This document shows, piece after piece, positions 1-64,000 of a stretch of DNA of 64,000 nt (position 1 is the first letter of the stretch; the number at the start of each line of letters is the position of its first letter). A model generated the notes under the pieces. That model was not told the origin of the DNA. It was given only the letters and a program-made list of their open reading frames with translations, and ran no database searches. The position numbers and the translations under genes are program-made. The stretch is from Asterias amurensis (taxonomy: Eukaryota > Echinodermata > Asteroidea > Forcipulatida > Asteriidae): assembly GCF_032118995.1 (NCBI RefSeq), contig NC_092660.1, positions 19,950,501 through 20,014,500 on the forward strand, given 5' to 3'.

Positions 1-59
1 TAGCGTATGCGCACAATACCCAGGGAACAGTTCTGAGATCGTAAAGCACACGACAAGCC

Positions 60-250
60 AGAGCCTAAGATTGAGTGCAAGTCAGAGTCCAATCTGAAGC
101 CCAAGCAAGAGCCCAAGCCAGAGTCAAAGCCAGAGCCCAAGCTAGAGTCAAAGCCAGAGTCAAAGCCAGAGTCAAAGCCAGAGCCAAAGATTGAGTCAAG
201 CTGGAGCCTAAGATGGAGTCAAAATCAGAGTCCAAGCCAAGGCTTAAAGG
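60..250. repeat. Degenerate 12-bp tandem repeat
   Basis: Imperfect copies of AGCCAGAGTCAA / AGCCAGAGCCCA follow one another. A related shorter stretch sits at 515-600, on the other side of a dispersed repeat (244-515), so a MITE probably split one array. It lies in the terminal visible intron of the J-protein gene. The open frame on the minus strand is a by-product of the period. Confidence 0.7.
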
Positions 251-515
251 CATTGGACACTATTGGTTACTACTCACAATAATTATTTGCAAAAAACCTT
301 ACTTGGTAATGGGTAATGGGGTCTCGAAATCAAACGTCTGAAAGCACACAACTTCGTGTGACAACTTTGTGTTTTTTCCTTTCATTATTATCTTGCAACT
401 TCAACAACCAATTAAGCTCAAATTTTCACAGGTTTGTTATTTTGTGCATATGTTGAGATACACCAAGTTAGAAGACTGGTCTTTGACAATTACCAATAGT
501 GTTCATGTGCCTTTA
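244..515 (-). mobile_element. Family A dispersed repeat, partial copy
   Basis: It starts TAAAGGCATTGGACACTATT and ends with the inverted TAGTGTTCATGTGCCTTTA. The terminal inverted repeat and the interior (ACACAACTTCGTGTGAC, TTTTCACAGGTTTGTTATTT) recur more than ten times in the window. There is no coding capacity. It looks like a non-autonomous DNA element of about 370 bp when complete; this copy lacks part of its centre. Confidence 0.7.
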
Positions 516-617
516 AGCCAGAACCCAAGATGGAGCCCAAGCCAAAACCTAGCAGAAGCTCAAGAGGGAACCCAAGCCGCAGCCCAAGCCAAAGCGCAAA
601 GTGGCTTCAGTCCTTAC

Positions 618-1580
618 CTCATTTGCAGAATGTCTCTCCCCATGAACACTGCAGTATCGAGCATGGTCTTGTACTCTGTCTGTCTCGTAGCGTCGATGTT
701 TCCCATGACATGCTTCACAGCTCAATGTATTCAGAATCTACAAAAATGTCAACAAAATATAAAAAAAGTTTTAAAATGACATACCTCAAGCCATAATGTC
801 GGTAGAAGTCTATTAAGTAAAACTAAATTCTGTCTCGAGCATATGTGGCTCGTCAGGCTGGTGTTTATATCCACTTTCCTTGGCATTAAACGAGTGAGAA
901 TATTTCTATTCCTCCTGGACAGGATGCCAGTCCACCCAAGGTTACTCCCCAGCTTTCGTCGGTACCCATTTGCACTCCGGGGAGTATAAAAAGCATTTAC
1001 AATAAAGTGCCTTGCTCAAGGACACAAGTATCGCGACTGACCAGGCCAGAATTCGTACCAACATTCTTTAAATTACAGAACTTGAGTCCACTAATACATC
1101 ATTTATTGGAACATTCTATAAAGTTAAAAAACAGAGAAATGGTTTATAGTACACTAATTAAACTATTAATAGATTACCTCTTCCATCTTCTTCATAAAGT
1201 CCTCCATCTGTAAAAATAAGATGATTACAAAATTATTAGTCAAAAAACACAATAAATTGAAGTTTCTGGTAGTTTTGTAAGTGTGGGGTGGAAAAGTTTC
1301 TATGTCAAATTTCACAAGTTCTCTGGGTTAAATCAAACAAATATTGAGTGCATTTCGTTCCTCCATTAAAGAGGAATCACGAGGAATCAAAATCAGGAGG
1401 TGAAATCTGGTTTTACATTTCCCTTGGCAGAATGGACTAGTCCAGATTTCAAGTTTGAAATTATATTCTACGACAACACCCTTTAATACATGCATGTAAT
1501 ATTTGTATAACATTTTTTGAACATACCTCTTCACTGAAGTTTACATTCTTTCGTTCCATTTCAAACTCTCTCCTCTTCAC
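618..1580 (-). CDS. DNAJC14: DNAJC14-like exons 8-10, post-J helix and Cys/His segment
   Basis: Three short phase-0 exons: 1527-1580 (VKRREFEMERKNVNFSEE), 1178-1207 (MEDFMKKMEE) and 618-737 (ILNTLSCEACHGKHRRYETD, then ARYCSVHGERHSANE). The last resembles DNAJC14 CSRCQGKHRRFEMDR followed by ARYCAEC. The fourth family cysteine is His here (C-x-x-C ... C-S-V-H), which could still make a zinc site of CCCH type; that is inference. The frame is open into the donor GTAAGG and continues outside the window. Confidence 0.75.
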
Positions 1581-4500
1581 CTGTAAAGAAAACACTTTCT
1601 GCGTCAGCAACAGCAACAGAAATTTACATCTATTTTCACCGAACTCAAAAAAGTACTGAGTATACAGTGTTTAAGACATTGGAAACTTTCGAAACAGAAA
1701 CAAAATTAAAAGTTCACAGATTTACAAATAACTTACAGGGTTTACAGAAGGTAATGGTGAAAGACTTCTCTTGAATTTTGTTTCCATGAAATGCTTTACT
1801 TTTTGAAAAAAACAGTAAAACAATATCAATTCTCGATATCGAGAATTACGGATTTATTACAAACACATGTCATGACACGGCACAGCGTGCGGAAACAGGG
1901 GTGGATTTTCCCGTTATTTTCTCCCGACTCCGATGACCGATTGAGCCTAAATTTTCACAGGTTTGTTATTTTATATCGAAGTTGTGACACACAAAGTGTG
2001 GGCCTTGGAAAATACTGTTTACCGAAATTGTCCAATGGCTTTAAATCACATGGGTGTAAGAGTAAAAATGAAATTGTATTCTTTATCCCAATAATCATCT
2101 ATGAAATCATTCCGATACCCTGCCGCTAAGGACTGAAACAGCCTCAAGCCATTGGGCGAGCTTAGTGGTCTTATGGTAAGACATTTCTTGGCTCTGCTTA
2201 CAGTAAGCAAAGAATCGGCACTTACCGAAACAGGGAATTCCGTACATCAAGTGTATTTGTATTTCACGATTTTGCATGGTTAGCAAGGAATTTTGGCCTG
2301 TGTCAGGCACACTCCACATTACTAGGCATTCTACGCTTTACACAGCTAGAATTCGATGCGATTCGGCACTTGCGCGTAAGCGAGATTAGTGATCGTAATT
2401 TGAGCTCTGCTCTAGCAATGCAAAGGTAGTAGGTTTGAATCCCAAACGAGTGATTTGCCTGTTGAATTTTCTACAGAACTGTGGGAACACATTAATAGAG
2501 CGCTGTCAGGCTGCACTGCTTTTCCATCTGTTCTTGGGAAAAATTTGAATTTTTCATCGTAGCTGTTCCTGATGTGGCTGATTTTTTAAATGATGGTTAT
2601 ATTACGAGTACACAGGCTGTTTGACTGATTATTGGTGATAAATCTGATTACTATGTGGTGGATTTTTCTGGGAATATCCATCGCGATTTTGACTCCGGGT
2701 GACTTCGGGGATCAGCCAACCGTGACTGCTATGGGCCTGACCTACACCCCTGGGAAACTGCTTGAACTACGGCCTGACTCTTGTCGCTTACTTGACCATG
2801 CAGCATGGAGATCGGCCTGCGATGCAGGGATAGCGCTTCGCTATCCTACACGACGGGGTTGCCGTGGAGGTGCACGTAAACAAAGGAAACTCGCTTCACC
2901 TATTGTTACTGGACAATCAGAGGTAACCATAGGCACCACTCCACTGCACACCACCACCATCGGCCCTATACAAAGCCAAACCACAACTCCAGATACTGAA
3001 AATGTGAACTTAGCCCTTCTTAACTGCCGATCTGCAAGGAATAAAACTGAACTGATAAATGATTTCATTGTAGATAGCAAATCGGATATTCTGGCACTGA
3101 CAGAAACCTGGTTTACTGGAACTGAAGATGATCAAAAATACATCGGTGAAATTTGTCCCAGTGGCTTCACTTTCACACACGTCCCTAGAACCGGCCGGCG
3201 TGGTGGGGGTGTTGCTGTCATCTTGCGTAAAAGCTTCAATGTGAAACTTTTGAAAACTCAGTGTTTTGCTTCATTTGAGTACATGATTATTAACATTTCC
3301 TCGGGCAACAACAACTCTGCGGTAACTTTAATTGTACTTTACCGACCACCATCGTCCTCTCACAACAACTTCATGACTGAGTTCTCGACGTTGCTTGAGT
3401 CCATGGTACTTGAGAACAACTTGGTTGTGGTTGGTGACTTTAATTTCAACTGGGCACAGAAAGACAGCAGCACCAAAAAGTTAGACGAACTTTTAGACAG
3501 CATGGGCTTACTTCAGTGCGTTGAATCACCTACACATACCAGTGGCCATATTCTTGACTACGTCATAGGGAGAGCCAGTGACGATGTACTTATTTCATCT
3601 TCGGTCAAGGTATCTACCTTTATATCTGATCACTGTAGCGTGGTTTGTGAACTGAAACTAGGTAAACCAAAGCGCTCTTGGAAAGTAGCTACTTACCGTA
3701 AATTGAACAAAATAGATCTTACTGAGTTCACCAGGGACATGACCCATCTACTACAAGTTGCACCAGATTCTGAGCTGTCTGCTCAGGTAGAGTGTTATGA
3801 AACTACCCTCAAACAACTAATTGACAGACACGCCCCAATACAGAGGCGACTACTACCCGTACGTCCCCATAGCCCTTGGTATACGCATGACATCATGGAG
3901 GCCAAAAAGCAAAAGCGGATGTACGAAAAGCAGTGGAGGAAATCTAGTCTTACTGTTCACCGCCAAATGTTTACAGAGCAAAGAAACCTGGTTCTTCGTT
4001 TAATTAGAGATGCCCGACGTGCACATTTCAAACAGAAGATATCAGACAATGCAACAAATCCAAGACAACTTTTCGCTGTTGTTGATGGTTTGCTACACAG
4101 TAAACCATCACTGTGTCTTCCTGACAGTCCATCTGCATTAGACCTCGCGGAAAGGTTTAATGTTCACTTCGAAACCAAAGTTACGCACATCAGGTCGGAG
4201 CTTGATGGTCAGATATCATCAGTTGCAGTCTCTGTCCATGATACTCATTCTACATCGGTACTCCAACTTTTCGAGACGGAATCGGAAGAAACTGTTGGAA
4301 AGCTCATCCGCCGCTCACCCTCGAAATCATGTGACCTCGATCCAATACCCACCTCCTTGTTGAAAACTTGTCTGTCATCCGTCCTACCTGCCATTACAAA
4401 CATTGTCAACTCATCCATAGAAACAGGAATCGTGCCTCAGCAGCTCAAAAAGGCGCACGTCACCCCCATCTTAAAGAACTCAAAGCTAGATAAGAACAAG

Positions 4501-7500
4501 CTGAGTAACTACAGACCTGTGTCGAATCTGCCGTTCATCTCAAAAGTTGTGGAAAAAGTGGTAGCTGGTCAACTCAATGACTACCTAACATCTAACAACC
4601 TGCTTGAGCTGGCACAGTCAGCGTATCGTAAACACCACAGCACCGAGACTACGCTCCTGTGTGTTCAAAATGACATCCTTGGAGCCATTGACAAGAAACT
4701 CTCTGTAATTTTAGTGCTACTTGACCTTTCTGCTGCTTTTGACACTATCGACCACCAAATCCTCCTTCAACGTCTTCACTACAATTTCGGTATCACTGGA
4801 ACTGCTTTGAAGTGGTTTACTTCATATCTGGAAAATCGCACCCAAAATGTAAAAATTGACGGGTCCTTCTCATCCAACACTACATCACGTTTTGGCGTCC
4901 CTCAGGGGTCGGTGCTCGGTCCAGTGTTATTTTCCTTGTACTTTTCACCTGTTGCGAACATTGCTCGTAACCACGGTCTGTCCGTTCAGCTTTACGCGGA
5001 TGACGCACAACTATATCTGCCATTTGTCTCCACGGACGCAAACACTGCAGTTGCTCGTACAGAAGCGTGTGTTGCCGAAGTTAAGGAATGGATGGTCGCA
5101 AACAAACTTCAACTCAATAGCGATAAGACAGTCATCCTCTTGCTGAACTCCCAAAGTCAACATCGCCACAACACCATTCACAGCATCCTGATTGATGGCC
5201 ATGTCATTCCTTGTAGCAACACAGCTAGAAACCTTGGTGTCATCTTTGACAGGCACATGAACTTCACAACCAACGTCAAAAACTCCTCCCGAATCGCCAT
5301 GTACCACTTGAAGAACATAAACCACATCCGCTCATTGCTCTCTGACAAAACAGCAGAGCAACTCATTCACGCACTTGTAACGTCTCGACTCGACTACTGC
5401 AACTCACTCTTATATGGACTTCCAGCTTCCACCTTGCATCACCTTCAGAGAATCCAGAACATTGCAGCTCGTATCCTAACACGCTCAAAAAAGTTTGAGC
5501 ATATCACCCCGGTTCTTCAAGCACTACACTGGCTCCCTGTTGAGCAACGCATCATCTTCAAACTCCTTTGTACAACATACCGTTGTATGACAGAGACTTC
5601 ATCCCCGTTGTACTTGCAGAGGCTTCTCCTGCCGTATAAGCCCGCTCGCCAGCTAAGGTCCAGTGATGCCAACTTGCTTGCCGTTCCACCTTCCAGGTTG
5701 AAAACTTATGGGGATAGAAGTTTCTCGGTTGCTGCCCCCCGCCTGTGGAACGACCTGCCTCTCACCCTTAGATCACAACCTGACATTTTTTCATTCAAAT
5801 CCAATCTCAAAACTTACCTCTTCAGTCAAGCCTACCATTAATTTTTCCCTTGGTCATATTTTAGCGCAGTGAATAGTTTTCTAGATACCAGCGCTTTATA
5901 AGATTTATTATTATTTATTATTATTATTATACAGTGCCCAATACACATCGGTGTAAAGGTTAAAACATATTATATTCTCTCTTCTCGATATGAAAATTAA
6001 AATCTAGGAAAATATCTTACAGGATCAGTGAGCGTTTCATATCCTTTCTGTAAGATCTGGAATGCCTTTCGAGATTTATGTTCTTGATCGTTCTGAAAAA
6101 AAGAAAGAGGAAAGAGAGGAATTATAAAAGGTTGGATCATACTTTGGTTAGGAACTACAACAATTAATAACCATAAAACTCACTCAACATTGTTAGAAAC
6201 GACCCCCTTTGAAATGATTAGAGTAGTTTTAGAGAAGGAGGTAACTTTTCACCCCAAAGTTTTACTCTGAGAAAGGCTTCAACAATTCTGTGCAATAACA
6301 TTTTCGAGTAGTATGCCTGTGATTTTTGTTTACAGAACTCGGGTAAGTACCGAGTATACAGTGCTTACACTGTTTATGGGTAACAACCAAAATTAATATT
6401 CTTTATCCCCAATGCAAAATTAACATCTATTAAATCGGTTGCAGTACCTGCTGCTAAACATAGGATCCGAACTGCCTCTAGCCACAGGGCAATCTCGGTG
6501 ATCTAGTTGGTATGACATTGCTCTAGAATTGCAACTTAGTTGACCAATTGAACCCAAATTGTCACAGGTTTGAGAAATGATTCATGCATGAATCTATTCT
6601 CAGAATTCTGAGGGATTGTGTCTGTTCTTGAATGCGTGTAGTACTCGCTGTCACCTCGCTAATCAAGGATGGATTTAACATTCTTTGTGGTAAATACCTT
6701 GACAGTTTGTTTGCTGTTTTCTCAGAAAGTATACAGTGTGTTCAGCTTAAACTTTCACTTGTGATTTTTACTTGAATTAGTAGTTTGTTTTTCTACCTGG
6801 AAGTGTCGTGGACGAGCGGTTATGAGCACCGAATTCAAACTATGGTGTTTCTGATCAGCAGAGTGTGGGTTCAAATCCCCAGCCACGACACTTGTGTCCT
6901 TAAGAGGACACTTAACCATTGCTTTGTCCTTCGGATGGGACGTAAAGCCGTTGGTCCCATGTGTTGTGTAAATGCATGTAAAAGAACCCAGTGCACTTAT
7001 CGTAAAGAGAAGGGGTTCCCCTCGGTGTTCCTGGCTGGATTGGCTGCATATTGACTAAGGATTAGGTCTTATATCTCAAACTTCGTCCCACTCCTTGCAG
7101 TAATAATACCTGGCGCTTTGTATCCTTTGGCAAAAGGCGCGTTATAAATACGGTTGTTATTGTTATTACCTTGTCCAGTTATCAAATAAAATTTTGAAGG
7201 TAGGAAATTCAATGACAAACCTTGTCTGGATGTACCAGCATGCACTGCCTTCGGTAATATTTCTTGATGTCTTCCTCTGATGCATCAGAGCTCACACCCA
7301 ATACCTCAAAGGGATTATCTGGATCGCATTGAAGTAATCTCTTTATAGCTGCACCAGCTGAAGGATTAAAACAAACAGAAGCTGTGTTGTTAAATCAGAG
7401 TAGGGCAATTCCATGTCCCCTTTAATATCAATATCCCAATGACTTACAGACCTTATAAAAATGCACATGAAGTCATTTCTGTAGGGCGCCCTCACCTAGA

Positions 7501-10500
7501 GGTCAAAAGGAGGTTGTTCATTGGCCAACCCTGTGCGCCGTGGGTACAAATCTGCGCGTTTCGTTTGTTTCAACACCGTTTTACTTCTAGGATGGTGCCT
7601 GGATATCGCCCATGCATAAGGTCTATTCCAATGAAATGACTTACCATCCTAATGATTGGATTTTCCCAGTGACAGGACTAGTCCAAATGGTAGGATGTAT
7701 CCTAATGTGACTTATCCCATCGATAGGTCTTCTCCTAACGATACTACTTATCCCAATGGCTACATATCCCAATGATAGGAATCATCTCCATGATAGGACT
7801 TAACCAAATGATAGAACTTATCCCAATGATAGGACTTATCCCAATGATATGTCTTATCCCAATGATAGAACTTACCCCAATGATAGAACTTATCCCAATG
7901 ATAGAACTTATCCCAATGATAGGACTTATCCCAATGATAGAACTTATCCCAATGATTGGACTTATCCCAATGATATGTCTTATCCCAATGATAGAACTTA
8001 TCCCAATGATAGGACTTATCCCAATGATAGAACTTATCCCAATGATTGGACTTATCCCAATGATATGTCTTATCCCAATGATAGAACTTATCCCAATGAT
8101 AGAACTTATCCCAATGATAGAACTTATCCCAATGATAGAACTTATCCCAATGATAGAACTTATCCCAATGATAGGACTTATCCCAATGATAGAACTTATC
8201 CCAATGATAGAACTTATCCCAATGATAGAACTTATCCCAATGATAGGACTTATCCCAATGATAGAACTTATCCCAATGATTGGACTTATCCCAATGAAAG
8301 GAGTACCTGATGTTGGAATATCTATGCTTCTTGTTGGTTGTGATGGCGGCTGGGCGCTGCTTGGACTATTGGATGACCCCCATGCCCTTGGACCTCCTGT
8401 AGGGCCCTCGTTACCCCTAGAACCTCCTTCTCGCTCTCGATGCTCCCGGAAGAGTTTGTAGATCTCCTGCAGTATGTGCCAGCCGTACTTTAGGCACAAC
8501 TTAATCCTGTAGTTGGACAAATTATTTAACTTTTAGACACATGACATGTGGGGTAAACGTATTTCACTAGAATTTACTTACTTGAACAAGTAAAAAACTG
8601 GGGGCACAACATTTTAGATCGTCGGCTTAAAGACACTGGACACCATTGGTAATTGTCAACGACCAGTCTTCTCACTTGGTGTATCTCAACATATGCATGA
8701 AATAACCTGTGAAAATTTGAGCTCAATCGGTCGTCGAAGTTGCGAGATATTAATGAAAGAAAAAACACCCTTGTCGTACGAAGTTGTGTGCTTTCAGATG
8801 CTTGATTTCGAGACCTCAAGTTCTAAATCTGAGGTCTCGAAATCAAATTCGTGGAAAATTAACACTTTCTTGAAAACTACGTTACTTCAGAGGGAGCCGT
8901 TTCTCGCGGTGTACTATACTATCAACAGCTCCCAAGTACACGTTACCAAGTAAGGTTTTATGCTAATAATTACTTTGAGTAATTACCAATAGTGTCCACT
9001 GCCTTTAAAACAATCAAACGGTTCCAACAACCAAAGGTATACCTTAAGGCAGTTTATACTTACATGCTGCAGAGGCAGGCACATAGAATGAGTGTTAGTA
9101 AGAGGATAAATCCAAGAACCCAGAGTAGATGTTTACCGATGCCTCTCATCCACTTATACAAAGGATCAACATCTGTATCAGGAGAAACAATCAGTCAAGG
9201 TTTAATGGAAGTAGATGAAATCACTTATAACGGAGGAAATAAGAATTCTTGAATTAGCTTTGATGCTACATCAATGTGTGATAGAGTGGGACAAGGTCTT
9301 AAGGGGGCCATTTGAAAAACTGGCAGGGGCGTGGCCGAAGAAGCGAGCCGAAGCAAGGTCCTTCGTTGCACGACCACGACCCTGCAAAGTTTTTAACAAA
9401 CTTTAAAGACAGAGTTACCTTTTTTTTACTCCTATTCTAATTCCACTCTTTTAAAAAGTTCAGAAGTGTTGCAGCACTTTGTTTGGAATAGCTACAGGAA
9501 TGGTCAGACATGTAGTTTAAACAAATTTTGAAGAATTTCAGACAGAAAATGTCAACCACAAACCACAGTTCCACTTTAGATTTTAAATTGTTTCAATAAC
9601 AAATTTATCAAATGACTGTCGTTCGCATCTTGTTTGATTCTGACATAAATTCTTAAATTGTTAACAAAGTTTGTAAAGACTTTTACCTTCTATGTTTATT
9701 TCTTCCTGTTGGTCGGTTCTCTGTCTATATTCAGAGTCAGAATCTGTCATCCTGGAAGATGTGCGTGACCTCGAAGCCTGTGGCGCTGTCCTGTAACCTG
9801 TTGATGGTTGGGGTCTGGCGTGCTCTCCAGTGGCCTTTGAATTTGTGTTGGTCGACTGCTTCTCGGATCTTGACTGGGAAGCCTGTGGCGCTGTCCTGTA
9901 ACCTGTTGATGGTTGGGGTCTGGCATGCTCTCCAGTGGCCTTTGAGTTTGTGTTGGTCGACTGCTTCTCGGATCTTGACTGGGAAGCATGTGCAGAATTT
10001 GTCTCTGTTGGTTTCCGTCGAGCCTCTGGGGCTGCTTTCTGTTTGGTCTTTGGCTCACTCCTGGTAGGTCCTTTCTGTTTCTCATCAGATTGGTTTGGAG
10101 CTGTCTTTGAGGGGTTTTCTTGTCTCCTATCATTGGGACTCTGTCTGAAGAAACTAGTTGAATGATTGGAAGAGCTGCCTTGTGCATTTGAGCTCGTGAA
10201 GTTTCTTGACGACGGAGGCTGAGAGGTTGCTGATGAAGATGCCGACTGTTTAGCCTCTTGTGATTTTGATGCATCTCGTGATGGTGGTTTAGGAGTTGTT
10301 CCTTTGAGGACTTCAGAGTTGTTGCTTGTAGACTTCTTTCTGGTTGCAGTTCCCCTAGCAGGGTCTTTATGAGGCTGAAACTCAGAAGGCTGCTCTGTCT
10401 TGCTTCCAGTTGACGATTGGCTATTTGAGAAACTACCTTTTTGACTCGTTGCTGCTGCTTCTGGAGTATTTGAGTCAACCATACTTGATGTAGCATTCTG

Positions 10501-13500
10501 CTTTTTCCAGTCAGTATACGAATACCCCATGTTGGGATTCAGAGGCACATCTTTAGATTGGGTACTTCCTGCAATGTTCAAAGGAATACTTTGCTCTTTA
10601 TTGATATACGGTTCTGGAGTTCTTTTAGGAGCACTGCAGTCCTGTTGTGAGCTTTCCAAGCATGTCTTTGTGTCAGATGTTAACTTAGTTGTCGGCTTGG
10701 CTGAGGTTTGACTGACTGCTGGCTTTGTTTCAGTATTTTTATGTTCACCAACTTTGCCAGGATTACTGAATATTCTGGTGGGCTCCCAGAAAGCTTTTGC
10801 CGATTGTTTGGAAGGCTTCTTGTCTTGCAGAACCTTGTCACTTCTTATGCTAGAGGTGTTTGTTTCTTTAGATTCTACACACCCTTTTAGCGAGGTTTCT
10901 AGTCTGCTTTCGTTTGCCTTAGGAGCGATTGTTGACAGTGACGGAGGTGATATTACCTTTGGCTCGGGAGCAACACATTGAGTTACACCTGGACAGTTAT
11001 TTTTATCCTCTGAAGGATTGCCTTGCGCTGGAGTTGAACTTATGGAAGGCTTGGCAAGAGATTCTTGACATCTTAGACTGAACTTTGGTTGTTTAGAGGA
11101 GTTTAACGTCAGTGGCGTATCCCTTCCTAAACACCCACTGAGACTATCACTAGGAGAAGAGTTTGAAACGATAGAATCATGAGCCCGACAAACTGGAACC
11201 TTAGTCTTTAGGTTCCCATCTTTCAAGATGTCCTTCACATTTATGTAAGTTTGAGAATCTGGTCGGGCGTTTTCGGTTCTTGCTGCATTTAAACTCTCAG
11301 AGTTTACCAGAGAGCTGGTGCTTTTACCTACAGATGTTTCAATCTCAGATCTTTCATTTGTAGACATTGTGCAATGATCTGTTTGAACACTTGTTTTATT
11401 GCACATACCGTTGGCTGTCGTTTTGGGTGGACTTTCAGTTTTACTTGACGACTCTGGACTTGTGTCTGGAGAAATCCCTAGAGGAACATACATCCTTTTG
11501 ATGATGTCTCGCCACTCAGCTTCTGTCATCCTCTCGTCCGAGCTGCTGTAACCTCTTTCAGGACTTCCTTGTTTATCTTCCTTGGCAGGAGTCTGAGTTT
11601 CCATTTTCTGTGATGGTATTTCACGGGTATTTTCACTTGCATGTTTCACTCTACTTGTTTTCGTTGGTCCCGTTGTCACATGGTTATTTTGTACCCCTTT
11701 TGACTTTGAGCCAGAGTCCACCGTTTCAGTTCTCTTAGAGTCCACGTTCACACACTCTTTCTTGTCCGTAGCTTCAGGCGACTTGAAACTTTTGGTAGTT
11801 TCTGACGAGTTAAAAATTCTCCTTGGATCGAAAAATTGTTTGTCAGCCACTTTAGCACTCATTGCTTCTTTTGGTTTGTCATCCTTCTTGACAGAATGTG
11901 CTTGCGGGTTTGAGTTTTTACGAGACGCCTTATTTGTTGCCAGATTGGGAGGAGGTTTTTGTTTCTCAACTTGTTCTTGATACTGGAGGATAGTCGTCTT
12001 TTCAATTGTCTTGTTTTCTTTTCCTTGATAGCCAGAGGTAGGTTTGTCTACCATTTCATGATCTGCAGAAGTCCTGGACCCAGCCGGTGGAGTTTTCTTC
12101 GTGGCGGCAGCTGTCTTCTTCTTTTTCTTTCTGTTCTTTTTGGGTTTGAAACCAGGGGGGACTTTGTCCCCTGATGACTCATTGCTGTTGAGCCATTCCT
12201 GTACTTTCACCGAGGGATCGTCAAAGCTGTCGAGAGCATTCATGGCATCGCTTGAGGTTTCCTCCGACTGCCAAGTCTGTGGGGAGCTCTGTTCAGTTCT
12301 ATTTGGAGGATCTTTTATGCTTGTTCTCTCCGTTGAATTTGCATTGGAGCCTCTAAGGCTGTTCTGACTGGCACTGCAGTTTAAAGGGTTGGTTGGCTTG
12401 GGTGCTGATGGCACTTTCCTTCTCTCGTCCATCCAGGGGTTATCTGTATGCTGGAACCATGAGGGTTTTATGGTAGAGTTATAAACAGTTAATCCTGGAT
12501 CACTCCAATCACTCCATTCTTGTTTGAGTGTCTGCCCAGCACTACTTCCTGCGGCACTGTTGGAATACTTATGGTCACCAAAACAGTTTTTTGTAGCTGG
12601 GTCTGGATTATTGACAGCTCCGATGGGCCCCTGCCAGGAACCTGAACCGAACATGTTATCAGCTACAGCATCTGAATGATACTGAGCTGTGTTTGTATTG
12701 ACCGAAGATAGCCACGGACTTTTACTGCTTCGTTGTAGATTGCCGTACTCAGCAGGGCCTTGAAAGTTCCTGTCATCCCACGTAGCTTTTGGCTGGTTGG
12801 CTATCCTGGGATCTCTACCATCCTTCTTCTTGTGTGCTTGAGCCTTGTGAACGTTACCTGGCACACCTGGTTGTCTCTGGCTATGAGTGGATGGCCGATG
12901 GCTGGGAGCTAATAGTATGTTACGAGCTTCTTGAAATGTAACATTTGACGGTTCGAGCGCAATAGCCTAGAAAAGTAAAATTTACAGAAGTTAAATGAAA
13001 AACAGTGTCATAATGAATGGGATGTCATTTCATGGGATAAAGTATTGTTACATAACTCGCTACAGTTCTAATCACCTCTAAGAATGCATTTGTTATTTAC
13101 TCTTTTAAGAAATACCTATTAAGAAATTCAATTTGGTTGTTAACACTGACTTAATATCTAACTCTCCCAAATAAGCACAAAATCCAAAGGCCAAGTTGTA
13201 TAAATTAAGAGACAAAGATGTCTTATACTTTTTCATATTCCACAAACAAGCGTGGACTAACATTAAAGATGCTATGTCAGATTTTTGGCCCCCAAACATT
13301 AAAAAATAGATTTTTTTGACTGAATGGTATTTCAAAGAGTATCACCCGCTCTAACGGAAAAAAAAGTTTAACAATTACTTTTAATGGTCAGGAACCATGA
13401 CAAAAATTTAAAATGTTTCTTATAAAACACATAAGAATTGGTCACGTGATATATTGTCGGGATCCGGACAAAAACTAATTTTGAGCACTTTATTTCACTG

Positions 13501-16500
13501 CTACTAATAATTGGCGGACTTTTTCACGCAATGGCTAAAATGAAAGCTTGTAACTTTCTCAACCCCCATCAAAATACCTATTGAATTTTAAATCAAAACT
13601 TGAGGGTCAAATCGGCCAAAAATCTGACAAAGCATCTTTAACATTCTCCTGAAGATGATCACAGCATACAGATTGTTACATTGAGTTGTTAACCAGCCAT
13701 CTCTTTTCAGAACCAACACTACTCAAGAAGAGACATTCACATTTTTTTTTTTTGTAATGGAAGTCGCCAGACACACAAGGCTTGAAGGCCACTTCAAGGT
13801 GTTGGCTATAACTATTTTTGTCCAGAGGCCGTTGCCACAGCCTACTCCTAGGGCTGAAACAGGGTTCCCCCTTTTACAAACCATACGGATGTAGGCTTGG
13901 GTATCATCAGTCCGAAGCCGGGCCGGTAGAGCAGAAAGCACTACCGTACCTCCCCAATTTTATGTAGCAAGTGTTACGACCGGGATTTCAACCCACACTC
14001 TGCTGATCAAACACCAGAGCTTGAATCTGGTGCTCTCAACCGCTCGGCCATGACACGCCACAGGTATTAAGAGAGGTATTAAAACCTCTCTTAGTTATAC
14101 TTCCACCATGCAAAGTTTCAAATCCTTCTTAAATGAACTGGACACCTTTCTTTGGAAATTGTCAAGAACCAGTATGCTCACTTGGTGTTTCTCAACTTAA
14201 ATGCAAATTTGGACTGCATCGGTCGTCAAAGTTGAAAGAGAATTTTTTTTAATTTTTTTTTTAACCTTGTTGCACAAGTTGTGTGCTTTCAGATGCCTTG
14301 AGTTCGAGACTTCAGCTGAGGTCTCTTATTCAATTCAAATATTTAAATGAGAAATTACCTCTTTCTCAAAAACTAAGTCACTTCAGACAGAGCTGTTTCT
14401 AAAATTGTTTTATACCATCAACAGCTCTTTTCTTTGTTTTTATGCCCACAATTATTTTGAGTAGTTACCAGTAGTGTTCTAATCAAGTTCTGACGGAATA
14501 AGTCGTGTAAGCTCGCCTACACTGTACATTTAAATACTCAGAGAGCAATCACCATTCTGCTAAGCACTTTGATGAAGTTTAATTACAGGGTACATACCTT
14601 GTTGAGAAGTTGTTCTACTTGGGTGAAATCTCCTGAGGCGCAGAATGCTAGAGCTTGATCATAAAGCCGCTCACCTTCTGTCTGAATAACATGAGCATTC
14701 ATTCTTCTGCAAAGGAAACAGATTTCCACATTAATGTATGCAGTATTCAACTATTTAAAGCCATTGGACACTTTCTGAACAGAACAAGAATTTAAAGTTC
14801 ACAGATTTACTTATATAACTTACACTTACAGGGTTTACAGAAGGTAATGGTGAAAAAATTCCCTTGAAATACAAAGTATTATTCAATGAAATGCTTTACT
14901 TTTTGAGAAAACATTAAAACAATTATCAATTCTCGATATCGAGAATAACAGATTTATTTTAAACACATGTCATGACACGGCGAACTGGCGGACACAAGGG
15001 TGGGTTTTCCCATTATTTTCTCCCGACTCCGATGACCGATTGAGCCTAAATTTTCACAGGTTTGTTATTTTATAAGTTGTGATACAAGAAGTGTGGGCCT
15101 TTTGACAATACTGTTTACCGATTGTGGTGGCTGCAGTGGTTTTTTTTTAAATTTAAACGATTAAACATGACTTTTTAAACCTGAAATATTTTTTTAATTT
15201 TTTTATTTATGCGCAAGTATTTTAAAAGTGGTTTTCAAGAGATTAGGGGAACCCACCCCGCCCCTTAAAGGAAGACTTCATGAGACGTCATGTCGGGAAC
15301 CCGAGCCGTCGGGTCCCCTGGCTGTGTGCATATAGAGACGTGTGCATTGTGTGGCCTGTTACCTAGGTGCGTGTAGTTAGGAACCAGACTCCTTTTTGCC
15401 GACGATATGTTTGAATTCCCGACGTGACGTCGATGATAGGGGGCGGTAACAATCCACAAAAGGGGGGGGCATGACTTATTTGCTAATTACGCAAGTGAGA
15501 TATGTCGGGGAAAAAACAAAACACATGTTATTGATGTTCAGTACATCTATATATCAGAAATAAATGACAGCAAAATGAACTGTTTTATTTTAATTCACTG
15601 CAGCATCCCTTTAACTGAACAACAAAATCAATGTTAAACAAAGGGACACATTGACTTGCATCGGGCGAGTTGGTCTATGAAAAGCGTAGGCCTATGAAAC
15701 TGTTTGTTATAAAATTGATATGATCAGAAAGATGTTTTAAAAGTAGAATTTAATGATCCACACAAACATGCCTCAAAATTGCACGGTTTTCCATTTAAGT
15801 GTGAACTAACACGGCACGCCATTTTATGGAGTCAAATTTTTGCCTCCACAAAATGGCCAGCCATGTTGGTTTGCAAAGTAAAAGGAAAACCATGCAATTT
15901 CAAAGCACATGTGTGTGTAGATAATTATATTCTACTTTTTAAAACATCTTTTTAACCATGTTTACGCATTTGATAACAAACGGTTCAAAAACGCTTTTCA
16001 TAGACCAACTCGCCCTATTCAAGGCAACATGTCCCTTTAAGTTTTTAGAGCTTTACCTCATTTGTATGGGCATCTGAAAGTGCTTTTAATTTTTAGGTAG
16101 GTATATAGTATTCAGCCAAGTTTTTGAGTTAAAAAAACAATTTACATCAACACTTTGTATGGTTATTTAAACTGATTTTTTTTTTTTTTTTGGGGGGGGG
16201 TGCCATTTGAAAAAAACAAAAATCAATTTATCACTAAATAAACAGTGCATGAAAGGGTTAAAAATAGCAAACGGATTGATAAAAACGTATACGAGACTAC
16301 AGGTGTTGTCTCACTGTATACATAAAATTACCTTGGAAAGTACATGACAATTACAATGTGTACAAATGTTGTGCACTGTACTGCTGTATGTAACTTCAAG
16401 TGCACGTAGCCTACGTGTATGTTTTCTGTACAAATAAATGATCATGTACACGTGTATGTTTTCTGTACAAATAAATGATCATGTACACCCCATGTGTACA

Positions 16501-19500
16501 CTGTACACAATATTCACAAGTGCACAAGTGAATTCTAACTTAGTTTAATAGATGTTAAATTTGCATCGGGATTCATTTTGGTTTTTACCCATAAAAACTA
16601 TACAACGATGTGTGTTAGCACTGTATACTCAGTACTTACCCGAGTTCTGTGAAAAAAATCACAGGCATATTACTCGGGTGGGATTGGAACCCACTACCCT
16701 TGGAATTCTAGTCACTGTCATACCAACTAGACCACCGAGATTGCCCGGTTGCTAGAGGCACCACCGAGATTTCCCGGTTGCAAGAGGCAGTTTAAATCCT
16801 ATGTTTTACCAGTGGGTAACGATTTACATGTTATGCTGTGATTTTTTTTCACAGAACTCGGGTACATTGTAAGTATCGAGTATACATTGCTAACACACAC
16901 TACAGATCAGTGTAAATGAGTAAAAACCAAATTGAATATTCTTTGTCCTCACTGAAAATTTACATGTCAGGTGAATTACATATTCCGCAGTTTTTGCAAA
17001 CATCAATCATCACACGTATCATCATAAGTATCCATAGAGAATGGACAGCTCAATGGTTTATTAGGGGCAGTGAAAAGGAGAATTTGAACTGAAGCTTGTG
17101 GTTGTGTCAGCATGCCCAGTGCTGAAACATTCAACCAGCCTTTGAAAAATATCATCCCAACTTATATTGGACAAAAGGTTGAGTGACCTCACTTTAAAGT
17201 TCTATGCACAGACTGAGCAAATGAGTAATGTACATGTACATGTATCACATGACTAACGAGTGGTGAGACTGAGACATGTATTAAAAGGGGAACTTTGTAC
17301 AATTATTATCAACACAATGAATTTAATCCGGAGGTCGTTGGTTCGAATCCCACTCTAGTCAATTCTTTGTTCAACCCCAAAAATCATTTCAAAATTTACC
17401 CAGTCAGTTTCCCTTGTGGTTTATATTGATAAAATGAATTTAAATTAATCATTTTCATTCCCATTGTTAACATTGTTTATGATTGATATTACAAAAACAA
17501 ACGGTGTAATTTATTCACATTCTATCATTGTGTTCACTGAAATGCTGGGGCTTGTTTAATTTAAAAAAGATACTTTTGTGCCACTTTTACCCACACCCAC
17601 CCAAGTAACTGCAGGACCTGAGATTTGTATATTTTTGTATGCCAAGATTTACCTACGTACATGATAATGTACTGTACTGGTGCGTATTTGAACATGAAAA
17701 TGTACACGTTCATTTTGGTGTAATTTTATACAAAAATTTGAGCATGCAAAAATTTGTTTTTTATTATTGCCTGCACACACGAATGGTGATTCAATTTCAA
17801 TTCACTGATAGTGATACCTACCCAAAACCTGCATTACCGGACAAAATATTATTTTTCATGTCGCTGTGTTTCATCGCCTTGAGCAAAGACTATTATAACA
17901 CCCCTTGCAAGTATTCTGCCTGCTCATTGGTTTAGAGCGCATCACATGACATGTCTTAGTTTTGCTAGACGACGGCCGTGTGATAGTGCGTCGGTTTGCC
18001 ATGCGCTAGTCCGAAGACTAGCACACGGCGCCGTGCGCTAGTCCGACAGACTAGCACACGGCGTGCAGTACCCAGACGTCCGTTGCATGTACCAGTATGA
18101 TAAATTAATAGTCTGTAACCATTTCGGATTGCACGACACTACATGCAACACAGTAAGTAAAAGTGTTTGCAATCTGTATTCGCGTCGTCCGTGGATTGTA
18201 GCATTCAGGTCTGTAACTTAATAATAGTACAGTATTTAGAAATGTTTGGGGTGTTATAAAAAAAATATTGACTACTTTTACTCGTGCAATGGTTAAAAAC
18301 TATGACTCCCTCGGTGATCCCCGGAGCGTTCTATTTTCAAACGCTAATAAAACGCTCCGGGGATCACCTCGGGAGTCATAGTTTTAACCATAGCACTCGA
18401 AGCAGTCAATATTTGTATACTAGTCGCATGTGTAAATAGCACGAGCAGTAAATATCATGGCACCGATGACGTTTCAGGGTGATTACTCAGTTTAATATAA
18501 AATCACCAAATCTTGGCATAAAAACACAAGTCTCTAATTCAAAAAATGATCTAACCTCCCGAATGAAGTATTATGGCGTAGGCCAAGAAGCACAGCGAGC
18601 CAAGCAGTGTGTGACACTATGGGATTATATCAATTAACCTGCTCCTACTTCTACATCCATGCTCCTACCTATAGATGTAGAACAGTGGTAGGAAGGCTTC
18701 AAGCGTTTCAACATTTTTCGCTCCTGCCACAAATCAGCCCCTGACGCCTAATTCTAAGTCCCTCCTTGAAAAATAATACAAAACTGTTTTAAGTAGGAGC
18801 ATGCATGCATGAGGGGTCTGCATGTTTATAGCCCAGTGGCCGGGGTTTGTGTAGAAACAAGACGTAAGACAACCAAGACAAGGAGGTTCATTCGTTCTGC
18901 TATGGTCTCGTTAACGGAACGAACCTCATATAGTCATAGTTCTGGGAGTAAACTCAGCCAAGGTCATTAGGAGATGGCAGGAGTAACTTGTAGTACCCAT
19001 CAACTCAAGTGTAGTCAAGGACCGGACACGAAGAAATGTAATTTAATGAATGAAGTTTCAGCTTCTTTTAGTTTTCTAGATCATGGAGATAGAGTAGACA
19101 GTCAGTTTTAATATCAGTTCAGATACAACAAAAATTATGAACAAAAAGGCAGATTGAAATTGTATTATACAATTTCAATCTACAGTATTGCCTTTTATTT
19201 ATAGTTTTATAATATATGTTCATTGTTTGTATCTGAGCTGAATGATCTACGACTACAATAATTTTATGATCATTGCATTGTTTTGCTGAGCAGTTTTACA
19301 GCTCCATCTTGGTTTTACACACGAGATTTAAGGAAGTATAAACGTTGGAGTGGTATACATGTGCACAGAGACAGAATGGCATTAACCTGGGCCCAATTTC
19401 ATAGAGCTGCTAATTGCACAAAAATTTGCTTAGCATGAAATTTCTTCCTTGATAAAAACAGGATTACCAACCAAATTTCTACGCGATTTTCAGGATAAGC

Positions 19501-19909
19501 AAACAACAGCTGAATACCAGTAGCAATCAATTCAGTATGTAACAAATGGAAATTTTGGTTGGTAATCCCGTTATTATCAAGGAAGAAATTTCATGCTAAG
19601 CCAAATTTTGTGCTTAGCAGCTCTATGACATTGGGCCCTGATGTTAGCCATGTTAGCATGGTTAGCCTCCCATGTCCACCTGCCTGGGCTACGTGGTCCG
19701 CACTAGCAGGACTCTAGGAGGTTGGAGAGACTGGTTCGAAGCCGATATGGTTCCATCCATTTATTTCATCATGTGATGAGGGGATTCATGGAAATCAACT
19801 CTTGACTTGACAATTCAACACTAAAATGTTTACCGTAATTCATGAATTTCACTCACCTCTGTTGGTGTGGATATCCATTCCCATAGCCATTCCAATTTGG
19901 CTGTGCCAT
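618..19909 (-). CDS. DNAJC14: DNAJC14-like membrane J-domain protein (3' end outside window)
   Basis: Ten coding exons join in consistent phase: 19857-19909, 14598-14706, 9687-12966, 9064-9172, 8307-8506, 7221-7357, 6021-6092, 1527-1580, 1178-1207 and 618-737. They total 4,164 nt (1,388 codons), all with GT-AG borders. Order: TPR-like helical pair (about residues 19-53), a roughly 1,090-residue low-complexity Ser/Thr/Lys/Pro-rich region, one hydrophobic helix (about 1162-1182), J domain (about 1265-1330, HPD at 1293-1295), then a Cys-containing segment. That segment (CEACHGKHRRYETDR, then ARYCSVH) closely resembles the piece after the J domain in vertebrate DNAJC14. The family acts as ER-membrane Hsp40 co-chaperones that stimulate Hsp70 ATPase through HPD. 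The exon at 618 ends in a donor, so the conserved C-terminal exons lie beyond position 1. The N-terminus is much longer than in vertebrate DNAJC14 (about 700 aa in total). Orthology is likely, not proven. Confidence 0.85.
1675..2043 (+). mobile_element. Family B MITE-like repeat
   Basis: The same element lies at 14757-15130, and its last part recurs at 55376-55503. It starts near CATTGGAAACTTTC (consensus TAAAGCCATTGGACACTTTC) and ends TGTCCAATGGCTTTA, so the ends are inverted. A shared central palindrome TTCTCGATATCGAGAA and the phrase GACTCCGATGACCGATTGAG identify it. Confidence 0.7.
2040..2440 (+). mobile_element. Diverged tRNA-derived SINE pieces
   Basis: The text GTATTCTTTATCCCAATAAT, a CTGCCGCTAAGGAC block and GCTTAGTGGTCTTATGGTAAG match the SINE at 6335-6560 and 16600-16960. 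A second tRNA-like segment with a GTTTGAATCCC B-box stands at 2430. Copies are degraded. Nothing else is seen up to the LINE at 2632, whose 5' UTR may begin in this stretch. Confidence 0.45.
2632..5841 (+). CDS. LINE endonuclease-reverse transcriptase, L2/CR1 group
   Basis: A single open frame of 1,069 codons without stops. An APE-type endonuclease starts near residue 125 (NVNLALLNCRSARN, ALTETWF, RGGGVAVI, VGDFNFNW near 265, SDHCSVVCEL near 332). Reverse transcriptase follows (NYRPVSNLPFISKVVEKVV, LLDLSAAFDTIDH, GVPQGSVLGPVLFSLY, catalytic YADD near 788), then the C-terminal APRLWNDLPLTLRS block typical of CR1/L2 elements. No separate ORF1 is seen. The protein copies its own RNA at a nicked target. 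The first 120 residues have no recognised domain and the true start could be a later ATG. It sits in a J-protein intron on the opposite strand. Confidence 0.9.
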   Translation: MVINLITMWWIFLGISIAILTPGDFGDQPTVTAMGLTYTPGKLLELRPDSCRLLDHAAWRSACDAGIALRYPTRRGCRGGARKQRKLASPIVTGQSEVTIGTTPLHTTTIGPIQSQTTTPDTENVNLALLNCRSARNKTELINDFIVDSKSDILALTETWFTGTEDDQKYIGEICPSGFTFTHVPRTGRRGGGVAVILRKSFNVKLLKTQCFASFEYMIINISSGNNNSAVTLIVLYRPPSSSHNNFMTEFSTLLESMVLENNLVVVGDFNFNWAQKDSSTKKLDELLDSMGLLQCVESPTHTSGHILDYVIGRASDDVLISSSVKVSTFISDHCSVVCELKLGKPKRSWKVATYRKLNKIDLTEFTRDMTHLLQVAPDSELSAQVECYETTLKQLIDRHAPIQRRLLPVRPHSPWYTHDIMEAKKQKRMYEKQWRKSSLTVHRQMFTEQRNLVLRLIRDARRAHFKQKISDNATNPRQLFAVVDGLLHSKPSLCLPDSPSALDLAERFNVHFETKVTHIRSELDGQISSVAVSVHDTHSTSVLQLFETESEETVGKLIRRSPSKSCDLDPIPTSLLKTCLSSVLPAITNIVNSSIETGIVPQQLKKAHVTPILKNSKLDKNKLSNYRPVSNLPFISKVVEKVVAGQLNDYLTSNNLLELAQSAYRKHHSTETTLLCVQNDILGAIDKKLSVILVLLDLSAAFDTIDHQILLQRLHYNFGITGTALKWFTSYLENRTQNVKIDGSFSSNTTSRFGVPQGSVLGPVLFSLYFSPVANIARNHGLSVQLYADDAQLYLPFVSTDANTAVARTEACVAEVKEWMVANKLQLNSDKTVILLLNSQSQHRHNTIHSILIDGHVIPCSNTARNLGVIFDRHMNFTTNVKNSSRIAMYHLKNINHIRSLLSDKTAEQLIHALVTSRLDYCNSLLYGLPASTLHHLQRIQNIAARILTRSKKFEHITPVLQALHWLPVEQRIIFKLLCTTYRCMTETSSPLYLQRLLLPYKPARQLRSSDANLLAVPPSRLKTYGDRSFSVAAPRLWNDLPLTLRSQPDIFSFKSNLKTYLFSQAYH
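2632..5931 (+). mobile_element. Full-length-looking LINE (L2/CR1 group)
   Basis: The uninterrupted ORF is followed by a short 3' UTR of about 60 bp and a TTATTA-type tail (5904-5931), as expected for this group, which ends in short tandem repeats rather than poly(A). The sequence just beyond the tail (ATACACATCGGTGTAAAGGT) belongs to the local SINE family, so the LINE probably landed in a SINE. The 5' boundary is not defined. Confidence 0.75.
6021..7357 (-). CDS. DNAJC14: DNAJC14-like exons 6-7, J domain
   Basis: Exon 6 (7221-7357) encodes NPFEVLGVSSDASEEDIKK and YYRRQCMLVHPDK. Exon 7 (6021-6092) encodes NDQEHKSRKAFQILQKGYETLTDP. Together they give J-domain helices I-III with an intact HPD before the loop and the NPFxVLGV start typical of DNAJC14. 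Phases 1-0 and 0-0. Residues in the HPD motif are needed by the family to stimulate Hsp70. The intron between them contains a tRNA-derived SINE at 6803-7168. Confidence 0.85.
6335..6560 (-). mobile_element. tRNA-derived SINE, family S1
   Basis: It contains ACTCGGGTAAGTACCGAG, a linker with AATATTCTTTATCCCC and a tRNA-like head with A-box-like GTGATCTAGTTGGTATGA. Related copies are at 16600-16960, 31645-31770 and 2040-2440. The best-preserved B-box is at about 16680 on the minus strand (GTTCCAATCCC). Confidence 0.55.
6803..7168 (+). mobile_element. tRNA-derived SINE, family S2
   Basis: The head GTGTCGTGGACGAGCGGTTA and GTGGGTTCAAATCCC are A- and B-box sequences of a class II (Leu/Ser-like) tRNA. 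A body and a GTTATTGTTATTA tail follow, preceded by GGCGCGTTATAAATACGG. It is not a functional tRNA: the acceptor stem is imperfect and a long 3' body follows. Other copies: 13755-14060 and 57094-57347 (minus), and a truncated one at 61018-61262. Confidence 0.75.
7640..8302. repeat. 18-bp minisatellite (CTTATCCCAATGATAGAA)
   Basis: About 28 near-identical 18-bp units run from 7800 to 8302. Degenerate units go back to about 7640. Variants differ mainly at two positions (AGAA, AGGA, TGGA, TGTC), giving a readable code of types. Since 18 is a multiple of three and stop codons are absent from the unit, frames are open on both strands, which makes long spurious ORFs. It lies in the intron between J-protein exons 5 and 6 and touches the exon 5 donor. 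Confidence 0.95.
8307..8506 (-). CDS. DNAJC14: DNAJC14-like exon 5, linker after the membrane helix
   Basis: The exon encodes an amphipathic helix (KLCLKYGWHILQEIYKLF) and a basic, Gly/Pro/Ser-rich linker ending DIPTSG. The donor GTACTC lies directly against an 18-bp minisatellite that fills most of the downstream intron. The exon frame stays open through the array, so intron retention would add about 187 residues before a stop at 7744 (see findings). Confidence 0.7.
8627..9007 (+). mobile_element. Family A dispersed repeat, complete copy
   Basis: It starts TTAAAGACACTGGACACCATT and ends AGTGTCCACTGCCTTTAA. Internally it has an imperfect palindrome (TTTCGAGACCTCA ... TGAGGTCTCGAAA). This is one of the least damaged copies and serves as a reference. 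It lies in the intron between exons 4 and 5 of the J-protein gene. Confidence 0.75.
9064..9172 (-). CDS. DNAJC14: DNAJC14-like exon 4, transmembrane helix
   Basis: The exon encodes DVDPLYKWMRGIGK, then a hydrophobic run HLLWVLGFILLLTLILCACL ending CSM. One membrane helix of about 21 residues is followed by the Cys-rich end. It lies N-terminal to the J domain, as in DNAJC14, where membrane helices precede the J domain. Acceptor ATACAG, donor GTAAGT, phase 1 to 2. Confidence 0.75.
9687..12966 (-). CDS. DNAJC14: DNAJC14-like giant exon 3, disordered region
   Basis: A single 3,280-nt exon encodes about 1,093 residues with no stop and strong Ser, Thr, Lys, Pro, Gln and Asn bias, so it is predicted to be disordered. 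Landmarks are a poly-basic stretch (KPKKNRKKKKK), a short folded-looking motif (DERMTEAEWRDIIKRMYVPL) and a perfect-looking 35-residue tandem duplication near the end (nt 9778-9987, unit begins ASQSRSEKQSTNTN). The TAG acceptor precedes GCTATTGCG and the donor is AGAAG|GTAAAAG, phase 1. Without splicing the frame stops a few codons into the intron. No catalytic motif is seen. Confidence 0.8.
13090..13642. mobile_element. MITE with ends TTAAAGATGC...GCATCTTTAA
   Basis: Ends at 13262 (TAAAGATGCTATGTCAGATT) and 13642 (reverse complement AATCTGACAAAGCATCTTTA) form a terminal inverted repeat of nearly 28 bp extending into TTTTTGGCC. ACAT flanks both ends and may be a target duplication. Bases 13090-13260 are unassigned intron. 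Confidence 0.65.
13755..14060 (-). mobile_element. tRNA-derived SINE S2, minus orientation
   Basis: The reverse strand reads GTCATGGCCGAGCGGTTGAG and GTGTGGGTTGAAATCCC, the A- and B-boxes of a Leu/Ser-like tRNA head. The body follows towards lower coordinates and ends at a T-run (13743-13756). Confidence 0.7.
14135..14485 (+). mobile_element. Family A repeat, old copy
   Basis: A recognisable but diverged copy (GTCAAGAACCAGTATGCTCA, TGTGCTTTCAGATGCCTTGA, TTTTGAGTAGTTACCAGTAG). More substitutions than the 8627 copy suggest an older insertion. Confidence 0.6.
14598..14706 (-). CDS. DNAJC14: DNAJC14-like exon 2, TPR-like helical hairpin
   Basis: The exon encodes RMNAHVIQTEGERLYDQALA and continues through LLNK. 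With the start of the next exon (AIALEPSNVTFQEARNIL) it reads as a TPR-like helix-turn-helix with the usual small residues and the L-x-P-x-N ending. DNAJB12/14 proteins have a comparable N-terminal helical segment, but vertebrate DNAJC14 as I recall it does not. The acceptor is TTTGCAG and the donor GTATGT, phase 2 to phase 0. Confidence 0.75.
14757..15130 (+). mobile_element. Family B MITE-like repeat
   Basis: It begins TTTAAAGCCATTGGACAC and includes the TTCTCGATATCGAGAA palindrome and TTTTCACAGGTTTGTTATTTT, matching 1675-2043. Its 3' end was overrun by the next repeat (15125 on). Confidence 0.7.
15125..15600 (+). repeat. Dispersed repeat C, copy 1
   Basis: It matches 59894-60375: GTGGCTGCAGTG, AACGATTAAACATG, GGTTTTCAAGAGATTAGGGG, GACGATATGTTTGAATTCCC, GGCGGTAACAATCCACAAAA, CAGAAATAAATGACAGC. 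No coding potential is seen and the ends are not inverted. It could be the 3' part of a larger element, since the segment ends in an AATAAA-like stretch. Confidence 0.7.
15639..16039. mobile_element. Long foldback MITE, family D
   Basis: Nearly the whole 400 bp is one imperfect palindrome: AAAGGGACACATTGACTTGC at the left, CAAGGCAACATGTCCCTTT at the right, with the centre near GGAGTCAAATTTTTGCCTCC. A younger, tighter copy is at 33280-33669. Confidence 0.8.
16040..16595. other. Intronic sequence without recognised features
   Basis: AT-rich intron of the J-protein gene. It holds a T-run with a G-run (about 16177-16200) and a 41-bp direct repeat around 16420-16490 (ACACGTGTATGTTTTCTGTA occurs twice in close succession). 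No exon-like frame is seen. Confidence 0.5.
16600..16960. mobile_element. SINE S1, two overlapping or opposed copies
   Basis: On the minus strand GTCTAGTTGGTATGACAGTG and GTGGGTTCCAATCCC form a tRNA-like head (16680-16745). Further on, plus-strand ACAGAACTCGGGTAC and ACCAAATTGAATATTCTTTG belong to the same family. The doubled CACCGAGATT(G/T)CCCGGTTGC shows a short local duplication at 16732-16790. Confidence 0.6.
17893..18417. mobile_element. TA-flanked composite foldback element, copy 1
   Basis: The left part has an inverted terminal pair TTATAACACCCC...GGGGTGTTATAA (17893-18260) with an inner hairpin GTGCTAGTC...GACTAGCAC. It is joined directly to a palindrome around GATCCCCGGAGCGTTCTATT (18265-18417). 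Exactly the same two-part arrangement occurs at 43811-44353, so the composite moves as one unit. Both copies are flanked by TA. Bases 16960-17890 before it hold a lone B-box-like GGTTCGAATCCC at 17340 but nothing else recognised. Confidence 0.75.
18580..19210. repeat. Cluster of small inverted repeats
   Basis: Short hairpin-forming pieces: a CTCCTAC...GTAGGAG repeat group (18640-18800), GAGGTTCATTCGTTC...GAACGAACCTC (18883-18928), and AAAGGCAGATTGAAATTGTA / TACAATTTCAATCTA ending TGCCTTT (19145-19197). Probably MITE remnants; no gene is seen. Confidence 0.5.
19388..19637. mobile_element. Foldback MITE (GGGCCCAATTTCATAGAGCT ends)
   Basis: The left end GGGCCCAATTTCATAGAGCT pairs with the right end AGCTCTATGACATTGGGCCC. 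The arms continue inward (TGCTTAGCATGAAATTTCTT ... AAGAAATTTCATGCTAAGCC). It has no coding capacity. Confidence 0.8.
19857..19909 (-). CDS. DNAJC14: First coding exon of the DNAJC14-like gene
   Basis: This exon encodes MAQPNWNGYGNGYPHQQ and ends two bases into a codon at a GTGAGT donor. The carry fits the exon at 14706, giving R-R-M-N-A-H in frame. The ATG has G at -3 and G at +4. A second ATG four bases into the next exon (14702) is in the same frame and could serve as an alternative start. A different frame of this exon is also open from an ATG at 20024 and would run into exon 2 before stopping, so it behaves as an overlapping upstream ORF if transcription starts above 20024. The transcription start is not visible. 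Confidence 0.65.
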
Positions 19910-20059
19910 CACCCTCAAAAAGTCCCTTCGTTACACATTTCGCTATCAACCCGCATTCTTTCATTGAAAAAACATTATCGTTGTGCCCTGTCTGTTTTAC
20001 TTCTTCTTCCGGTTCTTGCAGCATTTCTCATTATTATTGCTGGCATGCAATACTGAGCG

Positions 20060-20165
20060 GTGATGATATCGGTTACCAGTTCGCTTGAGGGCGCTGTTTA
20101 CATTGCACAAATCAATGTTTCTGAGAACTTTCACTGGTACCTGGTAACCGATTGGGGAGATGGGA
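20060..20165 (-). promoter_or_regulatory. Possible 5' flank of the J-protein gene
   Basis: This lies upstream of the first coding exon and carries an inverted pair (ATCGGTTACCAG at 20069, CTGGTAACCGAT at 20141) plus GAGGGCGCTGTTTAC, the most GC-rich stretch nearby. No TATA box is evident. The promoter role is inferred from position only. Confidence 0.25.
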
Positions 20166-20169
20166 TCAA

Positions 20170-21120
20170 GAACACGTTTGGTAATGTCTTTTTGTATGAC
20201 TTTGAAAATTAATAGCCGTAAAACATTATAAATTTTTGTTTAGAAGCTTCCTATGCGGCTTATACTCATAACCATTATTGAGAATTGTTGAGAAATATTT
20301 TAACTTCGAAAAAAAAAAAAGATATCAGTTAACGCGACTATATTTTACTGAGAAGCGCTACCGCGGTAACGCGTCTCAGATTACCTAGGGATTCCTGATG
20401 AGCAAGGAAACTTTCATGGCAGGCACAAGATATGATACAATAACATTTATTTCAAACTGATTTGGGGTTATCTTTGTTGATAACAGGTAACCTTTCCTCC
20501 TTAAGGAGTTATTACAGCAACTTACAGCAGATGAAAAATGGTTTCATTGATTTATTACAACAACCGTCAACAACAACAGCAACAACAACAACAGCAGAAG
20601 CAGCAGTAGTAACAACAAGCCACGCCTTATACAGTTACAAAAAAGCCAGTCTCAACTTTTATCAATGTACGGACGGCTTTACTTGACTCAGAAAACAGAA
20701 GCTGGATAGGACTGTAAACATCACTTCTTCTTTTTTACAGAAAAAAAGTGAAATTAGAAAAAAACTTCAGAGAATGACTAATATTATACTACAATAATTG
20801 AGGTCATAAGTTTTGATAAACTAATATATTTATAACTTCTTTTTTTTTGCAAAGAATATTTAGATAGTGCTTTTAGGCTAATGAGGCTATTTAAAAAACT
20901 GTTGATTTACCAATGCAATCAGTCATTTCATTTTGAATTTACCAATAATTATAATGCCCCTATATACTAATCAAAATTACTAATAACTTTCGTGAAAGAC
21001 CAATCTTTGAATTAATGAATTCAGGCCAAAGTTAAGTTGTGTTATAACGTGTAGAGGAAACTCGTAACCCATCCCCGTGAAAAACGTCACTCACAAGAAG
21101 CCGAGCTGTTTACAGGAAGC
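20170..21120. other. AT-rich intergenic stretch
   Basis: It contains an A-run at 20310-20321 and a CAA/CAG microsatellite at 20560-20615. No exon-like frame with flanking splice sites was found. Confidence 0.4.
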
Positions 21121-21125
21121 TTGGC

Positions 21126-21905
21126 AGTATTGTGAGAGACCATGCAATCTTTTTCTCACTTGGTGTATCCAACTTGCATAAAATAAAATCTGTGAAAATG
21201 TTGACACATGATTCAAAGTTGCAAGAATGAAATAAAAACACCACCTTATTCCACAATTTGTATGCTTTCAGATGCCTATAATAATAGATTCAGCTGGAGT
21301 CTTTTATTTGAATTTAAAGGGTATTATTATGTACTTTTTCTTAACAAAAAAAAACAATGTCCACAGATTTACATTAAACTTGCACAGTTTGAAGATTGTG
21401 ATAGTAGAAAGCTTCCCTTGCAATTTTACTTACTGAGGTGCTGTAGTTTTTGAGAAATGAGTAAAAGTAATAATTTTCGTCTCAGTTTTAGCATGTTAAA
21501 ACGTATTAACCAGTTATGCTATGGTTTTGGTATAATATCATAACTGGTTAAGGGGATTTTACATGCTAAAATAATTTTGGTCTCATGAGACCAAAATTAT
21601 TTTGTGACTTGTTTTACTCATTTCTCAAAAACTACACAACCTTACTTAGTAATGTTTGAATGGAAGCTTTCCACTATCATTATCTTCAAATCCTGTAGGT
21701 TTAATGTCAATCTGTGGACATTTTGAAAAAGTACCCGATGAATCCTTTAAGTGAGAAATTAACTTTTTCTAAAAAAACTACGTAACTTCAGAGGAGACCG
21801 TTTCTCACAATGTTTGATTAAGTATCAACAGCTCTCTGCCAATTACCAGTAACTTTCTATGCTAAAATTCATTTTTAGTTTAGTTACCAAAAGTGTACGG
21901 TGCAT
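21126..21905 (+). mobile_element. Family A repeat split by a foldback element
   Basis: The outer parts (21126-21317 and 21758-21905) read as one diverged family A copy (TTTTTCTCACTTGGTGTATC ... TTACCAAAAGTGTACGGTGC). Between them (21318-21757) lies a 440-bp palindrome whose arms share GTCCACAGATT(T/G)ACATTAAAC and whose centre is GGTCTCATGAGACC. A MITE has inserted into a MITE. Confidence 0.7.
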
Positions 21906-22366
21906 TTACAGGTATGAATACATCTTCCAGACATGATAATAACAAATGTACGTCAAAAACAGAGCAAATACAAAATAACTTATACTTAATTGAAAGTAAA
22001 AGTGACATTACCTTCCATCGCCGGATGTAACAATGCAATGTATCATTTTGAAGCGGTTCCTGTCTTACCATTGTCTGATTGTGTGTGTTTCAATCATGTT
22101 GCTTTCGTTTTCTTGACAGCTTCGAGGGGGTGGCAATTTAATAGGGTCGGTGGTATTGAAGCACGTTTGATAATAATTGTCAAAACCCAGCTTAGTTGGT
22201 GTATCCAAACATAATTATAATAACAAGCCTGTGAAAATTTTGGGCTCATTGGTTATCAAAGTTGCAAGAGAATAATGAAAGAAAAAAACACTTTTGCTGC
22301 ATCCAGGCTACTTTGTGTGATTTCAGGTAGAAATAATAGGCTTCAGCTGAAGTATTTTATTTTCAA

Positions 22367-22757
22367 AGACACTGGACACTATTGGTTATTGTCAAAAACC
22401 AGTCTTTTCACTTGGTGTATCTCAACATTATGCATAAAATAACGAACCTGTGAAAATTTGAGCTCAATTGGTCGTCGAAGTTGCAAGATAATAATGAAAG
22501 AAAAAAACCTTGTCACACGAAGTTGTGTGCTTTCAGATGCTTGATTTCGAGACCTGAAATTCTAAATCTGAGGTCTCGAAATCAAACTCGTGGAAAATTA
22601 CTTCTGTCTCGAAAACTACGTTACTTCAGAGGGAGCCGTTTCTCACACTGTTTTTTTTATATATTTTTTTTTAACATTAACAGCTCCCCATTGCCCGTTA
22701 TCAACTTAGGTTTTTTGCTAATAATTATTTTGAGTCATTATCAATAGTATCCATAGT
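22367..22757 (+). mobile_element. Family A repeat nested in an older copy
   Basis: It begins AAAGACACTGGACACTATTG and ends near ATAGTATCCATAGTGTCC. The sequence before it (22140-22365, TTGTCAAAACCCAGCTTAGT) is an older, truncated relative. Confidence 0.65.
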
Positions 22758-23283
22758 GTCCAGGCTTAGTTGCTTGAGCGAAAACGGCAACAGGCGATCT
22801 TTGCTGAAATTAATTTAAAACGTTTTCAACAAAGGTATACCTTTCTCCGGTGCTTTTCATGTTTCGTATGTGGGAGCCCTATTTCTTAAATAACTATACC
22901 TTCTTAACATCGTGAGGTTTAACAAAGCAAACTCCAACACATGACGTCAAAGAGTTGTCTTTTGACACATGTCGTCGGCTTCTAGGTTTTCAAAACCTTG
23001 GGGTTGGGGCCTGATTGTGTATCGATAATTACAAAAAAAATCATAGGTGTACAATAATATCAATTCTACATATAAATGACAAACAAACATATTGAAAACA
23101 AGTTTTAAAATAGCATTAGAAAGAATTTCGCTCAACCTGATTCAATTTAACACCAAAAAACACCACTTTCTCACAAAGTACAAGAATTACCACTTTTATA
23201 AATTCCTTCAACGGGGCTCAGGGATCCCTTCAAGATGAATGGAGAAAATTAAATGTAATTCCTGAAATACTATTTCTGTGAAT

Positions 23284-24102
23284 CTATTTAGTACAGCTTG
23301 CCGTATTGAAATACAAAACCAAGTAACAAACACCAGCAGATAATACAACAGTATATAATGTGAATAAAACAAACACTGCCAAGTATGCCCCAACACCCCA
23401 TCTCCCACCAAGAAAGGTTGACATGTCCATACCACCAAGAAACGAGTTTCCCAAGCGTGCAGAACTTTTCACCCTTCGAGACAACTTCTCAACACTCAAG
23501 CCAGACCCGGAGGCCTCGTTCAGGCGTGTCTCCACTGCAGATTCAATTTCTCTGGCGTTACTACAGAATGAGAGTAGCTCATAACACATTGTCTTGGCAA
23601 ACTCAACACAGTCATCCAGAAGGACTTTGTAGCGCTTAGGAGAAGCCCTCAGAATTGAAAGCTGGAGTCCGTGAATTGGTAACTGTTTGAATCTATGAAT
23701 GTAGAATGACCTCTCAATACGTCCCTTTATCTCACTAAAATATTTCATCTTGTGGTGAATCTTGTACATCCTCTGCTCCACCGACTCGAAGCACAGCTCA
23801 GTCTCCCAAACGAACAACTGGCTGGGGATAGCGAATGGGTCATCTGGGACGTCTTTGAAGACGCCCAATGGGTCGCTACTAGGCGTAGGGGCGTTTGCTG
23901 GAACGCACATCACGAACGCGTGCCAGTCCTTGTTCACGCAAATGAAGACATCGTAGTCGGTTCTCTCTCCCGTGGAGAGAAGTTTCTTGATGGAGTTGGT
24001 ATCATTGTTCCTGTGGGCGATCACTGTTTCTGTGTTAAGATCACCAACGTTGTTGACGTGGTAGGCCAATGGCTCGAACGAACGAAGGCTTCCTTCCACC
24101 AT
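23284..24102 (-). CDS. Uncharacterised single-pass membrane protein, copy 1
   Basis: An intronless frame of 272 codons, MVEGSLRSFEPLAYHVNNVG to FNTASCTK. The family is not recognised. An N-terminal globular part includes DYDVFICVNKDWHAFVMCV and LLDDCVEFAKTMCYELLSFC. It is followed by a charged segment and one long hydrophobic segment near the C-terminus (AYLAVFVLFTLYTVVLSAGV). There is no signal peptide, so it may be tail-anchored. The spacing of a strand ending in W-H-x-F and a later helix D-C-x-x-F-A resembles the His then Cys order of LRAT/PPPDE-type permuted papain-like folds; this is speculation. The second copy at 28338-29156 differs at 7 residues. Frame preservation in both argues that they are real. 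Confidence 0.7.
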   Translation of the reverse strand: MVEGSLRSFEPLAYHVNNVGDLNTETVIAHRNNDTNSIKKLLSTGERTDYDVFICVNKDWHAFVMCVPANAPTPSSDPLGVFKDVPDDPFAIPSQLFVWETELCFESVEQRMYKIHHKMKYFSEIKGRIERSFYIHRFKQLPIHGLQLSILRASPKRYKVLLDDCVEFAKTMCYELLSFCSNAREIESAVETRLNEASGSGLSVEKLSRRVKSSARLGNSFLGGMDMSTFLGGRWGVGAYLAVFVLFTLYTVVLSAGVCYLVLYFNTASCTK

Positions 24103-24577
24103 TTCCGGGCTGTTATTTTTTACTAGCTATCCACTGCAATGCAGTTTTAATAAGTGAAAATAACATACACCTGTGCCATAACACAGTATTACATTATGAT
24201 CACAATTCATTCACCATTTGCAAACGGTCACACCTGATTAAGTGTGAATAAATGCACGAATGTTAACCATGCAGTGTGTGTGTGAATAATGTCATTTATT
24301 GAGAAGGCATTATGCACGCGAACTTTGAGCTCCCATAGGCCTACGTCATTTTTCTGAGAACAAAGCAAGTCGGGGAATTCCAGTTTACTTGAGCCATTTC
24401 GAAATCATGATTAAACTACATATAATATATATTATTATTGTTCACATTTTGTCAATACTGGTATAGTTCTTTAACAATAAATGTTGTGCACGAGTGTAGG
24501 CTATAGACTTGATTTCAAGAAGTCTGAGATCGCGCTCATTATTTTATCTGCATCAGCCACGCGAAAACCCTCCCACA

Positions 24578-24942
24578 TTAAAGACAGTGGACACTATTGG
24601 TAAATGTCAAAGACCAGTCTTCCCACTTGGTGTATATCAACAAATGCATAAAATAACAAATCTGTGAAAATATGAGCTCGATTGGTCGTCGGAGTTGCGA
24701 GATAACTATGAAAGAAAAAAACACCCTTGTCACACGAAGTTGTGTGCTTTTAGATGCTTGATTTCGAGACCTCAAATTCTTAACTTGAGGTATCGAAATC
24801 AAATTCGTTGAAAATTTCTCGTATGTCACTTCAGAGGGAGCCGTTTCTTACAATGTTTTATACTATCAACCTCTCCCCATTACTCGTTACCAAGTGAGGT
24901 TTTGTGCTAATAATTATTTTGAGTAGTGTCCACTGCCTTTAA
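24578..24942 (+). mobile_element. Family A repeat in duplication arm 1
   Basis: It runs from TTAAAGACAGTGGACACTAT to TAGTGTCCACTGCCTTTAA. Orthologous positions in the middle block (26966-27140, truncated) and arm 2 (29634-29998) show that it predates the duplication. Confidence 0.75.
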
Positions 24943-25039
24943 TATAAAACTCCCATAATAATAGGCTAATGAACAAGAGGGCGCTATTTCAGTAAACTGG
25001 CTATCGGTAGAATAAAGGAACCAAGTCTATAGGCATACC

Positions 25040-25340
25040 TGTAACCCACTTTTTTGTGAACGGGAAGATCATCTCCTAAGTTCTATCTGGGCAGTCTGTC
25101 TCCCTTCCTCAGTTCCGAAACCCCCACCCCTACCAACACCTGTTCCATTTTGCCCCCCACCCCGCTCCATAATTAAGAACTTTACACATATTAACGCCTC
25201 AACTTTATGACATCTGGTTATCAAGGAGATAAGACTGTTGTTAAACATTCTTACATTTGGTGTGTTTTTAAAAACTTGTGTGAGCAATGCAATTTCTTCT
25301 TTTGAAGATCAATAAAGTTTTCTTATGTCTTATGTCTAAA
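25040..25340 (+). mobile_element. Possible 3' end of a retroelement
   Basis: Text specific to arm 1 ends AAGATCAATAAAGTTTTCTT followed by TTATGTCTTATGTCT, as in LINE 3' tails with short tandem repeats. No reverse transcriptase sequence is present. In arm 2 this stretch is replaced by unrelated sequence (30175-30310). Confidence 0.35.
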
Positions 25341-25884
25341 CTTTTGAGCTTCCTGTTTGGACCGGAAGTAAAGGTCAAATTCCGATATCTAAACAAATAA
25401 GGCCCTATGTCTTAATTTTGAAACAGTGTATTTTTTTCTACTTTTTAATCTCAGTATATTTTCCTGTAATTCGACCATGGACCATGGGAATTTTGTATTT
25501 AAAGAATAACCCATAATGAATGGGGAAAAAAACGATTGAATGACATAATCTGTTTCGAGAGGTATGATTTGTATTGAGTAAAAAGCATAGAATAACCGTT
25601 CCATAATAACACCTGATGACGTCACGATGAAAACAAAACGTGTTTTCTTACAACCCGTTTTTTAAAAGGATGGTACAGGACGGTATGTAACTTATCCCAT
25701 TCAGTGCATTTAACGAAGACCATCAACGTACGTAGGAATAACCAATTTTGATCGTGCACAAAATTAATCATATGGCCTATTATACAGTAACTGCAAATCA
25801 TCTCTCGAGTATGACTCCAAACATCAGGGTACACGTTGCCGTGATTGCGCAATCAACAAGCTAACCAAAGGTCCTTTTCGAAAC

Positions 25885-26012
25885 CATATGCGTCGGCTTC
25901 AGATTCGGCTCCGGCTAGCTTGGCCCCGCGGTTGTTTTGACAATTTGTGCGTGCTTGCGTACGTGCTCATGGCTGAAGCCGAATCCAAAGCCGAAGCCGT
26001 GGAGTCGAAAAG
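25885..26012. mobile_element. Small foldback element, family E
   Basis: CGTCGGCTTCAGATTCGGCT pairs with GAAGCCGAATCCAAAGCCGA. The same style of foldback (GCCGTATTCGAAT, GGCTACGGCT) is at 36353-36472 and 53535-53665. Confidence 0.5.
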
Positions 26013-26392
26013 GGCATGTGTAGTGTCCGATTTGTCAGCCATGTCGTGGAAATGCATTGTACTTGATGGACCGGGCAAAGGATCAAAGTAGGATCATCTT
26101 TTAGAATAAAGCAGCCAATCCGCAGCACACTAAAATTCCTTTCCTTTTATCTGAAAACTATTCATCGGTTTTCGTGCGTGACCTCTGTATGAATATTTAA
26201 TTAGTCAAAAGGGCTTCTGGAATTCTGTCATTTTCCGCCTTCTGAAAAGTCTCAACCAAAATAATGTAGCAGTAAATTGAAACGAGGAGCATATCTGTCG
26301 TTTTGTATGAAACATATCGGTGCAACTCAAATTTTAAAAAGAGAAATTTGTACGTCTAAGGGGCTTAAAAAAATAAATTAAAAAAATAAATG

Positions 26393-26496
26393 GTATCCTT
26401 GTCCCTGTGGGCGATCACTGTTTCTGTGTTCAGATCACCAACGTTGTTGACGTGGTAGGCCAATGGCTCGAACGAACGAAGGCTTCCTTCCACCAT
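26393..26496 (-). pseudogene. Truncated third copy of the 272-codon gene
   Basis: It keeps the start MVEGSLRSFEPLAYHVNNVG and reads through TVIAHRDKDT, about 35 codons, before leaving the homology at the block junction. The upstream flank is also conserved to 27140. It lacks the putative catalytic-like residues and the membrane segment, so it is a dead fragment. Confidence 0.8.
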
Positions 26497-27379
26497 TTCC
26501 GGGCTGCTATTTTTAACTATCTATCCACTGCAATACGGTTTTAATAAGTGAAAATAACATACACCTGTGCCATAACACAGTATTACATTATGATCACAAT
26601 TCATTCACCATTTGCAAACGGTCACACCTGATTAGTTGTGAATAAATGCACGAATGTAAACCATGCAGTGTGTGTGAATAATATCATTTATTGAGAAGGC
26701 ATTATGCACGCGAACTTTGAGCTCCCATAGGCCTACGTCATTTTTCTGAGAGCAAAGCAAGTCGGGGAATTCAAGTTTACTTGAGTCATTTCGAAATCAT
26801 GATTAAACTACATATATATTATTATTGTTCACATTTTGTCAATACTGGTATAGTTCTTTAACAATAGTTGTTGTGCACGAGTGTAGGCTATAGACTTGAT
26901 TTCAAGAAGTCTGAGATCGCGCTCATTATTTTATCGGCATCAGCCACGCGAAAACTCTCCCACATTAAAGACAGTGGACACTATTGGTAAATGTCAAAGA
27001 CCAGTCTTCCCACTTGGTGTATATCAACAAATGCATAAAATAACAAATCTGTGAAAATATGAGCTCGATTGGTCGTCGGAGTTGCGAGATAACTATGAAA
27101 GAAAAAACACCCTTGTCACACGAAGTTGTGTGCTTTTAGATCGAAAAAACGATTGAATGACATATCTCTTTCGATAGATACAATTTGTATTGAGTAAAAA
27201 ACATAGAATAACCGTTCCATAATAACACCTGATGACGTCACGATGAAAACAAAACGTGTTTTCTTCCAACCCGTTTTTTATAAGGATGGTACAGAACGGT
27301 ATGTAACTTATCCCATTCAGTGCATTTAACGAAGACTTTATGTAAACGTACGTAGGAATAACCAATTTTGATCGTGCAA
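26393..27379. repeat. Chimeric middle block of the duplication
   Basis: 26393-27140 matches arm 1 bases of about 23996-24753, and 27141-27379 matches about 25545-25757, with the bases between missing. The first junction follows an A-rich run (AAAAAAATAAA), the second lies inside a family A repeat, and the third meets arm 2 at another family A sequence (AATGAAAGAAAAAACACCC). This points to repeat-mediated rearrangement. Confidence 0.75.
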
Positions 27380-27467
27380 AATGAAAGAAAAAACACCCTT
27401 GCTGCATATAGGCTACTTTGTGTGATTTCAGGTCGAAATAATAGGCTTCAGCTGAAGTATTTTATTG

Positions 27468-27850
27468 TTAAAGACACTGGACACTATTGGTTATTGTCAA
27501 AAACCAGTCTTTTCACTTGGTGTATCTCAACATGCATAAAATAACAAACATGTGAAAATTTGAGCTCAATTGGTCGTCGAAGTTGCAAGATAATAATGAA
27601 AGAAAAAAAACCTTGTCACACGAAGTTGTGTGCTTTCAGATGCTTGATTTCGAGACCTCAATTTCTAAATCTGAGGTCTCGAAATCAAATTCGTGGAAAA
27701 TTACTTCTGTCCCGAAAACTACGTTACTTCAGAGGGAGCCGTTTCTCACAGTGTTTTTTTTTTAAACATCAACAGCTCCCCATTGCTCGTTATCAACTAA
27801 GGTTTTATGCTAGTAATTATTTTGAGTCATTACCGATAGTGTCCAGGCCT
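27468..27850 (+). mobile_element. Family A repeat in duplication arm 2
   Basis: Starts TTAAAGACACTGGACACTAT and ends GATAGTGTCC. It is the counterpart of 22367-22757. Confidence 0.7.
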
Positions 27851-28337
27851 AGTTGAGCGAAAACGGCAACAGGCGATCTTTGCTGAAATTAATTTAAAAT
27901 GTTTTCAACAAAGGAATACCCTTCTCTGATGCTTTTCATGTTTCGTCATTATGTTGGAGCTCTAATTTGTTTTTAAATAACTACCTTTTTAACATCGTGA
28001 GGTTTAACAAAGCAAACTCCAACACATGACGTCAAAGAATTGTCTTTTGACACACGTGGGGCGTGGTTGTGTATCGATAATTAAAAAAAAAAAATCATAA
28101 GTGTACAATAATATCAATTCTACATATAAATGACAAACAAACATATTGAAAACAAGTTTTAAAATAGCATTAGAAAGAATTTCGCTCAACCTGATTCAAT
28201 TTAACACCAAAAAACACCACTTTCTCACAAAATACAAGAATTACCACTTTTATAAATTCCTTCAACGGGGCTCAGGGATCCCTTCAAGATGAATTAAGAA
28301 AATAAAATGTAATTCCTGAAATAATATTTCTGTGAAT

Positions 28338-29156
28338 CTATTTGGTACGGCTGGCCGTATTGAAATACAAAAACAAGTAATGAACACCAGCAGATATTAC
28401 AACATTATATAATGTGAATAAAACAAACACTGCCAAGTATGCCCCAACACCCCATCTCCCACCAAGAAAGGTCGACATGTCCATGCCACCAAGAAATGAG
28501 TTTCCCAAGCGTGCAGAACTTTTCACCCTTCGAGACAACTTCTCAACACTCAAGCCAGACCCGGAGGCCTCGTTCAGGCGTGTCTCCACTGCAGATTCAA
28601 TTTCTCTGGCGTTACTACAGAATGAGAGTAGCTCATAACACATTGTCTTGGCAAACTCAACACAGTCATCGAGAAGGACTTTGTAGCGTCTAGGAGAAGC
28701 CCTCAGAATTGAAAGCTGGAGTCCGTGAATTGTTAACTGTTTGAATCTATGAATGTAGAATGACCTCTCAATACGTCCCTTTATCTCACTAAAATATTTC
28801 ATCTTGTGGTGAATCTTGTACATCCTCTGCTCCACCGACTCGAAGCACAGCTCAGTCTCCCAAACGAACAACTGGCTGGGGATAGCGAATGGGTCATCTG
28901 GGACGTCTTTGAAGACGCCCAATGGGTCGCTACTAGGCGTAGGGGCGTTTGCTGGAACGCACATCACGAACGCGTGCCAGTCCTTGTTCACGCAAATGAA
29001 GACATCGTAGTCGGTTCTCTCTCCCGTGGAGAGAAGTTTCTTGATGGAGTTGGTATCATTGTTCCTGTGGGCGATCACTGTTTCTGTGTTCAGATCACCA
29101 ACGTTGTTGACGTGGTAGGCCAATGGCTCGAACGAACGAAGGCTTCCTTCCACCAT
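28338..29156 (-). CDS. Uncharacterised single-pass membrane protein, copy 2
   Basis: An intact 272-codon twin of 23284-24102 on the same strand, about 5 kb away. Seven residue differences are seen: P to T and K to R in the middle, and five in the last 24 residues (T/N, L/I, C/H, V/F, C/R) within and after the membrane segment. The globular part with DWHAFVMC and DDCVEFAKTMC is identical. The 5' flank (CCCGGAA before ATG) is shared. Function unknown. Confidence 0.7.
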   Translation of the reverse strand: MVEGSLRSFEPLAYHVNNVGDLNTETVIAHRNNDTNSIKKLLSTGERTDYDVFICVNKDWHAFVMCVPANAPTPSSDPLGVFKDVPDDPFAIPSQLFVWETELCFESVEQRMYKIHHKMKYFSEIKGRIERSFYIHRFKQLTIHGLQLSILRASPRRYKVLLDDCVEFAKTMCYELLSFCSNAREIESAVETRLNEASGSGLSVEKLSRRVKSSARLGNSFLGGMDMSTFLGGRWGVGAYLAVFVLFTLYNVVISAGVHYLFLYFNTASRTK

Positions 29157-29633
29157 TTCCGGGCTGTTATTTTTTACTATCTATCCACTGCAATGCGGTT
29201 TTAATAAGTGAAAATAACATACACCTGTGCCATAACACAGTATTACATTATGATCACAATTCATTCACCATTTGCAAACGGTCACACCTGATTAGTTGTG
29301 AATAAATGCACGAATGTTAACCATGCAGTGTGTGTGTGAATAATGTCATTTATTGAGAAGGCATTATGCACGCGAACTTTGAGCTCCCATAGGCCTACGT
29401 CATTTTTCTGAGAACAAAGCAAGTCGGGGAATTCCAGTTTACTTGAGCCATTTCGAAATCATGATTAAACTACATATAATATATATTATTATTGTTCACA
29501 TTTTGTCAATACTGGTATAGTTCTTTAACAATAGTTGTTGTGCACGAGTGTAGGCTATAGACTTGATTTCAAGAAGTCTGAGATCGCGCTTATTATTTTA
29601 TCGGCACTCAGCCACGCGAAAACCCTCCCACAT

Positions 29634-29998
29634 TAAAGACAGTGGACACTATTGGTAAATGTCAAAGACCAGTCTTCTCACTTGGTGTATATCAACATAT
29701 GCATAAAATAACAAATCTGTGAAAATATGAGCTCGATTGGTCGTCGGAGTTGCGAGATAACTATGAAAGAAAAAAACACCCTTGTCACACGAAGTTGTGT
29801 GCTTTTAGATGCTTGATTTCGAGACCTCAAATTCTTAACTTGAGGTATCGAAATCAAATTCGTGGAAAATTTCTCGTATGTCACTTCAGAGGGAGCCGTT
29901 TCTTACAATGTTTTATACTATCAACCTCTCCCCATTACTCGTTACCAAGTGAGGTTTTATGCTAATAATTATTTTGAGTATAGTGTCCACTGCCTTTA
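29634..29998 (+). mobile_element. Family A repeat in duplication arm 2
   Basis: Counterpart of 24578-24942, with the same deletion of part of the centre (AATTTCTCGTATGTCACTTC), confirming that insertion came before duplication. Confidence 0.75.
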
Positions 29999-30690
29999 AT
30001 ATGAAACTCCCATTATAATAGGCTAATGAACAAGAGGGCGCTATTTCGGTAAACTGGCTATCGGTAGAATAAAGGAACCGAGTCTATAGGCATACCTGTA
30101 TAACCCACTTTTTTGTGAACGGGAAGATCATCTCCTAAGTTCTATCTGGGCAGTCTGTCTCCCTTCCTCGCACCTTCTATCAGTTCCGAAACGAGGCTGA
30201 TCCGGCCTCGTTTTGTAACCTCGTTGATACCTCGCAAAGCCATCTTCGACCCCACGGTATCGTGCGCGCGGTATAGTCTGTGGACCGGTGCTTGCATAAA
30301 GAGCCTTGGACAAGGCTAGTGTAGTGTCCGATTTGTCAGCCACGTCGTGGAAATACACTGTACTTGATGGACCGGGTAAAGGATCAAAATAGGATCATCG
30401 TTTAGAATAAAGCAGTCAATCCGCAGCACACTAAAATTCCTTTCCTTTTATCTGAAAACTATTCATCGGTTTTTGTGCGTGACCTCTGTATGAATATTTA
30501 ATTAGTCAAAAGGGCTTCTGGAACTCTGTAATTTTCGGCCTTTTCTGATAAGTCTCAACCAAAATAATGTACCAGTAAATTGAAACGAGGAGCATATCTG
30601 TCGTTTTGTATGAAACATATCGGTGCAATTCAAATTTTAAAAAGAGAAATTTGTACGTCTAAGGGGCTTAAAAAAATAAATTAAAAAAAT

Positions 30691-31644
30691 AACATTCACT
30701 CAAAACACGGCAGATTGTCCCGTTATGAATGTCGGCAACAGTCCCCAAATAGTATATATGGATCGTTTATTTCATATTCTTCCTGGGAATGTTAAAAGCG
30801 AGACAGGATCGTAGCTAGTCCAGTCAGGATACAACGATTTCCACCGGTAGTCCAAAACTCCCAAAACGAGAAAAAAACAACAATTAGACAGCATGGTTTT
30901 CCTGCACGGTGATTGGCTGACGATGACATCATTGATTTGATATGGCAGCCTGCTGTTTTTCGTGGGTGTGATGCCCCGACCGCCACGCCAGCAATAGTCA
31001 TGACAACAAAAGAGCCTTTGTAGCATCGGAGCTGACCCCCAGATTCATCTCACCAAATAAGTGACCCTTACGATCTCCTTACCACTGTGGAAAGCGCAAA
31101 CTGAGGTATGGGCACATTTCACGATCATCAGGGTTACGGAATTGAGCCGGATAAAAGAGTCCCGTGGGTCTTGATTTATTTTTAGGTCAGTTCCAAAATA
31201 ACTCCCATTTAGATCTGACGCAGAATTTAGGTTTTTCCGAAAGTTAGTCCGATTAAAAAAAAAAAAAATATTTTAAAAGGCAATACCAAACCAAACCAAA
31301 TCCAACATCCCGGAAGACGGGGTTTAAATGGAAACTATAAAAACTATTCAATGTCAACTCTTTGTTACAGTGTATTTGTTTTGTTATTTTATTTATTTAA
31401 TTATTGTTTCGTGTGTATATAAAATTAAAACAAAATATTCAGTAGGCTCCTAAACACAAATAATATAGGCCTGTTATATATATTTTGTTGATATTGTATC
31501 AATATAAAAACATATTAGGCCAACAACCGTAACATTCTGTGTACATATAGTTTACTTCTATATGAAAATAAGTGTAAAGTATGTCACATTTTCATTGTTG
31601 TTTCTTTAGAGATAAAACTATTCCACCCGAGTAAAATGCCTGCG
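30691..31644. other. Unassigned stretch with a possible first exon
   Basis: On the minus strand a CCAATCAC box near 30915 stands just above an ATG at 30891, starting MLSNCCFFLVLGVLDYRW, which looks like a signal peptide, but the frame closes after 40 codons and no partner exon was found. The rest is AT-rich with no repeats recognised. Confidence 0.2.
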
Positions 31645-32330
31645 ATTTTTTTTTCACCGGAATCGGGAAAGTACCGAGTATAGAGTGCTACTCACATCGG
31701 TGTATATGGGTAAAAACCCAAAACAAAAACTAATATTCTTTATCCCCGATGCAAATTTAACATCTATTATTATGTTGTGTATTATGCACCATCCCATAAT
31801 ATGGTATACAAATATTGACTGCTTCGAGTGATGATTTTTTATGTTTAAAACTACGACCCCCGAGGTAATTCCCGGAGCGCTGTATTTTCCCGAGGCGCAG
31901 CCGAAAGAATGGAACAGTTCGGGGTATTTCACTGCATCTACTGTTGGCCATATACCTTCAAATAAATGGTCTCTTCTGTATCACTTATTGCAAACTCGTA
32001 CAAAATTAAAGTCAACATATACTGTGTGAATATTCTTCTTCTGAAAAACCGTAATACATTCTGTGTAAATATAGGGGTAAGTTCACTTCTATGGAAATGA
32101 AAATAAGTGTAAAGTATTTACAAATTTGTATTATTTTTACTTCAGAGATCAAATTATTATTCGGTGTTTTATGTACATCCCATATACATGTACAGCGCTT
32201 TGGTATCGGTGAGCATAGTATAGTATAGTATACAAAATATTGCCTGCTTAGATTAGAAATACGACCCCGAGTGACCCCCGGAGCGCTCTATGGTCCGGGA
32301 TAATTCACTGCATCTACCGTTAGCCATCCT
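31645..32330. mobile_element. SINE S1 remnant and GATCCCCGGAGCG-type palindromes
   Basis: 31645-31770 holds GGGAAAGTACCGAGTATAGA and AATATTCTTTATCCCC (family S1). 31805-31950 (ACAAATATTGACTGCTTCGA, AATTCCCGGAGCGC) and 32230-32330 (GACCCCCGGAGCGC) are diverged relatives of the right half of the TA-flanked element. Confidence 0.5.
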
Positions 32331-32454
32331 TCAAATGGTCTCTTGCTGGCATGGAACACTCATTGCAAACTCATGCAAAATTGAAGTCAACGGTTTATGC
32401 CTTGATCAAGACACTTTACTATAACAATTTGCTTTTCTTCACCCAGGGGATGTT

Positions 32455-32645
32455 AAAATGGGTACCTACGAGGATAGAGGTTGATATTGTGTATGAAAAT
32501 GCCCGGTTGCCGAGGTTGTGTATGAGCCCACAGGGAGCTAAGAAATATTACAGGGATGTTACTGGCCCAATGGCCAGCGCATTGAGACGGTTATTGTTAG
32601 TGCACTATATAGTTCAAGTCACCTGGAAGTGGTATTTTTTTTTTT
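32455..32645 (+). mobile_element. Retroposon 3' body
   Basis: The text GCGCATTGAGACGG and GTTAGTGCACTATATAG is of the kind that closes SINEs in echinoderms (a GCGC...TATATA end). No tRNA head is attached, so it is 5' truncated. Confidence 0.35.
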
Positions 32646-32935
32646 AAAATAAAGCTTTTGTCACAAAGATATGTGTTCTGATGAGTAGAATATGAATAAA
32701 TAGTTAACTAAGGTTAAAAAAAAAACCAAATTGTTTTCGTTTTATTTACAAATTTAAGAGTAGGCCCGACCTGAGAGGGCGCAGTTCGTGACGTCAATCG
32801 AGGCGCGGTATTTGAGGAGAAAATGTGTAGTCTGGCCCCGTACATTACGTCTGGGTACCTGATCGATATGATGCATACGTACAGAACTACTACGGTCAGG
32901 AACCATGTCTGCACGTGTAACCCGGAAAATGGGTA
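32612..32935. repeat. Dispersed repeat F, copy 1
   Basis: AAGTCACCTGGAA, then an A/T-rich spacer, then GTGACGTCAATCGAGGC and a GC-richer end. The same order and spacing occur at 61532-61760. It contains a CRE-like TGACGTCA core. Confidence 0.5.
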
Positions 32936-33279
32936 CACTTAGAAAAAGAATGAATAAAGCTAAATAAAAATACTAACTATGGGGGGTACTCGCTTGAACA
33001 AACGAGAAAAACCAAGATCGGGTAGGGCTAAGACGCGAGGAGATGCAAAAAAATAGGAACAGTGACTCAAAGTGTAGGTTTCTCAACAAAAACCAAACAA
33101 AATAACTTTGTTGACTATAAATCAATCAACAAAAGCAGTATTAAACAATAAAAACCTCTAGACCAAACTCAGGATCTAAACTTTCTTCCTTATAAACCTT
33201 AAATTAAGCCTGTCAAACCTAAACCAGGATATTAAACTGAGACTCAAAAACCAAAACTGAAATACAAAAAAAAAAACAG

Positions 33280-33669
33280 TTAAAGGAACACGTTGCCTTG
33301 GATCGGACGAGTTGGTCAAAACAAAAGCGTTTGTAACCGTTTTTTATAAAATGCATATGGTTGGAAAGATGTTTTAAAAGTAGAATACAATGATCCACAC
33401 AAGTTTGCCTCGAAATTGCGTGGTTTTCCTTCTACTGTGCGAACTAACATGGTCGGCCATTTATGGGAGTCAAAATTTTGACCCCCATAAATGGCCGACG
33501 TGTTAGTCGACGAGGTAAAAGGCAAACCACGCAATTTCGAGGCATGTTTGTGTGGATCATTGTATTCTACTTTTACAACATCTTTCTACCCATATGCATT
33601 TTATAAAAAACGGTTACAAACGCTTTTCAAAGACCAACTCGACCGATCCAAGGCAACGTGTTCCTTTAA
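33280..33669. mobile_element. Long foldback MITE, family D, young copy
   Basis: A 390-bp palindrome: TTAAAGGAACACGTTGCCTT at the left and the exact reverse complement AAGGCAACGTGTTCCTTTAA at the right. The centre is TTATGGGAGTCAAAATTTTG then ACCCCCATAAATGGCC. Arms match almost base for base. Confidence 0.9.
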
Positions 33670-33984
33670 ACCCAAATAAAACTAAAACCTGAAACACAGT
33701 TAAACCAGATTAAAACTAAAACACAGTGCCAAAGAAAAGTTACAAATTAAAATCAAAATGGCGTTAGGACACCGAGTCCAAAATAGCAGAAAATACACTT
33801 GAAGATGGCAAATTAATCGTAGAAGTTAAAACTTGTGATGAGAGAACACATAATTGTGCAGTGTTCCTCTCTCGCTGCCTGGCTGCTATCTGATTATGTA
33901 CAATGCACTGGATGGGTGACTTCACTACCAAAGGATTAAAAACTGTTTACAAACATGTAACAAAAGACTTCTAAGAAATAACAA

Positions 33985-35315
33985 CCTACATTCACACGCC
34001 GTGCTAAAGTTGGTCTAAGTCCACTTAGACCGGTTCGGGTTCAACTTTTGTGCGTGTGAACGCAAATAAAGTTAGACCGGATCGGGTTTAAACCCCAAAA
34101 CTTAAACCGTCAAGCGAGGCGGTCTAAGTCTAAACCGGTTCGGGTTTATCTTTTAACACTGCGTGTGGACAGAATGACATCCGGTTTTAACTCACAACGG
34201 ACGACCCATTGTGTGGTTCAATGCACACGCCCGGGACCCGGAGTGCTTGTATACGGTTTCTGTTGCCTCTGATGCTGAAAAGCACCGAGTATTTATATTA
34301 CTTTCTTGCCGCTTACCGAGTTGGCGAAACCCTCTCGATCGGTGTATGCAGTTTAACACAGGCCCACGCCCATGATTCATTAAATTTTGAAACTAAATTA
34401 TATTTTCCAAGCTTTTTTTGTTTAGTGTCCTACAATAAATTGAAACTGTTTTTCATGCGCAGCACAGCGAAGAAGCATAATTTGTATTGCTTCTCACATG
34501 TACAGCGCTGCCATCCCATAGTGATCACTCTCTGATATCCCATAGTTATCATCACCGATCCCGTGGATGTGCCTTTCTATTTCCGTCACCGTTACTAGCG
34601 TGCTGTACTTTCAATCTAGGAGAATGAACTGCAGTGGGCGCGAGGCTGTGTGTAGGGGAAATTCGCTACGCCAGCAATGTCACCACGTTGTTGGGAAGTT
34701 GGGAAAATACTGCAAAGTACATGTATTTACGTAACTTGCACGTGTGTAGTTGTGTTTATGAACGAATCGGAATAAAAATCGCGGCACCAGCTTTTGAGAG
34801 ATCGCAACTTCCAATCGATTGAAGTACAAACTAAAAGTATTTATTAAATCGGAAACAGTGGTATAAAACAAAACACAAAAATGAAACGTGTTCTGTTTCA
34901 TGGAATATGGACAATATTTTGGTGAGTTTTCTCGGCGGTTTGTATCAATATTTTGTTTGTTTAAAAAAATAATTTCGAGTCGTGTTCATGTTTGTTTTAA
35001 GTGCCCATATCCTCCTATTAACTGTTACCGCGTTCGACTGAGCCATTTTTTTGTATCCAATAATATGCCCTGTCTGATCATCCAGGGCATGGGGCGCTCA
35101 GTATCTCGGCATACTCGGTGCGTGAATCTGATGAATAAAACCGGATGTTAGAGCAATGGGGTCGCGTCTACTTTTACCTCTTAAAACCGAAGATAAACCG
35201 GATCGGGTTTAACTCTGTGCTGTCTGAACGCAATGGCTTTTTATTTTTACGACCACCCCCCGCTGCTCATAAAAGTTAGACCGGTTCGGGTCTAAGTTAG
35301 TACGCTGTCTGAACA
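33985..35315. mobile_element. Element with subterminal AGACCGGTTCGGGTTTAA motifs
   Basis: Three motif copies stand near the left end (34026, 34073, 34131) and two near the right (35194, 35276), all variants of (A/T)(A/G)ACCGG(A/T)TCGGGT(T/C). Ends ATTCACACGC and its imperfect counterpart GTCTGAAC are inverted. The interior (34200-35160) shows no transposase. This is the layout of a non-autonomous DNA transposon with subterminal binding repeats. Confidence 0.55.
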
Positions 35316-35368
35316 TAATAACACAATGAATTTTCTACCTCTACTACACACGCACCAATTACCCCTTC

Positions 35369-38300
35369 TTAGTTATCATCGAGCTCTGGACATATCTCAT
35401 AAAACTTCACACCAGGGGTGGACGACAGCCGTATGAAATTCTGAAATGATAAATATTGAAGTTATAAATTGTTTGCATTATTTCTTTCCGGTGTAATACG
35501 TATCAAATTTTCTAGAAAAAAAACTCAAAACAACCACCTGGATTCTTCAATTCCAACAAGCTGCTTAAACACAAAATGTTGCTTAACAATTTCCCGCTGA
35601 GCAGAAGTGAGCGGGATACCAGCCACATACCGTACTGTCATTAGGTGACATAGCACCTTAGCTGTTCACTTTATTCAGCTAAACAAACATTTTCAGCTAA
35701 ATAGATACATAAGCAGCCCTGAAATTTAGCTCTGGTTTTAGAAAGATAGTTCAAATCAATTCAATAAACATTTATATTACACGATGGCAGTAATAAAGTA
35801 TGCCTACTGGTTATTTACAAGTATATTATTAATGTAGGTGTGAGTAATTAACGTCACGTAATAAACAACGCAGCAAAAACACCAATCTTCAAAAAATATC
35901 GATAAATGATATTTGGAATCCACTTTACCTTTAGTGTTTTGCACACGGATAGAATTTCCACCAGTTTACGGAACTTGGGTCGATCACGAGGGGTCACATT
36001 CCAGCACCGGTGCATCAATTCATATCTTAAGTGATAAGAAAAGGTTAACATTTCATGGGTTAGCACATTTTGGTAAGGTAAAATCATCACATCCAAACCG
36101 CAAAATGAATTAGTGAACAGTGACTAAAAACAGTCCATTGGGGTAGGTGGACGTGACCTCATCGCCAGTCCATATAATTATGTACATGTTTATGTAAAAG
36201 CAATTTGACGGAGTGATGATTCCTACTTTTACTTTATGGATGACTTTTTGGATGCTAGGTGGCAGCAGACATGCCAGGTAAAATCCATTGTTCGCGGTAG
36301 TGTTTGCATCCTCAGAACTACGCAAACAATGAAAATTTGACCTGGAAAGCCGTATTCGAATCGGCTTCTACAACTACGGCTACGGCTGTTGCTAAGGGTG
36401 TTGCCAGGACGTCCTATACCTCACCGCATAATGACGCGGAAACTTAGCCGTAGCCGCCAATTCGAATACGGTCACAGTCTGCTGCCACCTAGCGTTCTAA
36501 AGTCTCCGATTGCTTGTCTTACATATCTAGTGAGCAGTAGCTGGGATTAGGCAAGCGATATCCCGACTTCAACTTCGAGACTAGCATACTAGTTGGGATA
36601 TCTGAGTACGGTGTTGCACCTTTAAGGGAAACACACAAAATGTTGGATTTAATAAAACAATGCTTCATGAGAAACTTAAACCCAATTTGGTCGACGAAGT
36701 TGCGAGAGAATTATGGAAGAAAAAACACTATGGTCGCACTAGTTGCGTGCATGCTTTCAGATGCCTTGGATTCGAGACTGTTGACGTGTCCAAACGTCAT
36801 AGTGACCATTGACCTGTTGTGTTTATGACAATACATATGTCCCAACATGGCGATGTTCAGTTAACTTCAATGTGTGTCTTTGTCCAGTCATTTGTGTCAT
36901 CAAACTGAGTAAGTCCAACCAATTATTATTACAGAAACCACAGCTGAGGTATCGAATTCAATTCAAATATTTTAGTGAGAAAACTACTTCTTTCTCAAAA
37001 ACAACGTTTCTTCACAGGGAGAGCCGTTTATCACAATTTTTGATACTATCAAAGGCTCTCCATTGCTCAGCGCAACCAAGTAAGTTTAAATGCTAACAAT
37101 TATATTTGAGTAATTACCAATAGTGTCCAGTGCTTTTAACACACATTACTACGGGTTGTACTGACCCAGAAATGGGTTTGACCCCGAGGGACCCGGATGT
37201 ATTTAAACCCGGATGTAAGTTTAGCAGCTTACCAAGAGTTACAATTTCCCACAGAAGAACCCCAAAGGACCACCTAATGGAGCAAATGAGATAAAAAACA
37301 ATACGATCAAAAACACGTGGTTTTTAACATTTCATAGATCTTTGAACAAGTTGTTTCCAATTTAACACAACCTTTATTAGAACCTTGATAAATTCATGTA
37401 TTTCTTGACTGACTAAATTGCAGCAATCGCAGTACGTCATTGTCAACGTCAATTTTTGAGAATCCTCAGATACTATTTTTGACGTTGACAGTGCAAATAA
37501 CCAGTATATTAAGTCCGAAATACTTTAATGGTGGATCGTATTATTAGAAACTTCACAAACTTGATTTCATTGAAGTATATCGTCTGCTCAGAACTCGGTT
37601 CTTAGTGTATGGATTTCGTAAGGGTGCATAATATTTTTTTCCTGGTTGGGGTTTATAGATCAAGAGTGGTCTTCAAAGTATTATTTTGTTTGGCAAAAAT
37701 GCGTTTCCAAGAAAAAATAACAGTATTTAATTTTTGTGTATTTAAAAAAATGCATATGGCCTATGCATTTAATGACCCTTTGAGCGTTACGCAGGTCTGT
37801 ATAAAATTGCTATAATGCCGTTATAGACCGACTAAACAGAATAGTTAGTCTTCGTTCAAGTTGTTTACGCGGTTTCGTTATGCACGAGATATGCACATTG
37901 AATCGCTTGGATATAGTTATAGCATTAATGGTAAATAAATTGTACTTACACGTCGGTCATTGATGAGTGTTTAGCAGTGTTTAGTGCCTCCAGTGGCTTC
38001 CAGCGAAATGACACTCTTTTCTGAAACTAATTCGGCAAAATTATTTATTAGTTAAAGTTTTTCAAAGGTTAATAAAACTAGGGAGCCTAAAATGTGAATC
38101 CACAAATGATAATAATAAACATAATATAGGTTTTATCGACCAATTTAAAACAAAATCCATTCAGTTTAACACTTCATTTTTGTCAGTTTCCTGTGTTGCA
38201 CAACACAATATAGATAGAAATAGTTACCGTTGTTGTATCCAGGTAGGTGTTTTCGACACGTGACAAACCAAAGTCAGAGATTTTGGCAACCAGATTTCCA

Positions 38301-41300
38301 TCGAGAAGGATATTCCTTGCCGCCAAATCTTGATGAACTATCTGTGGAATAATATTACCAACTTTATTTTTTATAGCGCCTAAGAAAGTCCCAATAAACG
38401 AGTGATATCTCCAAGGTAATGATAGGCCTATCAAGTATTCAGTTTAATTCAACTTCAAATTTATTTTCATACAAAATGAAAACTATATAAATAAATATAA
38501 TTTAATTGGCTTTAATTTATGTTTATAATTTAATTGGTTATAATTTTCCCGCCTTTTTCTGGATCCTTCCCTTAATCCCATTCCCCTTTTTATATATAAA
38601 TTGATATGTATTTGTTTGTATTTGATTGTTTGTACATGTTTATGCCTCTGAAGAAGGTCCGGTTTGGATCGAAAGCTAAGGACATCTCTCCTACTCATAA
38701 TAAATATAATATGTATAATAAAAGTAAACAGAATACATGAACTTTAGTCAATTGAATTAACAAAAGGATGCAGAAGCGAAATTATTAACAGTGGTGTGTG
38801 TGGAGGCATCGTCTCTGAAGACTAGGTATGTGGCGAGATGCCTTGGACAGACTTGACACATAAAAAAACAAAGAACAAGCACACGGAAATTTGGATCAAG
38901 ATATAACCTAAGCATGAAGACTTACGGATAAGCTAGAAAGGTACGTAAGCCTATTGAAGAAAATGTCTGAAATTATATCAAGTTATAAATTGCCAATCTA
39001 TGCCGAGCTTAATGTATTGTAAACATTCCTTCCAAATCTAATGAGAAATACAGAACGTTGTCGTTAGTAAAAGAAAGAAAGTTGGGCGTGTGATGATACA
39101 CGGCTCAAATACAGTCTGAATGCAAAATTTCAATTTATATACTACAACGTACAATGGAGACTGACTGCATATCATTGTTTAAATTTCATAACTCATATGC
39201 AAAAACAACACCAACGTTGAACACATTTGTTGGAGTCTCATAGTCAGAAATGCCATTACCTTATTCATAGCAAGATGCTGCATTCCTTTGGCCACATCCA
39301 GAGCAAATGTAAGCAGCGTCTCAGAAGATGGGAAAGTTCCTGTGGGCGCTAAGCGGGACCGTCTCAAGTGAGATCGGAGGTTACCGTATGGCATAAACTC
39401 AAGAGCTACGCACAAGTCATCTGTTCAGAGTTTGGGAAGAATACAAACATGTCTTCAAGTGCTTCAACATCGCAAGTTACTGTAATATCTTTAAAAAGTG
39501 TGTTCTTTATTTGGTCTGTTTTGAAGTGTCGAGACCGAGCAGTTAAAGACACTGGACTCAAAAAGTAACTCGAGTCAATATTCACCCTAAAATAAATATT
39601 GATATCGCCTGTATTTAAAATCGACCGGGTTATTCTGAATTTGACCGTCACTCACCATCATGTGTGCAGACTCCAAGGATGTTGACCAAGTTGGGATGAT
39701 TGCCAATCCGAGTCATGGACCCGAATGCCGTCATAAATTTATCATTATCTGTTGGTGATGCAGTTGCTGTAGTTAAATCAAATCATAATGGAGACAGAAA
39801 GTTTACTCGGAACACAGCCCAAAACAATACGTTGTTGCTAAACCTGCATAATAAAAGGCTATTGGTGGCGCACTATATTTTGAACAAAATTTGCACCTTA
39901 AGTACTGACACTTTTATCCCGATGTGTGAGAAGAAGTGGGGATATCATCCTAGCTATACACACACTGCGACTGAGGGGGAACCACAGACAATGAAGTAAT
40001 TTGTTGTGGTGCCCAGATCGGCAAGACCTGTACACGGCTATATACAGACTTGGATAACTTTACTGAGATTGCCTCGGACAGCGACCTATATGCTAAACGG
40101 GTCATTATAGTGCATGCCTTTCATTAGAGTGCATGCCTTTGAATAATATAGACACAGTATACATTATAATTATATCCAGATTATGTTCAGCCGCAGGTGC
40201 ACTTCCTATCTCCCGACGAGCTTAATTCATGCAGATAAAAAATGGCGCCCTTTATATAGTTATAATAATAAAATATAAAAAACATTTATATAAGCGACAA
40301 ATCCATTGCAAAAATGCTCCCAGGCGCTGAACAATATTAATAATAAGAAAAACTATAGCATTTTAAACCATGAAAAATAAAATCATGAAAAAGTCTAAAA
40401 CAAGATCCCACAAATGTAAGCAGTCGATCACAATTACAGAAAACAAAATATATAAAACCTGAAACGGTTACCAAAAGATCCACTAAAGATAGTATTTAAA
40501 ACGAAAACACTTGGTTTGTTTTCGATAGCTTTATATGCATCGTTAGACTAGTTTACATGTTGACTTATTAAAAGAGAACTTCCTTATTGTAGTGAACTAT
40601 AGTTTTCCTTTAGCTTAGTTAACATATAAGAGTATGTACGGAAAGCATAGTTTGGTATATTCCTATTGTTTAAAGGTATGGATAAACCAGTTTGTAGGCC
40701 TACGTGCTTTAAGTTTGGATGTACTGGTCAATTAGTCAAGTTTGCTCGTTGTTTACCTTTGAGTCTGCTAATGGTAGCTTCGTGAACTGTCCCGTTTTTA
40801 GTCACAGATCCACCAGTCACTTCCCCAAAGTTACCAATTGAAAGTATATCGGTACCAAAGTGCACAAACTCCCTATCCACGCAATGCTGCATGGCCCACG
40901 AGGGTATACCAACGACAACGTTTGTATATGGGTTGGCTGTGTCACGGTGAGCAAGGATTGGCGAAGGGACGTGCCGAGATTGATCACGCATATCCGTGTT
41001 AGAAACCGTAGCCTGTTTAGTATGAAAGAAACGGGCAACGAACACTGTTTAGTTGTTGCTAATTTTTAAAATTTGTGTTTATTTCTTTCGCTCTTGCTTT
41101 GAAACTATAAAGCTAATTATTCAACAACAAAAACAAAAAAGGACAAGAACAACAATAACAAGAACAAGGACAAGAACAACAACGACGACGACGACAATGA
41201 CAATGACAATGACAACATCAATATGAACAACAACAATAACATCAACAACAACAATAACAACAACAACAACGGCAGCAGCAATAAAAACAACACCAATACA

Positions 41301-44300
41301 TCAATACCACAAAACAAACAATCCACAAATAATGCCATTGTATAGCACTCAACAAGAAACAAGATAGTAAAGATTACAGATAGCCTATACAAGTATATAC
41401 GATTTCACGTGACATAATCACGTGATGCAAAACAAAAACGCAAAGAAAATATTTAAAATTGTACAACAAATTTGTTTTCTGTATGAAAACAAATCTGAAA
41501 TGAAAGAATACACAAAGCTCCCGTTCATACCTAAAAAGGCTTATAATAAACAAACGAACATCTTTTCTGAAGGTAAAACGAGTCATGCAACTTACCGATG
41601 ATGTTTTGCCACGGCGATGGCAACATTCATTGATTAACGCCAATAATAAAACAATCACAAAGATACCAGAAACACTGCTGACGACTATCAACAGGATGTA
41701 AGGGTTCGGTTCAACTGTTGTTGTAAAACATAAAAAGGTTTTGTAAAGTGAAAGAGATTTCCACAATAATGTTTAGCCTACAGAGTGGTCAAAGTCAGAG
41801 AAGAACTTATAAAACACAACATGGCGCTGAATTAAAAAGTTCAAAGACACACATTCAATTGTTGTTCTTCCATTAAACTAAACTTTTCAAAAAGTTGCGC
41901 TTAATTTCACTACTCGATTACGACACTCACCCTATTCTTAATTTGTTTTTGTTTTTTATTCAATTTCTTAATTCTGGTTGTGAAGCCAAAAAATCGAACT
42001 TAAATACTGTAATAGCATAGAGCTATGTGGTTGCAAGTATGTCTATTAGATTTAATCATGCACTCTTGTACAATCTTGAACTCGGCTGAATTATTTAACT
42101 GAATTGTGAAAACATAATAATGTTGGACTTTATTCTTTATTTTTCCTTCTATGGATACCTAAGACAAAAGGAACAACAATACGTCTCCACAGGGAAAAGG
42201 AGCAATTTTCAACAAGGAATTCTGTCTGCAACCATTTGAACGATCTTTGAAGGTATGAAAAGGAGCAATTTTCAACAAGGAGTTCTGTCTGCAAATCATT
42301 TCAAATTATCTTTGAAGGTATGGTACAGGGAAACATTGGGTAAGAAGTTTCCTCAGGGATCCAAAAATAGAAAACTTAAGATGATACTTACCTCCTGTAT
42401 CGATACACCAACCCGTATATTTATCGCATGTATTGGATCCCCGACATCTGCATGTCTGTGTACATCCTGCACCATACATTCCATTAAGACATTCTATTCA
42501 AGAGATATAAGTAAAGCAAATAAATATATCCAATTAAACTATTTCTGTGATGTCACTCTATTGATGAAAGTGTAAGTCATGTTTACGACCCACACTCCAG
42601 ATTATTTACGAATCTATTAATTGTAGAATTGTTACAACTAAAGTACAAACTTCTGTGTTGTTGTATATGCCCTTTTTGCCTTAATGTATTTATTGGGATT
42701 TAGGAGACATACGCCTCTTGACGATAGATATATATTTTTAACTTTTATGCTCCCCTGGGCACCCCACTGTTGTTTTACTTCGTTTTCTTAAATATTTGTA
42801 ATGTATGTACATGTGCTTGTAAATGTGCTTGCCCGAATAAATATTATTATTATTATTAGTAGTAGTAGTAGTTCTACTTGAAAATGACTATCTTTCCAAA
42901 TTGAAATATTATGAATCACACTTAAGAAACGTATGAACCTAATTCTATGACACAGATTTGACTTGATCAAACTGACTCCCCGTACCTACTACACATAGTG
43001 TTAGATTCTTACGTCACAATCTCTACCTGAAAATCTAGAGATGCAGCTGATCCATCAGTTTTTTGTTAAAGACACGGCAGTGTATATGTTAGCCTAAACA
43101 GTGTCTTAGTAAACGAGCAATGGAGAGCTTCAGTAGTATAACATCGTGAGGAACGGCTCCCTCTGAAGTAACGTATATTTTTTTAGCACACTCAAATTTT
43201 GAACAGATTTTAGCCTGAAGCCTATAATTAGGCATCTGGAAGCACACAAACTTGTGTAACAGTTTTTTATATACTATTCTCTTCCCATTTCGATGACCAA
43301 TTGAGTAAAAATTTTCTCAGAGTTGGTTATTTTATGCATATGTTGGGATATACCAATTGAGAATACTGGTCTCAGAGAATGACCAATGGTCCCAGTGCCT
43401 TTAAACCAAACTGAGTCCCTGACAACTACAGGGCTAAATCTTACCTGTATCACAGTCTCTGCCTGAGTATCCAGAGATGCAGCTGGATCCATAGGGATCT
43501 GGCAAACCAAACTGACTACCCGTGCAGCTAGTGATGGATTCTTACCTGTTTTACAGTCTCTGCCTGAATATCCATGGAGATGCAGCTGGATCCACCAAAG
43601 TGTCTCCCTGTTCAACTATAGATGGTACTATATTCTTACCTGTATCACAGTCTCTGCCTGAATATCTAGAGATGCAGCTGGATCCATAGGGATCTGGCAA
43701 ACCAAACTGACTACCCGTGCGGCTAGTGATGGATTCTTACCTGTATCACAGTCTCTCCATGAATATCCATGGATCCACCAAAGTGTCTCCCTGTTCAACT
43801 ATAGATGGTATTATAACACCCCATTGCAAGTATTCTGCCTGCTCATTGGTTTAGAGCGCGTCACATGACATGTCTTAGTTTTGCTAGACGACGGCCGTGT
43901 GATGATGCGTCGGTTTGCCATGCGCTAGTCCGAAGACTAGCACATGGCGCCGTGCGCTAGTCCGACAGACGAGCACATGGCGTGCAGTACCCAGACGTCC
44001 GTTGCGTGAACGAGGATGATAAATTAATAGTCTGTAACCATTTCAGATTGCACGACACTACATGCAACACAGTAAGTAAAAGTGTTTGCAATCTGTATTC
44101 GCGGCGTCCGTGGATTTCAGCATTCAGGTCTGTAACTTAATAATAATAGTACAGTATTTAGAAATGTTTGGGGTGTTATAATACAAATATTGACTGTCTT
44201 TACTCGTGCGATGGTTAGAAACTATGACTCTCTCGGTGATCCCCGGAGCGTTCTATTTTCCCCTCGGCTTCGCCTCGGGAAAATAGAACGCTCCGGGGAT

Positions 44301-47300
44301 CACCTCGGGAGTCATAGTTTTAACCATAGCACTCGAAGCAGTCAATATCTGTATACTATAGTCTTACATGTATCACAGTCTCTTCCTGAATATCCAGAGA
44401 TGCAGCTGGATCCATAGGGATCAGGCAAACCAAACTGACTACCCGTGCAGCAAGTGATAGATTCTTACCTATGTTACAGTCTCTGCCTGAATATCCAGAG
44501 ATGCAGCTGGATCCATAGGGATCTGGCAAGCTGAACTGTGTCCCGGTACAATTCTCAACAGTGTGGTTTGGTCCGCATTCAAATTCACAATTCCAGCCGA
44601 ATTTATGTTTACCGCAAGCTTCAGAAGAACAAAAAATCAAACACAACCTTCAACGCTTTGGAGTAACTTTCTGTTAGGTACATATGACACAATAGCCCAA
44701 CTTCGCAGGGCTGCAGTAAAAAAATATGCTAAGCACGACATAATATGCTTACAATAATAAGGTTATTAGCCAAACCATTTCACAAGCACCATTAATTTGT
44801 TGTGACTGCCTGCTCACTTCTACTTTAATACCAGAAACCGTTAAGGAATATTTTCTACTGAAGCAGCCTATAGGTCTTTAAAGGTAGTTGAAGAAAGTTT
44901 AAGTCTTGCTTAGATTATTTTTGAAGCGATGTTTCACATGAAGACATACATTTACATACTTGATGTTTTTTTTTTAAATCTTAATTCAACGAAAGTTAAA
45001 TTCCACAGTGAATTATAGATTTGTTTATAGCTCACCATTGGAGCAGTTTGTCCCGCTGAATCCTGGTGCACAGATGCATTGACCTGTTTTATCATCACAC
45101 ACTCCTCCATTGTAGCATGGATCGCAATCATCTGTACAGCTCGGTGGACCCCATCTACCAGCCGAACAAACTGGAAACAACAATTATAACATTGAATGCT
45201 TTTGAGTTTGCCGAACATAACACTACCATACTTCTATACACTATCTAGAAGACGATACAATCCTAGCTCCTCTCAGATAATTAAACAGTCACTACGGAAC
45301 ATACAACCTGTCAGATTGAACTAAATGGGTGTAGACAAAGCCAGAAACCAGACCCTGTAGTATAGAGATACCCATATTACAATCCTTTTGTTTCATACTT
45401 TTTCAAATTTCAATTTGGTCCGGGGTCGTCCGAGAGCGTCAGGGTTATCCTCTTTCTTTATTTACGTGTCTGTCCCTTGTACTGTATGTTTGATAAATCT
45501 TGTTATCTTCTCCACTTTTTGAGGTTTTGAGGAAATAAATAAATAATAATAAATTACTATCACCAACTAGTTCACACGGAACCTCCTAGCCAAGATCCCT
45601 AGAGGATGTTTTATGGAGGAAACCAAAACCAGTACCAAGGAACTTACCTCTAACTATAACTCTGATCAAACTGGCAGGTTCATTTGGTCCCGTTAGCCTC
45701 GCCCCGTAAACATCACCATGTTGAACCTCATAGGAGGCTATTTTTATTTTGTTCCCAAAAAACAGTGACGTGTTACTCCTGAACCGAAACACTTGCGAAT
45801 CGACTTCGTTATCATCGGTCGATAGGATTGGCAGTGTTACGTCTTCTCCAGCGTTGACTATAAGCGTTCCGGAGTTAAAGTAGAATCCCTCGAGCTTTCC
45901 TCTCCCTGGGGAGAATTCAAAAACATAAACGATTCCCAAAATAATAAACAATGCAAATGTGTTCGGAATAATAATGTTTACTTAAGAATGCATCGGTACG
46001 ATGGTAAATAAAATCGTTGATTGTCTGTGAAACCATTTGATTGTTTTAATCCTATATAGATTTAGACGTATACATAAAACTAATGTTTTTGAGATATCGC
46101 CGAAAATTTCGGAGCAATTTTTATGTCCATCAGATCCGCTGTAGTCAATATTTCTTTGTTGAACCACAAGTAAAGTTACATAAAAGAAGGCATAAGAGCA
46201 GGTACAAACTTACTTGTGTGAGTGATACTGTACACAGCAGGTGTAAAAGAGTTCACATTGTTTCGATCGTTACAAGAATACAACCCACTGGTGCCATACG
46301 TTGCGTTATTGGATACCGTCAGAGCACGTCTGTTATTGGATTGACTTGTTTCACCAACCAGGGTTCCTGACGATTGATCTGTTGTTCCGTTGGAAGTAAA
46401 TCGTATTGAGAATTGAATGCCGAGATTCAGCGGTCTACTGTATGGCGGTGTTTGTGTGCTTCTAAAACAGGTGAACGTCGTAGTGCCAGAAGCGTTTATG
46501 TCGTACAACATGGGGGAAGCCATCATCAAGTGTAGCACCTCACCTAAATCAGAGACATTAATATTTCTTTTAAAACGAAATAAAATGTTAACAGGCAACA
46601 ATATGTACATGAATGCTTTCCGTGTCACGGCGTGACCTTTTTTCGCAGACGACCTGTTGTTGATTGACCTGTTGTTGATTAGAATAATCTTTATTCCGTA
46701 TATAAAAGAACTATTGACTGAAGGCAGTGGACAATATTGGTAATTACTCAAAATATTTATCATAAAACCTTTCTTGATTAATACGAGTAAAGGGGAGAGA
46801 TTCATAGTATAAAACATTATGAGAAACAGCTCCCTCTGAAGTGACGTATAGTTTTCGAGAAGGAGTAATTTTCGAGAACTCAGGAGGTCTTGAAATCAGG
46901 CACGAATCACACAACTTCGTGTGACAATGGTGCGACAAGGGTGTTTTTTTTTCTTTGATTAATATCTCGCAACTTCGACGACCGATTGAGCTCAAATTTT
47001 CACATGTTTGTTAATTTATACATGAGATACACCAACTGTGAAGACCAGTCTTTGACAATTACCAACAGTGTCTTTAATAATCGGGACATAGTTAAAATTA
47101 CAGGCCCTCGGTGATGTCAAAACCATAGCTATGACCTCAGCTTCGCTTCGGGCATGGTTTAGACATCACATTGGGCCTATAATTCTAACTGTGTGCCCCT
47201 CATAGCAGTCAATAATTCCATACTATTACCACTTCTGATGTCGTCCTTACGTGTGCAAGCACGTAAGGAAAAGTTACAGAGAAAGTATGATAAGCAGTTA

Positions 47301-48512
47301 ACGTGCAAAGTTGTGTTTAAACACAAAATGTGTGTGAGACGTTTGATCGGTTTTCTGCCTTCATGTCAGGGAGGTCAAGTTTCGCATCAAAACAAGAAAC
47401 GCATCTCGGGCATAGTAGCACTGCCAATGCTACAGGGTGTTTTTGTCAGAAGATTGCTGCTTTACGGCCTTTATTACTGGACAAAGTACTCTGTGTACCT
47501 GGAAGAAGAAGAGATATATAGGCCGCGCCATTTATCGGGTCACATGACGCAATTAGAACAAACACAAACTTTAAAGGCCCACAAAATATACACAAAAATG
47601 TGCTGAAGTTAGTATGAAACAAATAATAACGAATGAATCAGATACAACAAAATTACAAATGTGAAACAAGAACGAGGAATGAAAAAAAAGCAACGCTGTG
47701 AACTTCAGGTAAAACTTTAAGTTTAGTTCATCGTAGAAGTAAATTTTTGAGAGTGCAAAAGTATAAATACACAAAGGGTTTGTACCTTGGGGATGCACCA
47801 CACAGTTTATGTCAAAATTCATGCGCCAAGTATTATCATGTTTTGTAAACCCACAGATACTTTGGGTGTCAAGCAATTAAATCCAAGCCTTTGGGGTTCT
47901 GTGGTTCAACTTTAAAGGAGACGTGGTGGATAAATTTAGAAATTAGGCTCGAAAGTTTGTCATATTTGGTTTGGGAAATTGACAAGTGTTTCACAAATTG
48001 ACGGCAGCAAATCGTTTTTTGGGGGCAAGTAGTTTTTTTTTTTTTTTTATAGGGTTTTTCTCTGGGGTAATTAGCAAAAATTCCAAAATTGAAAAAAAAA
48101 ATTGAAAATAATGTTTGCTTGGTTTTCAAGAGGTTGAGATACTTCGTAAATATTTGTTATATAAGTATTAAGTATTTTCGAACACTTAGCATTTACCTAA
48201 CGTTGGTTTATATCTATTTGGGTAAACTTTCTGTATCATGCCACCACTTTTTCACTTATTTTTTACACAAACAAATATCTCATTTGAGTAAATTATGTCA
48301 TCGTATTTCATGAGAAAGTGGTGGCAGGATACGGAAATGTTTATTTAGTGTGGTACAAGTGTGGTTTAAGCAAATTGGGTTTAAGAACTTCATAATGATT
48401 CATGTATCTTAAACTTACCTTTGGGCGCGTTTAATTCAGCCATCACGATCAGAAAAGCAAAATAGCAATCCACCATACCACTCCAAGTGTGAACCCGGAA
48501 ATGACTTCCCAT
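35369..48512 (-). CDS. TEK: Tie-like receptor with degenerate tyrosine kinase domain
   Basis: Sixteen exons join in phase to 2,208 nt (735 aa): 48419-48512, 46214-46543, 45648-45905, 45036-45170, 44469-44618, 42392-42493, 41596-41714, 40757-41012, 39656-39766, 39260-39420, 38228-38341, 37950-38020, 37233-37273, 36523-36619, 35929-36025 and 35369-35440 (stop). Order: signal peptide, Ig (Cys pair FTCF/YSCN), Ig without cysteines, three EGF-like exons, membrane helix (about 362-383), kinase-like domain (about 445-720). [18 protein letters not shown] and VYGARL...IRVIVR match Tie2. Kinase departures: SIGNFG for the glycine loop (454-459), Ser478 for the ATP lysine, no alphaC Glu, HQD (575-577) for HRD, PLE for APE. 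DFG (595-597) and [16 protein letters not shown] are kept. The fibronectin III domains of vertebrate Tie are not found. Likely a cell-surface pseudokinase. The last exon is the least certain. Confidence 0.85.
36353..36472. mobile_element. Small foldback element, family E
   Basis: AAGCCGTATTCGAATCGGCT pairs with AGCCGCCAATTCGAATACGG. CTACGGCTACGGCT lies in the left arm. It has no coding capacity. Confidence 0.6.
36634..37138 (+). mobile_element. Family A repeat with a 160-bp insertion
   Basis: Outer parts ACCCAATTTGGTCGACGAAG and TACCAATAGTGTCCAGTGCT belong to family A. Bases 36780-36940 (CAAACGTCATAGTGACCATT and on) are foreign to it. It lies in a receptor intron between kinase exons. Confidence 0.6.
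38600..38720 (+). mobile_element. Retroelement 3' tail remnant
   Basis: GAAGAAGGTCCGGTTTGGAT followed by CGAAAGCTAAGGACATC and an AT-rich end resembles the 3' region of Penelope-type or similar retroelements. Comparable phrases are at 49825-49880 and 52525-52560. No coding part is here. Confidence 0.35.
41115..41345. repeat. AAC/GAC/AATGAC microsatellite
   Basis: An A/C-rich run with ACAACAACAAC, GACGACGACGAC and AATGACAATGACAATGAC subsections in the intron after the membrane exon. The minus-strand reading is a Leu/Ser-rich spurious frame. Confidence 0.85.
41596..41714 (-). CDS. TEK: Tie-like exon 7, transmembrane helix
   Basis: It encodes VEPNPY, a hydrophobic run [20 protein letters not shown], then [15 protein letters not shown] stop-transfer Arg/Lys cluster and a Cys pair follow the helix. 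Only about six residues separate the last EGF exon from the membrane, so there is no room for fibronectin III domains. Confidence 0.75.
42392..45170 (-). CDS. TEK: Tie-like exons 4-6, EGF-like domains
   Basis: 45036-45170: [11 protein letters not shown] then [20 protein letters not shown]. 44469-44618: [16 protein letters not shown] then [18 protein letters not shown]. 42392-42493: [17 protein letters not shown] then [12 protein letters not shown]. The order and the LPDPYG motif match the three EGF domains of Tie1/Tie2. All are phase 1-1, so exon duplication or loss would keep the frame. The 3' half of the middle exon is repeated in tandem in the following intron. Confidence 0.8.
42660..42872 (+). 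mobile_element. LINE 3' end with ATT tail
   Basis: GTGCTTGCCCGAATAAATATTATTATTATTATT plus an AGT run is of the type that closes CR1-like LINEs, here without any coding sequence. Another such end (GAGGAAATAAATAAATAATAATAA) lies at 45420-45555. Confidence 0.45.
43066..43403 (-). mobile_element. Family A repeat, minus orientation
   Basis: Starts TTAAAGACACGGCAGTG and contains GGAACGGCTCCCTCTGAAGT; ends CAGTGCCTTTAAA. It has cut into the EGF-fragment array. Confidence 0.65.
43811..44353. mobile_element. TA-flanked composite foldback element, copy 2
   Basis: Starts TTATAACACCCCATTGCAAG and ends CAATATCTGTA, with TA on both sides. The host unit of the EGF array without insertion reads ATAGATGGTACTATATTC, and the interrupted unit reads ATAGATGGTA ... 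TACTATAGTC. The neighbouring array unit therefore gives the empty site, and a two-base TA duplication is directly visible. Confidence 0.85.
45648..46543 (-). CDS. TEK: Tie-like exons 2-3, Ig-like domains
   Basis: Exon 46214-46543 has the Ig cysteines (TTTFTCFRS and GLYSCNDRN) with several N-x-S/T sites. Exon 45648-45905 has Ig strands but no cysteines and ends [17 protein letters not shown], corresponding to VYSARYIGG and the LIVRR that runs into the first EGF of Tie2. Loss of the Cys pair in the Ig next to the EGFs is a Tie feature. Both exons are phase 1-1. Confidence 0.75.
46711..47075 (-). mobile_element. Family A repeat, minus orientation
   Basis: Begins AAGGCAGTGGACAATATTGG and ends AATTACCAACAGTGTC. 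It is followed at 47079-47230 by a diverged palindrome related to the right half of the TA-flanked element (CAGTCAATAATTCC). Confidence 0.7.
48230..48345. mobile_element. Small foldback element, family G
   Basis: GCCACCACTTTTTCAC pairs with GAGAAAGTGGTGGC. The same arms bound 54745-54870 (GCGCCACCACTTTTTCAC, GAAAAAGTGGTGGC). Confidence 0.6.
48419..48512 (-). CDS. TEK: Tie-like exon 1, signal peptide
   Basis: It encodes [20 protein letters not shown] and [11 protein letters not shown], then a phase 1 donor GTAAGTTT. The hydrophobic core is short (about 10-12 residues) but fits a signal peptide. The phase matches the Ig exon at 46543. The start codon is the only ATG near the exon's 5' side in this frame. 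No TATA box is evident upstream. Confidence 0.6.
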
Positions 48513-48929
48513 ACTTATCGAAATTTTATCAGTCGATCAAGTACACTTTACAAACATACTTCTGTCCAAATATTGTGATTTTCGGTATAAAAAAAAACTA
48601 CTTGAAAATCTGAACAAAGTATAGCTAGTGCCGAATCTGGGTGCAATTTGTGGCTATTTGTTTTAATCTGATTTGAGAAGTTGTAAAAGCAATGCCAATT
48701 TTATATTACGGTATATTGCTGTACTGTGAAGTTGGTAATAAGAACGGCTTACTAACCGTATAGGTGGATTGTGGAGAGAATAGCCCAGAAATATCTGAAA
48801 ACGCATTGACCCCAACGGGCTATTCATTGGTGCTAGTCAAGCGTTCATAACTATGGCATGTGGGTGTTGGAACTATTTAGATTCAGTTAATCAACAGCAT
48901 TTATTATGGCCTATTCAGGTTCGGTTTCT

Positions 48930-49600
48930 TTCATTTATTAGGTCTTCCTTCAACATGTATAAAATACAAGCATGTGTGAAAACTTGAACTAAATTGGTTT
49001 TCGAAGTTGCGAGAGAATAACGGAAGAAAAACACCTTTGTCGCACAATGTGTGCTTTATTAAGATTCAGTCAGTCAACAACATTTATTAGGCCTACGGCA
49101 TATTCAGATTCGGTTTCTATCATTAACTAGGCCTCACTTCACCATATTATTATTATGTATAAAATAACAAGCCTGTGAAAACTAGAACTCAATTGGTCTT
49201 GGAAGTTGCGAGGAAAAAACACCTTTGTCGCTTTGTCGCTTGTGTGCTTTATTTAGAATCAGTCAATCAAATTAGGCATGGCCTATTCAGATTCGGTTTC
49301 TATCATTTATTAGGTCTCACCTCAACATATTATGTTGTATAAAATAACAAGCCTCTGAAAACTAGAACTAATTGGTCTTCGAAGTTGCGAGAGATTAATA
49401 GAAGAAAAATTATTATGTGCTTTAATTTAAATATTTTAGTGAGAAATTACTTCTTTCTCAAAAACTACGTTATTTTAGAGGGAGCCTTTTCCCACAATGT
49501 TTTATATCAACAGCTTTCCGTAGTGTTCGCAACCAAGTAAGTTTTTGTGCTAACAATATTTTTGAATAATTACATGTACTGAAATACTTCTCTCTGGGGG
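48930..49600 (+). mobile_element. Family A repeat with tandemly repeated left part
   Basis: The stretch TTCGGTTTCT(T/A)TCATT ... AGTTGCGAGAG recurs three times (48920, 49110, 49285), each about 180 bp. One right part follows (TACTTCTTTCTCAAAAACTA ... GTTCGCAACCAAGTAAG). This is a small internal tandem amplification. Confidence 0.55.
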
Positions 49601-50336
49601 TTTCGTAGGTAACTAGTGTAAGTCTATTCCTCCGAGGGACTTTGAAGAGGGACCTATTATATAGGCCCATATTCTATATAGTCACTCACTAGTTACCGAA
49701 TTATGCCAGTCATTATGTGTTTTATAACACCTCGGTCTTAAATGTGAAATAAAAACAGAAATCTGGGAATCTGCTGGATGTGGACGTGCGGTCTCGACGT
49801 TTTTAATATAACTCTGCTCTTCAGCTTTCTCCTGATGAAGACGAGCGGTGTCTACCACCCGAAACGTAGCGACCATGCACGCAGCTCTTTTAAGAGCAAC
49901 ACAAAATAGATTTACACATTTTACAAATTCTTCCCAGTTCTTTCTTGGTGGTTGATCTTATATAAATAGGCCTACTGTTTCGTGACATCCACATTCTCTA
50001 TGAGTATACACCAATTCAGGCGCGCAGTGTTGAGCACCGTGTGCCATTGCTGAGGTGTACATGTGCTTAGTTTTGTGCACAGAGGCATGAGGAAATCATG
50101 TTCCTTTTCACTCTTTGAACATGAAATGTTTTCCTCAACGACTATCACATTTTCCTTAACAGGACATCATGATATACTAATGAAGATCACTGACTACAAA
50201 ATTTGCAACTATAGAAACCGAATCATCTTGAAAACGGTGCTTGTCTTAGGAGAGTTAGGGGGAAAAGACTCGAAAACTGCATAAACTAGTCACTAAAATG
50301 AGATTTTGTCAGAATTTCAGTATTTTCTTTGTGCTT

Positions 50337-50374
<38 letters not shown>

Positions 50375-51865
50375 TAGTCAATCGTCATATCATGCAGCCA
50401 TGTCAGAGAAATCGCATAGATTGTCGGGAAAGACATTAAATTTTCATAAAAAGAGAAAACAAACATGATTTCCTTATGTTTCTGTGCACAAAACTAGGCA
50501 CATGTTACCCCAGCAATGGCCGTGGTGCGCGCCTGAGTGTTTAGTGCCAAGATCCCACCTCCCCTGCGTTCATGGTTTCATCTAAGGGGTCCTCCTCATA
50601 TACAGCTTTGAATTAAGCACTAGTGATCATCATACACGGAGACAGTCTCTGCTGAAATTTTGTTGATGTAGTAAGGCCTAGTATACTCCCAACGATATCA
50701 CTGCGCCATTAAAAACAAAAAGGTTTGGAACCGGAATCTGAGCCGAGGTTTGGCTTTTCTTTGTCGCACTTTGCCTTTAATATTGTTGAATTGTTTTTAT
50801 TTTCGTATATTTCTATCACTTAATATTCCCAACAGCCCCTTTTTCATGGTAATAAACTACGTTAATCTAAAAAATAACCACATTACCACAATAATGGTTC
50901 CGGGAGTGTGAATACGCGCGAGACTTGCAGCTAGTCCTTTGTTGATAAACAAACCGCCTTGGTTGGCATGGTCGGCCGAATGTTAGTAAAACACTCAACC
51001 GTAAAAACAGATGTTTCAACAAAATTCAACATTTTCTGCAAATGTTCAATTAAATAAAATACCTCTCATGATAAGTTGCTTTGTTTTAAACAACATCAAC
51101 AAATTTTGTTACATTGTTACCAAAAATAGCGATCTATTCTTGATTTGCACTTATGGCTTTCTATAGTTTTCCAATCTGGGTTGCCAAAACTCGGGCTGTG
51201 ACGTTGCAAAAGAAAGGTCTATAGAGAGGTTTCGCGTGACGTCACAATCGTCAGATATTGACACCCGTCGCCATGTTGAGTACTATTATCAGCTGGCCTG
51301 TATTTAACGCAAAAAAAAAAAAAAAAAAAAAAAGCAGTTCGTGTGCTCAGTTAAACCACGGTTAAATGTAAATCGTAAGCCAGGAGACCGTGAATATTTT
51401 CTTCGCCAACCATCGATTATTTTGCACCAAGCAGGGCCTAGCAAAGGCTGGGAAAACAATCTGAACCCGTTGAAACAGCCGCGGAGGACGACAAAGCATG
51501 GCTTAAATTAAAATGATAAAACATCGGAATTGGTTTTGGAGATCTCGACGAAAAAGAAGAAGTTGCCTAAACACAGGACAAACAGATCGTCCACGTGTCA
51601 GAAGATAAAAAAACAACAATATCAGTTTGAGGGAAACATTTGCAAGTAAACAATTTTCTTAGACAACTAGCCCTCTGGTTTCTGACATTTTTACATATAA
51701 ATGAAAGAAGGGCAACATTAAAATTAGCAATATCTTGCTTGTTTTTGTTACGGATATGTAGACACACAGGTGCAAGAGCAGCCAAGATAACATTGACTTA
51801 ATTTTTTTAGAGTCTTTTGAGATGAGTTTTGAACTTCCATATCAGTCCCAAATATTGTTTTTGTT
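49601..51865. other. Intergenic stretch with retroelement scraps
   Basis: 49790-49880 contains CTCCTGATGAAGACGAGC then CCCGAAACGTAGC, of the kind found in 3' regions of Penelope-like elements. An A-run of about 31 stands at 50341 and one of about 22 at 51311. 50050-50110 and 50455-50520 are an inverted pair (ATGAGGAAATCATG, and on the other side CATGATTTCCTTATG) around it. No gene is seen. Confidence 0.4.
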
Positions 51866-52715
51866 CGAGACACCGGACTATTGGTAATTGTCAAAGACCA
51901 ATCCTCACTTGGCGTATCTCAACATATTTTTATGCAGAAAATAACAAACCTGTGAAAAGTTGCGCTTAATATTGGTCGTCGAAGACTTCTTTATTGCTAT
52001 CTCGCAACTTCGGAAGTTGCGAGATAGCAATAAAGAAACAAAACACACGAAGTCGTGTGCTTTCAGATGCTTGATTTCGAGACCTCAAATTCTAAATCTG
52101 AGTTCAAATTACTTCTCGAAAATTACATTCAGAGGGAGCCGTCTCACAATGTTTTATACTTCAATCTTCCTAATCACTCCATTTCTGACATGATCTTACA
52201 GGGCATAGAGGCACTAGGCAACCACAGAGAGACTGTGCGTTTGAGTAGGAAGAAACTCTGGATTAGACGCCTCCAGACTATTCAACCCCATGGTCTGAAC
52301 ATCCAAGAAGGAAACGACTAATAAACCTTTTGTTTTGCCGTCTCCTTTTTTCCCCATAGCCTTTTAGCCTGAGCCTCATTCACTAATAAATTACTGTTTA
52401 CCCAACCTCACCACCCTTGATGTTGTCCTTTCTAACCCCATTCATGTATTTCCACTTCACTGCTTATGTTTCACTTAGTTACCTGTTCATGTTTGTCATG
52501 TTTGTTGTGTTGTCATTTAGCCTTCGAGAAAGACTCTGCTAGGGTCGAAACGTCAGGCCATTAACCATTTTTTGCATTTATACTCTCGGTCCATTTGGTT
52601 GGTAAGTTGTTTGCAACAGCTAATTCTATTTTCTCAATGTTTTATACGTTACCAAGTAAGGTTTTATGCTAACATTATTATTTTGAGTATTTAATAGTGT
52701 CCACTGCCTTTATCG
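51866..52715 (+). mobile_element. Family A repeat interrupted by a Penelope-like fragment
   Basis: Family A parts at 51866-52165 and 52625-52715 flank 52185-52620. The insert encodes a C-terminal tail (RKKLWIRRLQTIQPHGLN, then a stop at 52321) typical of the end of Penelope-like or GIY-YIG-bearing retroelement proteins. Noncoding sequence with GACTCTGCTAGGGTCGAAAC follows. Confidence 0.5.
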
Positions 52716-54005
52716 TTGTTCTCTCTCTCATTTAACTCTCTTACATTTAATTTTGACTTGCTTAAGACATCTTTGCTTTCTTCAATCTTTTCTTTTAGTA
52801 AATGTGTACATGTACAAAATGAATATTTTTGTTGTATTGTGAACAAACCATCTAAAAATAAATCAAATCTATGCCAATGCATTTTGTCAAGGTGAATCGC
52901 CCCCTTCAGATAGTTGAATCTAAAATATACCGAGTGCCGATGACGGCCAGCCAAATACCGCACCACCATTGCCGAAATTTTGCTAAATGTAGCGTAAAAC
53001 TGCAAAGTTTGTTTACTTTCACGAGCAAATTTCCCTCGATGTGCACCTTTACCTCCGTCACCCATCCAATTTGATTGTATAGTGCATCAATGGACTTAAA
53101 TTCGCTTAGAGTAACGGTATTTAATAATATCTGGCTACGACACTGCTGAGAAAAGTTCAATGTTTGGAGACCAGTCGGCAGATTTGAATTCATATGGATC
53201 TTTGTTGTTTAAACAATTGTTGTTTTAACGAATTAAAACTCGTTAGTATTTTCTCACAGTATCGACCAGCGTTGACTTGCATTATCCGGAGTTAATATTA
53301 TGTGCTTGATGTAATTCATTGTCTTACCAAATAATTAAAATACTGAAAGAAAACCTTCACCAAATATTTTGTCTGTCGGAGAAAAACCAACTTTCTCGGT
53401 ACAAACGTGCGTCTGCTGTTGCGAGCAGACGACGCGTTACCAACAGAAATAGTACTCAACATGGCCGGCCCTACGGCGCGCACAACGAACTTTTTGCGGG
53501 GTCACGCAACCTCTCTATTTGTGAGCCTGAACCATTGATCTCGGCTACAGCTACGTCTAGATCAGCGCGTCTAGATCAGCGCGTCTACCAGTGTTGAAGA
53601 ATAGGCAGACGCACGCGATCTAGCCGTAGCTGTAGCCGAAGTCGCCGTTTCGGACACGGCCCTCCATTGTCAGTATAATGGAGATCAATGGCCTGAACGC
53701 ATGACGTCAGATAGTCTGGCTTGACTATGGCGAGCCAAAGTAGCATTTCTTATTAAAGCACTAGAAACAGCTTAACATTTGTTTTAATGCTAACGACGTC
53801 TTCAATGTGTTGAAAGATATGTTAAAATAATTTTAGACATTTCTCTAAATCATTTTAGAGACAAATTATATCTAAATAATCATTAAATTGTTTCCAAAGG
53901 GTTGATTTATTTTTTGGGGCTCTCCATATACTAGACTAAACAGTGACCCCTGACACGTGAGATTTGTCAAAAAAAGTTAAAAGTTGGTAAGGAGTGTCGC
54001 TTTTG
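52716..54005. other. Flank upstream of MTAP
   Basis: Two overlapping minus-strand frames (52691-53065 and 52906-53193) are unrecognised. The second begins MNSNLPTGLQTLNFSQQC and has a possible donor after GWVTE, so a small divergent gene cannot be excluded. 53535-53665 is a family E foldback (TCGGCTACAGCTACG, CGTAGCTGTAGCCGA). CpG dinucleotides are enriched near 53400-53700, which could be promoter-related. Confidence 0.25.
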
Positions 54006-57000
54006 ATGGAGGTAGAAATAGATCCCATCAACATGGCTAAAGTTCAAGTAAAGGTATGAGTCTTTTTGAGTTATTTTTGTTACTTTGTCCTTATATTGTG
54101 TAGTGTAAGTAGAAACAAAGGATTAGTTGTTACTCAAATTGTTATTCGACACGTTGGGACTGTCCTCGTCGTGGAGGCGATAGGAACGAGGCTCATAAAA
54201 AGACACTAGTCATACTTTTCATAGTTATGGACTACTCAGTCACGGAGCTATAGCTCCATGGTTTTACACTGTGACCATCGAGACTTGTTTAAGTTGTAGT
54301 CGCAACTAGGAGACTTGGGCCTATATGTTATGACTAGCAGGACTGTCCCAACTGAGTGAAACCATAACTAAAGCCAAAATGCCTGCCCAGTTTACGGATC
54401 CCATGCCAGTACTTCTAGAAACTATATTAAGTATAAGCATAAGGCTCCCCTGTGAGCTCACAAAGGAGCCTTATATAGTTTCTAGAAGTACCATGCCAGC
54501 ACCCAGTTCAGTTGAACTTCAAATTCAATCAAGCAAGTTCAAGGTATTCAAGTTTTTCAACGCCCCCCTCCCCCCCCCCCCCCCTCCAAACAAACATGCC
54601 AACACACACGACACGCACCCACCCACGGTATATTATTTAAGTCAATCTTTCGATGGCATAAGTTATCGCAAATAGACACCAGTCTACAAATTGTTACCCT
54701 TACTTAAACAAAGTTAAATTAAAGTTAAGGATAACTTTCAGCATGTTCAGATGGCGCCACCACTTTTTCACTCATTTTTACAAAAAGGGATATCTCATTA
54801 AGTTTTGAGGTAAATTAGTTTACTATATTATTTCATATCGAATGAAAAAGTGGTGGCCCCATGCGGAAACTTTTTAAAAGTTAAATTGTAGCCTGTGGGT
54901 ATTTAATACTCCTAGAACAATTTTTCATTCCGCTATCGACATTTGTGGAGACAATAGTGGAATGAACCTCATGTCATACTATAGTATTTAATATCCATTT
55001 TTGTAAACTGCTTTCTGCAAGTCTAGTCTATCCAGTTGTCCAATATGGATGGTTTTCATTTCTCATGATGTTTCAATCCGCAGGCGTGACTAAAGAATGG
55101 TAGAGTCAATTTTTGTTCTATACAGACAGACAGACCCAGTGTTACTTTAAATTGTAGGCAAAGAGCAATTGTTATTGAATTATTATATTGTTGGTGTGTA
55201 ATTCGAGGTTGAAAATACTGCACCTTCACATCCGCATATCCGCACCCCTATACCACACCTTGGACAAGCAATTAGCTTTCTAGGTGTCTAGTCATCAAGC
55301 ATCAAGCCCAGGAGAGGGCCTCTGTTGCCCTGGTTTTGGCCTTGGTGCCCTTTCAAAAATTCCCATAGACTTTAAGTTCTCCCGACTCCGATGACCGATT
55401 GAGCCTAGATTTTCACAGGTTTGTTATTTTATATATAAGTTGTGATACACGAAGTGTGGGCCTTGGACAGCACTGTTTACCGAAAGTGTCCAATGGCTTT
55501 AATGTTTGTTTATTTTATTTTATTTATTATTTATTTTCTTTATTTTCTTTATTTTTTTGCAGATTGGAATCATAGGAGGCACCGGATTGGATAATCCGGA
55601 CATTCTAGTCGACAAAAAGGAGGAGTTTGTGGACACGCCATATGGAAAGGTAAACTCGTCAACACTATGCTAACCTTTAGATATCAAAATAGGCCTACTG
55701 ATTGAAAAAAAAAAGAATAAAATAATAAGTTGCCTGATGTTTTAACCCTAACAGAGTCTTTCTCAAAGGCTAAATGACAACACAACAACTATTAGGACTA
55801 AATGGGTCTAAATTGGACTAAATTTATTTCATAAAGAGTTACTCCTAACTTAGGACTACATGTAGTCCTAGGATATATTAAAGACTTAAGGCTAGTCCTA
55901 AGTTAGGACAAGTAAGTCATCTTAACTCGAGATAAGACCAGTCCTAACTCTTTGTGAAATCGACCCCTGGTGTGTAACAAAAACAGTCAAGAGGAAATAG
56001 GTGATAGAGATGAAAGCACACAAAGAAAGTTGGGGATGAACAAAGAAGAGGGTAACATCATTGGTATAGGGTAGGTATAATAATGCTTGCTACAGCACAA
56101 AGCAGGATATAAAGTCCATGGTTGCCCCTAACAAAAAATTCAGTGACTAGCTAGCAGGACGAGTTAGTTTCTCATTTCACTGGTCCATCAGGTTTGTCAC
56201 TAGTCCATGTTTCATATTAAATAAGGATGCCTTTCAATACTACACTAGTCAGTCGAACCGCTTGGAGTGAACTTTGACTAGTCCTTGGGTGTTTTAACTG
56301 CTGGCATTGATATTGATTCTTTGAGTTGTAGACAGAAACGAAGTTTACTTTTCTCTACCACCAGCCTTCTGACGCACTGATGACAGGCACTATTAGCGGA
56401 ATCCAGTGTGTACTCTTGGCAAGGTAATCTCTGATGTACATTTGAAGGGATAACAACAAACTTGAAGTGTTCTTACTGGTCATAAATCCTCAAAAACCAT
56501 CTTCTGACTTTGGAGGATATCTGAGAGAGACCCGGGGTCGATTTCACAAAGCAATAAAATTCATCTCTTGAAAGACAAAGTTTCAGTATTACCTCAGTGA
56601 TTTGTATTGTAACATCACACTCTACTCAGCAACTACGATTGATTTGCAGTTACGATCAATCAACATTATGTTGTTGCAGTTTGTGTTTGGGTTCCATGCA
56701 GCTGTTTATTGATGTTATTTATTTCTCTGTTTGATTTTTCAACAGACACGGTCGCAGCCACAGAATCCTCCCATCTGGTATCAATTATCGAGCCAATATC
56801 TTCGCCCTTAAGAATGCAGGTTGTACTCATCTCATCGTTACAACAGCATGCGGTTCTCTTCAAGTGAGTCACTCGCAGTTTGTAGGGTTTTAGTACCACA
56901 CAAAACACAATGTGCAAAGATTAATATTAAAAATGTCCACGATTTAACATGTTTAAAGATATTGATGTAGAAAGCTTCCCTTAAAATATTTCTAGCGGAG

Positions 57001-59679
57001 GTGCTGTAAAACAGATTTACACGACTCTCCTGAAAAGTTTTTTCACCTTTTTCTCTCAAAAACTTGACAATTAATGAAGCTGAAACTTCTACAAAACTCC
57101 TGGGGCTGAAACAGGGTTACCCCCTTCACTGTGTCCTAGCTCTATGGTTAAGATATGGGCATGGGTATCATCCACTAGTAGCATGGCTGGTAGAGCAGAA
57201 TGCTTCCCAACTTTTCACAAAGCAATTATGGTTAAGTGCCTTGCTCAAGGCACAAGTGTCATGACCAGGATTCGACCAACATTCTGCTGCTGACAACACC
57301 AAAACTTGGGTCTGATATGGGGAACTAGACCGCTTGACCATGACATGTAGTATTATTTAATGAAATCTGCTAATGTATTTGACCTCTAGGGTATTTGTGT
57401 ACATTACACCATAGGGTGTTTTAAACCCCTTCACTATGTCTTTACAATGCCAGATTCGTTTTATGGTAAAACATGAAGGTGCTTTTCCAAACTAGGCTTC
57501 AATGTTTTGTTTCTGTTTCTTGGTTATTGTTGTTATGTTTTTCTACTTTTCTTCTTCTTTTTCTGTTACATGTGTGGTTCTTTAAACAATTTAAAGGCTG
57601 ATGTAAATTATCTTCAATGACTTTTACCCTGTAGGAACACATCCACCCCGGCCAAATTGTCATCCTGGATCAGTTTATAGATCGGACGACCAAACGAGAG
57701 CAGTCATTCTACGACGGCCAACCAAACAGCTCAAAAGGGATATGCCACATTCCAATGCACACACCATTTTGTGAAAAGACACGGCAAGTAAGAAAATGAT
57801 TTTGTACTTTAATTACACAGAAGCACTGGTCCTTGCCTTGGTGCCCTTTCAAGAGTTTCACATTCATTTTAAGAAGTGCCCTATACAAAATGCAAGGCCT
57901 TGCCCTCTTCAAGATGCCAGGCGTTATGAAACTTCTAAAAATTTACTAACAATCTGAAATAACACCAATGGGGGTGCCCCACCACGAATTCTGTCGCAAC
58001 TGCCATGCTTAAAAAGTTGCTGCAAAGAATTTTTATTACCATCAGTCTTTATTAATCAGAGTTTTTACTATCGTGAATTTTAAGAGTGATTGCCATTCTC
58101 CCATCATTACTTGGTCACCTTCTAAGATGACCTTTAAAAACATGCTTTTAATTTCTTCTCGTTTCGAAGGCATTGATCGAGTCCGTAAAACGGCTTGGTA
58201 TGAATTATCATCGTACTGGGACTGTCGTGTCCATCGAAGGACCCCGATTTTCATCTCGGGCAGAGAGTAAATTATTCCAATCATGGGGCGGAGACGTGAT
58301 CAATATGACCTCTGTTCCGGAAGTGGTATTAGCCGCTGAGATGGGACTTTGTTATGGGGCCATTGCACTGCCAACAGACTTTGACTCCTGGAAGGATGAT
58401 GGTGCTGAACATGTGAGTAAATTTCAAACTTTCATTATTCAGGCATGCAACTCTACCGCGTTTCCGCGGAATTCAGCTTTTTGGTTTTTTTTTTTTAAGC
58501 CTAATATACTGTATGCCTGGCAACAACAGTATACAACTACAATCATGTAAAATAAGCCTAGTACATGCTAACAATGCACCTAAGAGCATAATAAACCTCA
58601 ACATTTTCTAGGGTACCATTGTGGGTATCATGTCCCGTGGCGTTTCGGCTGCCTCACTCCGCACTTGCGTTGTGCCTTTGAAAATTGTGCTCTTTTTTTT
58701 TCAACGGGCAGTTACATGCCTGATTGATGTATGACTGAGACTAACATATATATTGGGAAGGACTACATACCCTAATACTACTTATATAGTAACTCGAGGC
58801 AAACTTGGCTCAGTATGTTGTGAACGCTCGTTTTTTCAATGCTCGCAAATCATCTCTGCCATCCAGCCGATTCGTTAAATCATCTCAGCTAAATTAATCA
58901 CAAGAACCATCTCTGCCCACATTGGTACCCATTTATCTCTGGTTGAAAAGAAGTAATTGTTGTAAAATGTCTTGCTCAAGGATGCAAGTGTCATGTTCGA
59001 GATTCAAACCCGGGGCTTACAGAAGCAGGGAATTTGGCGAGTCCTTGCTATGTATATTTATTTATTTATTTATTTATTCGCTCAGGCTTTAAAAACATCA
59101 AATTTACACAGCAACAATAACAAGAAATGCATGATTTATAAACATTAGGAAAACGTTAAGTTCGCTCTTCTGAGAGTCCTTGGCGTCACAACCAGAATTA
59201 ATAAATGAAATGAAACAGATCGTCACCCTTCTCACTGGGAACAGCAGTGGCTCCTGTCTCTTGAAGTCGCAGCACTAATTAAATATATTTGGTGTTATTG
59301 ACTTTGTCTCTCTCTTGGCAGGTGAATGTGGAACTGGTGATGGAGACGTTCAAAAAGAATGCAGTAAGTGCTCTGCAAATCTTGAGAGATGTCATTCCAA
59401 GAATTGCCAATATGGAATGGGGACAAACTCTGGCGGAAAAGCAGGTAACTGTCACCATGTTATGAAACAATTCCACCAAGTTTCCCTTTCGGCTTATTAC
59501 TTGGACTCGAGTCATTTGACTTGACTTGACCTGAGAAAATTTGACTTGTGACTTAACTTGACTTGATAAAATGACTTTGTTGCAACATTGCCTTGTTGTT
59601 ACCCTTTCTTCAGGTTCTTAAAGTATTTCCTGATTTTGTTTTCCTTTAGGCAATTGCTAAGGAGTCTGTAATGCAGTAG
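54006..59679 (+). CDS. MTAP: S-methyl-5'-thioadenosine phosphorylase
   Basis: Eight exons: 54006-54053, 55563-55649, 56365-56423, 56746-56863, 57635-57787, 58170-58412, 59322-59444 and 59650-59679 (stop). They total 861 nt, 286 aa, against 283 in human. The enzyme splits methylthioadenosine with phosphate into adenine and methylthioribose-1-phosphate, feeding purine and methionine salvage in the cytosol. Markers in order: [15 protein letters not shown] (phosphate loop), [79 protein letters not shown] and ALPTDFDSW (the purine-binding Asp pair). All borders are GT-AG with matching phases. The first ATG (54006) has T at -3; an in-frame ATG at 54033 has A at -3 and may be the main start. Confidence 0.97.
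54411..54492. mobile_element. Short perfect foldback in MTAP intron 1
   Basis: GTACTTCTAGAAACTATA pairs exactly with TATAGTTTCTAGAAGTAC, and inside them AAGGCTCC pairs with GGAGCCTT. About 80 bp long. Further inverted pieces (GGGACTGTCC and GGACTGTCCC) flank it at 54149 and 54343. A C-run follows at 54566. Confidence 0.7.
55376..55503 (+). mobile_element. Family B repeat, 3' fragment
   Basis: CCCGACTCCGATGACCGATT through AAGTGTCCAATGGCTTTAA matches the ends of 1675-2043 and 14757-15130. It lies in MTAP intron 1, 60 bp before exon 2. Confidence 0.7.
55820..55965. mobile_element. Foldback MITE with AGGACTA core repeats
   Basis: ATTTCATAAAGAGTTACTCC pairs with AACTCTTTGTGAAATCG. CCTAACTTAGGAC and GTCCTAAGTTAGG occur between. 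A partial relative (GGGTCGATTTCACAAAG) is at 56533. Confidence 0.6.
57094..57347 (-). mobile_element. tRNA-derived SINE S2 in MTAP intron 4
   Basis: Reverse strand CATGTCATGGTCAAGCGG and GTTGGTCGAATCC form the tRNA-like head; the body runs to the GGGGCTGAAACAGGG segment also seen in the copy at 13755-14060. Confidence 0.65.
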
Positions 59680-59893
59680 TTCCCACAGCAAAGGTGATGA
59701 GTCAGGTGATGAGCCTAGATTGACTGTGTCATGGCATAGAGTCTGCATCAGGCAAATTACCACAAATTATGGGCAACGAGTGATACTCGCAAGACGGAAG
59801 AAAGTTGCCCTGAAAGTTTATTGGATCCAATCCAGTTTGTTTAAGGTTCAAAATGGTAAGGTTTTAGTTTTCGTTGTATTTTATTCTTGCTTA
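59680..59893 (+). other. MTAP: MTAP 3' flank
   Basis: Sequence directly after the stop, presumably 3' UTR. No canonical AATAAA is seen before the repeat at 59894. The first AATAAA (60346) lies inside that repeat, so the repeat may supply the polyadenylation signal. Confidence 0.35.
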
Positions 59894-60375
59894 AAGGGTG
59901 GCTGCAGTGTTTTTTTTAATTCATTTAAACGATTAAACATGCGCAAGTATTTTTAAAATGGTTTTCAAGAGATTAGGGAAAAGGGGAAACCACCCCGCCC
60001 CTAAAAGGGAGCCTTCATTTGCATAAACGTGGCCTGGTACCTAGGCGTGTGTAGTTAGGGACCAGACTCTTTTTGCCGACGATATGTTTGAATTCCCGAC
60101 GAGACGTCGATGGTAGGGGGGCGGTAACAATCCACAAAAGGGGGGGCATGACTTATTCGCTAATTACGCAAGTCAGATTTGTCTGGAATAAACAAAACAC
60201 ATGTTTGAATTCCCGACGTGACGTCGATGGTAGGGGGGCGGTAACAATCCACAAAAGGGGGGGCATGACTTATTCGCTAATTACGCAAGTCAGATATGTC
60301 TGGATTAAACAAAACACATTTTATTGATGTTCAATACATATATCAGAAATAAATGACAGCAAAATTAACTCTTTA
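59894..60375 (+). repeat. Dispersed repeat C, copy 2, with internal tandem duplication
   Basis: Matches 15125-15600. The segment TTTGAATTCCCGACG ... AAACAAAACACATG (about 117 bp) is present twice in a row (60085-60202 and 60203-60320), giving a repetitive open frame. The two units differ at only a few sites, so the duplication is recent. Confidence 0.75.
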
Positions 60376-61531
60376 ATGTTTACCCTCTTTATGAATGAAG
60401 AAAATAAACAAAACAAAATACAGCATTGGTACCTGAAATTTGTAACTGAAACTTGTAACTTAAATTTGTGTTTGCTTTGGATGCTTTGCTCTCTGTATCT
60501 AGAAACATTTCGCTTTGGTTATATTGGTAAAAACTATAGACCACCTTGCGTATGACGCCACAAGAACAAACAGCGCCCTCAATTGGAGACCTTTCACTGG
60601 CTAATAGTTGTGTGTGGCATGTATGCGCTGGCACATTTCCGCACTGGCCTATGCAAGGGATTTATTGCCACTTTGAAGCCTGGTTCATACCTACTGCAAA
60701 TGCGATACGAATTTATACGTCTCAAATTTGTCACAAAACTGTGTTCAACTACTAAAAAAAAAGAAAACAGCGAAACCGTCATGTGACGTCAAAGTTAGCT
60801 TCGCATTCACAGTATAAACAAGGCTTTAGGCTACAAAGCTGCTGTCACTTGTAGATTTAATCTAGTTGAACCAAGTTAAACAACCATTTCCAGGGTCGGA
60901 AGCAGAATAATTATTAGGGGGAGGGGGCACAAACTTTGAGGACGAATTTCCTAGTCATAAGTTTTGAGAAAACGAGCTGCCGTTTTTAGATCAACCACTA
61001 ACCAGGACACAACCTATCACTTCACTCTGTGATCGGACTCGATCATTGGGGTGTGGGTTCGAATCCTGGTCATGACACTTGGGTCCTTGAGCAAGACGCT
61101 TAATTGCTTCTCATCACCCAGGGGTAAATCTTGGTGCACATGTTTAAGATGGTTTAAGGAAAGAAATATATGACCCTGAGACCAGGTGTGATAATATTTG
61201 AAGCGCAATGATCATTCTTTGGAACTGTGTTATACAAGAGTAGATATTGTTATTATAGTTAGCGCCTAAAAATAATGGCTATATCTCTACTTTAGAAAAC
61301 AAAATTACTTGACCGTGTTGAAACATCTGCCAGAGATAAAACCTCTGTTAAAAAACAACCATTAATTTCTTATATCAGTATTAGACTTGTCCGGGTCCCC
61401 TTATGGTTTTATGCTGCATTCAAGTTCCACAATGAAACCCACAAAAGTTAAAATTGTTGTGTGGCTCCATGCAGAGGATTTTATTTTTCTAATATAGTAC
61501 CATTGAGATTTCTATTCAAGAGGAATATTAA
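60376..61531. other. Intergenic stretch with a foldback and a truncated SINE
   Basis: 60660-60835 is a foldback (GAAGCCTGGTTCATACCTAC ... GCATTCACAGTATAAACAAGGCTT). 61018-61262 is SINE S2 lacking most of its A-box (GTGGGTTCGAATCCTGGTC, CTTGAGCAAGACGCTTAA, TGTTATTATAGTTAGCGCC). No gene is seen. Confidence 0.45.
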
Positions 61532-61760
61532 AGTCACCTGGAAATATAATTTGTTTTCTTCAAACATTAGAGTATATGTTTATGAACAATAAAATAATTT
61601 CTTTTAGTAACTGTTTGTAACGATTTATATGTTTAACAAATAGATAAAGTTGTTTGGGGGTGACTCCGCCTACCCCTTTTGTGACGTCAATCGAGGCAGA
61701 CTTTGCATCGATCGAACAACGAACACACATACGTGCATGTACATGCAGGTCCTAGTCGTG
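61532..61760. repeat. Dispersed repeat F, copy 2
   Basis: AAAGTCACCTGGAAATATAA and GTGACGTCAATCGAGGCAGA are in the same order as at 32612-32935, here about 140 bp apart. The GC-rich end carries GCATGTACATGC. Confidence 0.5.
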
Positions 61761-64000
61761 AGTTTGTGCGTTTCGAAAAATGTTTTTTTCCTGCATTTTT
61801 TCGGCAATGTCGACCAGGTGTATTGCTGCTGGATGAAGCAAAATAACTAAAGATGGGGTCAGTTTTGCAAAGTGGTCCGGTCCGACGTCTTTTCAAGCAC
61901 TATACTAATGTTTTGCATAACTGACATACAATTTACGTAATGGTGCTGAATGGAAACAAAAAAATACACAAAATAAATTTATTCTCACAATTACATACTG
62001 TTCAATATTTATTATTTTCTAAGTTGCATGTATTTACGACATTGTTGTGAACATTTTTAAATGTTTGGTATTGGAATTAAATATAGTAACTGCTGACAAC
62101 TGTTTCTTGTACAAATTCTTTCTAGAATCGTTTTCAATCATTATTTAAAAAAGAAATTCTTGTGTCACTTTACTCCACAGAGAATTGTTCAAATAAGATT
62201 TTTGGGCATGATTTTTTTCAAGAATACCATTTTTAAGCAGTGTCAATACTTGATTTATTTTAACTGACATGGGAATGTTTTCTCAGCCCGATCTGTTCAT
62301 TTCATTACCCTTTCAAGTTCATGAATTTTTTTTTTTTTTTACCCACCCACCCACCCAGCCCAATTTCATTCTTCTTCATATGACTGTAAATGCTTTTGAA
62401 GAACAAAGTTATGGCTCCAACATCAATTGTTTTCAATTACTTTTCCTAGCTAAAAAAGAACTTTGTAGTTTAATTTGAAAATAAATTGACGCTCTTGGCG
62501 AGGGTGGTATTTGGAAAAATGTTTTTTTAATATATAAAAACTGTTTTTCAATTTTCAGTTATATCCAGCAACAATTTCAAGAAAAAAAAAGCTTGACTTT
62601 TTGTGTAACAGTAACTTTACTTTCATTACTTCGTTTTCACTAAGCATTTATAATCCACACGAAAGATTTTCAAAAACAATAAATCATCTTACTGAAATCT
62701 ATAAAAAGGAAGTTGTAAAAAATTCGGTGACAACCATGGAGAAAGTTATCAAGAATAATTATCGGGAAACATTGACTACAATACCAGTAAGAACATTGAA
62801 CGATTGCCGCAAACGAATACCAACCAAAAGTGTCATGACCATCAACCGAGCATTTATGTTCTCTTTCAAATTCAATTCAATAATGTCATCGCTTTGATTT
62901 TGTTATCAATACAAACGACCATGAAATAGGTCATTCGTAGTTAGGTTACCCTGTACCTTAAACATGTCGCAAACAACAAAATACTGTACACACAAACTAC
63001 CTGTTGCACTGCCAACGGGTGGCACTGAACTCGGTGCCGAAGATGAGCTCTTCCTCACCACTGTGGCCCCTGGTTCGATACCCAGCCAAAGCTATACATT
63101 ATTAGTGGAGTTGTGCATTGGTTCTCGAGCTCCTAAGCTTCCTCCAGGACCTCCAGTTTAACTTTCTCTTGAAAAATCCAACATTTCGATGTCATGCCTG
63201 CAGCTCTAACATGTTGTATGGTGAGCCGCTTCCTTTGCAATGCAGCTTCTCAGCTGCAAGTAAGGATGGTTGCCTCCTCCCATAGGCCTTTATATCACAT
63301 TATGATATTACATGACATACACAAGCTCAATTTCATGGTTGAAACGACTTCCTATTCATTTCTCAACATAGCGTGCGTTGCCATGGTACATGTAACCATG
63401 GAAACAAGGTTGTGGTAGGAATACTTTTAACACATGCATCCCACTATAATTGATGAGGATGAAAATTGTGTGCTTTCAGATGCCTGAGGAAAGCCTTCAT
63501 TATGGCTGAAGTCTTTTTCAGAGAATCAAATTTTGGGGTATACCTTCTTCAAAGAGATTGTTTAAAATGCTTTATAATATAGATAGTTCTCCACAGCGCC
63601 CTTTACCATGTACATTCTCATGGTCATTAATTGTTTACAGTAGACTAACTACCAAAGGTGTAGGCCTACCCACCCTGAAGCATGCAAGTTCACATCCAAA
63701 TCACTATGGTTATACTATAAATCTTTGTGCTTTGCTTTTGGAGTGCTTTCGACGCCTTTTTTCTGTACCTAATCCAAGAATCTTGTAAAATTGGTTTTTT
63801 TTTCTCAACAGAGCAATCCCACAACAGGCTTTCATCTGAATTCCAAGTGTGTATTAAATGTCTGTTTGGTCGAAAAAAATTGCTGTAATTTTCTTCAGAT
63901 TCAAAGAAATCATGCACTTCTCTACTGTTGACCTGGTTGAAGGTCCTAACATACGACTCAATTTTTTCAACGTCCGAGCTCCATTCTTAAAATCATTTTC
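61761..64000. other. Intergenic, no gene recognised
   Basis: AT-rich with a T-run at 62327 and CACCCACCCACC at 62343. 63055-63095 has a tRNA-like GGTTCGATACCC B-box and may be part of a SINE. 63455-63560 is a degraded relative of family A (TTGTGTGCTTTCAGATGCCT). No frames with coding character and splice sites were found. Confidence 0.4.

Follow-up and report, generated by a model that had tools for sequence, protein, structure and literature searches.

We propose that a Tie-like gene of the sea star Asterias amurensis probably encodes a pseudokinase receptor held under constraint, serving as a co-receptor or a decoy within a sea-star expansion of Tie-like genes. The gene is read from the minus strand of the 64,000-nt stretch analysed here (the window; assembly GCF_032118995.1, NC_092660.1:19,950,501-20,014,500, forward strand), and its preserved frame, splice sites and family-level similarity indicate that it is protein-coding. 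The receptor would still bind ligand through its Ig-EGF head and would sit in receptor complexes, where the kinase fold would act without phosphotransfer. It might be a co-receptor phosphorylated by a canonical sibling, with the juxtamembrane YTNV motif and the activation-loop Tyr, both present in the protein, available as sites, or it might be a ligand-binding decoy that dampens its siblings; we regard these two options as about equal.

Gene model and family identity

The model comprises 16 exons encoding 723 amino acids, with every join in frame and GT-AG at all 15 introns (exon 1, on which intron 1 hangs, is tentative). Exon 1 (48419..48476, minus strand, as are all the exons) would supply a signal-peptide-like start of 19 residues with a phase 1 donor; it comes from a simple scan upstream of exon 2 for an ATG, a hydrophobic core and a phase-1 donor, which returned a sole donor with two nested ATGs, and it has no homology support. 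Exon 2 (46214..46543), placed by frame, splice sites and phase, is Ig-like by motif (TFTC...GLYSC) and probably Ig1, and exon 3 (45648..45905) is Ig2-like, its end aligning with the end of Tie2 Ig2; neither matched Pfam. Alignment with the Tie2 ectodomain identifies exons 4 (45036..45170), 5 (44469..44618) and 6 (42392..42493) as EGF1, EGF2 and EGF3; scanned alone, exon 4 matches PF07974 above cut-off, and exons 5 and 6 give no Pfam match. Exon 7 (41596..41714) carries the transmembrane segment, as judged from a hydrophobic stretch and splice sites. Partial copies of exon 5 at 43431-44505, inside the gene, were considered as coding EGF exons, but their visible acceptors break the phase, and we therefore treat them as non-coding relics.

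The kinase part begins at 41012, where exon 8 starts, and runs through nine exons, joined in frame, to the stop codon at 35369. The initial annotation had described nine kinase-region exons plus the last; the open frame stands, and the count is corrected to nine in all, eight and the last. Read directly, exon 8 (40757..41012) contains the juxtamembrane NPYTNV, the G-loop SIGNFG and the beta3 motif ATISRLK; exon 9 (39656..39766) contains alphaC with FMTAFGSM; exon 10 (39260..39420) covers the hinge to alphaE; exon 11 (38228..38341) holds the catalytic loop HQDLAARN and SDFGLS; exon 12 (37950..38020) the activation segment with RWKPLE; exon 13 (37233..37273) 13 residues; exons 14 (36523..36619) and 15 (35929..36025) the C-lobe, with GATPYSD... 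and YELMHRCW...; and exon 16 (35369..35440) an 11-residue tail, with a motif shared by the siblings, and the stop TAA.

The kinase domain matches Pfam PF07714 at 5.5e-75 and Tie2 at 7.8e-69. Among the best 60 of 2386 matches, the closest solved kinase per domain is Tie2 (235 bits, against 189 bits for FGFR3), which places the domain nearest to Tie; the top-listed chain is an EGFR tandem duplicate with about 145 bits per domain. A scan against NCBIfam returned bacterial kinase models only, far under their cut-offs. The closest solved ectodomain is likewise that of Tie2, aligned over the end of Ig2 and then EGF1-3 in order (2e-31), and the predicted head has the arrangement Ig-EGF-EGF-EGF, with Ig1 called from its motif alone. 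In an unrooted protein tree of 27 rows, in which Tie2 is the one vertebrate kinase and the C8 receptor the one other receptor tyrosine kinase, the window gene groups with sea-star Tie-like genes, away from human Tie2 and the C8 receptor (support 97), and falls on the side of the tandem array described below instead of joining the C13:13.30/5.06 pair (support 85). The branch leading to it, 1.09, is the longest among the sea-star Tie-like genes in that tree. The initial description of a Tie-like gene with a degenerate kinase and an intact frame is confirmed in each of its parts.

Residues lost and kept in the kinase domain

Five motif positions are replaced, spread over three exons; four of them (first Gly, VAIK Ala, Lys and alphaC Glu) serve to anchor ATP in the N-lobe. 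In exon 8 the first Gly of the G-loop is Ser (codon TCA), the beta3 Lys is Ser (AGC, in ATIS) and the VAIK Ala two residues earlier is Thr; in exon 9 the alphaC Glu is Ala (GCA, in TAFGSM); and in exon 11 the Arg of HRD is Gln (CAA, in HQD). The HxD Asp, the Asn and DFG are kept, as is a 10-residue core. Direct reading bears out the changes first reported, namely Ser for the first Gly, ATIS, TAFGSM and HQD, with DFG and the core retained. The further claim of a loss in PLE for APE does not hold: the conserved Glu remains, human Tie2 has AIE, and the array siblings have SLE in 20 of 20 cases. A receptor tyrosine kinase counts as a pseudokinase when at least one of the VAIK Lys, HRD Asp and DFG Asp is lost; here the Lys is lost and both Asp are kept, and the domain is predicted not to be an active tyrosine kinase of the Tie family.

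Some kinases depart from the usual nucleotide site: in WNK the Lys is relocated, with its substitute in the G-loop, and HER3 has weak residual activity. Metal binding and a catalytic base could remain in the window gene too, since the HxD Asp, the Asn and the DFG Asp are all present. However, all four N-lobe positions have changed (Lys and the alphaC Glu that pairs with it, the Ala of VAIK, the first Gly), and the G-loop, SIGNFGEV, has no Lys in the place of the WNK substitute; we consider it very unlikely that the domain still works as a kinase through an atypical nucleotide site. We give hardly any credence to an artefact of assembly or exon choice, in which a canonical exon exists and a relic was picked instead. 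Exon-scale duplication does happen at this gene, as the partial exon-5 duplicates indicate, but the lesions are spread over three exons, and queries with canonical exons recover the known ones. An alternative exon 8 with a canonical beta3 Lys, named at the outset as a finding that would count against a degenerate receptor, was not found in the 64-kb window searched with these queries, where the next match to the exon-8 query has E = 0.84.

Selection on the kinase exons

The same contig carries an array of 20 tandem Tie-like genes (C13:15.34-16.28 Mb), and the genome holds about 17 further matching places. The search for a second, canonical Tie gene, suggested in the initial annotation, was thus strongly positive: Lys, alphaC Glu, HRD and DFG are canonical in all 20 array genes, and the array siblings likewise retain the VAIK Ala and the first Gly. 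Outside the array, Lys and alphaC Glu are each present at 5 of 5 loci where the relevant exon was read, and the Lys loss is shared by none of the 25 loci with the beta3 site read.

The window gene is 48.5-51.2% identical to the array siblings over 297 codons, and pairwise omega against all 20 of them is 0.27-0.36. Under the better of two trees, omega over these codons is 0.36 on the gene's own branch and 0.18 in the background; a value of 1 on the branch is rejected at p = 0.02 (1e-6 under the worse tree), the former being a modest value from a test in which several taxa are partial and dS is high. Placing the window gene next to C13:19.52, as the alternative tree does, costs about 22 lnL units. 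A dN/dS near 1 over the kinase exons had been named as the outcome that would argue for decay, and the estimate speaks against it: the frame is open and under purifying selection, as in receptor pseudokinases, and the kinase coding sequence evolved mostly under constraint. Some relaxation is likely, as omega on the branch is roughly double that of the background (p = 0.062, or 0.04 with the worse tree).

In simulations of neutral drift, 0.1% of 2000 runs were stop-free at the fitted length of 0.78 substitutions per codon, as against 9.5% at 0.2 and 3.2% at 0.3 substitutions per codon. A short recent drift is therefore allowed, and the lesions may be late events on a long, mostly constrained branch. 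On this rests the alternative that the gene was recently inactivated, having been constrained for most of its history and drifting now, with a stop or frameshift yet to come. The raised branch omega and the state of two nearby siblings are in keeping with it: C13:19.449 has NFC in place of DFG, and C13:19.566 is decaying, with stops in two exons and the HR of HRD absent. The latter, a clear pseudogene, keeps Lys and Glu, a pattern opposite to that of the window gene. Against recent inactivation, five motif positions have changed with zero stops, zero frameshifts and GT-AG at 15 introns, and either Lys codon must change at two bases to give Ser; we judge recent inactivation somewhat unlikely. 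The original proposal of selection rather than decay is hence supported by the omega, the absence of stops and the lack of the Lys loss at the 25 loci read, yet not proven.

Divergence of the head and the kinase

EGF1-2 of the window gene is 78% identical to that of the sibling C13:19.52. Synonymous divergence between the two genes is about 2.6 over exons 8-9 and 0.52 over EGF1-2, values that differ at p = 1.2e-4, with 43 of 59 synonymous sites differing in the kinase part and 23 of 62 in the head part. Simple fast evolution of the kinase relative to the head is therefore rejected as a full explanation, since the difference extends to synonymous sites. An unlikely but consistent reading is that an old dead kinase, maintained over a long time, had its Ig-EGF head exchanged or converted far later, within a fast-expanding family possibly used by coelomocytes. 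If so, a non-catalytic chassis would be kept supplied with current ligand-binding heads, tuning or jamming its active siblings.

Tie2 carries Ig, EGF and FN3 domains, three of each kind (PMC8560823). The window gene shares with it the end of Ig2 and the order of EGF1-3, and differs in its lost ATP-site residues and in that the third Ig and the three membrane-proximal FN3 domains were not found. A scan of three frames of 41700-50699 detected neither a third Ig nor FN3 before the transmembrane segment, with weak sensitivity: it recovered a single EGF exon out of three and none of the Ig exons. The FN3 peptides of the siblings gave a best match in the window of E = 0.012, on the opposite strand and outside the gene, whereas the same peptides match upstream in 14 of the 20 array stretches fetched. 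With 150 of 231 candidates scored, none of 114 genome-wide FN3 matches falls in the window, and FN3 is likewise undetected around the C13:19.44-19.60 cluster, canonical members included. FN3 absence thus seems non-specific to the dead gene, and FN3 loss is rejected as the cause of kinase decay.

Known pseudokinase receptors and the sibling genes

The ErbB and Eph families include pseudokinase receptor tyrosine kinases. To our knowledge none has been described in the Tie family, and among the papers listed by literature searches, judged by title and the start of the abstract, there is none for sea stars. The window gene, as read from its sequence, has in common with EphB6, EphA10 and HER3 that it is a receptor with an intact fold and lost catalytic residues. 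In PMC7586955, EphB6 and EphA10 are thought to stem from duplication of active paralogues, both are without canonical VAIK, HRD and DFG, the alphaC Glu of EphB6 is replaced, and a reference title has EphB6 transphosphorylated in complex with EphB1. Compared with that account, the window gene keeps HxD and DFG, its losses being confined to the HRD Arg and to the ATP site of the N-lobe, and it belongs to a different family with a different ectodomain.

Vertebrates have Tie2 (TEK) and Tie1 and the sea urchin SpTie1/2, as against the 20 array genes and some 17 further places here, and one dead receptor among so many is an unusual setting. A dead gene beside canonical siblings offers an internal control for what the loss of catalysis does as a receptor family expands. 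Proteomics of Asterias rubens coelomocytes has reported a Tie-2-like receptor (PMC13409769), which makes a possible function in the immune cells of starfish testable.

The eight introns across exons 8-16 match between the window gene and the array genes in position and phase, and the tail PE(L/F)DDN ends all 20 array siblings (17 HPE, 3 LPE). Exon 15 of the window gene is three codons shorter than in the array genes, and the donor after the alphaE exon is GC in 19 of 20 array siblings and GT in the window gene.

Gene structure and residue changes in the kinase

The Tie-like receptor gene lies on the minus strand of the window (C13:19950501-20014500), with its kinase exons (8-16) at 35369-41012. 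The part from the transmembrane exon onwards encodes 378 residues up to the stop codon, with no earlier in-frame stop and with GT-AG introns; with the upstream exons, the model comprises 723 residues in 16 exons, namely a tentative exon for a signal peptide, two Ig-like and three EGF exons, the transmembrane exon and nine exons for the juxtamembrane region, kinase and tail. The kinase matches PF07714 (5.5e-75), and among the solved structures listed its best per-domain match is Tie2 (235 bits, with FGFR3 at 189), the EGFR chain that heads the list carrying a duplicated domain, with about 145 bits for each copy. The ectodomain aligns to that of a solved Tie2 chain over positions 158-308 of the latter (2e-31), covering the end of Ig2 and then EGF1-3 in the same order. 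Pfam found EGF models only and no Ig match in the spliced ectodomain, and the two putative Ig domains are therefore assigned by motif and by the Tie2 alignment.

The changes that the initial annotation listed for the first loop glycine, the VAIK lysine, the alphaC glutamate and the HRD arginine are all present (Gly to Ser, Lys to Ser, Glu to Ala and Arg to Gln), as is the intact DFG; the VAIK alanine is also replaced, by threonine. The HRD aspartate and the catalytic-loop asparagine are kept. The reading of PLE as loss of the APE motif is not upheld, since the conserved glutamate is retained and the motif is AIE in Tie2 and SLE in 20/20 siblings of the tandem array described below. Judged by which residues are replaced and which are kept, the ATP-anchoring part of the N-lobe is damaged, but the catalytic apparatus of the C-lobe is largely spared.

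Canonical and degenerate siblings

Two genome searches, each giving a lower bound, used the window kinase (120 of 447 candidates scored) and a sibling kinase (127 of 606 scored) as queries. Both reveal a tandem array of at least 20 loci at 15.34-16.28 Mb of C13, the contig that carries the window. Counted from both search tables, at least about 17 more matching places lie outside the array (five at C13:19.45-19.57 Mb, four elsewhere on C13, three each on C6 and C11, one each on C10 and C20), most assessed by exon identity alone and with weaker C13 matches (6.48 and 8.04 Mb) and places resembling other kinase families left out. All 20 array loci have nine homologous exons, stop-free in the exon blocks used, eight introns of matching position and phase, and the first loop glycine, lysine, alphaC glutamate, HRD and DFG; the second loop glycine is changed in L039, and five genes have GNG instead of GKG. 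Where the initial annotation suggested looking for a second, canonical Tie gene, the genome thus holds 20 canonical Tie-like genes, arguably a larger finding than the window gene itself. The array members are highly alike. Their alphaE-region exon, homologous to window 39260-39420, has a GC donor in 19/20 genes, L046 having GAAAGT.

Outside the array, nine loci were read in pieces only. The lysine is kept in 5/5 loci with that exon read (C13:19.497, 19.52, 19.566 and 13.30; C11:2.60), and the alphaC glutamate likewise in 5/5 (C13:19.449, 19.52 and 19.566; C6:11.91 and 9.71). Four of the loci were read at the catalytic loop: C13:5.06 and C13:13.30 keep HRD and DFG; L048 (C13:19449250-19451080, the 19.449 locus) keeps HRD but has NFC for DFG, with all three exons read open, and is possibly a second pseudokinase; L024 (C13:19565413-19568613, the 19.566 locus) lacks the HR of HRD, has GFG for DFG and in-frame stops in two kinase exons, and is a sibling pseudogene, despite its canonical lysine and glutamate. 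Because these two loci degenerate elsewhere with lysine or glutamate kept, degeneration as such is not peculiar to the window gene; loss of the lysine and glutamate is, among the loci read.

Phylogeny and selection

An unrooted protein tree, built from 27 rows and without two loci represented by one exon each, separates the sea-star Tie-like genes, including the window gene, from human Tie2 and a receptor on C8 (support 97). The window gene falls on the array side as against the C13:13.30/5.06 pair (support 85), outside a group of the array, C6:11.91 and C13:19.449 (support 76), and its branch of 1.09 substitutions per site is the longest among the sea-star genes. The initial annotation proposed a selected, non-enzymatic receptor (decoy or scaffold), against which dN/dS near 1 over the kinase exons would have spoken. 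In a purpose-written MG94-type branch codon model (F3x4, 297 codons from 11 taxa, several of them partial), the window branch has an omega of 0.36, against 0.18 for the other branches; a value of 1 is rejected (p = 0.02), and equality with the background is not (p = 0.062). Placing the gene beside C13:19.52 gave omega 0.31 (p = 1e-6 against 1, p = 0.04 against the background), with a fit about 22 lnL units worse. Pairwise comparisons with all 20 array genes gave 48.5-51.2% identity, dS of 1.27-1.64 and omega of 0.27-0.36. When we simulated neutral drift on the 299-codon kinase (2000 runs), only 0.1% of runs stayed free of stops at the branch length fitted under omega = 1 (0.78 substitutions per codon), which makes a long history of neutral evolution unlikely. 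Neutral drift over a short recent period may have occurred, as 9.5% of runs stayed stop-free at 0.2 substitutions per codon.

Apparently different ages of head and kinase

The nearest sibling with both parts readable is C13:19.52, and the comparison is limited to this one gene and to small samples. Identity is 78% (72/92) over EGF1-2 and 45% (39/87) over kinase exons 8-9. The gap extends to synonymous sites, of which 23/62 differ in the head and 43/59 in the kinase exons (p = 1.2e-4). Head and kinase thus seem to differ in age. Mere relaxation of the kinase after a duplication would not produce such a gap, and within the limits just given we read the gene as an older kinase that received its head by recent conversion or exchange. 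Across the genome, the EGF exons of the window share 68-79% identity with full EGF exons of the C13:19.46-19.58 cluster and about 40-60% with those of the array region. The EGF2 exon also has several partial tandem copies, at 43431-44505, and partial matches of like kind occur at C13:19525606-19526180.

Possible mode of action

To judge by the anatomy of the protein, its head could plausibly bind a ligand, but catalysis by its kinase is implausible. The juxtamembrane YTNV and the activation-loop tyrosine are still present and could be substrates for an active sibling kinase. EphB6, a catalytically dead receptor that is reportedly phosphorylated by an active partner, would be a precedent for such an arrangement, and the Tie2/Tie1 heterodimers described in PMC8560823 would be one within the family. 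Alternatively, and about as probably, the product could act as a decoy.

Tie2 dimerisation is described as mediated by membrane-proximal FN domains (PMC8560823), but none was detected here, and any such complex would therefore form otherwise. No FN3 domain was found in three frames of window 41700-50699, in a weak scan that recovered one of the three EGF exons. Sibling FN3 peptides, which match 14/20 array stretches, have no match in the window gene (the best, E = 0.012, is on the other strand near 54.6 kb), and a genome-wide search, in which 150 of 231 candidates were scored, gave 114 FN3 matches, all of them outside both the window and C13:19.44-19.60 Mb. The absence may therefore be common to the window gene and this cluster, which holds canonical kinases.

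Other features of the window

Two near-identical 280-residue ORFs with a C-terminal hydrophobic segment lie about 5 kb apart (23284-24126 and 28338-29180); the first, the sole copy scanned, has no Pfam match. Nor has a Ser/Lys/Thr-rich minus-strand frame of 1101 residues (9661-12966), which contains a 105-base tandem repeat. A tRNA-like Rfam match at 16670-16741 (minus strand) is barely above threshold (30 bits against 29). At 33280-33669 lies a MITE-like inverted repeat, whose 38-nt (97%) and 127-nt (89%) arms flank a 51-nt centre, and a 1070-residue open frame at 2629-5841, with endonuclease and reverse transcriptase domains, is of the non-LTR retrotransposon type.
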